Shown here one piece after another: positions 1 through 64,000 of a stretch of DNA of 64,000 nt. Both the position numbers and the translations under genes were made by a program. Source of the stretch: Vreelandella titanicae BH1 (GTDB lineage Bacteria > Pseudomonadota > Gammaproteobacteria > Pseudomonadales > Halomonadaceae). Below the pieces are notes generated by a model. It saw only the letters and a list, made by a program, of their open reading frames with translations, did no database searches and was not told where the DNA came from. The stretch lies in NCBI RefSeq assembly GCF_000336575.1, contig NZ_AOPO01000004.1, forward strand, positions 186,001-250,000. The letters are read 5' to 3'. Each line of letters opens with the position of its first letter. Within the stretch, counting starts at the first letter, position 1.

Positions 1-15
1 ATAGCAGTATTGAAA

Positions 16-1482
16 TTACTGTGATGGCAAAGCGCCCTCATCAATCAGCGCAATAACCGCCTCAATATCGATATGGGCTTCCAGCATATCGGCTAAACGG
101 TCAAGCTCACGTTCTCGGTGAGCTTGATAATCGCTCTGCTCTCCATTAACGAGTCCCAACTGCTTCAGTAGGGCTTGGCAGGCCTCCGGGTGGTCAAATA
201 ACCCGTGCAGGTAAGTACCGATTATTTGGCCATCCTCACTGACGGCGCCTTCTGGTCGGCCTTCTATGTCAAATAATGGCGCGTTAAGCGCCTGCCCTTC
301 ACTTACGCCGTTATGAATTTCATATCCGGTGACGGTTACCCCTTCAGCAACGGTCACGCCGCGAACATTTCGTAGCTGTTTGCCTGCCACCATTCGGGTG
401 GTCAGCGGCAACAAGCCCAAGCCCGCCACTTTTACTGGCTTACCCTCCAGGCCATCAGGGTCATCCACCCATTCGCCCAGCATTTGAAAGCCACCGCAAA
501 TACCTAACACCTTGCCGCCGTAGCGCAGGTGGCGCTGAATGGCGTTATCCCAGCCCTGTTGCTTTAACCACGCCAAATCGCTCGCGGTACTTTTACTACC
601 GGGCAGAATGACCACATCGGCGGCGGGTATCGGCTGGCCGGGCCCCACAAAGGTCAGCGATACCTGTGGGTGCAACCGCAGCGGATCGAAGTCAGTATGG
701 TTACTGATGCGCGGTAGCGCCGGAACGATCACGTTAAGTGTCTGGCTAGCCTTTTCGGCGTGGGTTAAACCAATGCTATCTTCAGCATCGAGTACTAGCC
801 CCTGCAGATAAGGCAGTGTTCCGAATACGGGTTTTCCCGTACGCTCCTCCAACCATTCAAGCCCCGGTTTAAGCAGCGCTATATCACCTCGAAAGCGGTT
901 GATAATAAAGCCTTTGGTACGCGCCTGTTCGCTCTCGCTCAAGAGCGCCAACGTACCTACCAATTGGGCGAATACCCCACCGCGGTCAATATCGCCCACC
1001 AGTATCACTGGACAGTCAGCCGCTTCGGCAAAGCCCATATTGGCGATATCCCCCTCGCGTAGGTTGATCTCAGCAGGGCTGCCCGCCCCTTCGGCAATAA
1101 TGACATCAAAGCGGTTTTCCAACGCCTGCCATGCCGCCATCACGCTCTCTTTCGCGGTGCGTTTATAGGCGTGGTAATCCAGCGCATCCATATGGCCATG
1201 CACTTTGCCGCGTAAAATCACCTGGGCGCCACGATCGGTTTCCGGCTTTAACAGTACCGGGTTCATGTCACTGTGGGGCGCTAAATAGCAGGCTTGCGCC
1301 TGTAACGCCGTGGAACGGCCAATCTCGCCGCCGTCCTCAGTCACGGCGCTATTCAATGCCATATTCTGGGGTTTAAATGGCGCCACCGATACTCCACGCC
1401 TTGCCAGCGCGCGGCAAAGGGCAGCCACCACAGTGCTTTTACCCGCATCCGAGGTGGTGCCTTGAATCATCAGTGTAGCCAT
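16..1482 (-). CDS. cobQ: Cobyric acid synthase (CobQ/CbiP)
   Basis: The 488-residue protein has the length and two-domain layout of cobyric acid synthase, which uses glutamine and ATP to amidate four side chains of adenosylcobyrinic a,c-diamide in the cytoplasm. An N-terminal P-loop-like segment ([10 protein letters not shown], residues 8-17) belongs to the MinD-like ATPase domain. The C-terminal class-I glutaminase domain has the nucleophile in [10 protein letters not shown] (Cys329) and a catalytic His in [10 protein letters not shown] near residue 430. The ATG at 1482 is the first codon and begins with the expected MATLMIQGT. The gene lies some 48 kb from the main cob cluster of this window; its own downstream neighbours are outside it. 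Family assignment is secure. Confidence 0.97.
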
Positions 1483-1645
1483 AAAGAAGTCTCGTCCAGG
1501 TGAACAAGAGCGAGACTTTAGCGGGAGGGGCTAAGCGGTGCAATGTGTTCAATCTCCGCTTAAGCACGCTGCTACCCTTAATAATCAAAAATACTTTTTA
1601 TTGCCATCAATTCGTCATACGCCATCTCTAGGCTGACACCTAATA

Positions 1646-1663
1646 AATGAGATCGATCTCATT
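1646..1663. promoter_or_regulatory. Perfect 18-bp palindrome, likely LacI-family operator
   Basis: AATGAGATCGATCTCATT is a perfect palindrome ending 21 bp before the LacI-type regulator start codon at 1685. LacI-family repressors bind even palindromes of this size with a central CG, so this is the probable operator for autoregulation and for the ABC importer operon behind it. The palindrome is seen directly; its role is inferred. Confidence 0.7.
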
Positions 1664-1684
1664 GCATTCATAACAGGTATTTCC

Positions 1685-2707
1685 ATGGCAGATTTACTTA
1701 GTGTGGCCAAACTCGCAGGAGTCTCTCGGGCAACCGCGGCGCGGGCTTTTTCAAGCCCCGACTTGGTACGCCCCGCTACCCGTGAAAAAGTGTTTAACGC
1801 TGCCCAGCAGTTAGCGTTTAGGCCAAATAAAATCGCCCAACAGCTGCGCTCTCAAGCGACGCAGATGATTGGCGTGATGGTGCCCAGTCTCGATAACCCC
1901 GTATTCGCCGAGCAGCTACAAGCCATGGAAGTGGCCGCCCGCGCGTCTGGCTACTCACTGATCGTTACCACCAGCGAATACTCGCCCAGCCGCGAGGGTG
2001 ACATTGTTGAGGAGATGCTGCGCCAGCGCGTGGACGGCTTGGTGCTGACCGTGGCTGAAGCGGATAACAGTGCCGTGCTGAACACGCTGCGCTTGGAAAC
2101 CACCCCGTGCTTACTAGTTTACAACCCGCCAGGGAAAAGTGGTTTTCCCTCTATTGGCGTCGATAACCGCGCTGCCAGCGCTGATGCCACCCGCCATTTA
2201 ATCACCCTGGGTCATGAGCGAATTGGCATGGTTGCTGGCCCACTGCTGCAATCAGACCGCGCTCGACTGCGTTTTGACGGTTACTGCCACGCTATGGGCG
2301 AGGCAGGCCTGATCGCCCGCTCATTGGTTGAGATGACCCGCCACACCCAAGCTGACCTGAAAAGCCTGATACCTGCACTGCAAGTCCCAGAGGCTCTCAG
2401 CGCAGTGATTTGTACCAATGACCTGCTTGCCATCAGCCTGATGGGCGAACTGCAACGCGCAGGCTTTAGCGTGCCTGGCGAACTTTCCGTGATGGGCTTT
2501 GATGGTATTGCCTTGGGCAAGCATCTATATCCATCGCTCTGCACCATTGAACAGCCTCGCGCCGAGATCGGGCGCGCGGCGGTTCACACCTTGCTAGCCA
2601 TGATTCGGGGAGAAAAATGCACACCCGCTCCCCTGCCCCACGCACTGCGTAAGGGCGAAAGTGTCGGAACCCCGACATCCCGCAAGTCCACGTTAAGCAC
2701 TTTATAG
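1685..2707 (+). CDS. LacI-family transcriptional regulator
   Basis: This 340-residue protein has the family layout: an N-terminal helix-turn-helix (SVAKLAGVSRATAARAFS, about residues 6-23), the hinge helix region (PNKIAQQLRSQAT) and a periplasmic-binding-protein-like effector domain starting at IGVMVPSLDNPVFAEQL and running to about residue 320. It lies 11 bp upstream of, and codirectional with, an ABC importer operon and follows a perfect palindrome. It most likely represses that operon and itself until the imported compound or a product binds. The effector is not identifiable from sequence; GntR/RbsR-type effectors would be sugars, but here the neighbours (an importer and a phosphoesterase) suggest a phosphorylated compound. 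Family call secure, target inferred. Confidence 0.93.
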   Translation: MADLLSVAKLAGVSRATAARAFSSPDLVRPATREKVFNAAQQLAFRPNKIAQQLRSQATQMIGVMVPSLDNPVFAEQLQAMEVAARASGYSLIVTTSEYSPSREGDIVEEMLRQRVDGLVLTVAEADNSAVLNTLRLETTPCLLVYNPPGKSGFPSIGVDNRAASADATRHLITLGHERIGMVAGPLLQSDRARLRFDGYCHAMGEAGLIARSLVEMTRHTQADLKSLIPALQVPEALSAVICTNDLLAISLMGELQRAGFSVPGELSVMGFDGIALGKHLYPSLCTIEQPRAEIGRAAVHTLLAMIRGEKCTPAPLPHALRKGESVGTPTSRKSTLSTL

Positions 2708-2718
2708 AGGAACTTGGT

Positions 2719-3750
2719 ATGAGTCTTAAACGCATGAACCTTAAGCGTCTGTATCAAGCGTTACTGGCCACGGCGGTTATCAGTGCGTCAGGGGTCGCTA
2801 CTGCCCAGTCAAGCGACAACGCTATCTGCTACAACTGCCCGCCTGAGTGGGCGGACTGGGGCACCCAGTTGCGTTTGATCGAACAGGAGACCGGCATTCG
2901 CGTGCCGCAAGACAACAAGAACTCCGGCCAATCCTTAGCCCAATTGGTTGCCGAAGCCAGTAGCCCGGTGGCCGATGTCGTTTACTACGGGGTGACCTTC
3001 GGCATTCAAGCCATGGAAGAGGACGTAGTGGCGTCCTACCAGCCCGAACACTGGGATGAGATTCCTGAAGGTCTAAAAGACCCCGAAGGCAACTGGTTTG
3101 CCATTCACTCTGGTACCCTCGGTTTTATGGTCAACGTTGACGCCTTGGATGGCGCGCCGGTGCCCACTTCCTGGGAAGATCTGCTCAAGCCCGAGTATCG
3201 CGGCATGGTGGGTTACCTTGACCCGGCCAGCGCCTTTGTCGGCTACGTCGGTGCCGTGGCGGTCAACCTAGCCATGGGTGGCGATCTTAATGACTTCACT
3301 CCGGCGATCGACTACTTCAATCAGCTAGCCAAAAACGACCCGATTGTGCCCAAGCAAACCAGCTACGCTCGAGTACTTTCTGGTGAGATCCCGATTCTTC
3401 TCGATTACGACTTCAACGCTTACCGCGCACGCCATAGCGATGGTGCCAACGTAGAGTTTGTGATTCCCGAAGAGGGCAGCGTGGTAGTGCCCTATGTTAT
3501 GAGCCTGGTAAAAGATGGCCCTAACCCCGAAAACGGTCAGCAAGTGCTTGATTTCGTGCTCTCTGACCAAGGCCAAGCGGTATGGGCAGATGCTTACCTA
3601 CGTCCCGTGCGCGCCAGCGCCATTTCCCCCGAAGCACGCGAAGTCTTTCTGCCCGATAGCGAGTATGCCCGCGCCGAGGCACTTGACTACCCCGCCATGG
3701 CGGCTGCTCAACGTAGCTTCTCTGAGCGGTATCTGTCGGAGGTTCGTTAA
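2719..3750 (+). CDS. ABC transporter periplasmic substrate-binding protein
   Basis: The 343-residue product has a typical signal peptide (basic MSLKRMNLKR, hydrophobic stretch, cleavage near ATAQ-SSDN at about residue 30) and a type-II periplasmic-binding-protein body of the extracellular solute-binding family that includes ferric-iron, thiamine and 2-aminoethylphosphonate binders (STSW-like PTSWEDLLKPEYRG near residue 155, DYDFNAYRARH near residue 230). A good ribosome site (gagg, 8 nt spacing) precedes the ATG. It is the first gene of the importer proper. Two cysteines in CYNCPPEW just after the signal could form a disulphide. The ligand cannot be read from sequence; the linked phosphoesterase suggests a phosphodiester or phosphonate. 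Confidence 0.9.
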   Translation: MSLKRMNLKRLYQALLATAVISASGVATAQSSDNAICYNCPPEWADWGTQLRLIEQETGIRVPQDNKNSGQSLAQLVAEASSPVADVVYYGVTFGIQAMEEDVVASYQPEHWDEIPEGLKDPEGNWFAIHSGTLGFMVNVDALDGAPVPTSWEDLLKPEYRGMVGYLDPASAFVGYVGAVAVNLAMGGDLNDFTPAIDYFNQLAKNDPIVPKQTSYARVLSGEIPILLDYDFNAYRARHSDGANVEFVIPEEGSVVVPYVMSLVKDGPNPENGQQVLDFVLSDQGQAVWADAYLRPVRASAISPEAREVFLPDSEYARAEALDYPAMAAAQRSFSERYLSEVR

Positions 3751-3752
3751 TC

Positions 3753-4649
3753 ATGACAGCGGCATCCAAGCAGCCCTCCGGGGCTGCTTCTTACCTAAGT
3801 CGACCATCGACGATGGTAGGCCCAGCCCGGCGTAAACGCTTTATCGCGTTGTTCGCCTTACTGCCTGCCCTGGTGATTTTCTGCGCCTTTTGGCTACTGC
3901 CTTTTTCGCGTCTGATCATGATGGGCGCCGAGGCTGATCCAAGCAGCGGTATTAGCGCTTACCTGACTATTCTTACCCATCGTCAGTACTTAATCAGCCT
4001 GGCGACCACCGTTGGTCTTTCGCTGGTAGTGTCACTGGTAGCGGTTGCCATTGCGGGCGTTGCCGGATTTTTTCTCGCCCGCCAGCGTTTTTTTGGCAAG
4101 TCCATACTAGTGGCTATCCTCACCTTTCCGCTGGCTTTCCCAGGCGTGGTGGTGGGCTTTTTGGTCATCATGCTGGGAGGGCGTCAAGGTGCCTTGGCGC
4201 AGACCAGCCTGTGGCTGTTTGGCGAGCGCTGGATGTTCGCTTACTCACTGGCCGGGCTATTTATTGGTTACCTCTACTTCTCCATTCCTCGTGTTATTAC
4301 CACGGTGATGGCTGCCTGCGACAACCTGGATAGAAGCCTTGAAGAGGCAGCTCGCTCGTTAGGCGCTAACACTTGGCAGGTCACCAAGGACGTCATCGTA
4401 CCCGGCATTGCACCCGCGCTGCTCTCAACCGGTGCCATCTGCTTTGCTACCAGTATGGGCGCCTTTGGTACGGCGTTTACCCTGGGCACGCGGTTGAGCA
4501 TTCTACCGCTCAATATCTACGGCGAATTCACCAACTACGCTAACTTCGCCATGGCAGCCGCGCTATCAGTGGTATTGGGCGTGATCACCTGGATGGCATT
4601 GAGTCTTGCCCGCAGGCTGGCAGGCGGCAACTTGGGGGCTTCGGTATGA
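3753..4649 (+). CDS. ABC transporter permease
   Basis: This 298-residue inner-membrane protein has about six hydrophobic segments and the binding-protein-dependent permease signature with the EAA loop (EEAARSLGANTWQVTKDVI near residue 195), where the ATPase docks. A ggagg ribosome site lies 11 bp before the ATG. It follows the binding protein by 2 bp and its stop overlaps the start of the second permease (ATGA), so the two are translationally coupled and form the membrane heterodimer of the importer. Confidence 0.93.
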   Translation: MTAASKQPSGAASYLSRPSTMVGPARRKRFIALFALLPALVIFCAFWLLPFSRLIMMGAEADPSSGISAYLTILTHRQYLISLATTVGLSLVVSLVAVAIAGVAGFFLARQRFFGKSILVAILTFPLAFPGVVVGFLVIMLGGRQGALAQTSLWLFGERWMFAYSLAGLFIGYLYFSIPRVITTVMAACDNLDRSLEEAARSLGANTWQVTKDVIVPGIAPALLSTGAICFATSMGAFGTAFTLGTRLSILPLNIYGEFTNYANFAMAAALSVVLGVITWMALSLARRLAGGNLGASV

Positions 4650-5433
4650 AATCTCACCTACGCTTTACGCTGCAATTGGGCTTCACCCTGCTGGTGTGCT
4701 TGTTCATGATTGTGCCCGTCGCCATGTCGGTCATGGCGGGGCTGACCGAAAACTACTTTGTCGGCCTTGAGAGTGGCCTGACCCTGCGCTGGGTGGATGA
4801 GGTGTGGCAGCTCTACGCCGATACCATCTGGCTCTCAATTAAACTGGCGCTGGCCTGTTTATTGATCACTATCCTGATTGGCGTACCCGCCGCCTATGGC
4901 CTGCTGCGCAGCCGTCGCCGCTGGGCCAACGCGATTGAAGAACTCCTACTGCTGCCGGTTGCCGTACCTGGGCTGGCCACCGCGCTTGCCCTACTGCTCG
5001 CCTATGGCAGCTACCGTGAATTCCGCGGCAGTTGGCTATTTATTCTGGTTGGCCATGTGCTGTTTACCCTGCCCTTTATGGTGCGCGCGGTGCTCTCTGT
5101 GATGCAAACCGCCAAGCTTCCCCAACTTGAAGAAGCCGCCGCCAGCTTAGGCGCCAGTTTTAGGCAACGCTTTTCGGGGTGGTCATCCCTAACTGTATGA
5201 GCGGCATTTTGGCGGGGGCGCTGATGGTGGTCACCCTATCGATCGGTGAATTCAACATTACCTGGATGCTGCACACCCCCTTGACCAAAACGCTACCGGT
5301 CGGCTTAGCCGACAGCTACGCCTCGATGCGCCTGGAAATTGGCTCAGCCTACACGCTGATATTTCTGGTGATGGTGGTGCCCTTGCTAGTGGCGATTCAG
5401 TGGGCGGGCCGACTCACCGAGCAGCGCCGCTAA
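4646..5433 (+). pseudogene. Second ABC transporter permease, frameshifted
   Basis: The reading frame from 4646 encodes a permease with membrane segments and an EAA loop (QLEEAAASLGASFRQRF) but then runs into WSSLTV and a stop at 5200. From about 5179 the next frame continues exactly where expected (IPNCMSGILAGALMVVTLS) to a stop at 5433. The break lies in the cgcttttcgggg run near 5170: adding one T restores RQRFFGVVIPNC. The gene is therefore either a recent one-base deletion that inactivates the importer, a sequencing error in a homopolymer, or (less likely) a programmed shift. Everything else in the operon is intact, which favours error or a very young mutation. Confidence 0.85.
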
Positions 5434-5456
5434 GTTTTATTATTTGAGAATCCGTT

Positions 5457-6539
5457 ATGAGTTCATCTGTCAGCATTACGCTACACCAATGCAGCCGCAC
5501 CTTCGCAGGCGGCAACACGGCGCTCCAACCGCTTGATTTGCAGGTTAATGCGGGCGAAACCCTGGTACTGCTGGGCCCTTCCGGCTGCGGCAAAACCACC
5601 ACCCTGCGCATTATTAGCGGCCTGGAAAGCCCCGACAAAGGCGGGCAAGTAATGTTTGGCGAGCGTGATGTCACCGCTCTGCCGATTGAGCAGCGCGACG
5701 TGGGAATGGTGTTTCAAAACTACGCGCTATTTCCCAATATGAGCGTTGCCGACAATATTGCCTACGGCTTGAAAATACAGCGTTTGCCACGTGCCGAGAT
5801 CGCCCATCGGCTTGACGAAGTCATGCATATGGTCGACTTGCAAGGCTTTGGTGACCGGCGCATCGACGCCCTCTCCGGCGGCCAAAAACAGCGCGTCGCT
5901 CTCGCCCGTGCGATTGCTGTTCGCCCCAAGGTGCTGCTGTTTGATGAGCCGTTAGCAGCTCTAGACGCCAAACTGCGCGACCGCTTACGCATCGAGATTG
6001 GCCAACTGCTGCGTGAATTGGGCACCACGGCGGTCTACGTCACCCACGACCAAGACGAAGCGATGGCCTTGGGTGACCGCATCGCGGTAATGCAAGCCGG
6101 ACGCATTGCGCAGTTGGGCACTCCCCAAGAGATTTATCATCAGCCGGCCAACGCCTTTGTGGCCGATTTTATTGGTGCGGTTAACTGCCTGGAGGTGATC
6201 AGCACACGCGCCGATGGAGGATTGGTCGTCCATGGCGGTGAACTCATCGCTGCCCATTTGCAGGGAGTATCCACTGTCTACTGCCGTCCAGAAGACATTC
6301 AGGTGGTTTCCGTTGACCAAGCCGATGTAACAGGCAAGGTGGTACAGAGCATCTTCCTGGGCCAGACCCAGCGCCTGATGGTGGACACGGGCGGCGCTTC
6401 GCCACTCCAGATTGAGGCACCCTCTCGCCAGCGCTGGCCAAACGGTACCGCGATTGGTTTGTCCCTCCCTTCTAACGTGCTTTTTCATCCAGATAAGCCC
6501 ACTGCCCCTGTTAATGCCAAGGAGATGGCCAATGGCTGA
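5457..6539 (+). CDS. ABC transporter ATP-binding protein
   Basis: The 360-residue protein has Walker A (GPSGCGKTT near residue 40), Q-loop (QNYALFPNMSV), signature LSGGQKQRVALARA and Walker B (VLLFDEPLAALD) followed by the switch His (YVTHDQDEAM). The C-terminal third is a TOBE-type regulatory domain as in the Fe3+/spermidine/maltose type importers. It energises the two upstream permeases at the cytoplasmic face. Its stop codon overlaps the start of the phosphoesterase by 8 bp, indicating coupled translation. Confidence 0.95.
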   Translation: MSSSVSITLHQCSRTFAGGNTALQPLDLQVNAGETLVLLGPSGCGKTTTLRIISGLESPDKGGQVMFGERDVTALPIEQRDVGMVFQNYALFPNMSVADNIAYGLKIQRLPRAEIAHRLDEVMHMVDLQGFGDRRIDALSGGQKQRVALARAIAVRPKVLLFDEPLAALDAKLRDRLRIEIGQLLRELGTTAVYVTHDQDEAMALGDRIAVMQAGRIAQLGTPQEIYHQPANAFVADFIGAVNCLEVISTRADGGLVVHGGELIAAHLQGVSTVYCRPEDIQVVSVDQADVTGKVVQSIFLGQTQRLMVDTGGASPLQIEAPSRQRWPNGTAIGLSLPSNVLFHPDKPTAPVNAKEMANG

Positions 6540-7398
6540 TCAAGGTTTAAACATTCAGAAAGCCCCTCATGCCCAGCAATGCCTTATCGCCCAGATTAGC
6601 GATCCGCATATCAAGGCGGGCGGGAAACTCTCTTACCGCCAGGTAGATACCGCCAGTGCTCTGCGCCAAGCAATCAGCACGCTCAATCAGCTAGCGCCGC
6701 GGCCCGACCTGGTGCTAATTAGCGGTGACTTGGTTGATTTTGGCCACCCTAGCGAGTACGCCACCTTTAAGCAGATTCTGGCTGAGTTAATGCTGCCCGT
6801 GTACCTGATCCCTGGCAATCATGATGACCGCGAGCATCTACGCGCCGCCTTTCCCGAGCACCGTTACCTGTTTCAGCACCACGACTATTTACACTGGGTC
6901 GTGGATGACTATCCGGTACGCATTGTAGGGCTCGACTCATCGGTGCCCGGCAAACCCCATGGCGAGTTAAGCGATGAAAGCCTGCAGTGGCTAGACACTA
7001 TGCTGGCAGAGCAACCCGAAAAACCGACTCTCGTCATGGTGCATCATCACCCTTTTGTTAGTGGCATCGACCATATGGATCGCCAGCCGCTGAAGCGACC
7101 AGACGCGCTAGCCGACGTCATTGGCAGACATGCCCAGGTCGAGCGCGTGCTTTGCGGGCATCTGCACCGTTCGATCCAGGCCCGCTTTGCTAACACTTTG
7201 GCGATTAGCTGCCCTGGGGTTTCCCATCAGGTAAGTTTGGATCTAACCCCAGACGGCCCCGCCCACTTTCAGCTAGAGCCCCCCGGTTACCTGCTACACC
7301 AGTGGTCGGCAACTAACGGTATGGTGACTCACCAAGGGTTTATCCAGCGCTATCCTGGCCCCTTCCCGTTTTTTGATGCGAACGGGCTGATTGATTAG
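6532..7398 (+). CDS. Metallophosphoesterase, class III cyclic-nucleotide/GpdQ-like phosphodiesterase
   Basis: The 288-residue protein carries the complete binuclear-metal set in order: QISDPHI (DxH), LISGDLVD, IPGNHDD, MVHHHPF and CGHLHRS. This matches the CpdA/GpdQ branch that hydrolyses phosphodiesters (cyclic nucleotides, glycerophosphodiesters). The ATG at 6532 has an aagga ribosome site 8 nt upstream and overlaps the end of the ATPase gene, so it belongs to the importer operon. No signal peptide is seen, so it should act on imported substrate in the cytoplasm. The specific substrate is not determinable. Its 3' end overlaps the convergent Ada-like gene by 4 bp. Confidence 0.92.
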   Translation: MADQGLNIQKAPHAQQCLIAQISDPHIKAGGKLSYRQVDTASALRQAISTLNQLAPRPDLVLISGDLVDFGHPSEYATFKQILAELMLPVYLIPGNHDDREHLRAAFPEHRYLFQHHDYLHWVVDDYPVRIVGLDSSVPGKPHGELSDESLQWLDTMLAEQPEKPTLVMVHHHPFVSGIDHMDRQPLKRPDALADVIGRHAQVERVLCGHLHRSIQARFANTLAISCPGVSHQVSLDLTPDGPAHFQLEPPGYLLHQWSATNGMVTHQGFIQRYPGPFPFFDANGLID

Positions 7399-8258
7399 GT
7401 CGTTAAACTGGGGGCGAGCGCTGTGTTATCTGTGTGAGCCAGCGCCAGCTCCCAGGCTTGTACCATCTGCTTTTTCTCTAATCCCCAGCGGTAACCACCG
7501 AGTGCACCGCTTTGTTGAATCACCCGGTGGCAGGGGATCCATAACGCGATGGGGTTAGCGCCCACTGCATTGCCCACTGCTCGGGACGATTTAGGTGATC
7601 CCAGCGCCTGAGCAATATGGGAATAGCTGGCAAATTGCCCCTCGGGGATCGTTAACAGCGCTCGCCAAACCGCTATTTGGAAGTTGGTGCCAGTGACGTG
7701 TAGCGAGACAGCGGTAGCCCCCTCTTCAGGCTCAGTAAACAGCCTTTCCACCGCATAGCGAGTGGACTCAGTGTTATGTTGAAAGGTGCTGCGCGGCCAC
7801 TCCTTGGCCAACCTTGCCAGTAACTCCTCTGAATTAGTCGTATCGACAAACCCCATTCGGCAGATACCCCGGGGCGTTACCGCGACGAATAGGCGACCTA
7901 AAGGTGTTTCGTGAACGCCATAAGCGATCTCCACTCCTTCACCCTGGCGCTTATACTCGCCGGGCGTGACCGCCTCTAACTGAACAAAGTGGTCGTAAAG
8001 CCGCGAGCCACCGCTCAGCCCCAGGGTATGGGCGATATCCAGCAAAGAAGTGGACGAATGCATCAACTGCTTACCGCGCTCTAAGGTGAGTGCCTGCAAA
8101 AAGCGTTTGGGACTAATCCCCGCATAACGACAAAACAGCCGCTGGAAGTGGAAGGCACTCAAATGAACATGAGCAGCCACCGTTTCCAGATTGGGCTGTT
8201 CCGCCGCATGAGCCACCATATAGGCCATGGCTTTTTCGATACGCTCATAGTCATTCAT
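7395..8258 (-). CDS. AraC-type HTH fused to O6-methylguanine-DNA methyltransferase (Ada-like)
   Basis: In this 287-residue protein, residues 1-110 form an AraC-type double helix-turn-helix (VAAHVHLSAFHFQRLFCRYAG and the second HTH ending VTPGEYKR). Residues 120-280 are the alkylguanine-DNA alkyltransferase domain with the acceptor cysteine in NPIALWIPCHRVIQ and the downstream GGYRWGLEKK. It lacks the N-terminal zinc/methylphosphotriester domain of Escherichia coli Ada, so it resembles the shorter form that repairs O6-alkylguanine and may regulate without phosphotriester sensing. Domain assignment is secure; the regulatory role is inferred. Confidence 0.94.
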   Translation of the reverse strand: MNDYERIEKAMAYMVAHAAEQPNLETVAAHVHLSAFHFQRLFCRYAGISPKRFLQALTLERGKQLMHSSTSLLDIAHTLGLSGGSRLYDHFVQLEAVTPGEYKRQGEGVEIAYGVHETPLGRLFVAVTPRGICRMGFVDTTNSEELLARLAKEWPRSTFQHNTESTRYAVERLFTEPEEGATAVSLHVTGTNFQIAVWRALLTIPEGQFASYSHIAQALGSPKSSRAVGNAVGANPIALWIPCHRVIQQSGALGGYRWGLEKKQMVQAWELALAHTDNTALAPSLTT

Positions 8259-8462
8259 TGGGTTATCTCTCTGGCCGTCGGGGTCGGGGCTGCTTAGTTC
8301 CTTTCAGCCTAAGCCTTCACGGGCGAGCTGCCGACCCGAATCTTGCGCACCGGCGGGTGATCAGACAGTTTATGTTTAAAAGAGGCGTTATGTTTAACAG
8401 ACATTTCCACCAGTTTTCGCTAGGGTAATGCCCCGCCTCCATTGACGGTACACGATACGCCC

Positions 8463-9383
8463 ATGCAAGACTTGATCAATGACATTGCAGCAGCCATGGC
8501 AAACGCCGAAGAACGCGGTAAGGTCGCAGACTATATTCCCGAGCTTGGCCATGTTGACCCACAGCAGTTTGCCATTTCGCTCGCCACGGTGGATGGCAAA
8601 GTGTACTCGGCAGGTTGTGCTACCACGCCCTTCTCGATTCAAAGTATCTCTAAAGTATTTACGCTGACCATTGCACTTGGGCAAGTGGGTGATTCTCTGT
8701 GGTCAAAAGTAGGCCGCGAGCCCTCAGGGGATCCCTTCAACTCCATCGTGCAACTAGAGCATGAAAGCGGCAAACCGCGTAACCCGTTTATCAATGCCGG
8801 GGCCATTGCGGTAGTCGATGCGATCATGATGGGCCACGAGCCCAAAGAGACACTTGGCGAGATTCTTAGCTTTGTGCGCTATATCGCCGATGACGACAGC
8901 ATTTACTTCGACCACGCGGTGGCCGCTTCAGAAATGGCCCACCGCGACCGCAACGCCTCACTGGCGCACTTTATGAAAGCCTTTGGCCGCCTACGCCATG
9001 ATGTCGATAAGGTGCTAGGCACCTATTTTCACCAGTGCGCTATCGCCATGAGCTGTGAGCAGTTGGCCCATGCCGGGCTATTTTTGGCCTCGGATGGTAT
9101 CAACAAACCCAGTGGCATTCGCGTGGTAGCCCCCCAGCGCGCACGGCGTATCAATTCACTAATGATGATGTGCGGGCACTACGACGCCTCGGGAGAGTTC
9201 GCATTTCGCGTCGGCCTGCCTGGCAAAAGTGGCGTGGGCGGTGGCATTCTGGCGATTGCACCCGGCCATGGCTCCATCGCAGTTTGGTCGCCGGGGCTGG
9301 ATGCCTACGGCAACAGTTTTCTGGGCACCCAGGCGCTCGAAATGTTTGTGCAGCGCACCGGCTGGTCGGTTTTTGGGCATTAG
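8463..9383 (+). CDS. glsA: Glutaminase A
   Basis: This 306-residue enzyme is a serine-dependent, beta-lactamase-fold glutaminase that hydrolyses glutamine to glutamate and ammonia. The catalytic SxxK motif is in [13 protein letters not shown] near residue 55; conserved [10 protein letters not shown] and the C-terminal [11 protein letters not shown] are present. The ATG at 8463 ([12 protein letters not shown]) fits the family start; a TTG at 8442 would add seven residues. It is monocistronic between the Ada-like gene and an exporter. Glutamate production would suit osmotic or acid adaptation, which is inference. Confidence 0.95.
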
Positions 9384-9475
9384 CAGGGCAACGCTTTAAG
9401 CAACGATCTCAATTTTGTTCAATACCGCCCACAAGCGCTACTGCATTCTCCTTGCATTATCTGAGGAGAATGACA

Positions 9476-10081
9476 ATGAGCGCTTCACCCCTGCTATCTT
9501 TGCTGCTACCCATGTCCGCCTTTGCCCTCGCAGCGTCTATTTCGCCGGGGCCGGTCAACATCGTTTGTTTGAGTAGCGGTACGCACTACCCTATTGCTAA
9601 AGGGCTTGTTTTTGTAACCGGCGCCACGCTGGGGTTTATCGCGCTATTTTTAGCCATCGGCGCGGGGCTTTACTCCCTGCTGAATGTGCTGCCGCTGCTG
9701 GAAGAGTTTTTACGCTGGGCAGGCATTCTGTTTTTACTCTATCTCAGCTATCAACTTTTACAGCACGATGGGCGCTTGCAGGAGAGAGGCGGCGTCAAAG
9801 CGCTAGGGTTTATGACAGGTGCCATGATGCAGTGGCTCAACCCCAAGGCGTGGCTGGCGTCTGCCGCTGGCATTGGCGCCTACACCACTGCTAATGAGCC
9901 CCATCTGCTATGGCTGTTCGCCGGCCTTTATCTGCCTATTTGCTGGCTATCGCTAGCCAGTTGGGTATATGCAGGCGCTTTTCTGAAACGCTATGTTCAT
10001 CGTCCTATCATCTTACTGACGATTAACCGCGCACTCGCTATCTGCCTGGCGGCTAGCGCTATTGTCTTACTGGTTGAGTAG
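9476..10081 (+). CDS. LysE-family amino-acid exporter
   Basis: The 201-residue membrane protein has about six hydrophobic segments and the LysE/RhtB hallmark near its N-terminus (SISPGPVNIVCLSSG) and later QWLNPKAWLAS. A gaggag ribosome site 7 nt before the second of two close ATGs supports 9476 over 9470. It lies behind glsA and its end overlaps the convergent AraC-type gene by 15 bp. Substrate unknown. Confidence 0.9.
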   Translation: MSASPLLSLLLPMSAFALAASISPGPVNIVCLSSGTHYPIAKGLVFVTGATLGFIALFLAIGAGLYSLLNVLPLLEEFLRWAGILFLLYLSYQLLQHDGRLQERGGVKALGFMTGAMMQWLNPKAWLASAAGIGAYTTANEPHLLWLFAGLYLPICWLSLASWVYAGAFLKRYVHRPIILLTINRALAICLAASAIVLLVE

Positions 10082-10900
10082 CGGGTAGCGGTACTGGTTG
10101 GGTGTCGCTGCTACCAGCCGCTTGAACGTCCTTTGAAAGTGGGGCTGGTCATTAAAGCCAGCGTTCAAAGCCGCCTCAACGATAGGTTGCCCTTGTTTTA
10201 ACGCTTGCTGCCCCAGCTGAATGCGCTGATTAATCAGGTAAGCATGGGGTGTTAGTCCGAAGTGCTGTTTAAAGGCGCGAATCAGGTGCCCAGCACTATA
10301 GCCGGACTGCTCACATAGGCGTTCTAGCGATATATCAGCGCTACAATTGGCACGCAAATAGGCCGCGACCTGTTCTAGCGCACTGGGCGCTTGGGGCAAT
10401 ACCGCGGGGGATTCCTGAGCAAGCACTTGCATCATGATGGACAAGTATTCGACTAGCGCCGTTTGCTTATCGCTAATCTCGCGATGTTCATCCAGCAAAC
10501 AAGCAGCCATATCGCAGTACCCGGCATAAAGCGCTGGCTGGGTAATGACGGCGGTGGCGATATCTTGCCAATACGGCGTATTCAACAGGCCCAATTGGTA
10601 ACGCAATTCACTCAGCCACTCGGTATCGACGTAGAGCATCATGTACGCCCAGGGCTGGTTCTCGATGGGGTTGCAGGCATGCACCCAGTAGGGGTTCATC
10701 ATAACGATGTCACCCGCACTAATCTGATGCGTCGCATCGCGATAGCAAAAAGTGCTTTTACCTGCGGTAATGGCCCCCAGCGACCAATGCGTATGGCTGT
10801 GCGGCGCATAGCAAACTTGTCGCGCGTCGCTAATCTTGCGCAGCTCCACATAGGGCATACGCGCATCGCGCCAGAAGATAGGTGACGAAATGGTACTCAT
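10067..10900 (-). CDS. AraC-family transcriptional regulator with cupin sensor
   Basis: In this 277-residue protein the N-terminal half is an AraC-type cupin (HSHTHWSLGAITAGKSTF, with metal-ligand-like histidines, then AGDIVMMNPYWVHAC). The C-terminal 100 residues carry two helix-turn-helix motifs (LERLCEQSGYSAGHLIRAFK and AALNAGFNDQPHFQRTFKR). Its gene converges with a LysE-type exporter, a common arrangement where the regulator controls the exporter, but here the exporter promoter is on the far side, so that link is only a guess. Confidence 0.92.
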   Translation of the reverse strand: MSTISSPIFWRDARMPYVELRKISDARQVCYAPHSHTHWSLGAITAGKSTFCYRDATHQISAGDIVMMNPYWVHACNPIENQPWAYMMLYVDTEWLSELRYQLGLLNTPYWQDIATAVITQPALYAGYCDMAACLLDEHREISDKQTALVEYLSIMMQVLAQESPAVLPQAPSALEQVAAYLRANCSADISLERLCEQSGYSAGHLIRAFKQHFGLTPHAYLINQRIQLGQQALKQGQPIVEAALNAGFNDQPHFQRTFKRLVAATPNQYRYPLLNQ

Positions 10901-11042
10901 GCTCTGCTCGCAATAGTTAAAAATAGCGATTCATTTCCTACGCTGAACAATAGCACAGCACAAGCACAGTATGGGCCGCTATACTGCTCTATACGCTAGA
11001 TTGCATAGGAATGCGCAACGCCATATTAGTCAGGAGGACGCC

Positions 11043-11861
11043 ATGGCCAACAGTATGAAAAACCGCAACCACTGGGATGCAATTACCCTTTATGCCCGCA
11101 TGGGTTATGCCTCCCGCGGCATTGTGTATGTATTAGTGGGTAGCCTAGCAGCGCTGGCAGCATTTGGACAAGGCGGCCAAACAGAAGGCAGTCGTGGCGC
11201 CTTAGAACGTTTGCTCACCGCTCCCTTCGGTAAAGTCTTGTTAGCCATTATGGCCATCGGCTTGGTGGGCTACGCTATGTGGCGAATCATCCAGGCGGTT
11301 AAAGACACTGACCATCACGGCAACGGCGCCAAGGGGCTGGCAATTCGTGCGGGCTTATTGGCGAGCGCCATTACCCACACGTTGTTGTCTTTTTTTGCCG
11401 CCACGCTCATCTTTCAATTTGCGGGCTCTTCAGGTGATTCTGGTGGCGGTTCGCAAGGTGTCGCGGGCTGGCTGATGCAGCAGCCTTTCGGGCGCTGGCT
11501 GGTCGCTGGGGTTGGCCTAATCATGATAGGGGTAGGTATGGCCCACGCGCTTAAAGGCTACAAGGCCAAATTCGACAAACACTTCGCTATGCCACCACAA
11601 ACGCAACAATGGGCCTACCCTATTTGCCGTTTCGGCTTAGTGATTCGTGGTGCTGTGTTTGTGATCGTGGGTAGCTTTTTTATCATCGCCGCTTATCAAA
11701 TCAATCCCAATCAAGCAGGCGGTATGAGCGAGGTGTTTAGCACCCTGCGAAGCCAGCCCTTCGGTCAGTGGTTGCTTGGTTTTGTCGCGCTGGGACTTTT
11801 TGCGTTTGGCCTTTACAGCCTATTAGCGGCTGTCTATCGCCGCATTAATCCCGAAGTGTAG
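11043..11861 (+). CDS. DUF1206 membrane protein
   Basis: The 272-residue inner-membrane protein has three repeats of a two-helix unit, each opening with ARMGYASRGIVYVLVG-like sequence (about residues 18, 105 and 195), the pattern of DUF1206. An aggagg ribosome site lies 6 nt before the ATG at 11043. No catalytic motif is visible and the function is unknown. It is a single-gene unit. Confidence 0.9.
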   Translation: MANSMKNRNHWDAITLYARMGYASRGIVYVLVGSLAALAAFGQGGQTEGSRGALERLLTAPFGKVLLAIMAIGLVGYAMWRIIQAVKDTDHHGNGAKGLAIRAGLLASAITHTLLSFFAATLIFQFAGSSGDSGGGSQGVAGWLMQQPFGRWLVAGVGLIMIGVGMAHALKGYKAKFDKHFAMPPQTQQWAYPICRFGLVIRGAVFVIVGSFFIIAAYQINPNQAGGMSEVFSTLRSQPFGQWLLGFVALGLFAFGLYSLLAAVYRRINPEV

Positions 11862-12053
11862 AGACCTGCATGGCCATAACATCCAAATGCACTAAGTAGT
11901 GGTTTGAGCGCATTAACCGCTCGAAGAATATGCTGTGTCTACTCGCCACCCTCTCCTTTCTGGAGACTATTCTTCTGCCCATTCCTATTGAACTGGTATT
12001 GATACCCTTGTTGCTGTTGCTGGTGGTGTAAGCCGTGAATCGGTGGCAACCAG

Positions 12054-12371
12054 CTAAATACCGTAATCTCGCTCGACTTTGGCGATACGGGTTTTGAAGT
12101 GCTGGTACCACTGCTGATGGCCTAGCCGCTGAGCTTCTTGATGCTCAGCATGGGCTTTCCACGCTTTAATAGATGCCAAATCGGCCCAGTAAGAAACTGT
12201 TACACCCACCTCATTGCGGGCAGACTCCACCCCTAAAAACCCCGGCTGCTGTGCTGCAAGCTCAACCATTCTTGCGGCCATTGCGTCATAGCCGTTATCG
12301 ACCTCGGTGCGTAGTGAAGTGAAAATAACGGCGTAGTAAGGCGGTTCAGGGGTAGTGGCAATCAGGGACAT
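12054..12371 (-). CDS. Antibiotic biosynthesis monooxygenase (ABM) domain protein
   Basis: This 105-residue single-domain protein of the ferredoxin-like ABM family (YYAVIFTSLR at the start, GFLGVESARNEVGVTVSYW in the middle, W-rich helix KAWKAHAEHQEAQR) may be a small heme-degrading or quinol monooxygenase, or simply a stress protein. It is flanked by 190 bp without genes downstream. Substrate unknown. Confidence 0.85.
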   Translation of the reverse strand: MSLIATTPEPPYYAVIFTSLRTEVDNGYDAMAARMVELAAQQPGFLGVESARNEVGVTVSYWADLASIKAWKAHAEHQEAQRLGHQQWYQHFKTRIAKVERDYGI

Positions 12372-12495
12372 GGCATCACCGGGATCCTTGGATCAGAGGC
12401 TTCGAAGCATATCCCATGAAACAAAAAATGTATTCAGGGAGCCCACTGCCAGTTGCTGCCAAACCGTACCACAGGCAGTGGGAAGAGCTGTGAGC

Positions 12496-13284
12496 CTAGG
12501 CGTCATCCTGCGCCTTACCAGGCGTCGCTGCCGTATGCTTGGCTTTCATATCCTTGAACGCTTCCATGATGTCCATGGGCAGCGGGAAAACGATTGTCGA
12601 GGCATTCTTGTTGCTCATGTCGCTCATGGTTTGCAGGTAGCGCAGTTGCAGCGCAGCAGAGTTTTCCTGCATGACATTGGCCGCCTCGACCAGTTTCTTG
12701 GATGCTTGCAGTTCCCCTTCAGCGTGAATCACCTTAGCGCGACGCTCACGCTCCGCCTCTGCCTGGCGCGCAATGGCGCGAATCATGCTCTCATCCAAAT
12801 CTACATGCTTAATTTCAACATTGGCGACCTTGATACCCCACGCTTCGGTTTGGGTATCGATGATTTCCTGGATATCGTCGTTGAGCTTATCGCGCTCGGA
12901 AAGCATCTCATCCAGATCATGCTTACCCAGCACGGAGCGCAAAGTGGTCTGTGCTAGTTGACTGGTCGCCTGGGTAAAATTCTCGACTTGAATGATCGCC
13001 TTTTCTGGATCGACGACGCGGAAATAAAGCACCGCATTAACTTTAACGGTGACGTTATCCTGAGAGATTACGTCCTGTTCCGGCACATCCATGGTAATGA
13101 CGCGCAGATCCACCACCTCCATCTTCTGAATGGCGGGGATCACAATGACTAGCCCAGGCCCTTTCACTATCTGATAACGCCCCAGAAAGAACACTACGCC
13201 GCGTTTATATTCTGGCAGTATGCGAATAGAGGCAGCGATCAACATCACCACCAGCACGACAGGAACTAAATACGAAATAATCAT
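12496..13284 (-). CDS. Slipin (SPFH/band-7/stomatin family)
   Basis: The 262-residue protein starts with one membrane anchor ([17 protein letters not shown]) followed by the SPFH domain ([20 protein letters not shown], then [20 protein letters not shown]) and a charged coiled-coil helix ([20 protein letters not shown]). Slipins assemble on the inner membrane in lipid microdomains and pair with NfeD proteases. A gaggt ribosome site precedes the ATG. The NfeD gene lies 46 bp upstream on the same strand, so the two form the classical nfeD-slipin operon. Confidence 0.96.
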
Positions 13285-13330
13285 TGGACACCTCGTTTAG
13301 CTGTGGGTCGGTTATGTCAGAAAGTGGGCA

Positions 13331-14689
13331 CTAGCGGGGCGTCACATATACCGTCAAGCCATCAAGGCGCACCACCACAAGCTTCTCACCTCGTTTGACT
13401 GGCACATCGCTTACTGCGTTCCAGCGCTCGCCATGCAGCCTTACATGGCCGCTGGTCTCAAAATCATCCAGTGCAACCGCATCTGCGCCGATTAACTGCT
13501 CCGCGCCAGTGTGTGCCGGACGACGGCGCAGCGTTGCAAAGCGTGTTAACGTCCATAGCATTAGCCCCCCGGACATCAATGCCACACCACCGATTAGAGG
13601 TAGCGAAATGGCAAGATGCTCCGCGTCCATCAGCATTACCGAGCCAAGTACAAAGGCAATGATGCCGCCAACCCCCAGCACGCCGAAGCTAGGCATAAAT
13701 GCCTCACCCACCATCAACGCCAGCCCGACCACCATCAGCGCAAGCCCGGCGTAGTTAATCGGCAGCACCTGAAACGCAAACAGGGCGAGCAGCAAGCAAA
13801 TCAAGCCAATGGTGCCGGGGAACAGGCTGCCGGGATTGGCCAGCTCGAAAACCAGCCCGTAAAAGCCGATGACCATCAAGAAGAAGGCTATGTTGGGATT
13901 AGTGATCAGCGATAGCACCTGGGTGCGCCAATCAGGGTCGAAGCGCTCAATGGTGAGGCCTGCGGTCTCAAGCGTGGCATCACCGCTTTCCATGACCACG
14001 CTCATGCCGTCAATCTGCTCAAGGAGATCGTCAAGATCGCGCGCCACCACATTGATGACGTTCTGCTCCAGCGCCTCGCTGGCAGTGAGATTGACCGCAT
14101 TGCGCACGGCCTCTTCAGCCCAATCGGCATTGCGATCATGGCGTTCCGCTAGGCTGCGGATAAAGCTCACCGCATCTTCCATCACCTTGCGTTCCATGGC
14201 GCTGCCCTCGCCATCCGACTCCTCAGCCGAATTATCTTCTTCGTCTTCATCGCTGCCGAGCAGCCCACCGCCCATCTGTACCGGCGTGGCCGAGCCGAGA
14301 TGCGTCGAGGGGGCCATGGCAGCCACGTGGCTACCGTAAAGTAGATAGGTGCCCGCGCTTGCCGCTCGCGCACCACTGGGGAAAACGTACATCACCACGG
14401 GAATGTCAGCGTTGAGCATCTCGCGAATCATGTCGCGGGTGGTGTCGACCAACCCGCCGGGGGTATCGAGCTCGACGATCACCACCTCACTGCCCTGCTC
14501 GCGGGCTTTATCCAGCCCACGCTCAAAGTAGTCCTTGGTAGCCGGGCCGATGGCGCCTTCAATATTAAGCACCAGAACGCTTGGTGAAGCGCTTTGTGCC
14601 ATGGCCTGCCATGTAAACGACATAGTAGCCATTAGCAAACCGGCAACCATCAACCAGAGCCAGTGCGGTTTGAGAGAAAGGGTTTGCAT
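13331..14689 (-). CDS. nfeD: NfeD-type membrane serine protease (ClpP class)
   Basis: This 452-residue protein has an N-terminal signal/anchor, then a ClpP-class protease domain with the nucleophile Ser in VFPSGARAASAGTYLL and a Lys-containing helix further on, four to five membrane helices (about residues 270-390) and the C-terminal NfeD OB-fold (GHVRLHGERWNAVSD). A gaggag ribosome site lies 6 nt before the ATG at 14689. An acidic insert (DEDEEDNSAEESDGEG) within the protease domain is longer than in many homologues. It is coupled with slipin, its presumed substrate or partner. Confidence 0.95.
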   Translation of the reverse strand: MQTLSLKPHWLWLMVAGLLMATMSFTWQAMAQSASPSVLVLNIEGAIGPATKDYFERGLDKAREQGSEVVIVELDTPGGLVDTTRDMIREMLNADIPVVMYVFPSGARAASAGTYLLYGSHVAAMAPSTHLGSATPVQMGGGLLGSDEDEEDNSAEESDGEGSAMERKVMEDAVSFIRSLAERHDRNADWAEEAVRNAVNLTASEALEQNVINVVARDLDDLLEQIDGMSVVMESGDATLETAGLTIERFDPDWRTQVLSLITNPNIAFFLMVIGFYGLVFELANPGSLFPGTIGLICLLLALFAFQVLPINYAGLALMVVGLALMVGEAFMPSFGVLGVGGIIAFVLGSVMLMDAEHLAISLPLIGGVALMSGGLMLWTLTRFATLRRRPAHTGAEQLIGADAVALDDFETSGHVRLHGERWNAVSDVPVKRGEKLVVVRLDGLTVYVTPR

Positions 14690-14895
14690 ACCCACTCCTC
14701 GCATTCAACGCCTTGAACATTCCCGTCTGAATCTGCAGCCTATCCATAGCAACATACACAAGGCTATCTACTCAACGTAGCAGCCAAATTGAGCTTCGTC
14801 ATGAACAACGTGATGGCAGGATTCGAGGGGAAAAGGAGCCTGAACCAAGGCGATGCTGCAAACCAGAGGTGGTTGCAATATTTTTGAGGAGTCGG

Positions 14896-15303
14896 TTAGT
14901 TCAAGTAATAACCACTAACTTTCCACGTGCCCTCTTCCAAGTGAGGAGTGATGGTTTCCGTAATCTGCGATGATCTGTTTTCAAAACGTGTTTGGAACGT
15001 CAAAACCGCGTAGTCATCTCTTGGAGCCCCAGGCATAGAGGTTTCGCGGACAACGCTTACTCGCCGACGCGACTGAACCGCACCAAAGTCACGACGCGCT
15101 GCACCAATCGTCCGTTCTAACATGTGCGGTGAAAGCGGCTTTTTTAGTAGTGAAGATGAAGATTCCCATGCCTGCTCATACTGACCACTATCGATGGCTT
15201 CTAGCCACGCCAACGCCGCCGCCTCTGCCGCACTCGAGTTTGCCTGCGCTTGGTTAGACAGAATGAGAAGCAAGGTGATGATAAAGATCAGCATTTTCGG
15301 CAT
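14896..15303 (-). CDS. DUF4019 secreted protein
   Basis: The 135-residue protein starts with a signal peptide (LIFIITLLLILSNQAQA) and continues with the DUF4019 pattern (AALAWLEAIDSGQYEQAWESSS ending in WKVSGYYLN). The ATG at 15303 has gagag 8 nt upstream; an earlier ATG at 15321 is in frame. It is probably periplasmic, with no known function. It stands alone. Confidence 0.85.
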   Translation of the reverse strand: MPKMLIFIITLLLILSNQAQANSSAAEAAALAWLEAIDSGQYEQAWESSSSLLKKPLSPHMLERTIGAARRDFGAVQSRRRVSVVRETSMPGAPRDDYAVLTFQTRFENRSSQITETITPHLEEGTWKVSGYYLN

Positions 15304-15504
15304 AACGGGCACTCTCGGCATTTAGCAACGACCAGAGAAATCTCGATGGTCTTAGGAATATATCGGTAATCCTCAGAGTTTCTTTAGGGCTGCAAGATGT
15401 ATTTGCGTAATCGTTAAGCGCCAAGCTGTGTCTGCTTCTCAAACCCTACTCGCTCGTTTACTATGCGCCACCCACCCTATTTCAGTTGCCACTATTAGGT
15501 CACT

Positions 15505-16248
15505 ATGTCCGTCAATGCCCTCTATACCGACCTTTCTGGCTACTACGATTTGATGTGCGTGGATATCGACTATCAAGCGCAAAGCCACGCCATTCGCAGG
15601 CTGCATCAGATTTTCGGTAACGGCGGAACGACACACCTAGATTTAGCCTGTGGCACCGGCCCACACGTGCGCCATTTTATTGATTTTGGATACGCCAGCA
15701 GCGGGCTTGATATTAATCAACCCATGCTGGATATTGCCGCCACGCGTTGCTCAGAAGCACACTTCACGTTGCAAGATATGAGTGACTTCAAGGCCAACGA
15801 GCCTCAAGACTTAATCACCTGCTTTTTATACTCAATCCACTACAACGATGGGATTGAAAAGCTAAAAGCGTGTATATCCAGTACTCATTGTGCCCTCAAG
15901 TCTGGTGGTATTTTCTGTTTTAACGCAGTCGATAAAGACAAAATCGATAACGCTTTATGTGTTAAACACAGCGCCCAACAAGAAAGCGATTTATTCACGT
16001 TCCGCTCGGGATGGCACTACAGTGGCCAAGGTGAAAAGCAGTCGCTTAGGCTCAGCATTGAAAAAGCCAACGCTGAAGGAACACAGCTATGGAACGACGA
16101 ACACCCCATGGTAGCCGTCAGCTTTGCGGAGTTAAGCGCACTCTTAGCGCCTCACTTTGAGGTTCATGTGTTTGAGCACAACTATGAAAAAATCATCCCC
16201 TGGGATAACGCCTCTGGAAACGCTATTTTTGTCTGTGTGAAGGTTTAG
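15505..16248 (+). CDS. Class I SAM-dependent methyltransferase
   Basis: This 247-residue cytoplasmic protein has motif I THLDLACGTGPHVRHFIDFG near residue 47, the acidic motif II SSGLDINQPMLDIA and a motif IV-like DLITCFLYSIHY. This is the Rossmann-fold methyltransferase pattern; the substrate is not identifiable. It ends 10 bp from the convergent LysE-type gene. Confidence 0.88.
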   Translation: MSVNALYTDLSGYYDLMCVDIDYQAQSHAIRRLHQIFGNGGTTHLDLACGTGPHVRHFIDFGYASSGLDINQPMLDIAATRCSEAHFTLQDMSDFKANEPQDLITCFLYSIHYNDGIEKLKACISSTHCALKSGGIFCFNAVDKDKIDNALCVKHSAQQESDLFTFRSGWHYSGQGEKQSLRLSIEKANAEGTQLWNDEHPMVAVSFAELSALLAPHFEVHVFEHNYEKIIPWDNASGNAIFVCVKV

Positions 16249-16258
16249 TCGTCTTCGA

Positions 16259-16894
16259 CTAGCGGTTCTCCACTTTCTCAAGAAATATCACTGATAACCC
16301 CGCTGCAATGAACATTGCTCCAGCGCCCATATTCAGGCCTTGAATTACGCGCGGACGACTCTCCAACCAGCGCGCAAACATAGATGAAAAGAGACCCAGC
16401 ACGGCGAATATAGCGAATGCCATAAAAGCAAACCAAGCACCTAGCAATAGCGTTTGCAACGCAATCGATCCCTGCGCCGGCGATACAAATTGAGGAATAA
16501 ATGCCAAGATAAATAGCGCGGGCTTCGGATTAAGCACGTTGGTTAGAAACCCAGTGGTTAAAACCACGCGGTAAGACAAACGACGATGCGATGAAAATGC
16601 AATCAAGTCTCTGGAACGTAATGCTTTAATACCTAACCAAATCAAATACCCGGCCCCAATCAATTTAACGGCGCTAAAGGCAACGGCAGAGGTCTGGATA
16701 AGAGCCGCCAAACCAAGAAAAGCGACAACCACATGCACCATCAGCCCCATTCCAGCTCCTACGCTGGAGACACAAGCCGCTAGACGCCCCTGGCTAAGTC
16801 CACGACTAACGGCGAGTATATTATCAGGCCCCGGCACTAGAATTATTAAAACGCATGCGGCAGTGAAAGCCATCCATGTTTCGATTGGTATCAT
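16259..16894 (-). CDS. LysE-family translocator
   Basis: The 211-residue membrane protein carries the LysE/RhtB signature (IILVPGPDNILAVSRGLSQG near residue 20) and LNPKPALFILAFIPQF. A ggagag ribosome site sits just before the ATG at 16894. It is the second of three LysE-type exporters in the window. Substrate unknown. Confidence 0.9.
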   Translation of the reverse strand: MIPIETWMAFTAACVLIILVPGPDNILAVSRGLSQGRLAACVSSVGAGMGLMVHVVVAFLGLAALIQTSAVAFSAVKLIGAGYLIWLGIKALRSRDLIAFSSHRRLSYRVVLTTGFLTNVLNPKPALFILAFIPQFVSPAQGSIALQTLLLGAWFAFMAFAIFAVLGLFSSMFARWLESRPRVIQGLNMGAGAMFIAAGLSVIFLEKVENR

Positions 16895-16967
16895 GTCTCT
16901 CTCCTATCCCAAAACTTACGCTTACCCGTATTAATGGCAAAACCGTGCGTGCGCATCGGATGGGGCG

Positions 16968-17345
16968 TTATGCATTGAACCCTACCTGATACCTCTGCTT
17001 GCTTGGGCTGAATCCAGAAGACTCGTAGAACCTGTGTCGCGGGGTCTTTAGACCTCGTCATAAGCGCCGCTTTATAACAGCCAGCTTGCTGGGCAAAGTC
17101 TATAGCACACCTAAGATTGGCCTTACCGATACGTTGCTTGCGGTGATCCTTGGAAACAATCACATTTTCAATGATTGCATGCGGTCGACCAGACCAATTC
17201 AAATTAGCACACATATTTACGGTACAGGTACCCATCATGCCATTATCAGTGAAGGTACTAACGATGCATCCCCCCTTTATGATATTGAACCAAAGACCCG
17301 CGGCAATTCCTCATCCACTACTGAAGTTGCCTCATCCCTGCAAAT
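16968..17345 (-). pseudogene. Degenerate GNAT N-acetyltransferase
   Basis: The middle of a GNAT is readable: TDNGMMGTCTVNMC, then RPHAIIENVIVSKDHRKQRIG (motif A, acetyl-CoA loop). After ...KDPATQ near 17026 the frame shifts; the expected C-terminus RFYESSGFSPSKQRYQ continues in another frame to a stop at 16968. Upstream, the N-terminal part (LWFNIIKGG) is interrupted by stops around 17315. Two lesions make this a clear relic of a once functional acetyltransferase. Confidence 0.8.
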
Positions 17346-17407
17346 AAAAATTAATTCACTGCGTCTGTGACCAATAGTCATTTCTCTTTGAATCTAGGAG
17401 CCAGTAT

Positions 17408-18004
17408 ATGAACGTTCTGATTCAGAAAGGCTTTAACCTTGAGAAGGCTGGGCCTGTCGCTAAGCTATATGAAGAAGCTTTCGGCGCTAAATTCGCGAGC
17501 GCAATACCTGACAAGGCTAAGCGCATTCAATTACTCTCCGACTGTTTTGTCCCTGAATTTTCCTTTACTGCCATCTTTGAAGATGAGGTCATTGGGCTAG
17601 CAGGGTTTCAGCAGCCCAATGGTTCGCTAACGAGCGGAATCGGGATGAAACAGCTGATAGGCAAGCTTGGAACATTGAAAGGGCTCTGGGCATGTCTGGT
17701 GTTCAGCTTATTCGAGCGCAAGCCAAAATCTCAAGAATTGGTGATGGATGGGATTGCTGTCGATAGCCGATTCCGAGGGCGAGGCATAGGTTCCAGACTC
17801 TTGGATAGCATTATTGCACATGCCGTGGATAATGGTTTCGAGACGATCCGCTTAGACGTTATCGATAGCAACCCGAGAGCGAAGAGGCTGTACGAGTCCA
17901 AGGGATTTATCGCCGTAAACGAAGAGCATTTTCCCTACTTGAAATGGTTAATCGGCTTTTCTGGGTCAACAACCATGGTGTTGAAGGTAGCAAGTTTAAC
18001 TTAG
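17408..18004 (+). CDS. GNAT-family N-acetyltransferase
   Basis: In this 198-residue GNAT, motif A (VDSRFRGRGIGSRLLDSI, about residues 115-132) binds acetyl-CoA and motif B includes NPRAKRLYESKGF. The N-terminal part mentions FTAIFEDEVIGLAGFQ, the core beta-strands. An aggag ribosome site precedes the ATG. The acceptor substrate is unknown. Confidence 0.9.
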   Translation: MNVLIQKGFNLEKAGPVAKLYEEAFGAKFASAIPDKAKRIQLLSDCFVPEFSFTAIFEDEVIGLAGFQQPNGSLTSGIGMKQLIGKLGTLKGLWACLVFSLFERKPKSQELVMDGIAVDSRFRGRGIGSRLLDSIIAHAVDNGFETIRLDVIDSNPRAKRLYESKGFIAVNEEHFPYLKWLIGFSGSTTMVLKVASLT

Positions 18005-18099
18005 CAGACAATGCTCGCCCTCTCGAAAGCATATCCCTTCAGAGGTGAGAGCCTGGCGCCTAGATGTTCATTCATAATCGCCATTGTCAGATATTACCC

Positions 18100-18119
18100 T
18101 TCGGCCACACATGGCCGAA
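18100..18119. terminator. Perfect 8-bp hairpin downstream of GNAT
   Basis: TTCGGCCA-CACA-TGGCCGAA forms a perfect stem 96 bp after the acetyltransferase stop. No T-run follows (attgcccccttt), so it is at best a weak intrinsic terminator; it could also be a small repeat. Confidence 0.35.
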
Positions 18120-18207
18120 ATTGCCCCCTTTGTGACCGCTTAACGCATCGTTGGCAGAATGCGTAACAGCTAATCTGTAACCTCACTTCAACACGATGAG
18201 ATTAGCC

Positions 18208-18774
18208 ATGACCCAGCCTAAAACCGCATTACTATTAATTGATGTTCAAGCCTCGTTCCCTGCCCGCGATTACTGGGTAGAATCACTGGCTCAGGCGTGG
18301 CGTCCCAAGCAGCGTGCGGTGCTGAACGCAGCCCAGACCAACGATATACCGGTTGTGCGCATTCTGCATGAGGCACCTGGCAGCCAAGGGGCTTTCGACC
18401 CTGACGGTGGCCTTATTCGTCCGCTTGATGACTTTAACGATGAAGTGGCGGTAACCTTTCAGAAACGTGCGCATAACGCGTTCAGCGATACCTCACTAGA
18501 AAGCTGGTTACGGGAGCGAGGCATTGAACGGCTGGCGATTAGCGGTATTCGTACCGAGCAATGCTGCGAAACCACCGCACGGGTGGCGTCGGATTTAGGG
18601 TTTAGCGTCGACTTTATCAGCGATGCTACCCTAACGTTCCCCATGACACGCCACGGCATCACCTGGTCAGCAGATGATATTAAGGCGCGCACCGAACTGG
18701 TACTTGAAGACCGCTTTGCGCGTATTATCAGCACACAAGACATGATCAACGAATGGCAAACCCCCCGTGAGTGA
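18208..18774 (+). CDS. Cysteine hydrolase, isochorismatase family
   Basis: The 188-residue hydrolase carries the catalytic Asp in ALLLIDVQASF near residue 12, Lys in VAVTFQKRAHNAF, and Cys in ISGIRTEQCCETTAR near residue 118, the Asp-Lys-Cys triad of isochorismatase-like amidohydrolases. An in-frame ATG at 18196 would add four residues. Its 3' end overlaps a GlxA-type regulator by 8 bp, and the pair is probably co-transcribed, suggesting that the regulator senses the hydrolase's substrate or product. Substrate unknown (nicotinamidase-like or N-carbamoyl amidase are possible). Confidence 0.92.
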   Translation: MTQPKTALLLIDVQASFPARDYWVESLAQAWRPKQRAVLNAAQTNDIPVVRILHEAPGSQGAFDPDGGLIRPLDDFNDEVAVTFQKRAHNAFSDTSLESWLRERGIERLAISGIRTEQCCETTARVASDLGFSVDFISDATLTFPMTRHGITWSADDIKARTELVLEDRFARIISTQDMINEWQTPRE

Positions 18775-19774
18775 AGAGCAACACAATAGCCAACCGCCAT
18801 CCACAAGAGCCACCACCTTGCGGGTGGCGGTACTGATGATGCCCGGCCAAGTGCCACTTGATTTGGTTGGCCCACTTCAGGTCTTACAGTGTGCTGACCG
18901 GCTTTCGATAGACATTCAGGTGCGCTATCTCGGCCCCAAAGCGGCCATGCAGTGGCTAGGGCCGCTGACCCTTAGCGGCATCGATCCCTTGCCTGAACAG
19001 CTTCCTACTCAAGATTTACTGCTTATTCCTGGGCAGTACCGCAATAGCCTTGAGCCATTAGCGCAGCAAGAGTGTGTTGCTTGGCTCAAAGCGAATGCCC
19101 ACTATGCAGATACGCTGATGACCGTTTGCTCAGGCACGCTATTACTGGCAGACGCGGGCCTGTTAAAGGGAAGACGCTGTACCACCCACCACGCGCTAAT
19201 CGAGCAGTTACAAGCCAAAGCCCCACAAGCAAAGGTACAAAGTGATTGTATCTTTACCGAGGACGGGCGCTATTTAACCAGCGCGGGGATTTCGACCGGC
19301 ATTGATACCATGCTGTACTGGCTTACCCGTGCTTGTGGCCATTCACTGGCCTTGGCGGTAGCGCGAGAGATGGTGCTGTATCTTCGTCGCAGTGGTCAGG
19401 AGCCTCAATTGGGTGCATGGCTTGAGGGCCGCAATCATGTGGATGAACGGCTGCATCGCGTTCAAGATGCAATATGTGCCGCCCCTTCGCAAACCTGGCG
19501 TATCGAGACATTGGCGGCTCAGGCAGCCATGAGCGAGCGTCATTTCCGGCGCCAATTCAAAAGCCTCACCGGCATGCTGGTGGGCGACTACATTATGGGG
19601 TTGCGCCTGCAGCGAGCCAAAGCGTTAATGACCGAAACGACATGGACGCTAGCGCGTATCGCCGAAGCATCCGGATTCGGGGATGAGCGGCAGCTAAGGC
19701 GCAACTGGGCTCGCCAGGAAAAAGCGCCGCCTAGTGTATGGCGCCGGGCCAGCTCCCAGATGCTGCGTGATTGA
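18767..19774 (+). CDS. GlxA-family regulator (DJ-1/PfpI domain plus AraC HTH)
   Basis: The 335-residue protein has an N-terminal class-I glutamine-amidotransferase-like domain (VAVLMMPGQVPLDLVGPLQ, with the nucleophile-position Cys in LMTVCSGTLLLADAG) and a C-terminal AraC double HTH (LAAQAAMSERHFRRQFKSLT and ARIAEASGFGDERQLRRNW). Its start overlaps the isochorismatase-family gene. Such proteins regulate amine or amide catabolism (glycine betaine, carnitine) in related bacteria; the effector here is unknown. Confidence 0.92.
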   Translation: MSEEQHNSQPPSTRATTLRVAVLMMPGQVPLDLVGPLQVLQCADRLSIDIQVRYLGPKAAMQWLGPLTLSGIDPLPEQLPTQDLLLIPGQYRNSLEPLAQQECVAWLKANAHYADTLMTVCSGTLLLADAGLLKGRRCTTHHALIEQLQAKAPQAKVQSDCIFTEDGRYLTSAGISTGIDTMLYWLTRACGHSLALAVAREMVLYLRRSGQEPQLGAWLEGRNHVDERLHRVQDAICAAPSQTWRIETLAAQAAMSERHFRRQFKSLTGMLVGDYIMGLRLQRAKALMTETTWTLARIAEASGFGDERQLRRNWARQEKAPPSVWRRASSQMLRD

Positions 19775-19819
19775 GTTAATGTGAGCCATCATTAAAAAAA
19801 CATACCATTGGTTAACGCC

Positions 19820-20623
19820 ATGACCGAGTTCATCTTGCCAAGCAACGCTAACGATCTAAATTTTCGGCATCGCCTGCCTGATAAACGCTTAGCCCCGTGG
19901 GTTCAGTGCCTTTGGTCAATGGGGCGCCCAGGGCATCTCACTGAATCAAGAACCGAAAAGTTCTACCCTGATGCCGGTGCTAGCCTCAGCATCAAGCTCA
20001 CCAGCCCCCACCCCATTATCACGCTCTGTTTCAACAAAACCACGTTGATAGAGACACTCGACACCACCGCACCCTGTCTGGGCATTCGTTTTAAGGCAGC
20101 CGGCACCCACTGCTTGCTGGGTTTGCTACCCGAAGCATTCACAGATACACACTACCGCTTGGATAACGAGCTTGAACCATTAGGATTGCAAGGATTAATA
20201 CCTGTGGTAGAGCGCCTCTACCAGTCGGACTCGCAACAGGGTTTACGCCTGCTGGAAACATGGTTGTTACATCGACTAGAAAGCCAGCCACCCGCCAATA
20301 GCCGTATCACTAAGATTGTTCAAGCCATTGGAGCACTTCAGCTTCCGCCCCAACAGTTAGGCGCCACGCTAGGGTTTACTCGACGTACCCTGGAGCGCAA
20401 ATTAAAACGCGAGGTGGGCGTTACCCCAGGCCAATTAGTGGCCTATGCCCGGCTGAACCGAGCCCGCCATGGACTGCTTGCAACCACGCTGCCCCTAACG
20501 GAAATAGCCCTGCAATGCGGCTACTATGACCAAGCTCACTTCACCCATGCCTTCCAATCACTCGCCTATGAAACGCCCGCCGCCTATCGCAAGCGCAAAC
20601 TGTCGCAAATTTACAAGGCGTAA
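19820..20623 (+). CDS. AraC-family transcriptional regulator
   Basis: This 267-residue protein has an N-terminal domain (DKRLAPWVQCLWSM, FYPDAGASLSIKL) of the DUF6597 type, followed by an AraC HTH pair (LGATLGFTRRTLERKLKREVG and ALQCGYYDQAHFTHAFQSL). The ATG at 19820 is preferred over a TTG at 19808. A carboxymuconolactone-decarboxylase-like gene follows 52 bp downstream on the same strand and may be its target or partner. Confidence 0.9.
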   Translation: MTEFILPSNANDLNFRHRLPDKRLAPWVQCLWSMGRPGHLTESRTEKFYPDAGASLSIKLTSPHPIITLCFNKTTLIETLDTTAPCLGIRFKAAGTHCLLGLLPEAFTDTHYRLDNELEPLGLQGLIPVVERLYQSDSQQGLRLLETWLLHRLESQPPANSRITKIVQAIGALQLPPQQLGATLGFTRRTLERKLKREVGVTPGQLVAYARLNRARHGLLATTLPLTEIALQCGYYDQAHFTHAFQSLAYETPAAYRKRKLSQIYKA

Positions 20624-20675
20624 AAAAACCTCGACGTTAAGCTGAGCTCTCAACTTACTCACCGAGGTCACCCAC

Positions 20676-21131
20676 ATGTCTACTCGTATCTCTCAACAGT
20701 CTGTATATCGCCTTTGCCCCCGCCTAGCTAAGCACCTGACGGCACTAGGCGACGTTGCCCCAGACTCAACGGTTGATCGCTCGATAATCCACTTGGTCAA
20801 CCTACGTGTTTCGCAAATTAATCACTGCTGCTTTTGTCAGCACATGCATTCGCAAGAGGCCAGAGACGATGGCGAACACCAGGTTCGCTTAGACGTATTG
20901 CCTGCTTGGCGTGAAGCCCCCTGCTTCAGCACACAAGAGCGCGCCGCACTCGCCTGGGCCGAAGCACTAACACTGGTCAGCCAGCAAGCGGTGAGTGACA
21001 ACGACTATCAAAACGCCCTAGCTGCGTTTGGTGAGCAGGGGCTAATTGACCTCACCGCCATTATTGTCCAAATCAACAGTTGGAATCGAGTATCGGTGGG
21101 CTTTCAGTTTGCACCGGACATCAGTATTTAA
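20676..21131 (+). CDS. Carboxymuconolactone decarboxylase/AhpD-like protein
   Basis: In this 151-residue alpha-helical AhpD-like protein the redox-active motif is seen in INHCCFCQHMHSQEARDDGE (CxxC followed by H, about residues 49-66). Such proteins act as peroxidase partners or alkylhydroperoxide reductases. Together with the upstream AraC regulator, it looks like a small stress-response unit, which is inferred from spacing only. Confidence 0.88.
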   Translation: MSTRISQQSVYRLCPRLAKHLTALGDVAPDSTVDRSIIHLVNLRVSQINHCCFCQHMHSQEARDDGEHQVRLDVLPAWREAPCFSTQERAALAWAEALTLVSQQAVSDNDYQNALAAFGEQGLIDLTAIIVQINSWNRVSVGFQFAPDISI

Positions 21132-21174
21132 GCACTGAGGCTCTTGAAAGTAATAGTTCAGATAAGGAAACAGA

Positions 21175-21381
21175 ATGAACAGTGAGATAGCGCAGCATCA
21201 ACAGCTACCCAACCTACTCGGTCTCTTATCAAGCTTATTTTTCTTCTTTGGAAGTCTTTTGTTTCTTCCCGCTTTTGCGAGCTACGCAACCGTAGGCGTA
21301 TGGTGTTTTGTAATGGGCTCACTGATCATGTTCATTATTTACGTGATGAGTATGAGAGATACTGGTAAGAAGCGCGGCTAA
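21175..21381 (+). CDS. Small YrhK-like membrane protein
   Basis: This 68-residue protein has two hydrophobic helices (LLGLLSSLFFFFGSLLFL and VWCFVMGSLIMFIIYVM) and the spacing seen in the YrhK domain. A ggaaac ribosome site precedes the ATG. No function is known. Confidence 0.6.
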   Translation: MNSEIAQHQQLPNLLGLLSSLFFFFGSLLFLPAFASYATVGVWCFVMGSLIMFIIYVMSMRDTGKKRG

Positions 21382-21419
21382 TAGAGCACACATACGAAAG
21401 TAAGAAACGTCGGTTATAG

Positions 21420-21442
21420 CCGCTGGGTTAGCTACCCAGCGG
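21420..21442. terminator. Perfect 9-bp hairpin between convergent genes
   Basis: CCGCTGGGT-TAGCT-ACCCAGCGG sits between the ends of the small membrane-protein gene and the ABM gene, and contains the latter's stop codon. The position suits a bidirectional terminator, although no long T-run flanks it. Confidence 0.45.
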
Positions 21443-21713
21443 ATTGCTGACTGTAATGCCTTTCAATATTGGCTGAAACCTTACCCCAGGCGGAGGATTT
21501 CACTCTAGCTTGATGTCGCTCAAAAGAGTCTCGGTCAATGAACTCTTCATACACATCAAATCGATAGGGGTTAATAGTGCCTTGAACAACCTCAAAAACG
21601 AGGCAGCCGGGCTCAGACAGGGTTAACCGCTTATGGTTGATGAGCTCTGCTTTAACAGCGTTCAGATCCGGCTCGGGGACGATGATAAATCCTTTCAGTA
21701 TGACCTTTGGCAT
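21432..21713 (-). CDS. Antibiotic biosynthesis monooxygenase (ABM) domain protein
   Basis: The 93-residue protein starts at the ATG at 21713, which has a gagga ribosome site 6 nt upstream (an open extension to 21884 has no such support). MPKVILKGFIIVPEPDLNAV followed by LSEPGCLVFEVVQ is the ABM ferredoxin-like fold of YgiN-type quinol monooxygenases. Single gene; substrate unknown. Confidence 0.87.
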   Translation of the reverse strand: MPKVILKGFIIVPEPDLNAVKAELINHKRLTLSEPGCLVFEVVQGTINPYRFDVYEEFIDRDSFERHQARVKSSAWGKVSANIERHYSQQSAG

Positions 21714-21855
21714 TGATTTCCTCGGCGCAGAATCTGCCAACTGCGCTAATGATATGGTTCCGCAACAGTCCATAGGCAGGCATGATGGCCTTGTTATCAA
21801 GTGTAATTTACTGCATGATTTTGACATTGCCGTTTCCATGAGGCTGGGTAAATAG

Positions 21856-22092
21856 ATGAATACAGCGCAACTTGAAACCATCACGAACGAAGCAATGACC
21901 CTATCGGAGAAAGACCGAGCTAAACTCGCTCATGATTTGGTAGCAAGCCTGGATGGTATGGCTGAAATCAGTGTATCGGAAGCTTGGGACGCGGAGATAT
22001 GTCGCAGAATCAATGAGATTGAATCTGGCAAAATCAAATCTTTAGATGTCAGTGAAGTCCTTGAGCGTGCCAGAGCTCGGTTAAGGAACTGA
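21856..22092 (+). CDS. Antitoxin, addiction-module component family
   Basis: The 78-residue protein (LSEKDRAKLAHDLVASLDG in the N-terminal half, then EAWDAEICRRINEIESGKIK) matches the putative addiction-module component family. It lies 2 bp before a RelE/ParE-type toxin gene and would bind and neutralise it and repress the shared promoter. The upstream 140 bp are shared with the divergent ABM gene. Confidence 0.87.
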   Translation: MNTAQLETITNEAMTLSEKDRAKLAHDLVASLDGMAEISVSEAWDAEICRRINEIESGKIKSLDVSEVLERARARLRN

Positions 22093-22094
22093 TT

Positions 22095-22406
22095 TTGATA
22101 GTAAAGGTTAGTCCAGAGGCTTCAGAAGAACTGATGGAAGCCGCAGCTTGGTATGAACTCGAATCACCGGGGCTTGGTGAACAGCTTATTGATACCTTTG
22201 AACAAGCTACCACAAAGCTAAGCGCACCAAATCCACCACTGGTTCCTGTAATAGGCGAAGCACGCAAACGTGGCGCAAAGCGCTTCATCCTTCAACAATT
22301 CCCGTTTTCCCTTGTGACTGTTTCCAATAACCAAACAATTACCATTGTTGCTTTCGCCCATCACTTGAGAAAGCCGGGCTACTGGCATAATCGGGTTAGC
22401 CCATAA
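22095..22406 (+). CDS. RelE/ParE-family toxin
   Basis: This 103-residue protein with a TTG start two bases after the antitoxin stop has the fold markers of ParE/RelE toxins: VSPEASEELMEAAAWYELES, the basic core RKRGAKRFILQQFPFSLVTV and a C-terminal VAFAHHLRKPGYW. It is probably a gyrase inhibitor or mRNA interferase; the choice cannot be made from sequence. Confidence 0.88.
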   Translation: MIVKVSPEASEELMEAAAWYELESPGLGEQLIDTFEQATTKLSAPNPPLVPVIGEARKRGAKRFILQQFPFSLVTVSNNQTITIVAFAHHLRKPGYWHNRVSP

Positions 22407-22460
22407 TGCCACTCATCACGCACCTATCGCTTTCATTTCATTAGTATGAAGTACGCCCCT

Positions 22461-22970
22461 CTACTGCTGAGTTAACCGATATTGCCTCACTGGACGGCCA
22501 TGAAATTCAAGATTATCGAACACAGAAAACCCGGCTTTCTCTGCGACCTTAAGCGACGCAACATTTTCAGGCTCAATAATAACCACCACCGACGATAGCT
22601 GCTTTTGATTAAATGCCTTATGAAGTACCGCTTGCACGGCCTCAGACGCCAGCCCCTGGCCCCAGTACTGTTTGGCTAGCCGATAGCCTAGCCCCATCTC
22701 CTCAACACCATTGACCTCTTCGGGGCTGACACCACAAAAGCCAACAAGCTTACCGGCCCCCTTCTCAACTAAAGCCCATGGCCCGATACGGTGAGACGCA
22801 TAGCTCTCCAAACACCACTCGATAAACCGCCGAGTCGCCGTTTCATCGCAAACGCCTCGAATCGAATATTTCATCACCTCAGGGTCGCTGAGGATATTGG
22901 TTAACTCGGGAACATCGTCTAAGGACAACGTTCTTATAACCAGCCTCTCCGTTTCACAAATTTGCACCAT
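22461..22970 (-). CDS. GNAT-family N-acetyltransferase (RimJ/RimL type)
   Basis: In this 169-residue protein the ATG at 22970 has a strong aaggagg ribosome site. ERLVIRTLSLDDVPELTNIL is the RimJ/RimL-type start; motif A is LAKQYWGQGLASEAVQAVL and the C-terminus has ENVASLKVAEKAGF. The acceptor is unknown. Confidence 0.9.
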   Translation of the reverse strand: MVQICETERLVIRTLSLDDVPELTNILSDPEVMKYSIRGVCDETATRRFIEWCLESYASHRIGPWALVEKGAGKLVGFCGVSPEEVNGVEEMGLGYRLAKQYWGQGLASEAVQAVLHKAFNQKQLSSVVVIIEPENVASLKVAEKAGFSVFDNLEFHGRPVRQYRLTQQ

Positions 22971-23107
22971 TTCCTCCTTGTTGATGATGCTCTCGGCAAG
23001 CGCTAGCTCCGCCCCAATTGATTGTCGGCAGGAGTGTGCCTTTACTGAGCCTAAGCCCTCGGCGTTTGGCAAAAGCTACCAAAAGTGGGGACAGCTCAAG
23101 GAAGAGG

Positions 23108-23599
23108 TTAAGCGTCGCGATGGTGTGGCGAAGAGCCTGAAAACTCAACGATGGCTTCAATTTCCACAGCAAACCCCTTCGGCAATGAGCCAACACCAAT
23201 GGCAGAGCGTGCATGCTCACCGCGCTCACCAAGAACGGTAACAAACAGGTCGGAACAACCGTTGATGACTTCAGTGTGAGAAGTAAAGTTAGGATCAGCA
23301 TTGACCATACCAAACACCTTCACGACACGCTGAACCCGATCAAAGTCACCCAGCGCTTCTTTAATGAGCGCAAGGAGATACAGGCCAACCTCTTGAGCGT
23401 ACATCCGAGCCTGCTCAACAGTGACTTCCTGCCCAACTTTTGGGACAACAACTCCCTCTTCTCGCAACGGAGCACCCTTACCTGATAGATAGAGCATGTT
23501 GTCCGAAATGGCATAGGAACGAAAGTTGCCCCTTGGCGTGGTAACGACGGGCAGATCCAATCCCAGCGAACGGATACGCTCTTCCACGGTTGATTTCAT
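23108..23599 (-). CDS. RidA-family protein (YjgF/endoribonuclease L-PSP)
   Basis: The 163-residue protein has the RidA trimer fold: YAISDNMLYLSGKGAPLREE, GDFDRVQRVVKVFGMVN, then the conserved C-terminal VGSLPKGFAVEIEAIV. RidA deaminates reactive enamine/imine intermediates; the usual active-site Arg of archetypal RidA cannot be assigned with certainty here, so it may belong to an Rid subgroup. The ATG at 23599 has ggag upstream; an in-frame TTG at 23611 lacks support. Confidence 0.9.
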   Translation of the reverse strand: MKSTVEERIRSLGLDLPVVTTPRGNFRSYAISDNMLYLSGKGAPLREEGVVVPKVGQEVTVEQARMYAQEVGLYLLALIKEALGDFDRVQRVVKVFGMVNADPNFTSHTEVINGCSDLFVTVLGERGEHARSAIGVGSLPKGFAVEIEAIVEFSGSSPHHRDA

Positions 23600-23741
23600 T
23601 ACAGGCTCCAAGTATTTGCTGTTAAGGCGTTTGTAACAACGTGTACTGATTTATTAAAGATCTTGACGACGATACACATTCCATTTCTTGATCTCACTGA
23701 AACCAAAACACGATATAACAGACTTAACCATGCTAGTTTAA

Positions 23742-24200
23742 TTAAATATTCGTCCTGATTTTGGCAGCGAGATCCGCTAAAATGTTATCGTCTTCACGTT
23801 TATAGTCATGGGACGAAATATAGCCTTCATACCGATCAAAATATTTGTTCACGCTAGACGCAATAGGCTTGAACGCCGAATGTTGACCCGTCCCGTGCAT
23901 AGGGAATAGTTTCGCATGTAAATGATCCACTCCATAACCTTCGAATATCATTCCCGTACGACCAACATCATCCAATACTTCATCAAGCAGCAAAGCCACT
24001 CGCTGTGAAGCCAATACCAGCGCCGTAACGACATCATCATCTTGAGCAAACAGGTAGCTTGGAACATGATGCTTCGGAATGACCACTGAAACCCCAGGTG
24101 TATTCGGATAAATGGACAGAAAGGCCAAGTGATTTGCGTCCTCCCATATCTTGTGACATGGAACGTTACCAGCCACGATCTCACAAAAAACACAGCTCAT
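23742..24200 (-). CDS. HIT-family hydrolase
   Basis: This 152-residue protein starts SCVFCEIVAGNVPCHKIWED and carries the histidine triad in GVDHLHAKLFP near residue 95 (HxH rather than the full HxHxHxx, with the third position Lys), so catalysis may be altered. An aaggagtg ribosome site precedes the ATG at 24200. HIT proteins hydrolyse nucleotide phosphoramidates or dinucleoside polyphosphates. Confidence 0.87.
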   Translation of the reverse strand: MSCVFCEIVAGNVPCHKIWEDANHLAFLSIYPNTPGVSVVIPKHHVPSYLFAQDDDVVTALVLASQRVALLLDEVLDDVGRTGMIFEGYGVDHLHAKLFPMHGTGQHSAFKPIASSVNKYFDRYEGYISSHDYKREDDNILADLAAKIRTNI

Positions 24201-24275
24201 GCTCACTCCTTGATTTCATTTTATACTCCGTTGTTCAGAGACAGCCCTGGTAGGGCGATGCGGTAAAAGGTCAGG

Positions 24276-24450
24276 CTACAGATCAGATCCATGATTGATG
24301 CCGTCGCTAACCGGGACACCTTCCAAATCACAGGGGTTAACGCCTTCTAAGCACCCAACATTGAATCCATACACATTGGAGTTCAAGCGCGTTTGGTGAT
24401 GAGTGTAGATGCCGCAATTTGAGCAGAAGTAGTGTTTAGCGAAGGCTAAC
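24276..24450 (-). pseudogene. 3' fragment of a GFA-family gene
   Basis: About 175 bp are nearly identical (roughly nine bases in ten) to the 3' part of the intact GFA gene at 25185-25580, including the codons for FCSKCGIYTHHQT and for NPCDLDGVPVSDGINH. The upstream (5') part is absent. It is therefore a partial duplicate left on the other side of the GNAT gene at 24483. Confidence 0.8.
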
Positions 24451-24482
24451 TCAGAGCAAAAGCACCCCGAGACTAGCTTTTA

Positions 24483-25010
24483 TTAACCCCTGAACTCGTA
24501 GTGGAAAACGTCCCTATACTCCCCGTTCAATTGAGGGGCTTGATAAAACTTTTTGGTTCTTGTCGTGAATCTAAACCCTGCTTTGGCTAAAGCCATTTGT
24601 GCAGCGACGTTCTCGACGTCAGTGAAGGTGTTAACTCTTATTGCGTGATCTTCTGCGAGCAAGTGCTGTGCGGTAAGTACCAACGCCTCTGCTGCGTACC
24701 CGCAACCTCTATATGGTCGCCCGATACCAAAGTGAACAACCATTGAGTCTTTACTTTTTACAACGGTTATCAGCCCTATGGCACCTCCTTCCCTGATAGC
24801 ATCTACAACCCAAATACACTTGCCTGTTAACGCCATACTTTCAGGAACGGAAAGATTTTGAAACATCTTTTCAGTTTGTTCGATTTCAGTGTGAGGGTGC
24901 CGTGCAAGGTATTTTGTTGAGCCTAAATCCCCCGTATAGCTTTTAAAGATTGGGGCAATATCTTCAGGCCAGTAGTACCTCAAAACTAGCCTTTTGGAAG
25001 CCGTAATCAT
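24483..25010 (-). CDS. GNAT-family N-acetyltransferase
   Basis: In this 175-residue protein ASKRLVLRYYWPEDIAPIFK opens the RimJ/RimL fold; motif A is FGIGRPYRGCGYAAEALV and NVAAQMALAKAGFRF ends it. The ATG at 25010 has an aaaggat ribosome site; an upstream in-frame start at 25049 is possible. It lies between a complete GFA gene and a duplicate fragment of that gene, so it may have arrived with the duplication. Confidence 0.88.
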   Translation of the reverse strand: MITASKRLVLRYYWPEDIAPIFKSYTGDLGSTKYLARHPHTEIEQTEKMFQNLSVPESMALTGKCIWVVDAIREGGAIGLITVVKSKDSMVVHFGIGRPYRGCGYAAEALVLTAQHLLAEDHAIRVNTFTDVENVAAQMALAKAGFRFTTRTKKFYQAPQLNGEYRDVFHYEFRG

Positions 25011-25184
25011 GTTTGGATCCTTTACGTCGCCACAACAGCGCAGTTCCATTGCTTCCGTACGAAAAGGCTTTAATTTATATCATCTTTCAGGCGATGAATA
25101 TGGATGGAGTATCCCAAAGCAACCTCGATACCTGGATTTAACCAACCGGGTAGGCACTCTGCACTAGCACTTCCTAGCTCTCCG

Positions 25185-25580
25185 CTACAGATCAGATTCA
25201 TGGTTGATACCGTCGCTAACCGGTACACCATCCAAATCACAGGGGTTAACGCCTTCCAGGCACCCGACATTGAATCCATACACAGTGGGGTTCGAGCGCG
25301 TTTGGTGGTGGGTGTAGATGCCGCATTTTGAACAGAAGTAATGCTTTGCGACACCTGAATTGAATTGATATAGCTTTAGATGCTCAGCACCGCGAAGAAT
25401 GTGAAGACCGCTCAATGGTACATAGGCCATGACAGCACCTTTGCGCCTACAAATAGAGCAGTTACACCTTTTCAGGTCAACAAGACCATCAGGCAGATCG
25501 AGTTCGAGCTCCACCATGCCGCAGTGGCATGTAGCCCTGTGCCTAGGTTGAATGTTAACTCCGCCCACTTGCTTGACCAC
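25185..25580 (-). CDS. GFA/CENP-V-family zinc protein
   Basis: This protein of up to 131 residues has the zinc ligands of the GFA (glutathione-dependent formaldehyde-activating enzyme-like) fold: CHCGMVELELDL, then CNCSICRRKGAV and HYFCSKCGIYTHHQ. The start is uncertain: GTG at 25580 gives 18 residues before the first cysteine pair and no good ribosome site is seen. The function of stand-alone GFA proteins is unclear. A partial second copy lies at 24276-24450. Confidence 0.88.
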   Translation of the reverse strand: MVKQVGGVNIQPRHRATCHCGMVELELDLPDGLVDLKRCNCSICRRKGAVMAYVPLSGLHILRGAEHLKLYQFNSGVAKHYFCSKCGIYTHHQTRSNPTVYGFNVGCLEGVNPCDLDGVPVSDGINHESDL

Positions 25581-25614
25581 AGCTTTCCCCCGTATCTATC
25601 GCTGGCGAGGCGTT

Positions 25615-26241
25615 TTATAAGTTAGCATCAACTTCCTTCAGCCCTAGAAGCACCGCTGCGCCAATCAAAAACGATCCAGATACCTTACCTAAGTACTGGC
25701 GCGCTGATGACTTTAGTTTCGTACTAACCCATTCAGCTGATTTACCGTAGGAAAACAAGAAAACCGCATCCATGATGAGATACGTGGCACTCAGTATCGC
25801 AAACTGATGCAGAAGGGGCTCAGATGGGTTAATGAACTGTGGAAAAAGAGCAGCGAAAAAAATAACGGCTTTAGGGTTTGCGGCTGAAGTGATAAAACCT
25901 TGCCAAAACAAGCTTTGTTTCGACCGCCCCTGATTCGCCACACCTACATGGCCCCCACTCTTTGAGAAGATCAACCTTAGGCCTAAGTACGATAAATATG
26001 CCACCCCCGCCCACTTCACAACGATAAAAAAATCACTGGATTGCTGAACAATGCTCACCAAACCTATCGAGGCGACAATCATTTGTAAAAAATTGGCTGA
26101 CAAATCGCCAGCAGCGGTAAATAGCGACCGTTGGAAGCCATTGCTAACGCTATTGGAAAGCATCAAAAGCTGGCTAGGGCCCGGTGTACTCATCAAAATG
26201 AATACGGTGCTGACATACAGAAGCCAAATTTCCGTTCCCAT
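25615..26241 (-). CDS. LysE-family translocator
   Basis: The 208-residue membrane protein carries the LysE/RhtB signature MSTPGPSQLLMLSNSVSNG near residue 18 and ITSAANPKAVIFFAALFPQF. It has five to six hydrophobic segments. A gagggg ribosome site lies close to the ATG. It is the third LysE-type exporter of the window; substrate unknown. Confidence 0.9.
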   Translation of the reverse strand: MGTEIWLLYVSTVFILMSTPGPSQLLMLSNSVSNGFQRSLFTAAGDLSANFLQMIVASIGLVSIVQQSSDFFIVVKWAGVAYLSYLGLRLIFSKSGGHVGVANQGRSKQSLFWQGFITSAANPKAVIFFAALFPQFINPSEPLLHQFAILSATYLIMDAVFLFSYGKSAEWVSTKLKSSARQYLGKVSGSFLIGAAVLLGLKEVDANL

Positions 26242-26292
26242 ATCCCCTCACTTTTCAAAATTAAAGTGTGTAACGCCCGCAGAATCAACGAT

Positions 26293-26670
26293 CTAAGACT
26301 GAACCTCAAAAGGAGAAATAGCCGTACCTTGGTTGTAAACCATTTTCCAGTCACTTCCCTCTTTCCGCCATATTGACGTTCGCCGAGAATAGCTTGTACC
26401 TAAGCCATTTTGACGACTGATAGCAACCCTATAAAAGAGCTGAATAAGATCAGAGCTCAATCTCCGGTGCTCAAAGTCCTGAGATATGGCCGACCATGCG
26501 GACTCCTGCGGCAAACAATCAAGGACACTATCTAACCCGAAAAAATCGCCTGATGTGCCGATCTCCAGGAAATCCGAGGATAGCAGAGACCGCAGCTTCG
26601 CCGGTGACCTGCGCACCTCGAAGCTAAGCAAGGCTCTCTCCTTTTCTATCAGATCCGCTTCGATTTCCAT
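26293..26670 (-). CDS. DUF4440 (NTF2-like) protein
   Basis: This 125-residue alpha+beta protein of the NTF2-like superfamily starts with EKERALLSFEVRRSPAKLRS, has the SDFLEIGTSGDFFG segment in the middle and ends with TSIWRKEGSDWKMVYNQGT. No catalytic residue can be named. It may be a small-molecule-binding or stress protein. Confidence 0.85.
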   Translation of the reverse strand: MEIEADLIEKERALLSFEVRRSPAKLRSLLSSDFLEIGTSGDFFGLDSVLDCLPQESAWSAISQDFEHRRLSSDLIQLFYRVAISRQNGLGTSYSRRTSIWRKEGSDWKMVYNQGTAISPFEVQS

Positions 26671-26741
26671 AGCCGATTACCCTAACATCTGAACTCGACA
26701 ACCTCCCGCGGCTCCTTGGTTAGAGCCTGTAGAATGGATGG

Positions 26742-27260
26742 TTAGCTCCCCTTTTCCTCGAGCAAGTCGACATAAGCGCCTTCAATGAGCTGGGATGACT
26801 CGATACCGAGCCGATCCAATAAGTGGTGCGCGACTTCCACACCGGGCTGTGATGACTCACTGGAGGAAAGTACCACTTCAAGTTCAAGAAAGTGCCCAAG
26901 GCCCTCCACTCTATCGAGATGTACACGAGTCCTGTCAACAAGATACAGCGTGCGATGTTTTCGAACACGGCCAACTTCACCATAAGCCAGCGAAAGCGTC
27001 TCTCGCAACGCCTCAGGCTCATCGGTTTGCGAGCGAACGTAAAACGATTCTTTCGGGCCTGCCTGATTGGCGCGCAGGTAAAAAATGAGTTCGCCGTGCT
27101 TTTCTGAAAACACCCGAAGCTTCAGCCGACCAGCCTCACAATGGAAGAAGGTATCGTCTTGCACTATCTCAGTAGGCCCATTGTCCGCGATCTTAGCCAC
27201 CCTGGACTCGAGCGCTTCGATGTTGTCGATACGTGCTTTGATCTCAATATTTCTGGCCAT
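26742..27260 (-). CDS. CYTH-domain protein (class IV adenylate cyclase/triphosphatase family)
   Basis: This 172-residue protein begins with the tunnel-fold signature MARNIEIKARIDN (ExxxK-type metal and substrate ligands), followed by RLKLRVFSEKHGELIFYLR and the acidic VHLDRVEGLGHFLELEVVL. A ggagg ribosome site precedes the ATG at 27260. CYTH enzymes are class IV adenylate cyclases, thiamine triphosphatases or inorganic triphosphatases; the exact activity cannot be told apart here. Confidence 0.88.
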   Translation of the reverse strand: MARNIEIKARIDNIEALESRVAKIADNGPTEIVQDDTFFHCEAGRLKLRVFSEKHGELIFYLRANQAGPKESFYVRSQTDEPEALRETLSLAYGEVGRVRKHRTLYLVDRTRVHLDRVEGLGHFLELEVVLSSSESSQPGVEVAHHLLDRLGIESSQLIEGAYVDLLEEKGS

Positions 27261-27350
27261 GGTAAGTGCCTCCGCCGCTTTCGTTCGGTGCAAACCCTTG
27301 AAATCTGCTGGCTGGTCTATCAAGAGTCAATGCCCAGTGGGCAAGCAAAA

Positions 27351-27776
27351 CTACAACACTGCCTTTAACAGTTTATAAAACTCATCTAACTCTTTCTTAT
27401 CAAGTGGTTCAAGCAATGCGGCAGAAGCATGTTTAAACGAAACTTGCGCATCTTCATAAATTTTTGTCCCAGCAGTGGTAAGTGCCACCAGGCTGACTCT
27501 GGCATCACGAGGGTTTTCCTGCTTCTTAACCAGCCCTATTTTCTCCATAGGATTTAAAAGGCGAGTAACCCCTGATGGGCTCAACCCAACCTGTTCAGCA
27601 AGATCGCTACGGCGTACTTTTTGATTGGGTGCGGTGTATAGCTGATTGAGAACCAGATAATCGGACAGGCCAATACCATGCGCGGAAAGCGCACTGCCAA
27701 TCCGTTTTTGGATTTTACTTTGCAGGTTGATGACACTTAACACCAATCCTGCCTCTATATTTTCCGACATAGTCAT
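27351..27776 (-). CDS. MarR-family transcriptional regulator
   Basis: The 141-residue winged-helix regulator has the HTH VRRSDLAEQVGLSPSGVTRLL and the wing with the conserved RDARVSLVALTTAG. It stands alone at the start of a transcription unit with about 250 bp of open DNA upstream. The ligand and target are unknown. Confidence 0.92.
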   Translation of the reverse strand: MTMSENIEAGLVLSVINLQSKIQKRIGSALSAHGIGLSDYLVLNQLYTAPNQKVRRSDLAEQVGLSPSGVTRLLNPMEKIGLVKKQENPRDARVSLVALTTAGTKIYEDAQVSFKHASAALLEPLDKKELDEFYKLLKAVL

Positions 27777-28023
27777 TACTCTTGCGCGATGGTTGATCCC
27801 ACAAATATATACTCAAATGATTGAGCAGTCAAACATATTGCAAGAAAATGGTCGTTAGCGGTTATTGATGACCGAGTGAAATGCCAGGTTAGCTGCTCTC
27901 ATGCATGTATGCACGAGGCTGACTCTCCTAATTCATGACAAAGAGAATTAGAATCCGTCCTTCATCTTCAGGATAAAATGCGACACGAAGGCACCACTGC
28001 TTCCCATTTCGAGAAAGGCACTA
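27777..28023. other. Intergenic region upstream of marR-like gene
   Basis: About 250 bp between the MarR-type gene and a miniature inverted-repeat element. It must hold the MarR promoter; an AT-rich stretch (atatatactcaaatgattgagca, with TCAAATGATTGA as an inverted repeat near 27811-27822) could be its operator. No gene is seen. Confidence 0.4.
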
Positions 28024-28164
28024 GACTTTGTACGAAAAGTCGGCGAGCGAAGGTCAGGCAAGGCAAAAAACGGCGAAAAAGCGGAGTTTACGGAGTGTAA
28101 ATGAGCATTTTGAGCCGTTTTTTAACGCAGCATGGCCGAGCACAGGCAGTTTTCGTACAAAGCC
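28024..28164. repeat. TA-flanked miniature inverted-repeat element, copy 1
   Basis: A 141-bp sequence with terminal inverted repeats (left GACTTTGTACGAAAA, right reading inward GGCTTTGTACGAAAA) flanked by TA on both sides. The inner arms (GTCGGCGAGCGAAGG and its counterpart) also recur in the copies at 30034-30205 and 32436-32565. It has no coding capacity. This is the structure of a MITE moved in trans by a transposase that targets TA. Confidence 0.8.
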
Positions 28165-28246
28165 TAACGCTAAAGCCTACCTTCACCGATGCTTATATAG
28201 CGCAATTTTGCTGCCTTCATTCCCAAAAAATTGAATTAATTGTTTT

Positions 28247-28807
28247 CTAGGCTTTGAAGTTGGGTGGAGTGTCCCAAAGCTGCACCTCGATATAGAGCTC
28301 AAAATCTGTTTCCCAATAGCGCTCGTAAGGAATCTCGTGATCATTGGCAGGAATACCGAAGCGTGTAACGAGCCTACTCACCTCATTAAGCAGAAACACT
28401 TGATTGTAGTAAGGCTTGTCGTCTCGGGTTAGCGCAATAAAGCTATCCGGGTAAGTCAAAGACGTTACTTCGGGGTCGAGCTCAGAGAGAGGGATTCTAA
28501 GCTCACCTTGGTTCGCGTTCAGGTCACGAAACCAAGGGGATTCTCCAAGCACTAGATAGAAGGGATGATCACGGCGCGGTTTACCTCCACGCGCAACGAA
28601 GAGTTCTCGCAGCCGAGCTTCAACCTCACGTCGGACTCCTATGTAATTCCTACCGTAGCGCCGCCGGTAACCGGGATCACGCTGATGACGAGTTAGGATA
28701 TCTTGAAATACAGGATCTTCCGAGCTCGCAGGAAGCTCTGAGAGACTCCGAAACGGGCCAGTCTCTCGCAAATAATAGTGTGTAGCAAAATCTGGGGGTC
28801 TACTCAC
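28247..28807 (-). CDS. Conserved hypothetical protein
   Basis: This 186-residue soluble protein contains no motif I recognise. It is rich in charged residues and has a tyrosine- and arginine-rich segment (DPGYRRRYGRNYIG). The C-terminus is acidic and aromatic (YERYWETDFELYIEVQLWD). A short stretch of DNA near 25097-25127 resembles its 3' end (WGVxLIEV region), suggesting that a second copy once lay upstream of the GFA gene. Function unknown. Confidence 0.65.
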   Translation of the reverse strand: MSRPPDFATHYYLRETGPFRSLSELPASSEDPVFQDILTRHQRDPGYRRRYGRNYIGVRREVEARLRELFVARGGKPRRDHPFYLVLGESPWFRDLNANQGELRIPLSELDPEVTSLTYPDSFIALTRDDKPYYNQVFLLNEVSRLVTRFGIPANDHEIPYERYWETDFELYIEVQLWDTPPNFKA

Positions 28808-28872
28808 TGTTTCATGCCTTCGGCCAAGCTAATAGCCATCAAACGCCCCGTTGAGCGACATATCAAAGCAAC

Positions 28873-29316
28873 TTATTGACACGCCCTAGCCTGGCTAATG
28901 AAATCCTCTAGAAAGGCCATCGCCCGCTCAACATCTCGTTCATAAATAAACAGGTGATCGAATACGGCACCACACTGCGGGCCAGCTTTAATGCCGTGTT
29001 CATTTAGCACTCGCAGAACAGGGCCGAGAAAACCAATCACATCGAAAGGAAGCTCGCCATCCGTTGATACAACTCGAAACGGGCCGAAGCTATCTCTTAT
29101 CGAGACCTCAGTTTTTAAGCGTTCAAGAGCCGCCTCGTCGACTATCGCGGATACACCTGCCTGATCGCGAATTAAACAGCTGTACCGAGCATCGCTTGCC
29201 ACGAACACGTTAGCCACATCTTGAGCGGATGTATCGCTAAGATCGAACATCCAGTAGCGTTCAGGCCAGATTTTCAATGTCATATTCGCCCATACCGCCA
29301 TTGGATCTATAGACAT
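28873..29316 (-). CDS. ACT-domain-like protein
   Basis: The 147-residue protein is organised as two tandem small-molecule-binding ACT-like modules (AQDVANVFVASDARYSCLIRD and FLGPVLRVLNEHGIKAGPQC ending YERDVERAMAFLEDF), the pattern of the CASTOR-like ACT proteins. Such proteins sense amino acids; the ligand is unknown. Confidence 0.7.
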   Translation of the reverse strand: MSIDPMAVWANMTLKIWPERYWMFDLSDTSAQDVANVFVASDARYSCLIRDQAGVSAIVDEAALERLKTEVSIRDSFGPFRVVSTDGELPFDVIGFLGPVLRVLNEHGIKAGPQCGAVFDHLFIYERDVERAMAFLEDFISQARACQ

Positions 29317-29447
29317 TACACTCTCCTGTTAGACCGCCAATGACCGCTCGATTCGACAGCTGTTAAAACGTCACATCGAAGCAGCAGCTGGCCTATACCG
29401 TATGATACAAAGTGCTGCAGCTATTATATGAATTCAGGCGATTAAGC

Positions 29448-29933
29448 TCAGGACTCAGAGCTTGGAGCCTCCTGGTTTGGCCGCAACTGAAGCTGGATGC
29501 CGAGTAAGAAATTTCGCAGCACCTGATCTTTGCACTCTCGATAATTCTTATGGCTGGGCTTGCGGAAAAACGCACTTAATTCATGGTTACTTAGGTTGAA
29601 GCCAGCCAGTTCAAAAGCAGCCAAAATATCTTCAGCCTTTAAATTCAGCGCAATGCGCAGCTTCTGGAACACCATATTGTTGTTCAACTGCGATTCTGGC
29701 ACGGGCTGTGGCCCTTCGCGCTTACCACGCTTAAAGCTAATGAAGCCGTTCAAAAACGCCGCTAGCTCTTTGTTCTTCATGGTGACAAAGGCGTCGTCGT
29801 CATCCTTTTTCAGCCAGGCCGTTACCTGCTCTTGAGCCACGCTGACCTCTGCCAAGGCGAAGATATCCACGATGGTGCTGTCTTTTAAATCAAAGGTGTA
29901 ACGTATACGGCGAAAAATATCGTTATTGGTCAA
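29448..29933 (-). CDS. DUF1456-family protein (YehS-like)
   Basis: In this 161-residue protein two repeats of the DUF1456 unit are visible: NNDIFRRIRYTFDLKDSTIV and NNMVFQKLRIALNLKAEDIL, each followed by a W-L-K/F-F-R pattern. The TTG at 29933, with aggga 7 nt upstream, matches the start of YehS (M-x-NNDI); an in-frame GTG at 29966 is possible. Function is unknown in the family. Confidence 0.85.
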   Translation of the reverse strand: MTNNDIFRRIRYTFDLKDSTIVDIFALAEVSVAQEQVTAWLKKDDDDAFVTMKNKELAAFLNGFISFKRGKREGPQPVPESQLNNNMVFQKLRIALNLKAEDILAAFELAGFNLSNHELSAFFRKPSHKNYRECKDQVLRNFLLGIQLQLRPNQEAPSSES

Positions 29934-30033
29934 AATAGTGTCCCTAGTCTTAGGCAAACCCAGCACAATCAGGCTTTATGTGCATCTACGTTTATCGTGA
30001 TATATGATTAAAATCAGCAGCTTAAATAAACTA

Positions 30034-30205
30034 GGCTTTGTACGAAAACTGCCTGCGCTCGCCAATACGGCGTTAAAAATCACCTCGTGCGCGAGTCCGA
30101 TCAAAATGCTCATTTACAACCTGTAAATTCGCACGCGAATCCGATCCTTTTTTCGTTGATTTTTGCCTTGTCTAGCCTTCGCTCGCCGACTTTTCGTACA
30201 AACCC
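30034..30205. repeat. TA-flanked miniature inverted-repeat element, copy 2
   Basis: A 172-bp element with terminal repeats GGCTTTGTACGAAAA and (inward) GGTTTGTACGAAAA, flanked by TA. It is inverted relative to copy 1. Its right-hand TA lies inside the stop codon (TAG, 30207-30205) of the gene on its right, so the insertion used the TA of that stop codon. Confidence 0.8.
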
Positions 30206-30627
30206 TAACCTGTGGTCAGTTTCCCAAGCAGCTCGTCAATTTCGTCTTTAAGCTCGCCATCTTCAATTTTATTGGCCGTGACTTGGGCATTTTTAAGATT
30301 ACTGATAGCCGCATCGGTTTGGCCCAGTTCAACCTGCAACTTCGCCATGGAGAACGCAATGGATGACATGTGATCTTTTGAGTTAACGGCGACGGCCTTT
30401 TCAAAGGCTTTTTCGTAGACTGCCAGCGCCTCATCCAGCTCTTCCGTGAAGTCAGCCAAGGTTTCCCACTGCTCTGGATGATCTTTATCGGTGCTCTCAT
30501 TCTCGGTGCAAATAGCTTCCAACTGCGCATAGAGCGCATCAAAAGCCTCTCTATCCTCTTTATCGGCAGCCTTCATGAGCTTTTCAGCGAGTTCGTAAAC
30601 CGCCTTGTATATTTTGGTGTTAATCAT
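30205..30627 (-). CDS. Tetratricopeptide-like helical protein, hypothetical
   Basis: This 140-residue, mostly helical acidic protein has weak tetratricopeptide character (EALAVYEKAFEKAVAVNSKD and MAKLQVELGQTDAAISNLKN). No enzyme motif is seen; it is likely a protein-protein interaction module. Its stop codon abuts a MITE at 30034-30205, so the C-terminus might have been altered by the insertion. Confidence 0.7.
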   Translation of the reverse strand: MINTKIYKAVYELAEKLMKAADKEDREAFDALYAQLEAICTENESTDKDHPEQWETLADFTEELDEALAVYEKAFEKAVAVNSKDHMSSIAFSMAKLQVELGQTDAAISNLKNAQVTANKIEDGELKDEIDELLGKLTTG

Positions 30628-30892
30628 GAACGACTGCCTTTTCTCTATTTAAAATATAGTAACAAGTAAACAAACCTGCTGAAAATCAACGTATGTAACG
30701 AAGCCACCCCACCGTCACCGGTGGCATTATACCCTTTGGGGATGGCTCTACGGGCGATCATTTTACGGTTTTTGTGCTGGGGTGTTGGTATGTTTTGCTT
30801 GAGTGGTCGTCCTAGCTGCTCGCGCCATCAGACCACTCCTTAGAGGCATTGGAGGACATTTCAGCTACCAATGGCAAAGATTCGACCTGCAT

Positions 30893-31327
30893 TCAACGAC
30901 TTGGCTTCTGCAATGCCTGGTTAAGTGACTCCAAACTATCAGGGCCACCATCCAAACGAACACAACCATCTGATTCTGACGCCCAAGAAGCCGATGAAGA
31001 AAGGTGAAGATGAATAGATATTTGCGACGCAGTCTCATCATTCAGCAAACCAGCGGGAACCCATACCAACTCCGTGTCTCTCAGTTGGTTGGGTACCAGA
31101 CTACCGCAGACCGAACAAAAATCATTCCGATAGCCGGTTGGCTTCTGAAAGGTACTGATTTTGGATTGGCCGGAAAGCCAACGGAAGCTATCCGCTTTTA
31201 CAAAAGTGGCCGTATTTGACGCAGACCCTGTCGCTTTGCGACACAGAGAGCAGTGACATTGATAGAAGTTCGGCAGTTTCCCTTCGATTTCGAACTTAAT
31301 CTCCCCACACAGACATTCACCTTTCAT
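30893..31327 (-). CDS. GFA-family zinc protein
   Basis: In this 144-residue protein MKGECLCGEIKFEIEG, then YQCHCSLCRKATG and NDFCSVCGSLVPN supply the seven to eight cysteine ligands of the GFA fold. A classical start (M-x-G-x-C-x-C-G) supports the ATG at 31327. It is related to, but clearly different from, the GFA gene at 25185. Confidence 0.92.
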   Translation of the reverse strand: MKGECLCGEIKFEIEGKLPNFYQCHCSLCRKATGSASNTATFVKADSFRWLSGQSKISTFQKPTGYRNDFCSVCGSLVPNQLRDTELVWVPAGLLNDETASQISIHLHLSSSASWASESDGCVRLDGGPDSLESLNQALQKPSR

Positions 31328-31388
31328 TGAATATTCCTTTGGTTTAAGCAGCAAGCGGCCCTAGACGACCGCAGACCGCGAATCGCTG

Positions 31389-31814
31389 TTAACAGCAGCA
31401 CTCCATGACTAACTCAGGATGACCCGTTAATTCATCCATTTTCTCATCTAATACAATAAATCCATGCTTCTTATAAAAATTGATACTTGGTAAATTTTCA
31501 CTGTAGACCGTCAGTTGCAAGCACTCCCTTCTGCTCTTGGCATCGTTAATAAGCGCAGACCCCACACCTCTCCCCTGTAAGTTTGGAGACACAAAAGCGG
31601 CGGCCAACGTATTTTCGTATAGACTGTAAAATCCAGCTAATTGTCCCTCAGATTCAAATACAAAAGTCTCCGATGCAGGGAGATATACATCACGCATTTC
31701 ACCAACTTTTGAGCGCCAAAAATCTGATCCAATAAAAGCGTGTGCTTTAATTGAGGCTGAAAGCCAGATATCCAGCACTTGATCAATATCTGACTCTCGA
31801 TATTTGCGAATCAT
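31389..31814 (-). CDS. GNAT-family N-acetyltransferase (YjaB-like)
   Basis: The 141-residue protein shows MIRKYRESDIDQVLDIWLSA, motif A AAFVSPNLQGRGVGSALI and NLPSINFYKKHGFIVLDEK, a typical small YjaB/PhnO-type acetyltransferase. An aaagga ribosome site is 9 nt before the ATG at 31814; ATG 31820 is too close. It follows a NUDIX gene (40 bp) and may be co-transcribed with it. Confidence 0.9.
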   Translation of the reverse strand: MIRKYRESDIDQVLDIWLSASIKAHAFIGSDFWRSKVGEMRDVYLPASETFVFESEGQLAGFYSLYENTLAAAFVSPNLQGRGVGSALINDAKSRRECLQLTVYSENLPSINFYKKHGFIVLDEKMDELTGHPELVMECCC

Positions 31815-31853
31815 CTGCATATTCCTTTCTGATAATCAACTGCACCAATGGCA

Positions 31854-32318
31854 TCACGGAGAGCCATGTGATAAATGTTGCCGGTGCAGTACAGAGCCAA
31901 GTAAATCAGGAATCCACCCAGGCTTGAAGAGTGAGGGATCTTTATCGAGTAATTCGTCAAGGCTCCACCATTTCCACTGCTGAATAGTGCTCTTCTCCTC
32001 ATCTGTCCACTTTGCGGCAAACACCTCTCTGTTTGCAGGCCACTCAACTAAAAAGTACTGTTCAAGCCACCGCGCTGGCACCGATCTCGCAACGGCGTAA
32101 ACATCATCACGCTCTCTTAACATTTCTCCAACGTCTTGTGCTAAACCTGTTTCCTCATATAGCTCACGTTTCGCAGCCTCAGCATAGCTCTCTCCCGGTT
32201 TTAGCTCACCTCCCACGGTGGCCCAAAACGGAGACTGATGTTCATCTTGATATAAAAACAGCAGTAAACGTCCTTCTTCATCAACGATTATTAACCTGGA
32301 TGATTTTCTTGTCTCCAT
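31854..32318 (-). CDS. NUDIX hydrolase
   Basis: This 154-residue protein has the NUDIX box at about residues 39-61 (GGELKPGESYAEAAKREL then YEETGL), with all consensus glycine, glutamate and arginine positions. It hydrolyses a nucleoside diphosphate linked to another moiety; the substrate is unknown. The ATG at 32318 (METRKSSRLIIVDEEG) has ggagc upstream; longer open frames are unsupported. Confidence 0.92.
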   Translation of the reverse strand: METRKSSRLIIVDEEGRLLLFLYQDEHQSPFWATVGGELKPGESYAEAAKRELYEETGLAQDVGEMLRERDDVYAVARSVPARWLEQYFLVEWPANREVFAAKWTDEEKSTIQQWKWWSLDELLDKDPSLFKPGWIPDLLGSVLHRQHLSHGSP

Positions 32319-32435
32319 TTCTAATGCTCCGCTGCTCCTATAAATATTAACGTCGGCTTTCGCAACTGCAGAGATGTGTAAAAGGCCAGCCGATACACTG
32401 ACCAATCTTCGCAGTAGCAATACAATATTACTTTA

Positions 32436-32565
32436 GGCTTTGTCTGAAAAGTCGGCGAGCGAAGGCCAGACAAGGCCAAAATCGGCGAAAAGACGGATAG
32501 GACTCGCGCACGAGCCGATTTTTAACGCCGTATGGTCGAGCACAGCCAGTTTTTCAGTCAGAGCC
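32436..32565. repeat. TA-flanked miniature inverted-repeat element, copy 3
   Basis: A 130-bp element, left GGCTTTGTCTGAAAA and right (inward) GGCTCTGACTGAAAA, flanked by TA. It is more diverged than the other two but shares GTCGGCGAGCGAAGGC and the GCCGTATGGTCGAGCACAG arm. It directly abuts a broken gene (32566-32903). Confidence 0.75.
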
Positions 32566-32903
32566 TAGCTCCCTATCACTAGGGTTCACTTTGTAGCACC
32601 CTCCATCTGTGGTTAAGTCGCCACAATGCATGAACTCAAAGGTAGAAAGCACTTTCTCACCTTGCTGTAGGAAGTAAACAAACACCACCAATCACTAAAC
32701 GAGGTACGTACGGCATCGATTAAGACTTCAAAACGATCAAAGCCAATGTGCCCAATAGATTTATTCTCTTCCTAGTAAGCGCTGCTATGCCAGGAAACAG
32801 GTGTCCACTCTTCACCGTGCCCCTCTTCCGGCCCCCTCTCCTTCCATTGGGTTACGTAATGTCTCTCACTTTCCGATATCCCTTTTTTAGTTTCAACTCT
32901 CAT
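32566..32903 (-). pseudogene. Broken small hypothetical gene
   Basis: From an ATG at 32903 the minus strand reads VETKKGISESERHYVTQW and WTPVSWHSSAY, then a stop (TAG), then continues in frame (IGHIGFDRFEVLIDAV) until a frameshift near 32695, after which FEFMHCGDLTTDGGCYKV follows in another frame up to the MITE. A consistent protein across two lesions indicates a pseudogene of unknown function. Confidence 0.6.
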
Positions 32904-33029
32904 TAAAACTCCAGAACTTAACAGCTAATATAAATTATACTTAATTTCACTAAAAAAATAACTCCATCGCTGGCCAGCGCCCCCCTATGGAGGCTGCTAT
33001 GCTTGTTACTGAACATGGCGGTTTAAATT

Positions 33030-33242
33030 TTATTCGGCCAACAGCCTCTTGACCTGGGCGCTCTCTTCTTCGGGGAGCTTCAGATTGCAGATAATCTTTC
33101 CTTCTGTGAATCGACTCTCAAACTTATTTTCCTCTGTAGTGATGAACGTTACTGAGATCACTTTGGAATAGAAAGCGAGGAGCAGGTCAACTAGACGCCA
33201 AGCGCTTGAATCTAATACAAGTCTCCGCTTGTCACAAGGCAT
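33030..33242 (-). CDS. Small open reading frame, possible hypothetical gene
   Basis: A 70-residue frame starting with GTG, directly after the MerR-type gene. It shows no recognisable motif (ends LPEEESAQVKRLLAE). It could be real or a remnant; I cannot decide. Confidence 0.3.
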   Translation of the reverse strand: MPCDKRRLVLDSSAWRLVDLLLAFYSKVISVTFITTEENKFESRFTEGKIICNLKLPEEESAQVKRLLAE

Positions 33243-33263
33243 TACAAATGCCCTGATGGCAGC

Positions 33264-34325
33264 TCAGTGATATTGCCGCAGCGCCGCCAGTGCGCGCTGA
33301 AGAAAATCGAGTTGGGCATCTCGAAGCCAAGTACCGCGGCGAAGTTCTGGCTCGTTCATCTGCACCTTGCGTATTTCTGCTTGCGCCTTTGGGTCCTGAC
33401 CAGCATAGCCTTGAAAGATGGCCAACCAATCCTGAGCCACCTCTCGACCGATTTCGCTTTCGGGGCTAATACCTTGTTCCAGCATTTGGTTAATACGCCT
33501 GAGGAGAGGCGGCCAATGTTTCATATAGTCGCCATAACGCTCAGCCAAGTAGGCATAGACTGACGGACTCAGGTGGCGGCGGAAGATCGCTAGCTTGTGC
33601 TCCAGGAAAGCCTGCTGGATGAAGTTCAACTGCTCCCTTTCAATGGACAGATAGTCCCGTAGAGCCTGCTCTCGCTCGGCCATCAGGCTCAGCTTACGGA
33701 GTAGCTCAGGGTTACCAGTAGTATCCTGCTCTAGTTGCTCCATCCAGCGCACCGCTAAATTTTGGGCTGAAGGAGCGGTCGGCTTTACGCCTTCGGCCTG
33801 GAGAGTATTTAATTCATCCAGCAGCAGTTGCCACTGAGCCCGCGTGGCACGCTGACGTGTGTAAAAACGCAGATCTTGAAGTTCATCCCTGGAGAAGTAG
33901 CGACTATAAGCCTCCAGTAATTCCAGAGTATTGAGAAATGCCTCAGTACTGGGTTCTGCTTCTCCAGCGAATGTATTCCGCAGCTGCTGCAAGTGATCCC
34001 TCAAGCGCGTAGCGCTATCGATTTGGGCGTTTAGGGCTGTGATGTTGTCGTTCACAAGCGTTTTGATAGAATGACGGGCATCGTCTTGCAGAAGTGAGGC
34101 GACCTCTGCCAAGGTGAACCCCAGGTTCTTAAGCAGTTGGATACGCTGTAGGCAAGCAATATCCTGAGCATGGTAGAGGCGATAGCCAGCCTCGGTACGA
34201 CCCGAAGGTTTGAGGAGCCCCAAAGCATCGTAATGATGCAGAGTACGCACGGTGATACCAGCGCGCCGAGCTAGTTCACCCGCTTGCATAGGCTTAAGGA
34301 TATCGTCGCTTTTATTTTGCCTCAT
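33264..34325 (-). CDS. MerR-family regulator with C-terminal TipAS-like domain
   Basis: This 353-residue protein has the MerR HTH at residues 13-60 (AGELARRAGITVRTLHHYDA, then SGRTEAGYRLYHAQDIACL), a coiled-coil dimer helix and a long alpha-helical C-terminal region (about residues 150-350) resembling the antibiotic-sensing TipAS fold. TipA-type regulators activate multidrug resistance on binding thiopeptides or other drugs. The ATG at 34325 has a gaggg ribosome site; another in-frame start at 34358 exists. A SAM methyltransferase gene lies 96 bp upstream on the same strand. Confidence 0.88.
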   Translation of the reverse strand: MRQNKSDDILKPMQAGELARRAGITVRTLHHYDALGLLKPSGRTEAGYRLYHAQDIACLQRIQLLKNLGFTLAEVASLLQDDARHSIKTLVNDNITALNAQIDSATRLRDHLQQLRNTFAGEAEPSTEAFLNTLELLEAYSRYFSRDELQDLRFYTRQRATRAQWQLLLDELNTLQAEGVKPTAPSAQNLAVRWMEQLEQDTTGNPELLRKLSLMAEREQALRDYLSIEREQLNFIQQAFLEHKLAIFRRHLSPSVYAYLAERYGDYMKHWPPLLRRINQMLEQGISPESEIGREVAQDWLAIFQGYAGQDPKAQAEIRKVQMNEPELRRGTWLRDAQLDFLQRALAALRQYH

Positions 34326-34453
34326 GAGCGATGCCTTCCCTCCTTCTACTTTCTCCATCAGCTCTTATTGATTGCATTGATTTGACTCGGTGTACGTTTA
34401 TCACAGCAACTGAGCCATTTTACCCAGCGCTTCCCCCAGACGCGCACCACGAT

Positions 34454-35332
34454 TTATCGCAAAGCAACAATATAATTAAATCCACCGCCGGCAATCTGCA
34501 ACCCGTCCTTACGCCGGTGAAAATATCGCTGGTTCAGGCTGGTGGTATCATTATTGTCCACCTGGGCAAAGCCCATTCCTTGCAACCCCTCCACCAACGT
34601 TGCAGGATGGAACTGCGAGAGCCAAGGTTCCCCCATGGCAGCGAATATCCGCTCAGAAACAGCGACTATCGATTGTTCGATGGGGTTGAGCAAATTGGTA
34701 GCCACACGATAGTCGAAGACAATAATCGACCCTGGAGGCAAGCCAGCCACCGATTCCAACACATTACATACCTGCTCCGGCGTCAGGTAAGGGCTAACGC
34801 CCATCCAACTAATAGCAACGGGCTGAGTACAATCGAGACCTGCCCCTGACAGCACTTCAAGCCAGCTTGGCCGCGTCAGGTCAACTGCTACAAACTGCAT
34901 TTTGGCGGGTATCGTCAATCCGGCCTGCGCCACCCGATCTTGTTTGAGCTTCAGCATTGCTGGCTGATCCACCTCATACAGATTCACATGAGGCATGCTT
35001 GCACCATAGCGCAAGGCGTAGGTATCCAAACCAGCACCAAGACTCACTACCTGAGACACGCCCCTTGCTACAGCTGCATTTAGTGTATCTTCTGAAAGCA
35101 GGCTACGGGCGACAATGCCTGCGCGCATGGAACGGGCGCTAGAGTCGTTATAAGCAAATGGGTCAGCACTCACTGCTTTACCAAGCTCTGAACCGAGCAG
35201 GGACAAGCTCAAAGGATCATCTAATACTCTTGGCTCGTCCAACAACTGATGCACCGCACGGGCAATCGCCACGCGATGGGCAGAGTCGTTGGGATTGGCC
35301 TTTGAGGTCTGAATCGTCTTCGGATCCTGCAT
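34454..35332 (-). CDS. SAM-dependent methyltransferase, leucine carboxyl methyltransferase (PPM) type
   Basis: In this 292-residue protein RAVHQLLDEPRVLDDPLS at the start and QVVSLGAGLDTYALRYG (motif I) near residue 90 are the marks of the PPM/TIGR00027 methyltransferases. The acceptor is unknown. The ATG at 35332 has ggag 8 nt before it; one more ATG at 35344 is in frame. It is upstream of the MerR/TipAS-like regulator gene on the same strand. Confidence 0.9.
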   Translation of the reverse strand: MQDPKTIQTSKANPNDSAHRVAIARAVHQLLDEPRVLDDPLSLSLLGSELGKAVSADPFAYNDSSARSMRAGIVARSLLSEDTLNAAVARGVSQVVSLGAGLDTYALRYGASMPHVNLYEVDQPAMLKLKQDRVAQAGLTIPAKMQFVAVDLTRPSWLEVLSGAGLDCTQPVAISWMGVSPYLTPEQVCNVLESVAGLPPGSIIVFDYRVATNLLNPIEQSIVAVSERIFAAMGEPWLSQFHPATLVEGLQGMGFAQVDNNDTTSLNQRYFHRRKDGLQIAGGGFNYIVALR

Positions 35333-35530
35333 TGTTAGCTCCATCGTTTTTTAACAATGCAGGGACTCTAAGGCCTCACGTTGCGTGAAGGTCAATATCC
35401 CAGAACGAATTAATTTAGTGCTTTTTTTAACCTACTAAGGCAGATCCAGAATTTTGTATCAAAACGCTAATCTACCCACCAGAGCGGTGGCATATGAGCA
35501 ATAATGGACCCTCTTTACTGTGGATTGACG

Positions 35531-35743
35531 TCACGAAGTAAATGGAAGGGGGCTCCCGAGCACCCAATTGAATAGGCCGCATGCCGCAAACTTCTTGCTG
35601 ACTTGCATCACGCGCTGGCCTAAATAACGCGCAGCGAACAAGTCTGTGTCATCTAAAACACCGTCTACTGAATGAGCGATAAGCCCAGATTGCGCTCCTA
35701 GTCTGTTACGCATTTCAGGATCGTAGTTGCCTGGGATATCCAA
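35531..35743 (-). pseudogene. C-terminal fragment of an NAD(P)H-dependent flavin oxidoreductase-like gene
   Basis: The 70-codon frame (IPGNYDPEMRNRLGAQSG, then DLFAARYLGQRVMQVSKK) looks like the C-terminus of an NAD(P)H-dependent FMN reductase or flavodoxin-type oxidoreductase, but the flavin-binding N-terminus is missing. It lies 17 bp beyond the broken VOC gene and is presumably a relic. Assignment is tentative. Confidence 0.45.
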
Positions 35744-35759
35744 ACCTACCCATAGTTCA

Positions 35760-36153
35760 TCACACCTCCCCCTTCCGTTGTTGCACTGCTTGTTGCTGCG
35801 TTTCTCCCTGCGTTACGGGTTGCTGAGCATCGCGGTTTAAATTCCGCTCGGCCGGTATATCGTTCAGGTACTCGACAAACTCCACTTCAAAACCGGCCGG
35901 ATCGACAAAATAGACATTTTTGCGAAACGGCTCTACAGCTCCTGGTTTCGCAATGGCATAACCCGCGTTATTCAACCTGGCCACAACGGCATCAAGGTTA
36001 TCGGTCACATAGGCAAAATGGGCTAAGCCAACGCTGTGGCCTTTCAAATCGGGGTTCGCCCCTTCGCCGTTATCGCTTAACGCCAGGTAATGTTCGTCGT
36101 CACCAAAGTGCACCCACTTGCGTGGCTTGCCATATCACTCGCCATGGCCTTCA
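35760..36153 (-). pseudogene. Broken duplicate of the VOC-family gene
   Basis: The sequence from about 36153 down to 35830 matches the intact VOC gene at 40363-40800 at more than nine bases in ten. The first third (about 45 codons) is missing: homology begins exactly where the lodB-like gene ends. One tryptophan codon (TGG in GEWYGKP) is TGA here, a nonsense mutation. The 3' end extends into a different tail (TQGETQQQAVQQRKGEV). A partial duplication disrupted by the insertion of the adjacent locus is the simplest explanation. Confidence 0.9.
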
Positions 36154-36155
36154 AT

Positions 36156-37238
36156 TCACTGCCTCCGTTGCCAGAAGGCCTCCTGACTGAAACGCCTTGG
36201 CCCCTGATAGCTGGCCTTGAGATGCCAGAGATAGCGCTGGCTAACCGCCTGCATCTCCTGCTGGTAGGCACCCAGTGATTGGTGCAAACCAGACTCGATA
36301 GCCTTGGCCGCACTGGCTGCCGAGGCCAGGGAATGAAAGAGCCCTTGGGAAGCGAGTGGATCGAAAGCCAGCAGGGCATCACCGATGGCCAGAAATCCCG
36401 ATCCCGCCTTCGGCAACTGGTCTACTTCCAACAGAGAAGTGCCAGCCGGTCGCCCGCGTACACGGGCAGGAGCCAGCCCCTCCAACACCTCTGCCAACAG
36501 AGCATGCTCCCTGGCTCGGGCCAGAAGGGCGTCGGGGAGGCGCAGCAGCTGACGGCTCAGCGGATCATCGATGTCCATGTGGTAGGCCAACACCCGCTGC
36601 CCATGAGGCAGAGGCACCGTATACCACCAGCCACGGGCATCCGCCTGAATACGCATAGTAGCGTCCTGGCTCTCAGCCGCTTGATCCAGGAAACTGTAGA
36701 GACACATCAGAGGATCATCGGCGTAGCGCCGTAATCCCAATCGGCTCCCCAAGTGCCCACTGCGGCCCGTGGCGTCAACCAACACCGGCGCCCTGAACGA
36801 TCCCAGTGTCGTATCCAGGAGCCACTGGCCCTGACGATGGCGGATATCCATTTGCTTGCAGCCTTCCCCCAGCGTCACCCCGGCATCTTGGGCTCGCCGA
36901 CGCAGCATCTGCTCGAATTCCCGCCGATCCAGATACCACCCAGGGCCAGCCGGATCCTGGATGGCATCCCTCCAGACCGGCTTGTCATTATCCCACACTG
37001 ATACTGCAGCGCCCCGCTCCCGGTGTCCCGCGTCTCGAAAAGCCGCCATCAGGTTAAGACGCTGCAGCAGCACAGCGGCCGCTCCCGGCAGGGACTCCCC
37101 AATGGGGCTCGACCTGATCGGGAAAGCCCGGCGTTCCAGAACCAGCACCCGATGCTCCGGCCGCAGCAGGGCGCCGAGTGCCAGCCCTGCGGGCCCGGCA
37201 CCAACAATCACTACGTCGAAGGGGCGATAGTTAGCCAT
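36156..37238 (-). CDS. LodB-like flavoprotein for quinoprotein maturation
   Basis: This 360-residue FAD-dependent protein has the dinucleotide motif VVIVGAGPAGLALGALL at residues 9-25, the substrate-cap segments typical of tryptophan-halogenase-like enzymes (SSPIGESLPGAAAVL) and the second FAD motif GSGFLAIGDALLAFDPLASQG near residue 285. LodB and GoxB are such flavoproteins, needed to build the cysteine tryptophylquinone of their partner oxidase. Its start overlaps the stop of the lodA-like gene by one base (TAATG type), as in known lodAB operons. Family membership is secure; the role in cofactor formation is by homology. Confidence 0.87.
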   Translation of the reverse strand: MANYRPFDVVIVGAGPAGLALGALLRPEHRVLVLERRAFPIRSSPIGESLPGAAAVLLQRLNLMAAFRDAGHRERGAAVSVWDNDKPVWRDAIQDPAGPGWYLDRREFEQMLRRRAQDAGVTLGEGCKQMDIRHRQGQWLLDTTLGSFRAPVLVDATGRSGHLGSRLGLRRYADDPLMCLYSFLDQAAESQDATMRIQADARGWWYTVPLPHGQRVLAYHMDIDDPLSRQLLRLPDALLARAREHALLAEVLEGLAPARVRGRPAGTSLLEVDQLPKAGSGFLAIGDALLAFDPLASQGLFHSLASAASAAKAIESGLHQSLGAYQQEMQAVSQRYLWHLKASYQGPRRFSQEAFWQRRQ

Positions 37239-39070
37239 TAGCGGCCGCGTCGTTGTTCGATCAACAGCTTCCGCATGCCTTTGTCTGTGTCATGCCGCTC
37301 CTCAGGCGTCAAGTCACGGCCGCCTCTATCTTCGACCTGCATCTGCGGCGGGAAGTCGGGATCCCCGTTGAGCCCTGGCTGCACCTCTACGATCCCCATC
37401 TGATCAAAATCAGTCACCATTCTCGCCAACTGTTTATTGTGGCCAGCGCCCAGGGTGCGATCCCAGTCGGCACGCTGATGGTAGGCAGCCAAGCGCTCTT
37501 CTCTCGGCAGCGAGTCGTTCATCACCGTGTCATAGTTCTCCTTGCTCAGTACCTGATTAGGTACCCGAGCAGGCCAGAAGGTGGGTAGATAGGGATCGTA
37601 TTCGGTGTCGTAGCCGGAGCGGCAACTGGCAGTGTCAGTTTGCCAGGGAATAGCCATCCAACGGGTGATAGAACCGGGGGATTGGCCGTACAGAGGACCG
37701 TTATAAGACTTCACCATGGCCGGAGTCAGGGTCGTGCCGTAGTCCGGCTCCGGATCTTCGGGACTGCGGTGGCGCCAGCGGTAGGGTTCCATATACATGG
37801 TGCTATGGCGTACCGGCCAGGTCATCTCACACCCCGGATGGAAAGCGTCGGCGATGCAGAACTCCATCGCTGCTCTGTCCAGCATAGCGGGCTGCTGCTC
37901 CAACGGAACCTTGTCGATACTCTCAGGTGATTGCCGATGTGGATCGTAGTCCGCTTCAAAATCCCCTTCTGCCCACTTGTCCAGAAGTGCCAGTTGGGTG
38001 GTGGTCAGGGTGTTCATAGCGTCGGGCACATTTGGCATGGGAACATTCATGGCATCGCCATAGATCCAGGGCCAAGGCTTCATGGAGATATCGCCGTCCT
38101 GGGGATTGCGGAAGCTATTGGCCACGGTGCGCCTAAGTTCGGCGTAGGTTTCACCCGGCTCGGCCAGTTGCGACAGGTAGCGGTGCTCCAGGAAGTACTG
38201 GGGCATGCCATAGCCGAAGCCAGCGGCAAAGCCCGCATTCATCCATTGTAGATCGCACATGGCTTTGAGGATGGGCAGTATGTCGTCGGTAAAGGAAGGT
38301 CTGGTGGGTGCCGGTAACTGGCCAGCCTGGATAGCCACATCCGTCATCAGCGCGTACATGGTACGCACTGCTTTCTGCTGTGGGCCGTAATTGGGCGGAG
38401 CCACCACCACCCAGGCTGGCGTCACGGTAATCGGACGGCCATCCACCAATACTGTGGCCGTCACGGGGCCGTCACTGGTGTCATCATACCAGCCGTCATT
38501 ATTGGCGAAGGTAATGGGTGGCTTTTCCTGATAGGAAGCGGAGCGCCCATGGCCACCGAATACCTGCAGGCGACCAACAGTGTCGGTGCGTAACTCCCCC
38601 AGTGGCACCTCTATTCCCATGAACGTGCCGCCCTGAAACTGAGCCACGCCGGAACAGGTATTGATGCTACGCGCTCCTGGGGTAATGGACAGATTGTGCC
38701 TATCCCGCAGAGCCACCTCGGCGTTACGACGCGTGGAAGGCGCTGCCGTCTCAGCTTCGGGGATATCCAACGCGAGCTCGAAGTTGTACCAAGCCGCTTT
38801 ATGGTTAGCTACCTCCACTGTCCAGGTAATCTCGGTGGTAGGATCCATGGTCAGTTCCCGCACTACCCTACCGTTGCCGTCGTAAGCGTAGATGCGGAAC
38901 TCGGCGACCTCGCGCTTCAAGGCACCAGTGGCGTCCCGATAGGCCCCCGGTTCCCTGGGCAGGGGCTCGGTGACCTGGGGGCCGATGTAAAAACCGTCGC
39001 TTTGTTTGGAATTGCCCACCCTGGCGATACCAATGGCCGGGTGAATTTTGGCGTAAGCGATCTCAGACAT
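37238..39070 (-). CDS. LodA/GoxA-like cysteine-tryptophylquinone amino-acid oxidase
   Basis: This 610-residue protein belongs to the LodA-like quinoproteins that oxidise amino acids (lysine, glycine) and release hydrogen peroxide and ammonia. It starts with the family IHPAIGIARVGNS. Near the C-terminus WMAIPWQTDTASCRSG holds the Asp-x3-Cys pair (Asp479, Cys483), and FWPARVPNQV the Trp499; in LodA the equivalents are D512, C516 and W581, which form the CTQ cofactor. Cys and Trp are only 16 residues apart here versus 65 in LodA, and the protein is about 100 residues shorter. No signal peptide is seen. The substrate is not predictable. Confidence 0.88.
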   Translation of the reverse strand: MSEIAYAKIHPAIGIARVGNSKQSDGFYIGPQVTEPLPREPGAYRDATGALKREVAEFRIYAYDGNGRVVRELTMDPTTEITWTVEVANHKAAWYNFELALDIPEAETAAPSTRRNAEVALRDRHNLSITPGARSINTCSGVAQFQGGTFMGIEVPLGELRTDTVGRLQVFGGHGRSASYQEKPPITFANNDGWYDDTSDGPVTATVLVDGRPITVTPAWVVVAPPNYGPQQKAVRTMYALMTDVAIQAGQLPAPTRPSFTDDILPILKAMCDLQWMNAGFAAGFGYGMPQYFLEHRYLSQLAEPGETYAELRRTVANSFRNPQDGDISMKPWPWIYGDAMNVPMPNVPDAMNTLTTTQLALLDKWAEGDFEADYDPHRQSPESIDKVPLEQQPAMLDRAAMEFCIADAFHPGCEMTWPVRHSTMYMEPYRWRHRSPEDPEPDYGTTLTPAMVKSYNGPLYGQSPGSITRWMAIPWQTDTASCRSGYDTEYDPYLPTFWPARVPNQVLSKENYDTVMNDSLPREERLAAYHQRADWDRTLGAGHNKQLARMVTDFDQMGIVEVQPGLNGDPDFPPQMQVEDRGGRDLTPEERHDTDKGMRKLLIEQRRGR

Positions 39071-39426
39071 CTGTCACTCCCTTTTTGTATGGGACGACAC
39101 CATGAAGCGAAGGTGTTCTGGCGCCGCATAGGCTCATGAATCTCTGAACTGTAACTGAAGAAATAGTAAAGCTGGATCAGCGGTACACTGCTGCTTACCA
39201 AGATAGAACAAGACAGCCACTTATTCACTGCAAAAGGTGAAATTTAATTTGGGTCTCATCTATTCAAATTGCGCTGCTACCTTTTACAAGGTAACTGGCC
39301 TTCCCCGCTTAAGGGTTTATTAAACACAACCCAACCATTATCTCCTACGATTCCCAAAATCAGTCGGTGTAAACTTATAGCTAATCTCTAAACACAGGAA
39401 GGCAGCTATACAGCCTGAATTGATAA
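39071..39426. other. Intergenic region upstream of the lodA-like gene
   Basis: About 355 bp without a gene, AT-rich, between the lodA-like start and the IS remnant. It must contain the promoter of the lodAB operon; a possible -10 (tatttt-like) cannot be fixed with confidence. A CCTTGTAAAAGGT-type short inverted repeat (CCTTTTACAAGG, 39279-39290) is the only structure I see. Confidence 0.4.
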
Positions 39427-39784
39427 GAGCTCCTTGCAAAACCCTTGAAATAGCTCACCTACGTGCCTAGCTTAGCTATTATGGCTAAGAAAAATGTCCT
39501 GATGAACTTTGGGGAATTGTTGAGCCGCTCTTGCCACTGGATTCACCCAAGCATGATGGTGGTGGGCCATGTGTTTCCAACCGTGCCGCCTTGACCGGCA
39601 TCCTGTTTGTTCTTAAGTCAGGCATCCCGTGGGACGTGTTACCTCAAGAAATGGGATGCGGTTCCGGCGTCACTTGCAACACGATAAGAGCGGCGTACTG
39701 ACCCCCACCATGCGTTCACTGTGCTGGGCAGGCTGCTTACTGATTGGCTTTAAACAGCTCACACGACAGTTTTGAAAGATACTC
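39427..39784 (+). mobile_element. Internally deleted IS5-family insertion-sequence remnant
   Basis: Frame 39501-39701 translates to DELWGIVEPLLPLDSPKHD, ALTGILFVLKSGIPWDVLPQ and CGSGVTCNTIRAAY, the N-terminal DUF4096 part of IS427/IS1031-group IS5 transposases, then stops. The sequence is bounded by GAGCTCCTTGCAAAAC at 39427 and its approximate inverse GTTTTGAAAGATACTC ending at 39784, which resemble terminal repeats of this IS group. Most of the transposase (with the DDE residues) has been lost, so it cannot move. Confidence 0.75.
39501..39701 (+). pseudogene. IS5-family transposase fragment
   Basis: N-terminal domain only (about 66 codons); no start codon in frame and no catalytic domain. 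See the surrounding IS remnant. The fragment ends in a frame-shifted tail and TGA. Confidence 0.75.
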
Positions 39785-39823
39785 AACGGAGCAATCGGCA
39801 ACAGAGGCGGTATTGCTGCGCCC

Positions 39824-40246
39824 CTAAGTTTCCGATCTTTCAACCGTTAAGCCGATTTCCTGTCCATACGAAATTTCTAAAACATGTCCATCAGGATCAT
39901 TTATGAATGCCCAATAGCCTACCGGATAGCCGCTATCAGTCGCCTCCCGGGACAATATTCCTTCGCGCCTAGCTTGGTCACATAAATCATCTACTTCACT
40001 CTTGCTTTTACAACCAACACCCAGGTGGGCAAAAGGCCCTAATATAGGAACCGGATTACTGCTTTGTACTAACACTAATACAAATGGCCGTGATTTATCT
40101 GACAACCAAACGACTCGCTTTTCAATTTCCTTATCTGTTCGCTCATGAATGACAGACATGTGGGCATAGCGCTGATAAAAATCAATACTTTGATCTAAGT
40201 TACTTGCTGATAACGCAATGTGCGTAAAGCCGACATCTATTTTCAT
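39824..40246 (-). CDS. VOC-family (glyoxalase/bleomycin-resistance-like) protein
   Basis: In this 140-residue protein VGFTHIALSASNLDQSIDFY opens the vicinal-oxygen-chelate fold with the first metal His, followed by FAHLGVGCKSKSEVDDLC and the C-terminal FINDPDGHVLEISYGQE with a metal Glu. The ATG at 40246 (ggattgata before it) is the likely start. It is distinct from the VOC gene at 40363. Substrate unknown. Confidence 0.9.
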   Translation of the reverse strand: MKIDVGFTHIALSASNLDQSIDFYQRYAHMSVIHERTDKEIEKRVVWLSDKSRPFVLVLVQSSNPVPILGPFAHLGVGCKSKSEVDDLCDQARREGILSREATDSGYPVGYWAFINDPDGHVLEISYGQEIGLTVERSET

Positions 40247-40362
40247 TATCAATCCAAAATTTCTAGTTTTAAAAAAGAGACTTTCTGGCTCGTTATTGCT
40301 TACAAACCCCTGCTTATCAAGAGCATGCTTGACTACCAAACACCGCTAATTGTCTATCTCTC

Positions 40363-40800
40363 CTACGTTGCTGTTTGCTGAGCATCGCGGTTTAAATTCC
40401 GTTCCGCCGGGATGTCACTCAGATACTCGACAAACTCCACCTCAAAACCGGCCGGATCGACAAAATAGACATTCTTGCGAAACGGCTCTACAGCTCCTGG
40501 TTTGGCAATGGCATAACCCGCGTTATTTAACCTGGCCACAACGGCATCAAGGTTATCGGTCACATAGGCAAAATGGGCCAAGCCAACGCTGTGGCCTTTC
40601 AGATCGCGGTTTGCGCCTTCGCCGTGATCGCTTAACGCCAGGTAATGTTCGTCGTCACCAAAGTGCACCCATTTACGCGGTTTGCCATACCACTCGCCAT
40701 GGCCTTCATCGCGTACCCGCCAATGCGGGAATACGGCGCGGTAAAAATCCAGCATGGCATCCATATCATCAACGACCAGATTCACGTGTTCCAAGTACAT
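40363..40800 (-). CDS. VOC-family protein under probable SoxR control
   Basis: This 145-residue protein starts MYLEHVNLVVDDMDAMLDFY, with a metal His, then GLAHFAYVTDNLDAVVARL and VYFVDPAGFEVEFVEYL with the metal Glu. Upstream are an aagga ribosome site and, 37 bp before the ATG, a SoxR box embedded in a promoter with a 19-bp spacer, so the gene should be switched on by redox-cycling compounds. A defective copy (35760-36153) lies 4.5 kb away. Substrate unknown; it may detoxify a reactive aldehyde or a quinone. Confidence 0.92.
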   Translation of the reverse strand: MYLEHVNLVVDDMDAMLDFYRAVFPHWRVRDEGHGEWYGKPRKWVHFGDDEHYLALSDHGEGANRDLKGHSVGLAHFAYVTDNLDAVVARLNNAGYAIAKPGAVEPFRKNVYFVDPAGFEVEFVEYLSDIPAERNLNRDAQQTAT

Positions 40801-40837
40801 AAGTGTCTCCTTGCATTAAGTGAAATGGCAGGATAAA

Positions 40838-40857
40838 ACCTCAACTTCACTTGAGGT
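40838..40857 (-). promoter_or_regulatory. SoxR operator in a MerR-type promoter
   Basis: acctcaacttcacttgaggt is a near-perfect palindrome close to the E. coli soxS SoxR site (core CCTCAAGTTAACTTGAGG). On the minus strand it lies between TTTACC (-35-like) and TATCCT (-10-like) with 19 bp between them, the over-long spacer typical of MerR-family activation. It would drive the VOC gene at 40363-40800; the soxR gene lies on the other side, starting at 40905. Confidence 0.9.
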
Positions 40858-40904
40858 AAAGCTGTTTTTGGAAAAAAATGGCAAAAAAGATTCAGGAGTG
40901 CGTG

Positions 40905-41387
40905 ATGGCAGAGGCAATTTGGAGTGTTGGCAAGGTGGCAAAGCGCTGCGGCATTAAAGTCAGTACCTTGCACTTTTACGAACAGCAAGGCCTGATCCAA
41001 AGCTGGCGCAATGCGGGCAACCAGCGCCGTTACAAACCAGAAGTACTTAGGCGGATTTCGGTGATTAAAGCCGCGCAGAAAGTCGGCGTCAGTCTGGATG
41101 AGATCAAGCGAGCTTTTGAATCACTGCCCAATAACCGCACACCGACGGTTGAAGACTGGCAACAGCTTTCAAAAAACTGGCAGCAGATGCTTGATGGCCG
41201 GATTGCTTATCTGCAAAAGCTGCGTAATAACCTGGCAGGCTGTATCGGCTGCGGCTGTCTGAGCATGACCAGTTGCCCGCTCTATAACCCGGACGACAAG
41301 TTGGCGGAATCAGGTAGCGGCCCGGTGCTTCTCGATCAGGCAGAACAGAAAGCGAGAGCCCAGCAAGATCCAAGCGCTAGCTCATAG
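40905..41387 (+). CDS. soxR: Redox-sensitive transcriptional activator SoxR
   Basis: This 160-residue MerR-family protein has the HTH WSVGKVAKRCGIKVSTLHFY, the dimer helix and the [2Fe-2S] ligand set CIGCGCLSMTSC (Cys113, Cys116, Cys118, Cys124), the Cx2CxCx5C spacing that defines SoxR. An aggag ribosome site supports the ATG at 40905. The divergent promoter region contains a SoxR box, so SoxR activates the VOC gene and probably controls itself. Confidence 0.97.
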   Translation: MAEAIWSVGKVAKRCGIKVSTLHFYEQQGLIQSWRNAGNQRRYKPEVLRRISVIKAAQKVGVSLDEIKRAFESLPNNRTPTVEDWQQLSKNWQQMLDGRIAYLQKLRNNLAGCIGCGCLSMTSCPLYNPDDKLAESGSGPVLLDQAEQKARAQQDPSASS

Positions 41388-41423
41388 ACCTTAAGAGTAG
41401 TCCTCAATAATAGCTGTCGAGCC

Positions 41424-41837
41424 TTAATCTACACGGATGAACCACTTGGGCTTGATGCGCCCGAAGTCACGACGGGTGTTTGTTTTCAAGGCTTTCTTGG
41501 AATCCAACACCACGGTTTCCCGCTCGCTTCTAACAAACACCACCCAATGCCAGAAAGGTCTGCCCTGCTCCATCCGCCATTTGATCGCCAACAGTGCTTT
41601 ATCTGGAAGGCGCTCCCAGGTATCAAATGGCGCCTCCATAGGTGCAGCCGTGATTCCCAAAGCACGCAAGAGCTTACGAACGTACTCGGTGTCTGACCAA
41701 AGCGCTGTGTCTTCGGCATAGATACCCAAAGCGTTTGCTTTTTCTTTGGCCTGCGCATAGCTAATGCCCGCAAGAGCAGCGCATGCTGCGATGCCACAGC
41801 CGGATATTTCTTCTTGAATGACGGGGTTCATTTGCAT
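41424..41837 (-). CDS. Stand-alone C39-like papain-fold peptidase domain protein
   Basis: In this 137-residue protein the Cys of SGCGIAACAALAGISYAQA near residue 13 and the His-containing FWHWVVFVRSERETVVLDS near residue 94 match the Cys-His(-Asp) arrangement of bacteriocin-processing C39 peptidases. No transporter or leader gene is next to it. Such stand-alone C39-like proteins have an unknown role; it may cleave a small peptide. Confidence 0.75.
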   Translation of the reverse strand: MQMNPVIQEEISGCGIAACAALAGISYAQAKEKANALGIYAEDTALWSDTEYVRKLLRALGITAAPMEAPFDTWERLPDKALLAIKWRMEQGRPFWHWVVFVRSERETVVLDSKKALKTNTRRDFGRIKPKWFIRVD

Positions 41838-41938
41838 ATTGATTAACGTTTGCTATAAATGGTGCGAGGAACAAGCGTTCAACGACCTAAATAATTGAAT
41901 TTAATTGCATTTTTATTTCGCTAACTCACGATCTAACT

Positions 41939-42076
41939 TCAATTACCCTGAGACTCCACTTTCGCCAATTTCTTCTCTAGCTTAACAACTTTAGAAAATG
42001 AAATGATGCCAAAAACAAACCCCAAGATGCCCATCGACATTCCCATAATTCCAAAAATGAATCCTATATCGCCCAT
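41939..42076 (-). CDS. Small membrane protein, 45 residues
   Basis: The reading frame is preceded by ggagag 8 nt before the ATG and encodes a glycine/methionine-rich hydrophobic N-terminal stretch (IGFIFGIMGMSMGILGFVFG) followed by a charged, helical tail (KVVKLEKKLAKVESQGN). The design (one membrane helix plus basic coiled tail) and the ribosome site make it a credible small protein; function unknown. Confidence 0.55.
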   Translation of the reverse strand: MGDIGFIFGIMGMSMGILGFVFGIISFSKVVKLEKKLAKVESQGN

Positions 42077-42295
42077 GTTATCTCTCCGATTTTAAAGCTA
42101 ATTCTGACCAATATTAGCGTACTATAAAGCATCACTTACCATTCATTTAATGAATGCCTTTAATTTCATCACAAAAGTCGCCGTTCAGCACTATGAAGCT
42201 AATTGCCCTGTTCGAGCAACGAGCGGCTGCTTTTACGCTATACTGCATCATTTTTCATTTTCGACACACCTTACGACCATCGGTCAGAGCTCCTA

Positions 42296-43492
42296 ATGCC
42301 ATTTTCAAAACTAGGATTATCCAGTCCTCTTGTTCAAGCGATTACCGAACTAGGTTACAAAACGCCAACGCCCATTCAGGAACAAGCGATTCCTGCCATT
42401 CTTTCGGGTAACGATTTAATCGCCACCGCACAAACAGGCACAGGCAAAACCGCTGCCTTTGTTCTGCCTCTGCTAGAACGATTCAGCAACGCGGGAACGT
42501 TACGCGGCAAGCGCATACGCGCACTGATCCTCGTGCCCACCCGTGAGCTTGCGGTTCAGGTCGAAGCCAATGTGGCTCAATACGCTAAACACACGCAGTT
42601 AACCTCCATGGCTATGTATGGCGGTGTGGATACCGAAGCTCAAAAAGAGCGCCTGATCAAAGGAGTGGATATTCTGGTCGCCACGCCGGGCAGATTGCTT
42701 GATTTGGCACATCAGCGTGCACTGCACTTTGATGAACTTAAAGTCATGGTATTGGACGAAGCGGACAGAATGGTCGACATGGGTTTTGTCGACGATATCC
42801 ATAAAATCATAGATCGCCTGCCTGAAGACCGTCAGAACCTACTGTTTTCGGCCACAATGACAGACGACGTACGCGCCCTCGCCTACGATTTTTCAGATAG
42901 CAAGATGACCGATCTCGCGGCTGAAATATCCATTTCTCCAAACGTCCGAGCCGCCGCTAATGTCAAACAATGGCTAATCACCGTCGATAAAGACACGAAA
43001 TCCGCCTTGTTGAGCCACTTGATCAACGAACAAAAGTGGGATCAGGCGCTTATTTTTACCGAGAAAAAACACAATGCAGCCAAGCTTGTTGCTCAACTGG
43101 AAAAACGCGGCATCAAGGCAGATTCCATTCATGGCGGTAGAAGCCAGGCCATGCGCGAAAACGTTTTGGCTCAGTTCAAGTCAGGCGAACTAAAGTACCT
43201 AGTCGCCACAGGGGTTGCCGCTCGTGGTTTGGATATTGGTGAACTGAGCCGTGTGGTGAATTACGATTTACCTTTTCAGCCAGAAGAGTACATCCACCGT
43301 ATTGGCCGAACCGGCCGCGCGGGCGCCTCAGGGGAAGCCATCTCTTTAGTCGACATGAGTGACTTTAAAAATCTATGTGCCATTGAAAGACGGTTAAAAA
43401 GCATTATTGAGCGCAAAGAGATTGCAGGCTTTCCGGTTCGAAAAGCAGTACCTGAATCAAACTTAAACTATAAAAAACAAAGTAATCGTTAA
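42296..43492 (+). CDS. DEAD-box RNA helicase (RhlE-like)
   Basis: The 398-residue protein has the helicase core in order: Q-motif (TPTPIQEQAIP), Walker A AQTGTGKTAA, PTRELA, VLDEADRMVDMGF (DEAD), SATM, and the C-terminal motifs RGLDI and HRIGRTGR. It lacks the long basic C-terminal tail of larger RhlE or DeaD proteins. It ends at the bidirectional terminator shared with the convergent rho-like gene. It should unwind short RNA duplexes. Confidence 0.94.
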   Translation: MPFSKLGLSSPLVQAITELGYKTPTPIQEQAIPAILSGNDLIATAQTGTGKTAAFVLPLLERFSNAGTLRGKRIRALILVPTRELAVQVEANVAQYAKHTQLTSMAMYGGVDTEAQKERLIKGVDILVATPGRLLDLAHQRALHFDELKVMVLDEADRMVDMGFVDDIHKIIDRLPEDRQNLLFSATMTDDVRALAYDFSDSKMTDLAAEISISPNVRAAANVKQWLITVDKDTKSALLSHLINEQKWDQALIFTEKKHNAAKLVAQLEKRGIKADSIHGGRSQAMRENVLAQFKSGELKYLVATGVAARGLDIGELSRVVNYDLPFQPEEYIHRIGRTGRAGASGEAISLVDMSDFKNLCAIERRLKSIIERKEIAGFPVRKAVPESNLNYKKQSNR

Positions 43493-43500
43493 ACCTTACC

Positions 43501-43536
43501 AAAGAAGCTCACCTCTTGAAAAAGGTGAGCTTCTTT
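43501..43536. terminator. Bidirectional intrinsic terminator
   Basis: AAAGAAGCTCACC-tcttgaaaaa-GGTGAGCTTCTTT is a perfect 13-bp stem with A- and T-rich flanks between the convergent helicase and rho-like genes, able to stop transcription from both sides. Confidence 0.93.
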
Positions 43537-43548
43537 ATTGTAGATATT

Positions 43549-44505
43549 TCACGAATCTGGCAAAAACGCATCTAACAACTCGGCATTAGTGGGATACTTA
43601 TCCAATAATTCAAGCAACTTCTGGGCGCCGTCTACTGGCTTAAGCGTTGTCAGCCCTCTACGCACTGCCCTTACTTTTTCAATATCTTTTGCATCAATCA
43701 AAAGCTCCTCTCGACGGGTACTGCTTTTAGCAATATCTATCGCCGGGAAAATCCGTTGATTGGCCACATCCCGGGATAACACCAGTTCCATATTGCCCGT
43801 GCCCTTAAACTCCTCGAAAATCACCTGATCCATTCGACTTCCCGTATCCACCAGCACGGTGGCCAGAATGGTGAGCGATCCGCCATTTTCGATCTTTCTC
43901 GCGGCGCCAAACAGTTTTCGCGGTATTTCCATCGCTCGGGAATCCAGCCCACCCGACATAGTGCGACCATTGCCCCGCTGCTCGGCATTATGAACGCGCG
44001 AGAGTCTCGTCAAAGAATCGATCACAATCATCACGTTATGACCGTCGCCTGCTTGCTTACGCGCCGTCTCAAGAAGCTTGTCTGCCATTTTTACATGGTG
44101 TGTATAGCTTTCGTCTGAAGACGATGCATGCACTTCTGCCGAAACACTGCGCTTAAAATCTGTCACTTCTTCAGGGCGCTCATCAATCAGCAAGGCATAC
44201 AGTTTTATTTCAGGATGAGCCTCTGCCACGGCCTGACAGATATGTTTTAACATCGTCGTTTTGCCAGAACCTGGCGGCGCAACAATCAACCCTCGCTGCC
44301 CCATCCCAATGGGCGTAATCAAATCCATCGCTCGCACAGTGCGCTGCTTAGAACCAGGTTCTAAATAAATGCGTGGGGAAGGATGAATAGCGACGCCATT
44401 TAAAAAACGTTTTTCAGGATCATTAGGAAATTGATCTTCCACTTCGTCGGCGGGCTTGGCATCTATCTCTCTTTTTGCCTTCAAACCTAGTGTTTTTCTC
44501 GTCAT
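43549..44505 (-). CDS. Rho-like factor lacking the N-terminal RNA-binding domain
   Basis: This 318-residue protein corresponds to about residues 110-419 of Rho. It lacks the N-terminal helix bundle and the cold-shock-like domain that hold the primary RNA-binding site. The ATPase core is complete: Walker A APPGSGKTTML (residues 76-86), where canonical Rho has APPKAGKT; MIVIDSLTRLSRVHNAEQ (Walker B and Q-loop), FEEFKGTGNMEL (R-loop), and the GSRMD segment. A normal rho gene must exist elsewhere. It converges with a DEAD-box helicase gene. Whether it terminates transcription, helps the helicase or has another job is not known to me. Confidence 0.9.
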   Translation of the reverse strand: MTRKTLGLKAKREIDAKPADEVEDQFPNDPEKRFLNGVAIHPSPRIYLEPGSKQRTVRAMDLITPIGMGQRGLIVAPPGSGKTTMLKHICQAVAEAHPEIKLYALLIDERPEEVTDFKRSVSAEVHASSSDESYTHHVKMADKLLETARKQAGDGHNVMIVIDSLTRLSRVHNAEQRGNGRTMSGGLDSRAMEIPRKLFGAARKIENGGSLTILATVLVDTGSRMDQVIFEEFKGTGNMELVLSRDVANQRIFPAIDIAKSSTRREELLIDAKDIEKVRAVRRGLTTLKPVDGAQKLLELLDKYPTNAELLDAFLPDS

Positions 44506-44626
44506 AATATTGATGGATCGCCTTGAATAACATGAGTTAACAGAATACTGAATTTATAAAAATAGCTGCATCATAGTCCAGCCGACTGATCGCATTGTTG
44601 CGGTACTTGGCATGGAAAACGGATAA

Positions 44627-44695
44627 GTCTAACTTGTGCGCAAAGGTATCGGGTTGGAGCTGATCTTAGTAGTGGACACCATCATGGCGTTAGCT
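44627..44695 (-). other. Possible attC site of the parDE cassette
   Basis: Read on the minus strand: AGCTAAC ... GTTAGAC over 69 bp. The last core fits GTTRRRY and the first is close to RYYYAAC. It starts 5 bp after the parE stop codon and is within the usual attC size. The internal complementarity is modest, so this site is weaker than the three to its right. Confidence 0.4.
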
Positions 44696-44699
44696 GCCA

Positions 44700-44996
44700 C
44701 TAATCCAGCAACCTTTGAGGTGCATCCATGTCTTCGTGCAACACACGAACAACAAGGATCTCCCGTTCAAGCACTTGGTAAAACACGGCATGATGCTCTA
44801 CCTGCAATCGGCGGTATCCTGGAAGAACATGGGCGTAATTGGTGCCAAGTGACGGATAATTAACCAACTGCTTCATTCCTTCCTCCAGCTGATCCAAGTA
44901 TTTATCCGCCTGTTCTACACCCCACTCTTCGCAGGTATATACCCATATGCCAATAAGGTCTGATTCCGCCTTCGGCGTGATGCTCAGCTTGACCAC
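44700..44996 (-). CDS. parE: ParE-family toxin
   Basis: This 98-residue protein has the RelE/ParE fold markers: ITPKAESDLIGIWVYTCEEWG, LEEGMKQLVNYPSLGTN and GYRRLQVEHHAVFYQVLE, then IVVRVLHEDMD. ParE toxins inhibit DNA gyrase. The GTG start overlaps the antitoxin stop (TAGTG), so translation is coupled. It is probably a cassette of the integron-like array. Confidence 0.92.
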   Translation of the reverse strand: MVKLSITPKAESDLIGIWVYTCEEWGVEQADKYLDQLEEGMKQLVNYPSLGTNYAHVLPGYRRLQVEHHAVFYQVLEREILVVRVLHEDMDAPQRLLD

Positions 44997-45250
44997 TACT
45001 GAGCCCCCTTCATCCGCTTACGGCCAGCTGCCTTAATAGTCGACATATCGAGCGGCTTGGGTTTCCCACTCATCTCACCTTCAACGAGGGCGTTTCTCAG
45101 CCTGGTTAAACGTTCTTGGGCCTGCTGGTCACGGCGGATAAGATGGCGGATATACTCACTATCATTGCCGAAGTGCCCGCTTTCAATCTGGCCTCTCACC
45201 CAGTCGTCTTGTTGTTCAGTCAGGGTAATGGTTTTCCGATGCATGCTCAT
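44996..45250 (-). CDS. parD: ParD-family antitoxin
   Basis: The 84-residue protein has a ribbon-helix-helix start (HRKTITLTEQQDDWVRGQIE) and GNDSEYIRHLIRRDQQAQER, as in type II ParD antitoxins. Aggag lies 7 nt before the ATG at 45250. It binds ParE through its C-terminus and autoregulates. The promoter should lie within the 134 bp up to the next recombination core at 45384. Confidence 0.92.
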   Translation of the reverse strand: MSMHRKTITLTEQQDDWVRGQIESGHFGNDSEYIRHLIRRDQQAQERLTRLRNALVEGEMSGKPKPLDMSTIKAAGRKRMKGAQ

Positions 45251-45383
45251 AGGGTTGCTCCTAACACAGCAATAGTATGACAATATCATACTAGATGTTT
45301 CGCTGGATCAGTGCCTGATATTTATCGCATGAAAGTCATTGGTGTGATGAATAGAAGGAGGTGTCAGCGTAGTTTTTCTACAG

Positions 45384-45455
45384 GCTCAACGCCGCGCTCT
45401 GCGGAAATTTAGGAGCGCCAGCGAGTAAATTTTCCGTAGCAGCACATTGTTATGC
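45384..45455 (-). other. attC recombination site of an integron cassette
   Basis: On the minus strand the 72 bp read from GCATAAC (inverse core RYYYAAC) to GTTGAGC (core GTTRRRY), with inner complementary arms (TGCTGC...; TACGGAAAATTTAC against GTAAATTT-like AAATTTCCGCAG) and an asymmetric loop. The stop codon TAA of the TIR gene lies within the inverse core, as usual in cassettes. Confidence 0.85.
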
Positions 45456-46361
45456 CTTTGCGCTCAATATTACCTCTGCGAGCGCTCCAGCGATTTCCTC
45501 AATGCTCTGCAAAGAAGTGTTTAACGCGACTTTGTCCGCAAGTGCTGGGCTAAAATTCATAACTTCGCTCTTTGTTATTTTGTGCCATATCGGCAATATC
45601 ATTTTATGTCCATTCATTTCCCGCGCAACCATCGAGTCAAGCTCATACTGTGTCCAATTCTTCGAGCAAAAAGCAGACGATAGAATCACTGTTCCAAATC
45701 TCGAGTTCACCAACCCTTGATCGATGCTTTTTCGCAAACTATCGCCAACTTTTAAAGTGAATTCGTCATACCATACTTTAACCCCAATATTTTCTAGCGT
45801 TTCAGCGAGTGGGCGAACAAATTCCTCTTTATCTTCCGAGGCATGGGATATAAATAAGTCATATTTCACAATATTTGTATGCGAAATATTTTGAGTATTC
45901 GCCAACTCTTTCACAGAAGCAGCCATATTGGAAGTTTGATTGATCTCTGCTCGCAAGCGGCGCTGGTATTCAAGCTGCTCTCTCTGATGCCTCTTTTCTA
46001 AATCTGCTAGTTTTTTTCTTTCTCTCTCGTCGGCAACGGCTTGCTTTTTACGTTCCTTTTCCTCTTCTTTAAGCAGATCTTGCTTGGCCTTTAGCAACTG
46101 CCCTTCTTTGTCAGATAGCTTTTTATAAAGACCCGCTTTATTTACTTGTATCTTAGCTATCTCAGCCTGTTTTCTTTGAACTTCAGCACTTTTGCTTTTC
46201 AGAGTACTAATGCTAGTGCTTTTGGTAATGCTCCTTTCAATTTGCCCAATCCGATTCCCACAATCAGACTCCTTTTTTGTCTCCAAGCTCATTTTGTGGT
46301 GGATATCTGATATTTCTTTTTGCAACCTAGTAATTGAACTTGAAATTGTTGAGATCGACAT
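45450..46361 (-). CDS. Coiled-coil TIR-domain protein
   Basis: This 303-residue protein has residues 1-145 as a highly charged coiled coil (KEEEKERKKQAVADERERKK) and residues 166-300 as a TIR domain starting KYDLFISHASEDKEEFVRPL with VKVWYDEFTLKVGDSLRKSI. The catalytic-position glutamate of NAD-hydrolysing TIRs is E240 in WTQYELDSM. The ATG at 46361 has tggag 8 nt upstream. It is the third cassette in the minus-strand array. Bacterial TIR proteins commonly hydrolyse NAD or make signal nucleotides in anti-phage defence; that role is inferred. Confidence 0.87.
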   Translation of the reverse strand: MSISTISSSITRLQKEISDIHHKMSLETKKESDCGNRIGQIERSITKSTSISTLKSKSAEVQRKQAEIAKIQVNKAGLYKKLSDKEGQLLKAKQDLLKEEEKERKKQAVADERERKKLADLEKRHQREQLEYQRRLRAEINQTSNMAASVKELANTQNISHTNIVKYDLFISHASEDKEEFVRPLAETLENIGVKVWYDEFTLKVGDSLRKSIDQGLVNSRFGTVILSSAFCSKNWTQYELDSMVAREMNGHKMILPIWHKITKSEVMNFSPALADKVALNTSLQSIEEIAGALAEVILSAKA

Positions 46362-46388
46362 TATTACTCCACTGTCTGTTTGAACATT

Positions 46389-46460
46389 GCATAACACCCG
46401 CATTTGCGGCTGGTTTGAAGCGCGGCGAAAAACCAGTCCTGCAGCATGCGCTTGTTACGT
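46389..46460 (-). other. attC recombination site of an integron cassette
   Basis: On the minus strand 72 bp run from ACGTAAC to GTTATGC with long inner arms: GACTGGTTTTTCGCC against GCTTCAAACCAGCC, and GCGCATGC against GCAAATGCGGG. The TAA of the upstream gene is in the first core. The cores are slightly off consensus but the folded structure is typical. Confidence 0.85.
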
Positions 46461-47285
46461 GTTTTGCTTATAGATAAATTGAAGGCGTTTGTATAAATCA
46501 TTACTTAGATTCCTTAATCCTTCTTCATTTGGGTAGTATTTTAATGCCCTATGATGCCCTAAATCAGAAGGTATATCGTCAAGGGACTGAGTAATTGGAA
46601 TAACAGTTTTTCCAAGAGTATGTGCTATTCCCGTTTCATACATGACATTAGGATTTTTACCAGTGAAATCAACCACCACTACCTTAGAGCAAAATATCAA
46701 ATCAAAGATATCTTGTATAAAGGTGGAATTATCCCATATGTCATCAGCTCGCTTGCATTCCAAACTCATATAATCAGCTACTCTAGTTACAGCTGAGTAA
46801 GTGCCATTAAATCCGGCATTAAATGGCATCATCACGGAAATTAGTTTTTCGTTTAATTTTTTAGCAGGAACTTGAAATACGCTGGGTTTAAACGTTATTA
46901 CTCTCTCGGTAGGGATTTCTTCAAAAGATGTTGAAACGAACTCGCCATTCGCAGGAAGTAACCAAACTGTTCCGTTCGCCTGAACAGAAATCGTCAAATC
47001 ATTTGTTTTTAACGATGAAGTGATAGCTTCTAAAGCCTTATCACGGTCAACGTTATCATCAAAAAGAAAGTGATCTGGATGTAAGAGATACTCAATGACC
47101 TTAACCATTTCTGGTGATGGCATATTATCTGGAGATTGCCGTCTATTAAGTTCATCAAGAACTTCCCTAACCCATACTCGTCTAGTTGATCCATCATGAA
47201 CATAATCAAGGTCTAAATCGACAAAAAAATCGCGTAAGGTAAGACGAACTTCTATACGGAAAAAACTGAAATGGTTGATAGCCAC
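46455..47285 (-). CDS. TIR-like/nucleoside-deoxyribosyltransferase-like domain protein
   Basis: In this 276-residue protein residues 1-145 have no motif I recognise; residues 148-245 form a Rossmann-like domain: SVMMPFNAGFNGTYSAVTRV, ECKRADDIWDNSTFIQDIFD, then VVVVDFTGKNPNVMYETGIA and LGKTVIPITQ. Such domains with RAD and D-x-TGxNPNVxYExGxAH patterns are distant relatives of TIR and nucleoside 2-deoxyribosyltransferase folds (acidic residue E217 conserved). They often sit in defence loci. It is carried by its own cassette next to the TIR cassette. Confidence 0.75.
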   Translation of the reverse strand: MAINHFSFFRIEVRLTLRDFFVDLDLDYVHDGSTRRVWVREVLDELNRRQSPDNMPSPEMVKVIEYLLHPDHFLFDDNVDRDKALEAITSSLKTNDLTISVQANGTVWLLPANGEFVSTSFEEIPTERVITFKPSVFQVPAKKLNEKLISVMMPFNAGFNGTYSAVTRVADYMSLECKRADDIWDNSTFIQDIFDLIFCSKVVVVDFTGKNPNVMYETGIAHTLGKTVIPITQSLDDIPSDLGHHRALKYYPNEEGLRNLSNDLYKRLQFIYKQNT

Positions 47286-47357
47286 ATATCATTTCAGCAA
47301 TTTTCGAGATTGCTGCTGCTCCAATTTTCATTAACTAAAAATCCTCAATGTGCTGAC

Positions 47358-47423
47358 ACGTAACGCTTTGGCTTTGCGGCGTGCCGCAGCGCAGGCACGT
47401 CCGACAACAGCCATTTGTTACAT
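47358..47423 (-). other. attC recombination site of an integron cassette
   Basis: On the minus strand 66 bp from ATGTAAC to GTTACGT, with outer complementarity (CATGTAACAAATGGC against GCCAAAGCGTTACGTG) and an inner stem (GTGCCTGCGCTGCGGCAC). It starts 5 bp after the membrane-protein gene's stop codon. Confidence 0.8.
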
Positions 47424-47427
47424 GTTA

Positions 47428-47985
47428 TCAAGCCGCCATCTTTAAGCCTGCATTAAAAAAAGCGAACATGACGCCTGTAGATAAAAGCGCAGCCAAAGTA
47501 TAGAGCGCACCATGATGCTTGGCGAAGTGAGTTATAAATCGAACTAAAGATAAACACCCCAGAACAATCGCCGCAACAAAAAGAACCATTACGTAGAACG
47601 CCGCTATGACTCCCCCAAAATTTTCAAACACCTGTTTTCCAGTAAAAATTAAGAGCGTCGCCAGAAAAGCCGCCAGCGCTTGATCGCTTAGAAAGCCCGA
47701 TATGGCAGAGAAGGTAAATTTTGAATCCTTATCAGGAAGATCTAAAAATATTTTGACTTTCTCATTCGAAACCCCTTCAGCCTTCTTCGTCAAAATCGGA
47801 AGAAATACAATAACTAAGCCGACTAGGTTCATGAAAACGATCATGAAGTAGATTTCCTCAGTAACCACCCCTCCATCATAGACGCCCTTGAAGAATAGGT
47901 AATTCAGATAGCAAAAAAAGCCAAAAAACAAAACCGCAACACTGGACTCGAAGAGCCCATACTCTCCAATCAACTTCTTTCGCAC
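47428..47985 (-). CDS. Four- to five-helix membrane protein in a cassette
   Basis: This 185-residue protein has hydrophobic helices at about residues 14-33, 44-65, 96-117, 120-145 and 158-180 and no catalytic motif. It is the fourth gene of the array (first in the reading direction). A putative recombination core (GTTACAT, 48007-48001) lies 15 bp upstream of the ATG. Function unknown; similar orphan membrane proteins are common in cassettes. Confidence 0.6.
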   Translation of the reverse strand: MRKKLIGEYGLFESSVAVLFFGFFCYLNYLFFKGVYDGGVVTEEIYFMIVFMNLVGLVIVFLPILTKKAEGVSNEKVKIFLDLPDKDSKFTFSAISGFLSDQALAAFLATLLIFTGKQVFENFGGVIAAFYVMVLFVAAIVLGCLSLVRFITHFAKHHGALYTLAALLSTGVMFAFFNAGLKMAA

Positions 47986-48400
47986 ACTTCCTCCTATGAC
48001 ATGTAACAGTGATTAGACTGCACGTTCTGGTATTAAATGAACGCACTGCGCTGCTCAACATTCTTATCGCGCGCGTTGAAACAGCGCTAACCAACTAATT
48101 TTTAATAAAATTAATAGTAGTTCGTCAGTATATCCAAAATTCGCGTACGTTCTAGTTTTGCTGATCTACTCGTACTGTATTCATAAAATTGGCTTAGGTC
48201 ACGTGACTTTGCAGAAAACTTGTGCTGTAGCTGGCGCTGCCTTCGCGCCGGGCCTCCGCTGCGTGTGCCCTTTGACTCGTTCCTCGCCAAGCGTCACACC
48301 GCGCCACGAGCATGCAATTCTTTGATTTTATGGTATTTTTACCGAAGCGAACTCGCAATAGTGGCCTGACACCATATTGGGCTGGATTGTTTATGGGTAG
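47986..48400. other. Gene-free stretch at the right edge of the cassette array
   Basis: About 415 bp with no open frame I support. A minus-strand core-like GTTACAT at 48001-48007 and an inverted pair (GTGCGTTC against GAACGTGC) could be the remains of another attC or of an attI site. No integrase fragment is visible. The stretch from 48100 to 48180 is AT-rich. Confidence 0.4.
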
Positions 48401-48479
48401 GGGTCTTCGCGCGCTAAAGCGCCCTCCCACAACACCGGGTCAACATTACTAATGCTGCAGTGGGGTTGTGGAAGGCGCT
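48401..48479. repeat. REP-like hairpin pair (REPIN)
   Basis: Minus strand GTTGTGGGAGGGCGCTTTAG with the inner palindrome GCGCTAAAGCGC (48411-48422) is of the GTGGGAG-type REP sequences of gammaproteobacteria. A second, inverted, degenerate copy (GTTGTGGAAGGCGCTAAG, 48465-48482) lies 31 bp further. Arms of 15-16 bp pair across 62 bp. It is next to the 3' end of the YtoQ gene and may act as a transcription end. Confidence 0.6.
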
Positions 48480-48485
48480 AAGTGC

Positions 48486-48926
48486 TTAGGCTTTAAGGAC
48501 GTAACGCAGAGTTTCGACGACTTGGTCAGTGGTGGTGCACCAGGCGTTCGCACCAGCATCCACTTCTTTCAGCGGGTGAACGATATCTTCGCTGTGCAGT
48601 GTGATGTAGGGCTTGGCGAGGGCTGCGCAGTAGCCTGCGTCGAAGGCGGCGTTCCACTGTTTGTACTGGTCGCCGAAGCGGACAACGACCAGATCCGCTT
48701 GCTCGATCATGGTGCGGGTACGGATGGCGTTGACCTTGGAGGACTGGTGGTCGCGCCAGAAGCCATTTTCCGGCTTGCCCAGGTGGTCGCCGGCGGCGTC
48801 AGAGGCGGCGTGGTCGGTGACCGGAGCGGTAAACACGATATCCAGGCCCGCTGCCTCGGCGCCGCGCTGGATTTCTTCGCGCCAGTCGGTGTGAATCTCA
48901 CCGGATAGATAAACGTAAAAGCTCAT
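48486..48926 (-). CDS. YtoQ-family protein
   Basis: This 146-residue protein has a nucleoside-2-deoxyribosyltransferase-like fold: FYVYLSGEIHTDWREEIQRG, MIEQADLVVVRFGDQYKQW and WNAAFDAGYCAALAKPYI with the acidic residue near Asp. Aggag is 6 nt upstream of the ATG at 48926. YtoQ proteins are conserved but of unknown substrate. The gene is a stable chromosomal neighbour of the cassette array. Confidence 0.88.
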   Translation of the reverse strand: MSFYVYLSGEIHTDWREEIQRGAEAAGLDIVFTAPVTDHAASDAAGDHLGKPENGFWRDHQSSKVNAIRTRTMIEQADLVVVRFGDQYKQWNAAFDAGYCAALAKPYITLHSEDIVHPLKEVDAGANAWCTTTDQVVETLRYVLKA

Positions 48927-49025
48927 GGGGTGCTCCTGGAGTGTAAGCGAATGAAAAATTTTCTGCTTCCTAGACAGTTTTGAGTCCAATAGTTCTGCGC
49001 CTAGGATAATTTAGTAACTGCTGAG

Positions 49026-49538
49026 TTACCCAGCTTTATCGTCATGGCGCCTTGCCGTGTCGACTCGTTCAACCAATTCTTCGAAAAGCCGATTCTCGCG
49101 TCTGAAAGTTTTGAACGATATATCGCCTGTATTCCAATTGGTTCTGGTCGGAAGGAAAGCAACCTCGCGGGTAGAGGTTTTCTCAGCGCCGGATCTTCGT
49201 AGCGTCAGTGTCACTTTATCGGGTGACACCATGGACTGATAGTTAACGTTCATCACATCCTTTAAATACACTATCTCTCGCTCTTTTCCGTACACAAACG
49301 TCAAGCTGTCACCATTGTCATACACACAGTTGGCTACACCTGCATAAGCCTTTTTAAACGAATGAGCCATAAAAACAATCATGCCAAGGGGGATAAATAC
49401 GGCTATTGTAAAGCCACCTGCATGGTACAAAAATGACAAAGTCATCAAGCTGGTAAAGATTAACCATACGGCAGGAAAAATCCTGCGGCTAAAAACAGCT
49501 GAACGAGAGATAATACGCGCATCTTGTTGCATCGGCAT
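49026..49538 (-). CDS. Membrane protein with PH-like domain
   Basis: The 170-residue protein has two membrane segments (AVWLIFTSLMTLSFLYHAGG and IAVFIPLGMIVFMAHSF) followed by a soluble, beta-rich PH-like region (YVYGKEREIVYLKDVMNV-like). An aaagga ribosome site supports ATG 49538. Function unknown. Confidence 0.7.
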   Translation of the reverse strand: MPMQQDARIISRSAVFSRRIFPAVWLIFTSLMTLSFLYHAGGFTIAVFIPLGMIVFMAHSFKKAYAGVANCVYDNGDSLTFVYGKEREIVYLKDVMNVNYQSMVSPDKVTLTLRRSGAEKTSTREVAFLPTRTNWNTGDISFKTFRRENRLFEELVERVDTARRHDDKAG

Positions 49539-49620
49539 AATTCCTTTAAGCACACATAAAGCCTATCAGCTCTCCAGATTATTTATAATTACTGTACGAG
49601 ATGCCGCCCTCTACTCAGGC

Positions 49621-50385
49621 TTATAAGAGCGGCTCGCGCGCCATCAAATAACAGTCCATTATCCAGCCATAACTTTCGCGCAATTCGGCGCGCCGCTCGA
49701 TAATCTCGTCGCTGACCTCATTAAGCCAGCCTTTGATCAGGCACTGTTTATCCATGCCCAGGTAGGCGCCCCACCAGATGTAAGTGTCCTCTTGCGGGAG
49801 CGAGGCAAAGGCCCCGCCGCTATCCAGCATTACGGCGACGGTGGCGGCATCGCTTGGCCAGCCGCGCTCGCGCAGGCGGCGGCCGGTGGTGATGTGCACC
49901 GGTTCGGCAAGGGCATTGAGGGGAATTTTGTGTTCAGCGGTAAGCACTTGCAGGCTGGTGATGCCTGGCACAACCTCTACATCCACCTGCTTACCCGCGG
50001 CGCTTAGGCGCTGGGTAATGCGCAGGCTGCTGTCGTAAAGCGAGGGGTCGCCCCACACCAGCATCCCTACCCGCCCGCCGCTGGGGAGATGTTCATCCAT
50101 CAACTGTGCCCAGACGCTGGCGATGGCTGCGTGCCAGTCGTCCACCGCGCCCAGGTAGTCATTTTTGCTTTCTCGGCTGGGTAGATCGAATTCGACGATC
50201 CTGGTGGACACCGGCGCTTCCAGCAGCCGTTCGCAAAGCAACCGGCGCAGGTCGATCAAATCCGACTTGGCCTCGCCTTTACGGGGCAGCAGGATCAGAT
50301 CGGCGTTATTGAGGGCGCGCACGGCGGCCAGGGTGACGTGGTCAAGGTTGCCGGTGCCGATGCCTATTAGCGACAGCGTGATCAT
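49621..50385 (-). CDS. cobF: Precorrin-6A synthase (deacetylating), C1-methyltransferase
   Basis: The 254-residue protein is a corrin-ring SAM methyltransferase with the family opening [21 protein letters not shown] and [18 protein letters not shown]. It transfers a methyl group to C1 of precorrin-5 and releases acetic acid, giving precorrin-6A; it is specific to the aerobic pathway. Its start overlaps the cobM stop by 4 bp (ATGA). It is the last gene of the cobL-E-M-F operon. Confidence 0.96.
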
Positions 50386-51185
50386 GATTCGCTCTCTTGG
50401 TATTGGCTTGCCGTGGCAAAAGGCGAATCCGCCGACTGTGGACGAAAGCGGCGGTCGTAGCCTACGGCGTAGAGGCTGCTCTCCTGGAAGTCTTCGCTCT
50501 CCAGCACCGGCCCCACCAGAATTAGCGCGGTGCGCTGCATGGTGTCATCCACCAAAGCTTCTATGCTGGCTAGCCGCCCACGCACTACCCGTTCATCGGG
50601 CCAGCTTGCCCGCCACACGATGGCCACCGGGCACTGTTCGCCATAGTAAGGCGTCAGGCTCTCGACCACCTGGGCAAGGTTATGGATAGAGAGATGGATG
50701 GCCAGCGTGGCGCCGGTGCGGGAGAAATTGGCTAGCGTCTCGTCGCTGGGCATGGCGCTGGCACGCCCCGGCGTACGGGTGAGTACTACCGACTGGGCGA
50801 CACCGGGTAGCGTCAGTTCCTGACCCAAAGTTGCCGAGGCTGCCGCAAACGCTGGCACGCCGGGGGTAATGCTGTAGGGGATATCCAGCTCGCGCAGGCG
50901 GCGCAGTTGCTCACCCATGGCCGACCACACCGATAGATCCCCCGAATGCAGCCGGGCGACATCCTGACCTTCGGCGTGGGCGCGGCTGATCTCCAGCATG
51001 ATGTCATCCAGCGATAGCGGCGCGGTATTGACCACCCTAGCCCCAGCCGGGCAGTGTTCGAGGATTTCCTCAGGTACTAATGAGCCTGCGTACAGGCACA
51101 CCGGGCAGGCGGCGATCAGGTCGCGCCCGCGCAGGGTAAGCAGATCCGGCGCGCCGGGGCCGGCGCCAATGAAATGTACCGTCAT
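50382..51185 (-). CDS. cobM: Precorrin-4 C11-methyltransferase
   Basis: In this 267-residue protein [20 protein letters not shown] is the uroporphyrin/corrin methyltransferase motif; [19 protein letters not shown] and [19 protein letters not shown] follow. It methylates C11 of precorrin-4 to give precorrin-5. Start and stop overlap both neighbours (cobE and cobF), so translation is coupled. Confidence 0.97.
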
Positions 51186-51568
51186 TATCTATTTCCTTCT
51201 GCTAACGCCAACGCGGCGGTGGCCTGCCGATCCGCTGAGATTATTCTTGGCCCTAGCAGCGTTGCCCCTGGGCCTGCCGCTAATAGCGCTACGGCCTCGG
51301 CCACGCTGCCTGTGCCGCGGGCCTGCAAACTTTGCGCTGAATGAGTCAGCGTTGTCACCGTTGGTAGCTCGGCGTCCGACACGGCGATAACCTCGATATG
51401 TCGCAGTCGCCCCAGTTCTTCTACTAACGGCAGCATGGAGCGAGCCGCCGACAGCTTATCGATAGCGCCGCATTGGTCGATCAGTTGATCCAGCGCCTGG
51501 GCGAGAGATTCAAGCGTGGCCTCACTGCGAAAGCCAAATCCCGCTACCCTCAATCCCCGTGCTGTCAT
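51185..51568 (-). CDS. cobE: CobE-like cobalamin biosynthesis protein
   Basis: This 127-residue protein starts at ATG 51568, which overlaps the cobL stop (ATGA). [20 protein letters not shown], then [19 protein letters not shown] and [20 protein letters not shown] give the CobE/CbiG C-terminal fold. CobE binds tetrapyrrole precursors and is needed in the aerobic pathway by genetic evidence, but has no defined catalytic step. Confidence 0.88.
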
Positions 51569-52788
51569 CGAACGCCCCGCCACTGAACGATGGGGTAGCT
51601 GGCCTTCCAGCCTCGCCGGGTGCCGATGGGGGCGGCGTTGGCAAGCTCCAGCCGCAGCAGTTCGCCGCCTGCTTTTTGTTGCCAGTGCGCCAGCAGCGCT
51701 TCGGATTCCAGGGTGACGGCATTGGCAACGATGCGCACGCCTTCGGGGAGGCGCTGCCATAAGTCGTCTAACAACGCGTGAGATAAACCACCGCCGATAA
51801 ATACCGCATCGGGCCGCGGTGTATCGTTTAGCACTTCCGGCGCGCTGCCCTCTTTTAATTCCAGCCAATCGACGCCCAGGTTCTCTGCATTGCTCCGCGC
51901 TCGCGCTGCCCGTTCTGCGTTTTGCTCGAAGCCTACCGCCTGATTATCCGGGTGGGAGAGCAGCCACTCAATGGCAACGGAGCCCGACCCGGTGCCGATA
52001 TCCCACAGCCGCTCGCCGGGCATGGGGGCCAGCGCCGCCAAGGTGATGGCGCGAATGGTCTGTTTGGTGATCTGGCCATCGTGGTCAAAAAAATGATCCG
52101 GTAGGCCGGGCGTCAGTGGCAAGGCGGGGCCGCTACCGGCGACTTCCAGCCCCACCGCCACCGGGTGGGCGATATCCTGTGGCAAGTTGGCGTCGACACG
52201 ACAATGGCGAATACGCTCGCTATCGCCGCCCAGGGCTTCCAGCACCGCTAGTTGGGAACCCCCAAAGCCGAACCGGCTGACCAGCGAGGCGAGTTCGGCC
52301 ACCGACTCGCCGTCTCTTACCAACACCAGCAAACGCCTACCGGCATGCAGGTAAGGCCGAATGCGCGTCAGTGGTTTGGCGTGCAGGCCCAGGCAGGTGC
52401 AGCGCTCCAGCGGCCAACCCAAGCGGGAGGCCGCCAGGCTGAAGGTGGAAAGCGCTGGCAGCGCGATCCACTCGTCTATGCTGAGATGCTGCGCCAGGGT
52501 GCTGCCCGCTCCAAACCAGAACGGGTCGTTTGAAACCAGCATGACCACCCGGCGGCCGCGCTGATTGAGCAGTTCAGAAATGCCATCGGCAAAGGGCACC
52601 GGCCACTCAATCACCTCGGCGTTTAGAGACGGCAAAAGGCGCAGGTGGCGGCGCGCGCCGAATACCACCTCGGCACTTTCCAGTGCGGCGCGGCTTGCCG
52701 CCGTTAGTCCCTGTGTGCCACCCTCCCCCCAGCCTAAAAAGGTCAGCCAGGGAGCCTGACCTACTGGAGCGTGAGAAATTTCAACCAT
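51565..52788 (-). CDS. cobL: Precorrin-6Y C5,15-methyltransferase (decarboxylating)
   Basis: This 407-residue protein is a two-domain fusion: residues 1-205 are CbiE-like (WLTFLGWGEGGTQGLTAASR) and methylate C5; residues 215-400 are CbiT-like with motif I MPGERLWDIGTGSGSVAIEW and methylate C15 with decarboxylation of the acetate chain. The ATG at 52788 with aggat upstream shares four bases with the oppositely transcribed cobK start (CATG). An upstream start at 52869 exists in frame but would lie inside cobK. Confidence 0.95.
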   Translation of the reverse strand: MVEISHAPVGQAPWLTFLGWGEGGTQGLTAASRAALESAEVVFGARRHLRLLPSLNAEVIEWPVPFADGISELLNQRGRRVVMLVSNDPFWFGAGSTLAQHLSIDEWIALPALSTFSLAASRLGWPLERCTCLGLHAKPLTRIRPYLHAGRRLLVLVRDGESVAELASLVSRFGFGGSQLAVLEALGGDSERIRHCRVDANLPQDIAHPVAVGLEVAGSGPALPLTPGLPDHFFDHDGQITKQTIRAITLAALAPMPGERLWDIGTGSGSVAIEWLLSHPDNQAVGFEQNAERAARARSNAENLGVDWLELKEGSAPEVLNDTPRPDAVFIGGGLSHALLDDLWQRLPEGVRIVANAVTLESEALLAHWQQKAGGELLRLELANAAPIGTRRGWKASYPIVQWRGVR

Positions 52789-53524
52789 GATCAAGATCCT
52801 AATTCTCGGGGGAACCTCGGAGGCCAGCGCTCTGGCCAGTGCGGTTGCCAAGCGCGGGCTTCCCGCCATTTTCAGCTATGCGGGTCGCGTCGCTACGCCT
52901 AAACCCCAGCCGCTGCCGACCCGCATTGGCGGATTTGGCGGCGTTAGCGGACTTGCCGCCTTTGTGGCCCAGGAGCGCATCACCCATATCGTCGATGCCA
53001 CCCATCCCTTTGCCGCGCAGATGAGCACGAACGCGTTAGCCGCAGCGGCCCAGTGCGAGGTAAAGGTCATTGCCCTTACCCGGCCTGCCTGGCAACCCGT
53101 TGACGGTGACCAGTGGCACAGCGTGGCAAGTATCGATGAAGCCGTCAGCGCCCTGGCGGGCCCGCGCCAGCGGGTGCTGCTCGCCATTGGCCGCATGCAC
53201 CTTGCTGCTTTTGCCGCCCAGCCCCAGCACCATTACGTGCTGCGCTTGGTTGACCGACCTATAAGCCCATTACCACTGGCCGATGTCAGCACCGTGATTG
53301 ACCGAGGCCCGTTTACGCTGGAAGGCGATCTCGCCCTGCTTGAAGACCAGCGAATCCAGCGCATCGTGTGTAAAAATTCCGGCGGTGATGGAGCCGCCTC
53401 AAAACTGACCGCTGCCCGTAGGCTCGGCCTGCCCGTGGTGATGATAGAACGGCCAGCGCTGCCACCCCGCCATGAACTTCATCGTATTGATGACGTGATT
53501 AGCTGGCTTGATAGCCCCTCTTAA
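52787..53524 (+). CDS. cobK: Precorrin-6A reductase
   Basis: In this 245-residue protein KILILGGTSEASALASAVAK is the NADPH-binding start of CobK/CbiJ, followed by DATHPFAAQMSTNALAAAA and KNSGGDGAASKLTAARRLG near the C-terminus. It reduces the macrocycle of precorrin-6A to precorrin-6B. It is the only plus-strand cob gene here and shares its start codon region with cobL, so their promoters must lie within each other's coding sequence. Confidence 0.96.
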   Translation: MIKILILGGTSEASALASAVAKRGLPAIFSYAGRVATPKPQPLPTRIGGFGGVSGLAAFVAQERITHIVDATHPFAAQMSTNALAAAAQCEVKVIALTRPAWQPVDGDQWHSVASIDEAVSALAGPRQRVLLAIGRMHLAAFAAQPQHHYVLRLVDRPISPLPLADVSTVIDRGPFTLEGDLALLEDQRIQRIVCKNSGGDGAASKLTAARRLGLPVVMIERPALPPRHELHRIDDVISWLDSPS

Positions 53525-53536
53525 TCTTCAGTACGT

Positions 53537-54286
53537 TTAATCAGCCGAGCGCGGCGTATAAACCAGCGGCGATCCACTGCGGTCAATCAGTCGTGTCTGC
53601 TGTGAGCCGACGATCACCAGCGTGCGCATATCGGCCATGTCCGGCGTTGCCTCGCCTAGCGTGGTGACGCGAATCGACTCTTCCGGCGTGGAAACCGCCC
53701 GGGCGAAAATGATCAGCCTATCCGGCCCGCAGACTTCCCGCAGTATGTCCAGCGTGCGCTCGAAGCCCGCTGGGCGTGCCTTGGAGCGGGGATTGTAAAA
53801 CGCCATGGCGAAGTCGGCCTCAGCGGCCAGGCGCAGGCGCTTTTCAATCAGTGCCCAGGGCTTCAAATTGTCGGATAGATTAATGCAGCAGAAGTCGTGC
53901 CCCAGCGGCGCGCCGACGCTTGCGCTGGCGGCCAGCATGGCGGAAATACCCGGCAGTACCTGAATATCCAGCGTGCGCATCTGGGCATCGCCCGCTTCCA
54001 GCGCCTCGAACACAGCAGCGGCCATGGCAAACACGCCAGGATCGCCGGAAGACACCACCACGACCCTATGACCCTCAAGCGCCAGCTGTAGCGCCTGCTC
54101 CGCCCGGCGAATCTCTTCACGGTTGTCCGAGCCGTGGCGGACTAATCCAGCACGTGGCGCGATCCGGTTAACGTAGGGCACATAGCCCACCACGTCGGAG
54201 GCTTCCTGCAGCGCAGCGGTTACCTCGGGAGTGACCATGGCCTCTGAGCCCGGCCCCAGGCCGACGATTTTCAGCCAGCCGCTCAT
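53537..54286 (-). CDS. cobJ: Precorrin-3B C17-methyltransferase
   Basis: This 249-residue protein has the corrin-methyltransferase motifs GLGPGSEAMVTPEVTAALQE, VVVVSSGDPGVFAMAAAVFE and MAFYNPRSKARPAGFERTLD. It carries out the ring contraction and C17 methylation that follow CobG in the aerobic route. It overlaps cobI by 4 bp. Confidence 0.97.
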   Translation of the reverse strand: MSGWLKIVGLGPGSEAMVTPEVTAALQEASDVVGYVPYVNRIAPRAGLVRHGSDNREEIRRAEQALQLALEGHRVVVVSSGDPGVFAMAAAVFEALEAGDAQMRTLDIQVLPGISAMLAASASVGAPLGHDFCCINLSDNLKPWALIEKRLRLAAEADFAMAFYNPRSKARPAGFERTLDILREVCGPDRLIIFARAVSTPEESIRVTTLGEATPDMADMRTLVIVGSQQTRLIDRSGSPLVYTPRSAD

Positions 54287-55008
54287 GGCCGCCTCCCGTG
54301 GCCATGGATCAGCACAATCGAGAAGTACGGCACGCTCTCGCCAACGTCCGCCAGCGGCAATACGCGTTGCTGCGACATGGCGGCGTACTCGATCAGCCAG
54401 GCTTCGCCTTCGCGGCCCGCGTGAACCAGGGCCCGACGAAGCTTGGCCAGGTTGCGGCCAATCTTCATCACTACCAGCGCATCGGTTTGGGCGATGCGCT
54501 CAGCCAATGCCTCTTCCGGTAGCGTGGCCATGAGCACGGTCAGGATGTCATCGCCCCAGGTAATTGGCTGGTCGGTGGCCGTCCACGCCGCCGACATGCC
54601 GGTAATCCCCGGCACTACCGAGACGGGCACGCGGTTCAACAGTCGCGTGTAGAGGTGCATGAAGGAGCCGTAGAAGAACGGGTCGCCTTCACACAGCACC
54701 ACCACATCGCACCCTGCCTCTGCCATCTCGATCAGTTGGGCCACGCTGCGTTCATAGAAAGCCGCCAGTAGCTCATTGTAGCGCGGGTCGTCGAAGGGAA
54801 TTTCCGTGGTGACCGGGTATTCCATGGGCAACTCGATCGCGCCGGGCGGGATCATGCCCTCCACGATGGTGCGGGCATGGCCGCAGCGGCCCTTCTTGCG
54901 GAAATACGCCACATGGGTCGCGCCGCGTATCAGACGGTCGGCGCGCACGCTCATTAAGTCCTGGCTGCCGGGGCCCAGCCCAACGCCATATATCGTTCCC
55001 TGGGTCAT
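54283..55008 (-). CDS. cobI: Precorrin-2 C20-methyltransferase
   Basis: The 241-residue protein has the motif GVGLGPGSQDLMSVRADRLI and CEGDPFFYGSFMHLYTRLL. It methylates C20 of precorrin-2 to give precorrin-3A. Its start overlaps the cobH stop (ATGA) and its stop overlaps the cobJ start. Confidence 0.97.
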   Translation of the reverse strand: MTQGTIYGVGLGPGSQDLMSVRADRLIRGATHVAYFRKKGRCGHARTIVEGMIPPGAIELPMEYPVTTEIPFDDPRYNELLAAFYERSVAQLIEMAEAGCDVVVLCEGDPFFYGSFMHLYTRLLNRVPVSVVPGITGMSAAWTATDQPITWGDDILTVLMATLPEEALAERIAQTDALVVMKIGRNLAKLRRALVHAGREGEAWLIEYAAMSQQRVLPLADVGESVPYFSIVLIHGHGRRP

Positions 55009-55634
55009 TCGATGCGATCCGCCATGGCGTTAATGGCCGCCACCGTGACGGCGCTGCCGCCCAGGCGACCGCGTACGATACAGCTGGGTAGCGCTGGGTT
55101 CGCCAGCAGCGCTTCCTTGGATTCCGCCGCGCCGACAAAACCTACCGGGCAGCCGATGATCGCCGCCGGGCGCGGGCATGCCGGGTCTTCGAGCATATTG
55201 AGCAGATGAAACAGCGCGGTGGGTGCGTTGCCAATGGCGACCACGGCGCCTTCCAGGTGCGGCCGCCACAGCTCCAGCGCCGCCGCTGAGCGGGTGTTGG
55301 CCATTTCCTGGGCGAGGCCGGGCGTGCGCTCATCGTTGAGGGTGCAGATGACTTCGTTGTCAGCGGGTAGCCGCTTGCGGGTGATGCCTTCCGAGACCAT
55401 GCGGGCATCGCAGAGAATTGGAGCGCCCTGCTCTAACGCGGCACGGGCCTTATTGACCACGTCATTTTGAAAATGAATATAGGCGGCCAATTCCACCAGC
55501 CCGGCGGCGTGAATCATGCGCACCGCCACGGTCTCTTCTTCCACTGAAAAGCGGCCAAGCTCGGCTTCACTGCGAATAATCGCAAACGACTCCCGGTAAA
55601 TCGCCGGGCCACTGGTTTCGTACTTATAGGGCAC
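55005..55634 (-). CDS. cobH: Precorrin-8X methylmutase
   Basis: In this 209-residue protein the catalytic His is in VAVRMIHAAGLVELAAYI near residue 42; APILCDARMVSEGITRKRL and IIGCPVGFVGAAESKEAL are further family blocks. It moves the C11 methyl group to C12 to make hydrogenobyrinic acid. The start is GTG (55634) with a ggaga ribosome site. Confidence 0.95.
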   Translation of the reverse strand: MPYKYETSGPAIYRESFAIIRSEAELGRFSVEEETVAVRMIHAAGLVELAAYIHFQNDVVNKARAALEQGAPILCDARMVSEGITRKRLPADNEVICTLNDERTPGLAQEMANTRSAAALELWRPHLEGAVVAIGNAPTALFHLLNMLEDPACPRPAAIIGCPVGFVGAAESKEALLANPALPSCIVRGRLGGSAVTVAAINAMADRIE

Positions 55635-55684
55635 CCAAACTCTCCAAATAAACTAATTCGCAGTTGCTGGTCTGCAAGGCATCC

Positions 55685-55834
55685 GTGCCAGGGCAGGTTT
55701 CCGCGAGGGCGCTGTGAAATCATCCACGAGCGCTACTTTCGACATCTGACCGCCATGGATGGCGGAAATGCCGGAAATGTCGGGAACATTTTCCGGCACT
55801 GGAAAAAGACCCTCGCTACAACCTGCCCTGGCAC
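55685..55834. repeat. 150-bp inverted-repeat element between cobG and cobH
   Basis: Arms gtgccagggcaggtt at 55685-55699 and its perfect inverse at 55820-55834, with looser pairing to 26 bp, flank a spacer that contains two further hairpins (CCGCCATGGATGGCGG and CCGGAAAATGTTCCCGACAT). It has no coding capacity and lies in the 247-bp gap between cobG and cobH, the only large gap within that operon. Confidence 0.6.
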
Positions 55835-55880
55835 TCAGCTATCCAGCATATAAGCCACTATTTTTTTAATCTCGATAAAC

Positions 55881-57035
55881 CTAATGGCTTTCGCTGAGCT
55901 TTCTAATAACATCCAACGCCTCACTCTCTGTGAGGCCTGACTTAACCGGCGTGCTATCGGCGCGGCCATTGATTATCACGTCAAAGCGACCATCGCGGCC
56001 GGTAAGACACAGCGCTGCCGGTCGTTGGCGGGCGCAGCCTTTAGCGCAGCCGGATATATGCACGGTTCCCTCCATCCAGCCGCTTAGCTGCTCGGCAAGC
56101 GGCTGGGTGGCGACACTCGCCTGTTCGCAAAAGGGCGCGCCGGGGCAGGCATCCATCGCTAGCCGCGGGTCGCTATTATGGCGGATCAAGCCATCCACCG
56201 CGGGTAGTGTATCGCAATCCTGCAACAACAGACGCCGCCAGGGGGTGACCTGCACGCTGCTGACTGTTTGCGAGACAGCATTACGTAGCGTGTTAGCGGC
56301 CACCCGGCCAAAAGGCAGGCCAACCACCATGCCCTCGCGATGTTCGCCCAGCGCCAGCTTCTCGCCTGGGGATGCGGGGGCGGTATCAGCGGGCGCCCAA
56401 TCGGGCAGCGGTGCGGTATGCCGACGCATACGCCCGGCATCCCAGCCGCCGGTATCTACAAACCAGTGGGTCAGGCGTATCAGCTGCTCGACGACGGCCG
56501 CAGCATCGCTCACCGCCATACCTAGCGCGTAACCCTCGGCACGCACCAGCAGGCCGCCTTCCATTGAGCGCTCGATGCGAAAATCAGCGGCGCTGTCGCC
56601 AAGTACCGGCGCTTTTCCCGCATCGATGGCGATGCCCACCTTGCCGGGCATGGCGGCTAATTCACTGCCCCGCGTCTGCAACAGGCGGGCAATGGTAGGG
56701 GTGTCATCGCCCTTTTGCCAGGCGGGCGCCAGCATCAGCTGCGGCTGACGTTCTGCTTCCGGGTCGTCGCTCACCAACTGATGTTCGACCAGAAACGCCA
56801 TCAGCGGTGGCCAGCTTGCGTCGGTCACCCCGCGCAGCTGCAGGTTGGCCCGGCTGGTCAGCTCGATCAAACCGCTGCCGAAGGTCTCGGCGGCGTCGCA
56901 CAGTGCCACTACCTGTTCCCGCGAAAGCTGGCCCAGCGGCGGACGCACGCGTACAAGCCAACCATCGCCGGTGGCCATGGGTCGCCACGCGCCGGGGCAC
57001 CAGCCTTTAATGCGCGGGCTGGGCGACATGACCAT
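55881..57035 (-). CDS. cobG: Precorrin-3B synthase (CobG)
   Basis: This protein of about 384 residues has the siroheme and [4Fe-4S] cluster cysteines in MDACPGAPFCEQASV and HISGCAKGCARQR. It uses oxygen to make a gamma-lactone in precorrin-3A, which marks this as the aerobic pathway. The ATG at 57035 overlaps the cobN stop; a second ATG is at 57029. Longer open frames to 57218 run within cobN and are unlikely. Shorter than the 459 residues of the Pseudomonas denitrificans enzyme. Confidence 0.92.
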   Translation of the reverse strand: MVMSPSPRIKGWCPGAWRPMATGDGWLVRVRPPLGQLSREQVVALCDAAETFGSGLIELTSRANLQLRGVTDASWPPLMAFLVEHQLVSDDPEAERQPQLMLAPAWQKGDDTPTIARLLQTRGSELAAMPGKVGIAIDAGKAPVLGDSAADFRIERSMEGGLLVRAEGYALGMAVSDAAAVVEQLIRLTHWFVDTGGWDAGRMRRHTAPLPDWAPADTAPASPGEKLALGEHREGMVVGLPFGRVAANTLRNAVSQTVSSVQVTPWRRLLLQDCDTLPAVDGLIRHNSDPRLAMDACPGAPFCEQASVATQPLAEQLSGWMEGTVHISGCAKGCARQRPAALCLTGRDGRFDVIINGRADSTPVKSGLTESEALDVIRKLSESH

Positions 57036-60000
57036 GGGTCTCTTTGGCTTCGTCCATTTCCAGCAGCAGATCCTGAAGCGCCTGGCCGTGCTCGCCGGGG
57101 GCTTGCCACATGCCCCGCTGGGCGGCTTCGAGTAATCGTTCAGCCATCTCTTCCAAGGCGGCCGGGTTGTGCTCGCGGAGGAACTGCTGATTGGCTTTAT
57201 CGAGCACCAGAGCGTCACTCACCTGGGCGTACTGGTAGTCGGCAATCAGATCGGTGGTGGCGTCGTAGGCAAACAGGTAGTCCACCGTGACGGCCATCTC
57301 AAAGGCGCCTTTGTAGCCGTGCTCGCGCATGGCGTTGATCCACTTGGGGTTCAACACGCGCGAGCGAATCACCTTCGCCAGTTCTTCTTTCAGGGTGCGG
57401 ATCTTGGGCACCGCGGGGTTGGCGTGGTCGGCGTGGTAAATTTCCGGCGCCTTGCCGCTTAGCGAGCGGGTGGCGTTGGCCATGCCGCCCTGGAAGGCGT
57501 AGTAGCTGTTGGAATCGAGAATATCGTGCTCGCGATTGTCCTGGTTTTGCATCACCGCATCCAGCCCCTGGAGCTGCTGCTCGAACGCATTACGGGCGGC
57601 AGTGCCGGAGGCCTTGAACTGACCGTAGGCGTAGGCGCCTGCATCCATGTAGGCCTCGGCCAGATCGTCGGCGCTGTCCCAGGCGCGGTTTTCAATCAGC
57701 CGGTTAAGGCCCGCGCCGTATTCACCGGGCTTGTTGCCAAAGATGCGGTAGCTCGCCTCCTGGGCGGCCATCTCCGGGATCAGTCCCTGGTCTTCCAGTT
57801 CCTGCTGGCGGGAAAGCACCGCCTCGCGGATGGTGTTGCTGTTGCCCGGCTCTGCATAGCTCGCCACCGCCTGCACCGCGGCATCAAACAGGCGAATCAC
57901 GTTGGGGAAGGCGTCGCGGAAAAATCCCGACACCCGCAGCGTGACGTCTACCCGTGGGCGATTGAGCAACATCGAAGGAATGACTTCAAAGTCGCTCACC
58001 CGCTGGGAACCCAGCGACCAGATGGGCCGCACGCCCATTAGCGCGAAGGCCTGGGCGATGTCATCGCCACCGGTGCGCATGGTGGCGGTGCCCCAGATGG
58101 AGAGCCCCAACCGGCGTGGGTAGTCGCCGTGATCCTGTAGATAGCGTTCGACAAACGCCTGGGCGGATTTTTCGCCCAGCGTCCAGGCGGCGGGCGATGG
58201 AATCGAGCGGTTATCGACGCTGAAAAAGTTGCGCCCGGTGGGCAGCGTATCCAGCCGCCCCCGGCTGGGGGCGCCGCTGGGCCCGGCGGGCACGAAGATG
58301 CCCTCAAGGCCGTCGAGCAGCGACTGAATCTCCATCTTCACCCCGCGCTGCATGGTGACCCATAGCTGGTCCCGGGCGTAGCGCAGCTGCGCTGCCGTAT
58401 CGGGGTAATCCTGGGCCAGGTCATCCAGGCTGCCGTTGGCCAAGACGTAGTCGGCCACCCAGCGCTCGGCCAGCAGTTCCAGGCGTTCACGGGCATCAGC
58501 CCCGGTGCGCCAGGGGGTATCGAGCTGCTGGGTTAAAATGGCCGGCTCGGGCCCCTGCCAGGGCTCATTGCCCGCGGCTAACGGATCAAAATCCAATCCT
58601 AAATCGCTGGCCAGATTGTGCAGCAGGCCTCGGCTGGCCACCGCTTCGCCACGGGGTAGTCGCAACAGAGCCACCAAGGTGCCCGCCCGCTTCTCTTCAG
58701 GCGGCAGCGTGCCAAGAATATGCAGGCCGTGACGGATCTGCGATTCCTTGATGTCGCACAGGAAGGTATCCAGCTCGTTGAGAAGCTCGGCATCGTCGCT
58801 GGCGTGCGCCAGTTCCTGGTCGATGCCGGTATCACGCAGGTGGGCGAGAATCTGGCTACGTATCAGCGCTTCCCGGCGGGGATCCATATCCAGCGCTTGA
58901 TAATACTCGTCGGTGAGTGCTTCCAGCTCGGCCATGGGGCCGTAGAGTTCGGCCCGCGCCAGGGGCGGCATCAGGTGGTCGATAATCACCGCATGGCTGC
59001 GGCGCTTGGCCTGGGCGCCCTCGCCGGGGTCGTTGACGATAAACGGATAAAAGTGCGGCAGCGGCCCCAGGGCAATATCCGGCCAGCATTCCGCGCTCAA
59101 GGCGATGCTCTTACCCGGCAGCCACTCCAAATTACCGTGCTTACCCACGTGGATAACTGCATCGACCTGGTAGTGCTCACGCAGCCAAAAATAAAACGCC
59201 AGGTAGCTGTGAGGCGGCGCCAGCTCCATATCGTGGTAGGACTGGGTGAGATCGTCGATAAAGTCGCGCTCCGGCTGGATACCCACGAAGGTCTCACCCA
59301 AACGAACACCCGCGATCATCAAGCGTCCCTGGCGGCACTTGGGGTCTTCGTGAGGCTCGCCCCAGCGCGTCCACACGGTTTCCTGCAGCTCGGTGGGCAG
59401 GGTTTGAAACCAAGCCAGGTAGTCGTCAACGCTAATGCTCTGCCAGCAGGCGCGCTGGTCGAGGCTGCCGTGATCGTTGGTCACCGCCCCCTGAAGCTGG
59501 CGGATCAATTCATCGCCATTTTCCGGCAGTTCGCTGAGCGGGTAACCCGACGCTTTCAGAGCGCCGAGAATCTGCAGCGTCGACGCAGGCGTATCCAGCC
59601 CGACCCCGTTACCGATCCGGCCATCGCGATTGGGGTAGTTGGCCATGATCAGCGCGACACGCTTCTGCCCGTTGGGGATCAGCCGCAGCGAACAAATGCG
59701 CCGTGCCAGCTCGGCCACAAAAGCGGCCCGCTCCGGGTGGATCACGTGGTGGGTCACCGCCAGCTGGCAGCGCGGGTTGTAGTGGGCTTCGGCTTTAAAA
59801 CCCACCGCCCGGGTGATGATGCGCCCATCCATCTCGGGGAGCACCACCTGCATGGCCACATCGCGGCTATGCAGCCCGGCGGCCATGCCCTGCCAGTCTT
59901 CCGATGTGCTGCTGGCAAGAATCGCCTGGAGCACCACGGGACGGCCTACAAAAAGATTGTCAGGTAGCTCTTCCCCCTGGGCATTCAGCCCGTCGGCGTT

Positions 60001-60843
60001 GCGATTGACCGCAAAGCTGGTGGTATTGATCACCAGCATGGCGCCGATCTGCTCAATCAGGTGATTGATAAAATCAATGCACGGCCCTTCTTTCAGGGAC
60101 GCCACGGCCACCGCCAACGGCTCCAGCCCCTGGTCTTTAAGCGCCGCTATCATGCCATCGGGTACGGCGGTGTTCGCCCCCTGCAAATGGCTGCGATAAA
60201 ACAGCAGCAGGCACACTGGCCGCCCTGGCACCTGGCGATCGCGCCACTCGCTGAGGCTGGACGCCTGCTGCTCCTGCGACGCATAAATCACCGCTGGCGG
60301 GATGACCTTGGGCTCCTGCCAGTCGCCCAGCTGTCTATCTATACACTCGCTGGCCATATACTCATTGGCGACAAAGCGCAGCAGCTGCTCGGCGTTATCG
60401 GTGCCACCCTCTCGCAGGTAGCGCCACACGCGATACGCGTCATCAAAAGCGATGGTGGAGTCTTCCAGCAGGGCGTCATCCGGGGCATCGCAGCCCGGCA
60501 CCATTATCAATTGACGCTCGGGTTTCGCCGCCGCCCAGGCCAGCAGGCGTTCGTGACCGTACTGCCAGTAGGCCTTGCCGCCCAGCAGCGAGACGATGAC
60601 CAACTGAGCCTTTTCCAGCACCCGGTCTTCGTAGAGATCGTAGGCGGCCGGTTTTACCAGGTTCATCCAGTTGGCCAGTCGCACCGAGGGGTACGCCTCG
60701 CCCAGACGGTCGACCGCCTGGGCCAGCGCCGACAGATTGCTATCGGCGGCGGAGAGTATCACGACCTCGGCAGGGCTCTGTTGCAGGTCGATGATGCCTT
60801 CATCATCGACAAAGCCTCCGGGCTTGGCGGCAAATAAGTGCAT
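57007..60843 (-). CDS. cobN: Cobaltochelatase subunit CobN
   Basis: This 1278-residue protein is the large porphyrin-binding subunit, related to magnesium chelatase subunit H. Markers are VIHVGKHGNLEWLPGKSIAL near residue 575 and the C-terminal HGYKGAFEMAVTVDYLFAYD. It inserts cobalt into hydrogenobyrinic a,c-diamide with CobS and CobT, which are not in this window. The start overlaps the cobW stop by one base (TAATG). Confidence 0.97.
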   Translation of the reverse strand: MHLFAAKPGGFVDDEGIIDLQQSPAEVVILSAADSNLSALAQAVDRLGEAYPSVRLANWMNLVKPAAYDLYEDRVLEKAQLVIVSLLGGKAYWQYGHERLLAWAAAKPERQLIMVPGCDAPDDALLEDSTIAFDDAYRVWRYLREGGTDNAEQLLRFVANEYMASECIDRQLGDWQEPKVIPPAVIYASQEQQASSLSEWRDRQVPGRPVCLLLFYRSHLQGANTAVPDGMIAALKDQGLEPLAVAVASLKEGPCIDFINHLIEQIGAMLVINTTSFAVNRNADGLNAQGEELPDNLFVGRPVVLQAILASSTSEDWQGMAAGLHSRDVAMQVVLPEMDGRIITRAVGFKAEAHYNPRCQLAVTHHVIHPERAAFVAELARRICSLRLIPNGQKRVALIMANYPNRDGRIGNGVGLDTPASTLQILGALKASGYPLSELPENGDELIRQLQGAVTNDHGSLDQRACWQSISVDDYLAWFQTLPTELQETVWTRWGEPHEDPKCRQGRLMIAGVRLGETFVGIQPERDFIDDLTQSYHDMELAPPHSYLAFYFWLREHYQVDAVIHVGKHGNLEWLPGKSIALSAECWPDIALGPLPHFYPFIVNDPGEGAQAKRRSHAVIIDHLMPPLARAELYGPMAELEALTDEYYQALDMDPRREALIRSQILAHLRDTGIDQELAHASDDAELLNELDTFLCDIKESQIRHGLHILGTLPPEEKRAGTLVALLRLPRGEAVASRGLLHNLASDLGLDFDPLAAGNEPWQGPEPAILTQQLDTPWRTGADARERLELLAERWVADYVLANGSLDDLAQDYPDTAAQLRYARDQLWVTMQRGVKMEIQSLLDGLEGIFVPAGPSGAPSRGRLDTLPTGRNFFSVDNRSIPSPAAWTLGEKSAQAFVERYLQDHGDYPRRLGLSIWGTATMRTGGDDIAQAFALMGVRPIWSLGSQRVSDFEVIPSMLLNRPRVDVTLRVSGFFRDAFPNVIRLFDAAVQAVASYAEPGNSNTIREAVLSRQQELEDQGLIPEMAAQEASYRIFGNKPGEYGAGLNRLIENRAWDSADDLAEAYMDAGAYAYGQFKASGTAARNAFEQQLQGLDAVMQNQDNREHDILDSNSYYAFQGGMANATRSLSGKAPEIYHADHANPAVPKIRTLKEELAKVIRSRVLNPKWINAMREHGYKGAFEMAVTVDYLFAYDATTDLIADYQYAQVSDALVLDKANQQFLREHNPAALEEMAERLLEAAQRGMWQAPGEHGQALQDLLLEMDEAKETHGHVAQPAH

Positions 60844-61964
60844 TAGCTAGCCGTATGCGCCTGTTCAGGGTTCATTTCGGCAGCGGCAAGTTCGTCCTGC
60901 AACAGCTGGCTATCCAGCGACTTGCCGATGATCACCAGTTGGGTCTGGCGCGTCTCGTCCTGGCTCCACAGCCGGTCGAAGTAGCCTTCCAGGCGCTCGC
61001 CCACCGCCTGGATGACCCGGCGCATGGGCTTGCCGGGAATCGCTGCAAAGCCTTTGGCGCGGTAGATTTCGTGGCTTTTCAGCAGCTGTTGCAGCTTGTC
61101 GGCCAAGATGTCGCCATCGACTTCGCCCAGGGTGATCACGCAGGAATCAAAGTTGTCGTGGGCGTGGTCGTGGTGAGCGCCTTCGGCGTGGTGCTTGTCG
61201 TGGTGATTGGTGATGCTATCAATATGCTCTTCGCTGGCTGCGCCGATACCCATCAGCGCTTCCAGCTGGGTGGTGTCGGTGGTCTGGGTCTGATCGATAA
61301 ACAGCGTTTTCACCGAGGCACTCACCCGCGCCTGAATCACTGCTTCCACCTTTGTGCGCTCTTCCGGGCTGAGCAGGTCGGCCTTGCTGACCAGCACCAG
61401 ATCCGCCGCGCTGAGCTGGTCATCGAGCAGCTCGCGCAGGCTGGGGTCGTGATCCAGGCTCTCGTCGGCGAGGCGCTGGGCGGCCACCTTCTCCACGTCG
61501 CTGGCATAGCGGCCGGCGGCCACGGCGGGGCCATCGATCACGGTAATAATCGCATCCACGGTGCAGTGCTGGCGGACGTCGGGCCAGTTGAACGCTTGCA
61601 CCAGCGGCTTGGGCAGCGCCAGGCCGCTGGTTTCGATCAGGATGTGGTCGATATCGTCGCGGCGGGCGACCAGCTTTTTCATGACCGGCAGAAATTCTTC
61701 TTCCACGGTGCAGCAGATACAGCCGTTGGCCAGTTCATAGATGCTGCCGTCTTCACCGTCTAGCTGCCCGCCTTCGCTACCCTCTTCACACCCCAGCGCA
61801 CAGCTACGCAGCAGGCTGGAGTCGATATCCTGTTCGCCGAACTCATTGACGATCACGGCGATCCGCTTGCCGGTCACCTGACGCAGAATATTGGCCAGCA
61901 GCGTGGTTTTGCCGCTGCCGAGAAAACCGGTCACGACCGTGGCAGGAATCTTATTCAATTGCAT
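60843..61964 (-). CDS. cobW: CobW-family GTPase metallochaperone
   Basis: In this 373-residue protein P-loop GFLGSGKTTLLANIL is near residue 15, the metal-binding ELANGCICCTVEEEF (CxCC) near residue 80, and a histidine-rich insert (HHDKHHAEGAHHDHAHD) near residue 250. The family (COG0523) delivers metal ions with GTP hydrolysis; in this position it probably supplies cobalt to CobN. It overlaps both cobB and cobN. Confidence 0.95.
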   Translation of the reverse strand: MQLNKIPATVVTGFLGSGKTTLLANILRQVTGKRIAVIVNEFGEQDIDSSLLRSCALGCEEGSEGGQLDGEDGSIYELANGCICCTVEEEFLPVMKKLVARRDDIDHILIETSGLALPKPLVQAFNWPDVRQHCTVDAIITVIDGPAVAAGRYASDVEKVAAQRLADESLDHDPSLRELLDDQLSAADLVLVSKADLLSPEERTKVEAVIQARVSASVKTLFIDQTQTTDTTQLEALMGIGAASEEHIDSITNHHDKHHAEGAHHDHAHDNFDSCVITLGEVDGDILADKLQQLLKSHEIYRAKGFAAIPGKPMRRVIQAVGERLEGYFDRLWSQDETRQTQLVIIGKSLDSQLLQDELAAAEMNPEQAHTAS

Positions 61965-63321
61965 GGGTAAATGCCTCGCTGTGTTGCGGTTCGCAGTACG
62001 CCGGGCTGGCAGAAAAGAGCCTTGCCACAGCGTCAGGATTATTGGGGAAAAACAGATGCAAATAGGTCGCCGTCAGGCGCTTTTGACGGTAAATCGCCTC
62101 CCCCGGCGCGGGGTGCCGCTGGCGGCGGCCGTGGCCAATCGGCTCGAGGGTGCCTTCCGCCATGGAGCGGTGGTGCGCATGGCCGCGAACCGGGCCTTCC
62201 GGCAGCTCGGCGGTTTGCATCCCCTGGCAGCCGCGGCGCCCGCGCATGGCCCCCTGCCCGGGCAGCAGGCCTAGCATGGTATGAGTAATATCGTCGTAGT
62301 CGGTCAGGGTTTCCAGGCAGTACAGCAGCCCGCCACACTCGGCCAGAATGGGCTTGTCGGCGCGGTAGAAAGCCTCAATAGCCGAACGCATGGCGCCGTT
62401 ATCCGCCAGCGTTTGAGCGTGAAGCTCCGGGTAGCCCCCCGGCAGCCAGAGGGCGTCGCATTCGGGCAGGCGGCTATCCGTCAGCGGCGAAAAGAAGCGC
62501 AGCGTCGCGCCCATCTGCTCCAGCAGGTCAAGGTTGGCCTGATAGACAAAGCTGAAAGCGGCGTCCCGGGCCACGCCAATGGTATGGCCTTTGAGCAACG
62601 GCTTAACGGCCGCAAGCTGTTCTTGTGGTGCGGTAAAAGTTACCGGCGAAAGCGCTGCAAGTGATTCAAGCAGCCCAGCCGCTTCCAGCGCTTTAGCACC
62701 GGCTTCAAAACGGGCTTCCAGATCCTCGCGAATCTCCGCCGCCTGCACGAGGCCCAGGTGGCGTTCGGGGAGTGACAGCGCGGGGTCGCGGGGCATAGCG
62801 GCCAGCAGAGGGATTGTCGCTGGCAGCGCCCCTTCGATCAGCTCGCGGTGGCGGGCCGAGCCGCAGGCATTGGCGATAAGCCCGGCGATATGGATGTCGT
62901 CGCGAAAGCCGACCAACCCTGATACCAGCGCGGCGGCGGTCTGGGCCATGCCTTTTACATCCATGACGATCACCATGGGAATATCAAACAAGGCCGCTAA
63001 ATCAGCGCTGGAGGGCTCGCCGTCGAACAGCCCCATGGCGCCTTCCACCAGGATCAAGTCCGCTTCACAGGCGGCGTCATAAAAGCGCTGGCGGCAGTAG
63101 GCTTCGCCTGCCATCCATAGATCCAGTTGATCCACCGGCTGACCGGAGGCCTGGGCGAGTATCTGCGGATCCAGGTAGTCCGGGCCGGTCTTGAACACCC
63201 GCACCACCTTGCCCTGGTTGCGCAGCAGGCGGGCCAGGCCCGCCGTGACAGTGGTTTTGCCCTGGCCTGAGGCCGGGGCAGCGATAAACAGCGCGGGGCA
63301 GCGAGCGGTTGGCGTCGTCAT
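61951..63321 (-). CDS. cobB: Hydrogenobyrinic (cobyrinic) acid a,c-diamide synthase
   Basis: The 456-residue amidotransferase has P-loop ALFIAAPASGQGKTTVTAGL at the N-terminus, motif KTGPDYLDPQILAQASGQP, and a C-terminal glutaminase domain with the nucleophile Cys in ILAECGGLLYCLETL near residue 340. It amidates the a and c side chains before cobalt insertion. Start overlaps cobO by one base. Confidence 0.96.
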   Translation of the reverse strand: MTTPTARCPALFIAAPASGQGKTTVTAGLARLLRNQGKVVRVFKTGPDYLDPQILAQASGQPVDQLDLWMAGEAYCRQRFYDAACEADLILVEGAMGLFDGEPSSADLAALFDIPMVIVMDVKGMAQTAAALVSGLVGFRDDIHIAGLIANACGSARHRELIEGALPATIPLLAAMPRDPALSLPERHLGLVQAAEIREDLEARFEAGAKALEAAGLLESLAALSPVTFTAPQEQLAAVKPLLKGHTIGVARDAAFSFVYQANLDLLEQMGATLRFFSPLTDSRLPECDALWLPGGYPELHAQTLADNGAMRSAIEAFYRADKPILAECGGLLYCLETLTDYDDITHTMLGLLPGQGAMRGRRGCQGMQTAELPEGPVRGHAHHRSMAEGTLEPIGHGRRQRHPAPGEAIYRQKRLTATYLHLFFPNNPDAVARLFSASPAYCEPQHSEAFTHAIE

Positions 63322-63914
63322 CAGTATTCGATCCCCGCCTGGGCTTTAACGCCGCCGCGAAAGGCGTGGCGCTCGTCCTGAACGACGCTGATAGTATCCG
63401 CGATTTCCTGAAGCGGCGTGGCCATGGTGCGCCCAGTAATGATGACGTTCTGGTGCGCCGGGCGGCGCTTAAGCGCTTCCACCACCGGTTCGGGGTCGAG
63501 ATAGCCGTACTTGAACATATAGCTCATCTCGTCCAGTACGATCATATGATAGGCGGGGTTCTCCAGCAGCCCTTTGGCGACGGCCCAGGCGGCCTCGGCG
63601 GCTTCGATATCCCGCTCGCGATTCTGGGTTTCCCAGGTAAAGCCGTGGCCCATGATGTGCCAGTCGAGCTTGGGATGATCGCGAAAGAACAGATACTCGC
63701 CGGTTTCGCGGCGGCCTTTGATGAACTGGATCACCGCGCACTGCTGACCGTGCCCCAGTGAGCGCGCCATGGTGCCGAAGGCGGAGCTGCTTTTGCCCTT
63801 GCCGTTGCCTTTCAGCAGAATCAGCACGCCCCGCTCTTCCGTCGCCTTGCTGATGCGCTCGTCGACCACGTCTTTTTTGCGCTGCATGCGATCTAAATGG
63901 CTTGCGTCGCTCAT
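63321..63914 (-). CDS. cobO: Cob(I)yrinic acid a,c-diamide adenosyltransferase
   Basis: This 197-residue protein carries an unusual P-loop ILLKGNGKGKSSSAFGTMA near residue 32, and MIVLDEMSYMFKYGYLD near residue 125, the pattern of CobA/CobO-type enzymes, which attach the 5'-deoxyadenosyl group of ATP to the cobalt. It is the first gene of the cobO-B-W-N-G run; its promoter lies at or beyond the right edge of the window. Confidence 0.96.
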   Translation of the reverse strand: MSDASHLDRMQRKKDVVDERISKATEERGVLILLKGNGKGKSSSAFGTMARSLGHGQQCAVIQFIKGRRETGEYLFFRDHPKLDWHIMGHGFTWETQNRERDIEAAEAAWAVAKGLLENPAYHMIVLDEMSYMFKYGYLDPEPVVEALKRRPAHQNVIITGRTMATPLQEIADTISVVQDERHAFRGGVKAQAGIEY

Positions 63915-64000
63915 GAGAAGTTCCCAGGTTGATGTGCAGAAACAGTATGCGCCATAGAGGGTCTGCCAAACGAGGCCGGCCAGTAACGCGCGCCCAACTG

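Follow-up and report, generated by a model that had tools for sequence, protein, structure and literature searches.

What process placed a broken copy of a VOC gene directly against the stop codon of a lodB-like gene in Vreelandella titanicae BH1? In the window, that is, the whole 64,000-nucleotide stretch analysed here from a source assembly of 5.34 Mb, the intact VOC gene lies at 40363–40800 on the minus strand and encodes 145 aa with a PF00903 domain (49.7 bits versus a gathering threshold of 20.6). A second copy, VOC′, identified by own-genome search and alignment, lies on the same strand at 35807–36153, is truncated at its 5′ end (ORF nt 93–438 retained) and bears a nonsense change. We propose, with a probability of roughly 0.52, that VOC′ is a scar left where recombination has stacked divergent alleles at a soxR–VOC hotspot, the order of events being our reconstruction.

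VOC′ pairs without gaps with the intact VOC region 40362–40708 over 347 nt, with 92.5% identity and 26 mismatches, and because the own-genome search returns an E value of 8e-145 this likeness is not due to chance. The first-pass annotation had set the copy at 35760–36153; the upper end is correct, whereas 35760 is merely the end of the open frame and the homology stops at 35807. Its statement that the homology begins within two bases of the lodB-like stop is borne out, the first homologous base being 36153 and the stop occupying 36156–36158, and so is the extra nonsense change, which is found at codon 37 (TGG to TGA). The 5′ loss is likewise real, but it amounts to 92 of 438 nt (21%, a fifth) rather than the third that had been reported. 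Promoter region, SoxR-box-like site and codons 1–31 are all missing from VOC′, and, with codon 37 a stop as well, it does not keep the complete PF00903 domain, N-terminal strand and histidine included, of a working gene. The N-terminal histidine, which we take to be a metal ligand, is part of what is lost. The stop at codon 146 is also absent from VOC′; because the base that VOC′ carries there is present in 24 of 40 other VOC alleles, this absence need not indicate decay.

Next to VOC′, at 35582–35755 on the minus strand, tblastn locates the 3′ piece of an NADPH-dependent FMN reductase gene (residues 129–186) whose 5′ part is gone. This piece is 93% identical to the full gene of locus L114, which matches Pfam FMN_red, and is the sole DNA match within its own genome. 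A TipAS-type MerR regulator and a SAM methyltransferase form a pair at 33264–35344, between the reductase piece and an internally deleted GNAT acetyltransferase relic (32575–32903) that is full length in L114 and L117; the pair recurs in L145 with proteins 87–88% identical. A 46-nt stretch at 32994–33039 that resembles the final part of the VOC gene (74%, 3′ end) is possibly a further VOC remnant or a chance match. Additionally, a repeat of ~145 bp with matching inverted ends, which looks MITE-type, occurs at 28022–28166, 30032–30208 and 32433–32553, these three copies being among 22 matches genome-wide.

The other side of the break is formed by the lodBA block, in which a lodB-like maturase gene (36156–37238), a lodA-like oxidase gene (37238–39070) and the lodA upstream region (39071–39425) lie on the minus strand. 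In a comparison set of 82 genus genomes, one genome per species, a close lodA is present in six, the window's own included (G046 also has a distant lodA elsewhere, 39% identical), and in the five relatives the lodB–lodA block each time lies near VOC–soxR. DNA homology to these blocks covers 36159–39425 in L111 (G067) and L112 (G046), 36155–39426 in L114 (G030), 36155–39363 in L115 (G051) and 36155–39212 in L113 (G022), the last ending near its contig end; it begins at 36155 in three of the five and at 36159 in two, and the second coordinates mark how far the lodA upstream region is shared. The junction between VOC′ and the block lies at 36154–36155, and its second base, 36155, is still shared with the lodB flank in three relatives. 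In agreement with the left junction of a lodBA segment described in the first-pass annotation, 36154/36155 is the edge of a block common to five relatives. The lodB ORF of 360 aa has the same length in L113, L114 and L115 (369 aa in L111 and L112), and given this shared length in three relatives and a homology that starts at 36155 or 36159, the lodB stop looks natural. Across the junction (36153/36155) the parental sequences share, as judged by eye, at most TGAA, which is no useful homology. A break at the lodB stop would need no special site, and may mark the farthest reach of end-joining or deletion that does not harm lodB.

LodA-like quinoprotein oxidase domains are present in the lodA product (LodA_N 277.9 bits, LodA_C 154.6 bits), which scores below the NCBIfam equivalog cut-offs for GoxA (391 of 750 bits) and LodA (176 of 600 bits), as the lodB product does for LodB (175 of 400 bits) and GoxB (195 of 400 bits). 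Its alignment to GoxA keeps, in the matching stretch, a Cys and a Trp that may be those of the CTQ cofactor, and by analogy with known LodA-like enzymes the oxidase would be H2O2-forming. The same lodA-like/lodB-like pair with LodA_N and LodA_C is described for LodA/GoxA quinoprotein operons in the available text of PMC4417212, from which the window pair differs in scoring below both NCBIfam cut-offs. That survey of lodA-like operons suggests horizontal transfer for some LodA-like members, and the word 'Halomonas' does not occur in its main text as available. Our literature search found no paper joining lodA, lodB, quinoprotein and Halomonas. In G051, lodA (L115, oriented 11690–13518) is split into two overlapping frames, probably by a frameshift.

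Identity to G030 is uneven along the block. Specifically, 15 of 995 sites differ over 36156–37150 (98.5% identical) versus 194 of 1917 gap-free sites over 37151–39070, a contrast of lodB with the rest of lodBA that gives a Fisher value of 8e-22 (computed on 197/1920, gaps included). In the control pair L114/L115 the two rates are alike (78/995 versus 131/1916, p 0.36). The best breakpoint falls at 37212/37215, and none of 2000 permutations was as strong, the parents L114 and L111 having been chosen beforehand by eye. Additionally, the named V. nigrificans record L039 is 97.9% identical in lodB and 89.7% identical in lodA. This breakpoint, together with the identity contrast in L039 and G030, marks lodB as a recombinant tract from 36156 to ~37212, about as long as lodB itself and ending at the VOC′ junction. 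The donor-like tract adjoins the junction on one side and ends in homologous sequence on the other; tract and junction may have arisen in one event, or a simple gene conversion, independent of the junction, could have produced the tract.

A VOC match (partial ones included) is present in 42 of the 82 genus genomes; apart from the window's own these are 41, and in 40 of them the VOC locus was read. The one left aside, G039, has VOC in two halves at two contig ends (C16:389–627 and C92:789–993, 10-nt overlap), the pattern to be expected where an IS has inserted and duplicated its target. Eleven named loci, in 10 records, were also compared. Of the 40 loci, 37 contain soxR and 16 show a match to the FMN reductase, which is full length with an open frame in eight, interrupted or partial in five and a relic in three. 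Among the 35 VOC loci without lodBA, the reductase at VOC is full length in five (L121, L138, L146, L147 and L148), interrupted or partial in five, a relic in three and absent at the DNA level in 22. The ancestral order suggested earlier as a check, one VOC gene with the FMN reductase gene and no lodBA, does exist, but as a minority arrangement (full length in 5 of 35). In L125, L133, L134 and L140, VOC3, a further member of the VOC family, stands between two FMN reductase parts, replacing the middle of that gene.

A second VOC match lies close by in seven of the 42 genomes: the window's own, G010, G031, G046, G060, G067 and G076. Extra copies occur in three of six genomes with lodA versus four of 36 without it, a borderline difference among related genomes (Fisher p 0.048). 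In G067 and G046 the order is VOC, soxR, other genes, lodB, lodA, other genes, VOC3, VOC, soxR piece and DEAD-box helicase; all four VOC frames are open, the two full VOC genes that flank lodBA are 90.4% identical and have different downstream neighbours, and part of one soxR copy is lost by internal deletion. In G022, G030 and G051, one VOC is followed by soxR and then by lodB–lodA on the far side, with no VOC fragment at lodB, the G022 contig ending just upstream of lodA so that this side is unseen. These three genomes present what the first-pass annotation had named as speaking against its insertion reading, lodBA without a VOC fragment at this position, but their lodBA is on the other side of soxR and the G022 contig is incomplete there. 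Stacked VOC copies also occur where lodBA is absent: G010 and G060 show the order reductase relic, VOC relic, VOC2, VOC and soxR, and G031 continues the same order through VOC with a soxR piece, other genes, VOC3, a VOC 5′ piece and soxR. G031 has three VOC pieces plus an extra soxR piece; its assembly is 86% complete and 6% contaminated and shows frameshifts, and the same order is found in the named record L027. Because G010, G031 and G060 carry a VOC relic without lodBA, the extra VOC copy is, judged from these gene orders, not tied to lodBA. In G009 (named record L036), lodBA has probably been lost, since two short lodB matches remain on the DEAD side of soxR.

A possible but rather unlikely source of the junction is a deletion in an ancestral array with two VOC copies, of the type VOC–soxR–...–lodB–lodA–...–VOC–soxR, as in G067 and G046. 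Such a deletion would run from 92 bp inside one VOC through its soxR to the lodB stop, and an IS-adjacent deletion would trim the lodA side. Consistent with this, the same topology and an internal soxR-copy deletion are both seen in G067 and G046, G031 retains other parts of such an array, and in the window the interval from the end of the lodA upstream block (39425) to the start of the VOC2 flank (39777) is occupied, give or take a few bases, by an IS5-like relic. However, the DEAD-side VOC neighbour is VOC2 here and VOC3 in G067 and G046, so the arrays do not simply correspond, and the deletion leaves the end of the foreign lodB tract at the junction unexplained. Because that tract ends at the junction, we favour joining of an incoming lodB end over a later deletion in a two-copy array.

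The relic that bounds the block on the lodA side (39424–39784, plus strand) contains a piece of a DUF4096 transposase, an intact left terminal repeat and a degraded right end, with ~500 bp of its middle deleted. It is followed by VOC2, a separate VOC-superfamily gene (39824–40339, minus strand), which is the same VOC neighbour as in G010, G031 and G060, the flank from 39777 being common to these three genomes. The lodBA boundary on this side is the relic and not the intact VOC gene. A relic in this position would suit the insertion of lodBA into an intact VOC as an IS-borne or site-specific unit that split the gene, a course of events that we regard as very unlikely. The IS end is found once in the window, at 39424, and none at the lodB side with up to three mismatches, a search that also missed the degraded right end of the relic itself; no direct or inverted repeat of at least 20 nt links the two ends of the block, and on these two grounds an IS-bounded or site-specific insertion was rejected. 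Additionally, the missing 92 nt of VOC′ are not found elsewhere within 27001–46500, the relic has one match in its own genome, and lodB is joined to VOC in none of the five lodBA-carrying relatives.

VOC′ and the intact VOC were compared base by base with 40 further VOC alleles from the genus (Vreelandella/Halomonas) in a 42-row alignment, from which matches shorter than ~330 nt, including the second copies of L116–L119 and all of L149 and L150, were omitted. At 22 of the 26 differences between the two copies, the VOC′ base is present in at least one of the 40 other alleles, and the four private ones (nt 111, 175, 194 and 383) comprise the nonsense change plus three that alter an amino acid. 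Third codon positions hold 19 of the 26 differences (binomial versus one third, p 4e-5). Since the bases are mostly standing variation, the positions mostly third and the private changes nonsense or amino-acid-changing, most of the VOC′ divergence looks like variation under selection, plus a little later decay. The divergence between the copies is 7.5%, and in these alignment columns the distance of intact VOC from the alleles of other species ranges from 6 to 20%. The VOC of G040 is a little nearer to VOC′ (93.6%) than the genome mate is (92.5%). In the tree both copies fall inside one clade of eight rows (95/88), the fragment standing with G040/G006 at 80/18; the standing variation at 22 of 26 differences would speak for different lineages, but both copies share this clade and the tree does not separate them.

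A recent tandem duplication of the resident VOC upon lodBA insertion, one copy then decaying, would fit two copies in one clade and a VOC′ that is clearly a pseudogene, but with 22 of 26 differences being ordinary, mostly third-position variation between species and the G040 allele nearer to VOC′, it is largely refuted and highly improbable; the comparison with 40 alleles led us to reject a decayed within-genome duplicate as the main account, and the duplication that the first-pass annotation had linked to the insertion is unlikely. Its overall interpretation, insertion with VOC duplication or recombination between two copies, is partly supported: it holds for the block boundary and for recombination, the latter between two VOC copies being the best account, and is wrong or incomplete as to the duplication and a VOC copy tied to lodBA.

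At nt 120–129 of VOC′, four variable sites form a haplotype common only to G010, G031 and G060 (with VOC′ itself, 4 of the 42 rows). This hints weakly that VOC′ may be a mosaic (permutation p 0.009, the parents having been picked post hoc). The VOC relic of these three genomes and VOC′ were not treated as one pseudogene, being only 81–83% identical over 103 nt, and the private changes of the relic at 191 and 213 are missing from VOC′. The relic is nearer to a VOC copy of G067 (90–93%) than to VOC′, and the two may not go back to one event.

Upstream of the intact VOC, a SoxR-box-like palindrome was matched as a motif at 40839–40856, between VOC and soxR; it is one site read on both strands with 1 and 2 mismatches, scored against what we assume to be the SoxR-box consensus, and 10 of 100 shuffles gave at least two matches. 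The divergent soxR gene (40878–41387, plus strand) is assigned by TIGR01950 (213 bits, cut-off 116.9). In the soxR tree the window's gene joins G028 and G010 (support 99/93, the bootstrap not having settled), whereas in a DEAD plus Rho-like tree of 34 rows, which left out 7 of 41 loci without full DEAD and Rho-like genes, the window has no such placement and falls inside a clade of 21 rows. This contrast is, at the level of gene trees, a further sign of exchange at the locus. The Rho-like ATPase (43549–44505, 318 aa, Pfam ATP-synt_ab) has a match in 33 of 40 loci; its Rho label is our assumption, the usual Rho length being, as we take it, ~419 aa.

We propose that VOC′ would be what is left of a divergent (xenologous) form of the SoxR-linked VOC gene after its displacement. 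At the soxR–VOC locus of the genus, incoming DNA of other species may recombine via soxR/VOC or lodBA homology, while the end that lacks homology is joined to some other site. The resident VOC allele would thereby gain a second one beside it, accompanied by a neighbour of its own (VOC2 in this case) and separated from the first by cargo such as lodBA; the FMN reductase, VOC2 or VOC3 would be carried along as neighbours, each with its own allele. The old copy, here VOC′ and its FMN reductase, would be left without promoter and 5′ end and then decay. The lodB/VOC′ junction at 36153/36155 would be one such end-joining, most likely accompanying the import of a V. nigrificans-like lodB, with the direction of transfer likewise reconstructed. 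Against this reading of VOC′ as a displaced allele, both copies lie in one supported clade, so the origin of the other allele would not be far away.

The process resembles a known kind, the one-sided-homology model published for V. cholerae. For T6SS immunity-gene arrays of that species, in which homologues within one strain do not cluster, the available text of PMC5361080 proposes homology-facilitated illegitimate recombination. Those arrays, and the Rhs orphan ends cited there, likewise form a variable locus with a conserved anchor, where divergent homologues rather than recent duplicates stand in a row and older copies are pushed from the anchor; here, however, a VOC/soxR pair with an oxidase operon takes the place of effector and immunity genes, and the displaced copy is a pseudogene. 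Merodiploids of S. pneumoniae from natural transformation, as presented in the available text of PMC3784515, likewise hold a chromosomal segment in duplicate through recombination, but as tandem duplications of ~100 to 900 kb, whereas the copies here are short and 7.5% different. Our literature search found no paper on xenologous tandem gene displacement at a bacterial recombination hotspot.

More tentatively, the soxR–VOC locus of Vreelandella might act as a natural recombination trap, in which divergent VOC alleles of other species come to stand in a row with cargo such as an oxidase operon between them, and recombination between copies gains or loses this cargo without any mobile-element enzyme. 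On the reading of VOC′ as a displaced allele, a suspicious breakpoint becomes a partly readable history of interspecies gene exchange at one locus, and a case outside toxin–immunity systems in which displaced alleles appear stacked beside a newly placed operon. Its relevance would lie mainly in the study of how bacteria gain and lose small operons.
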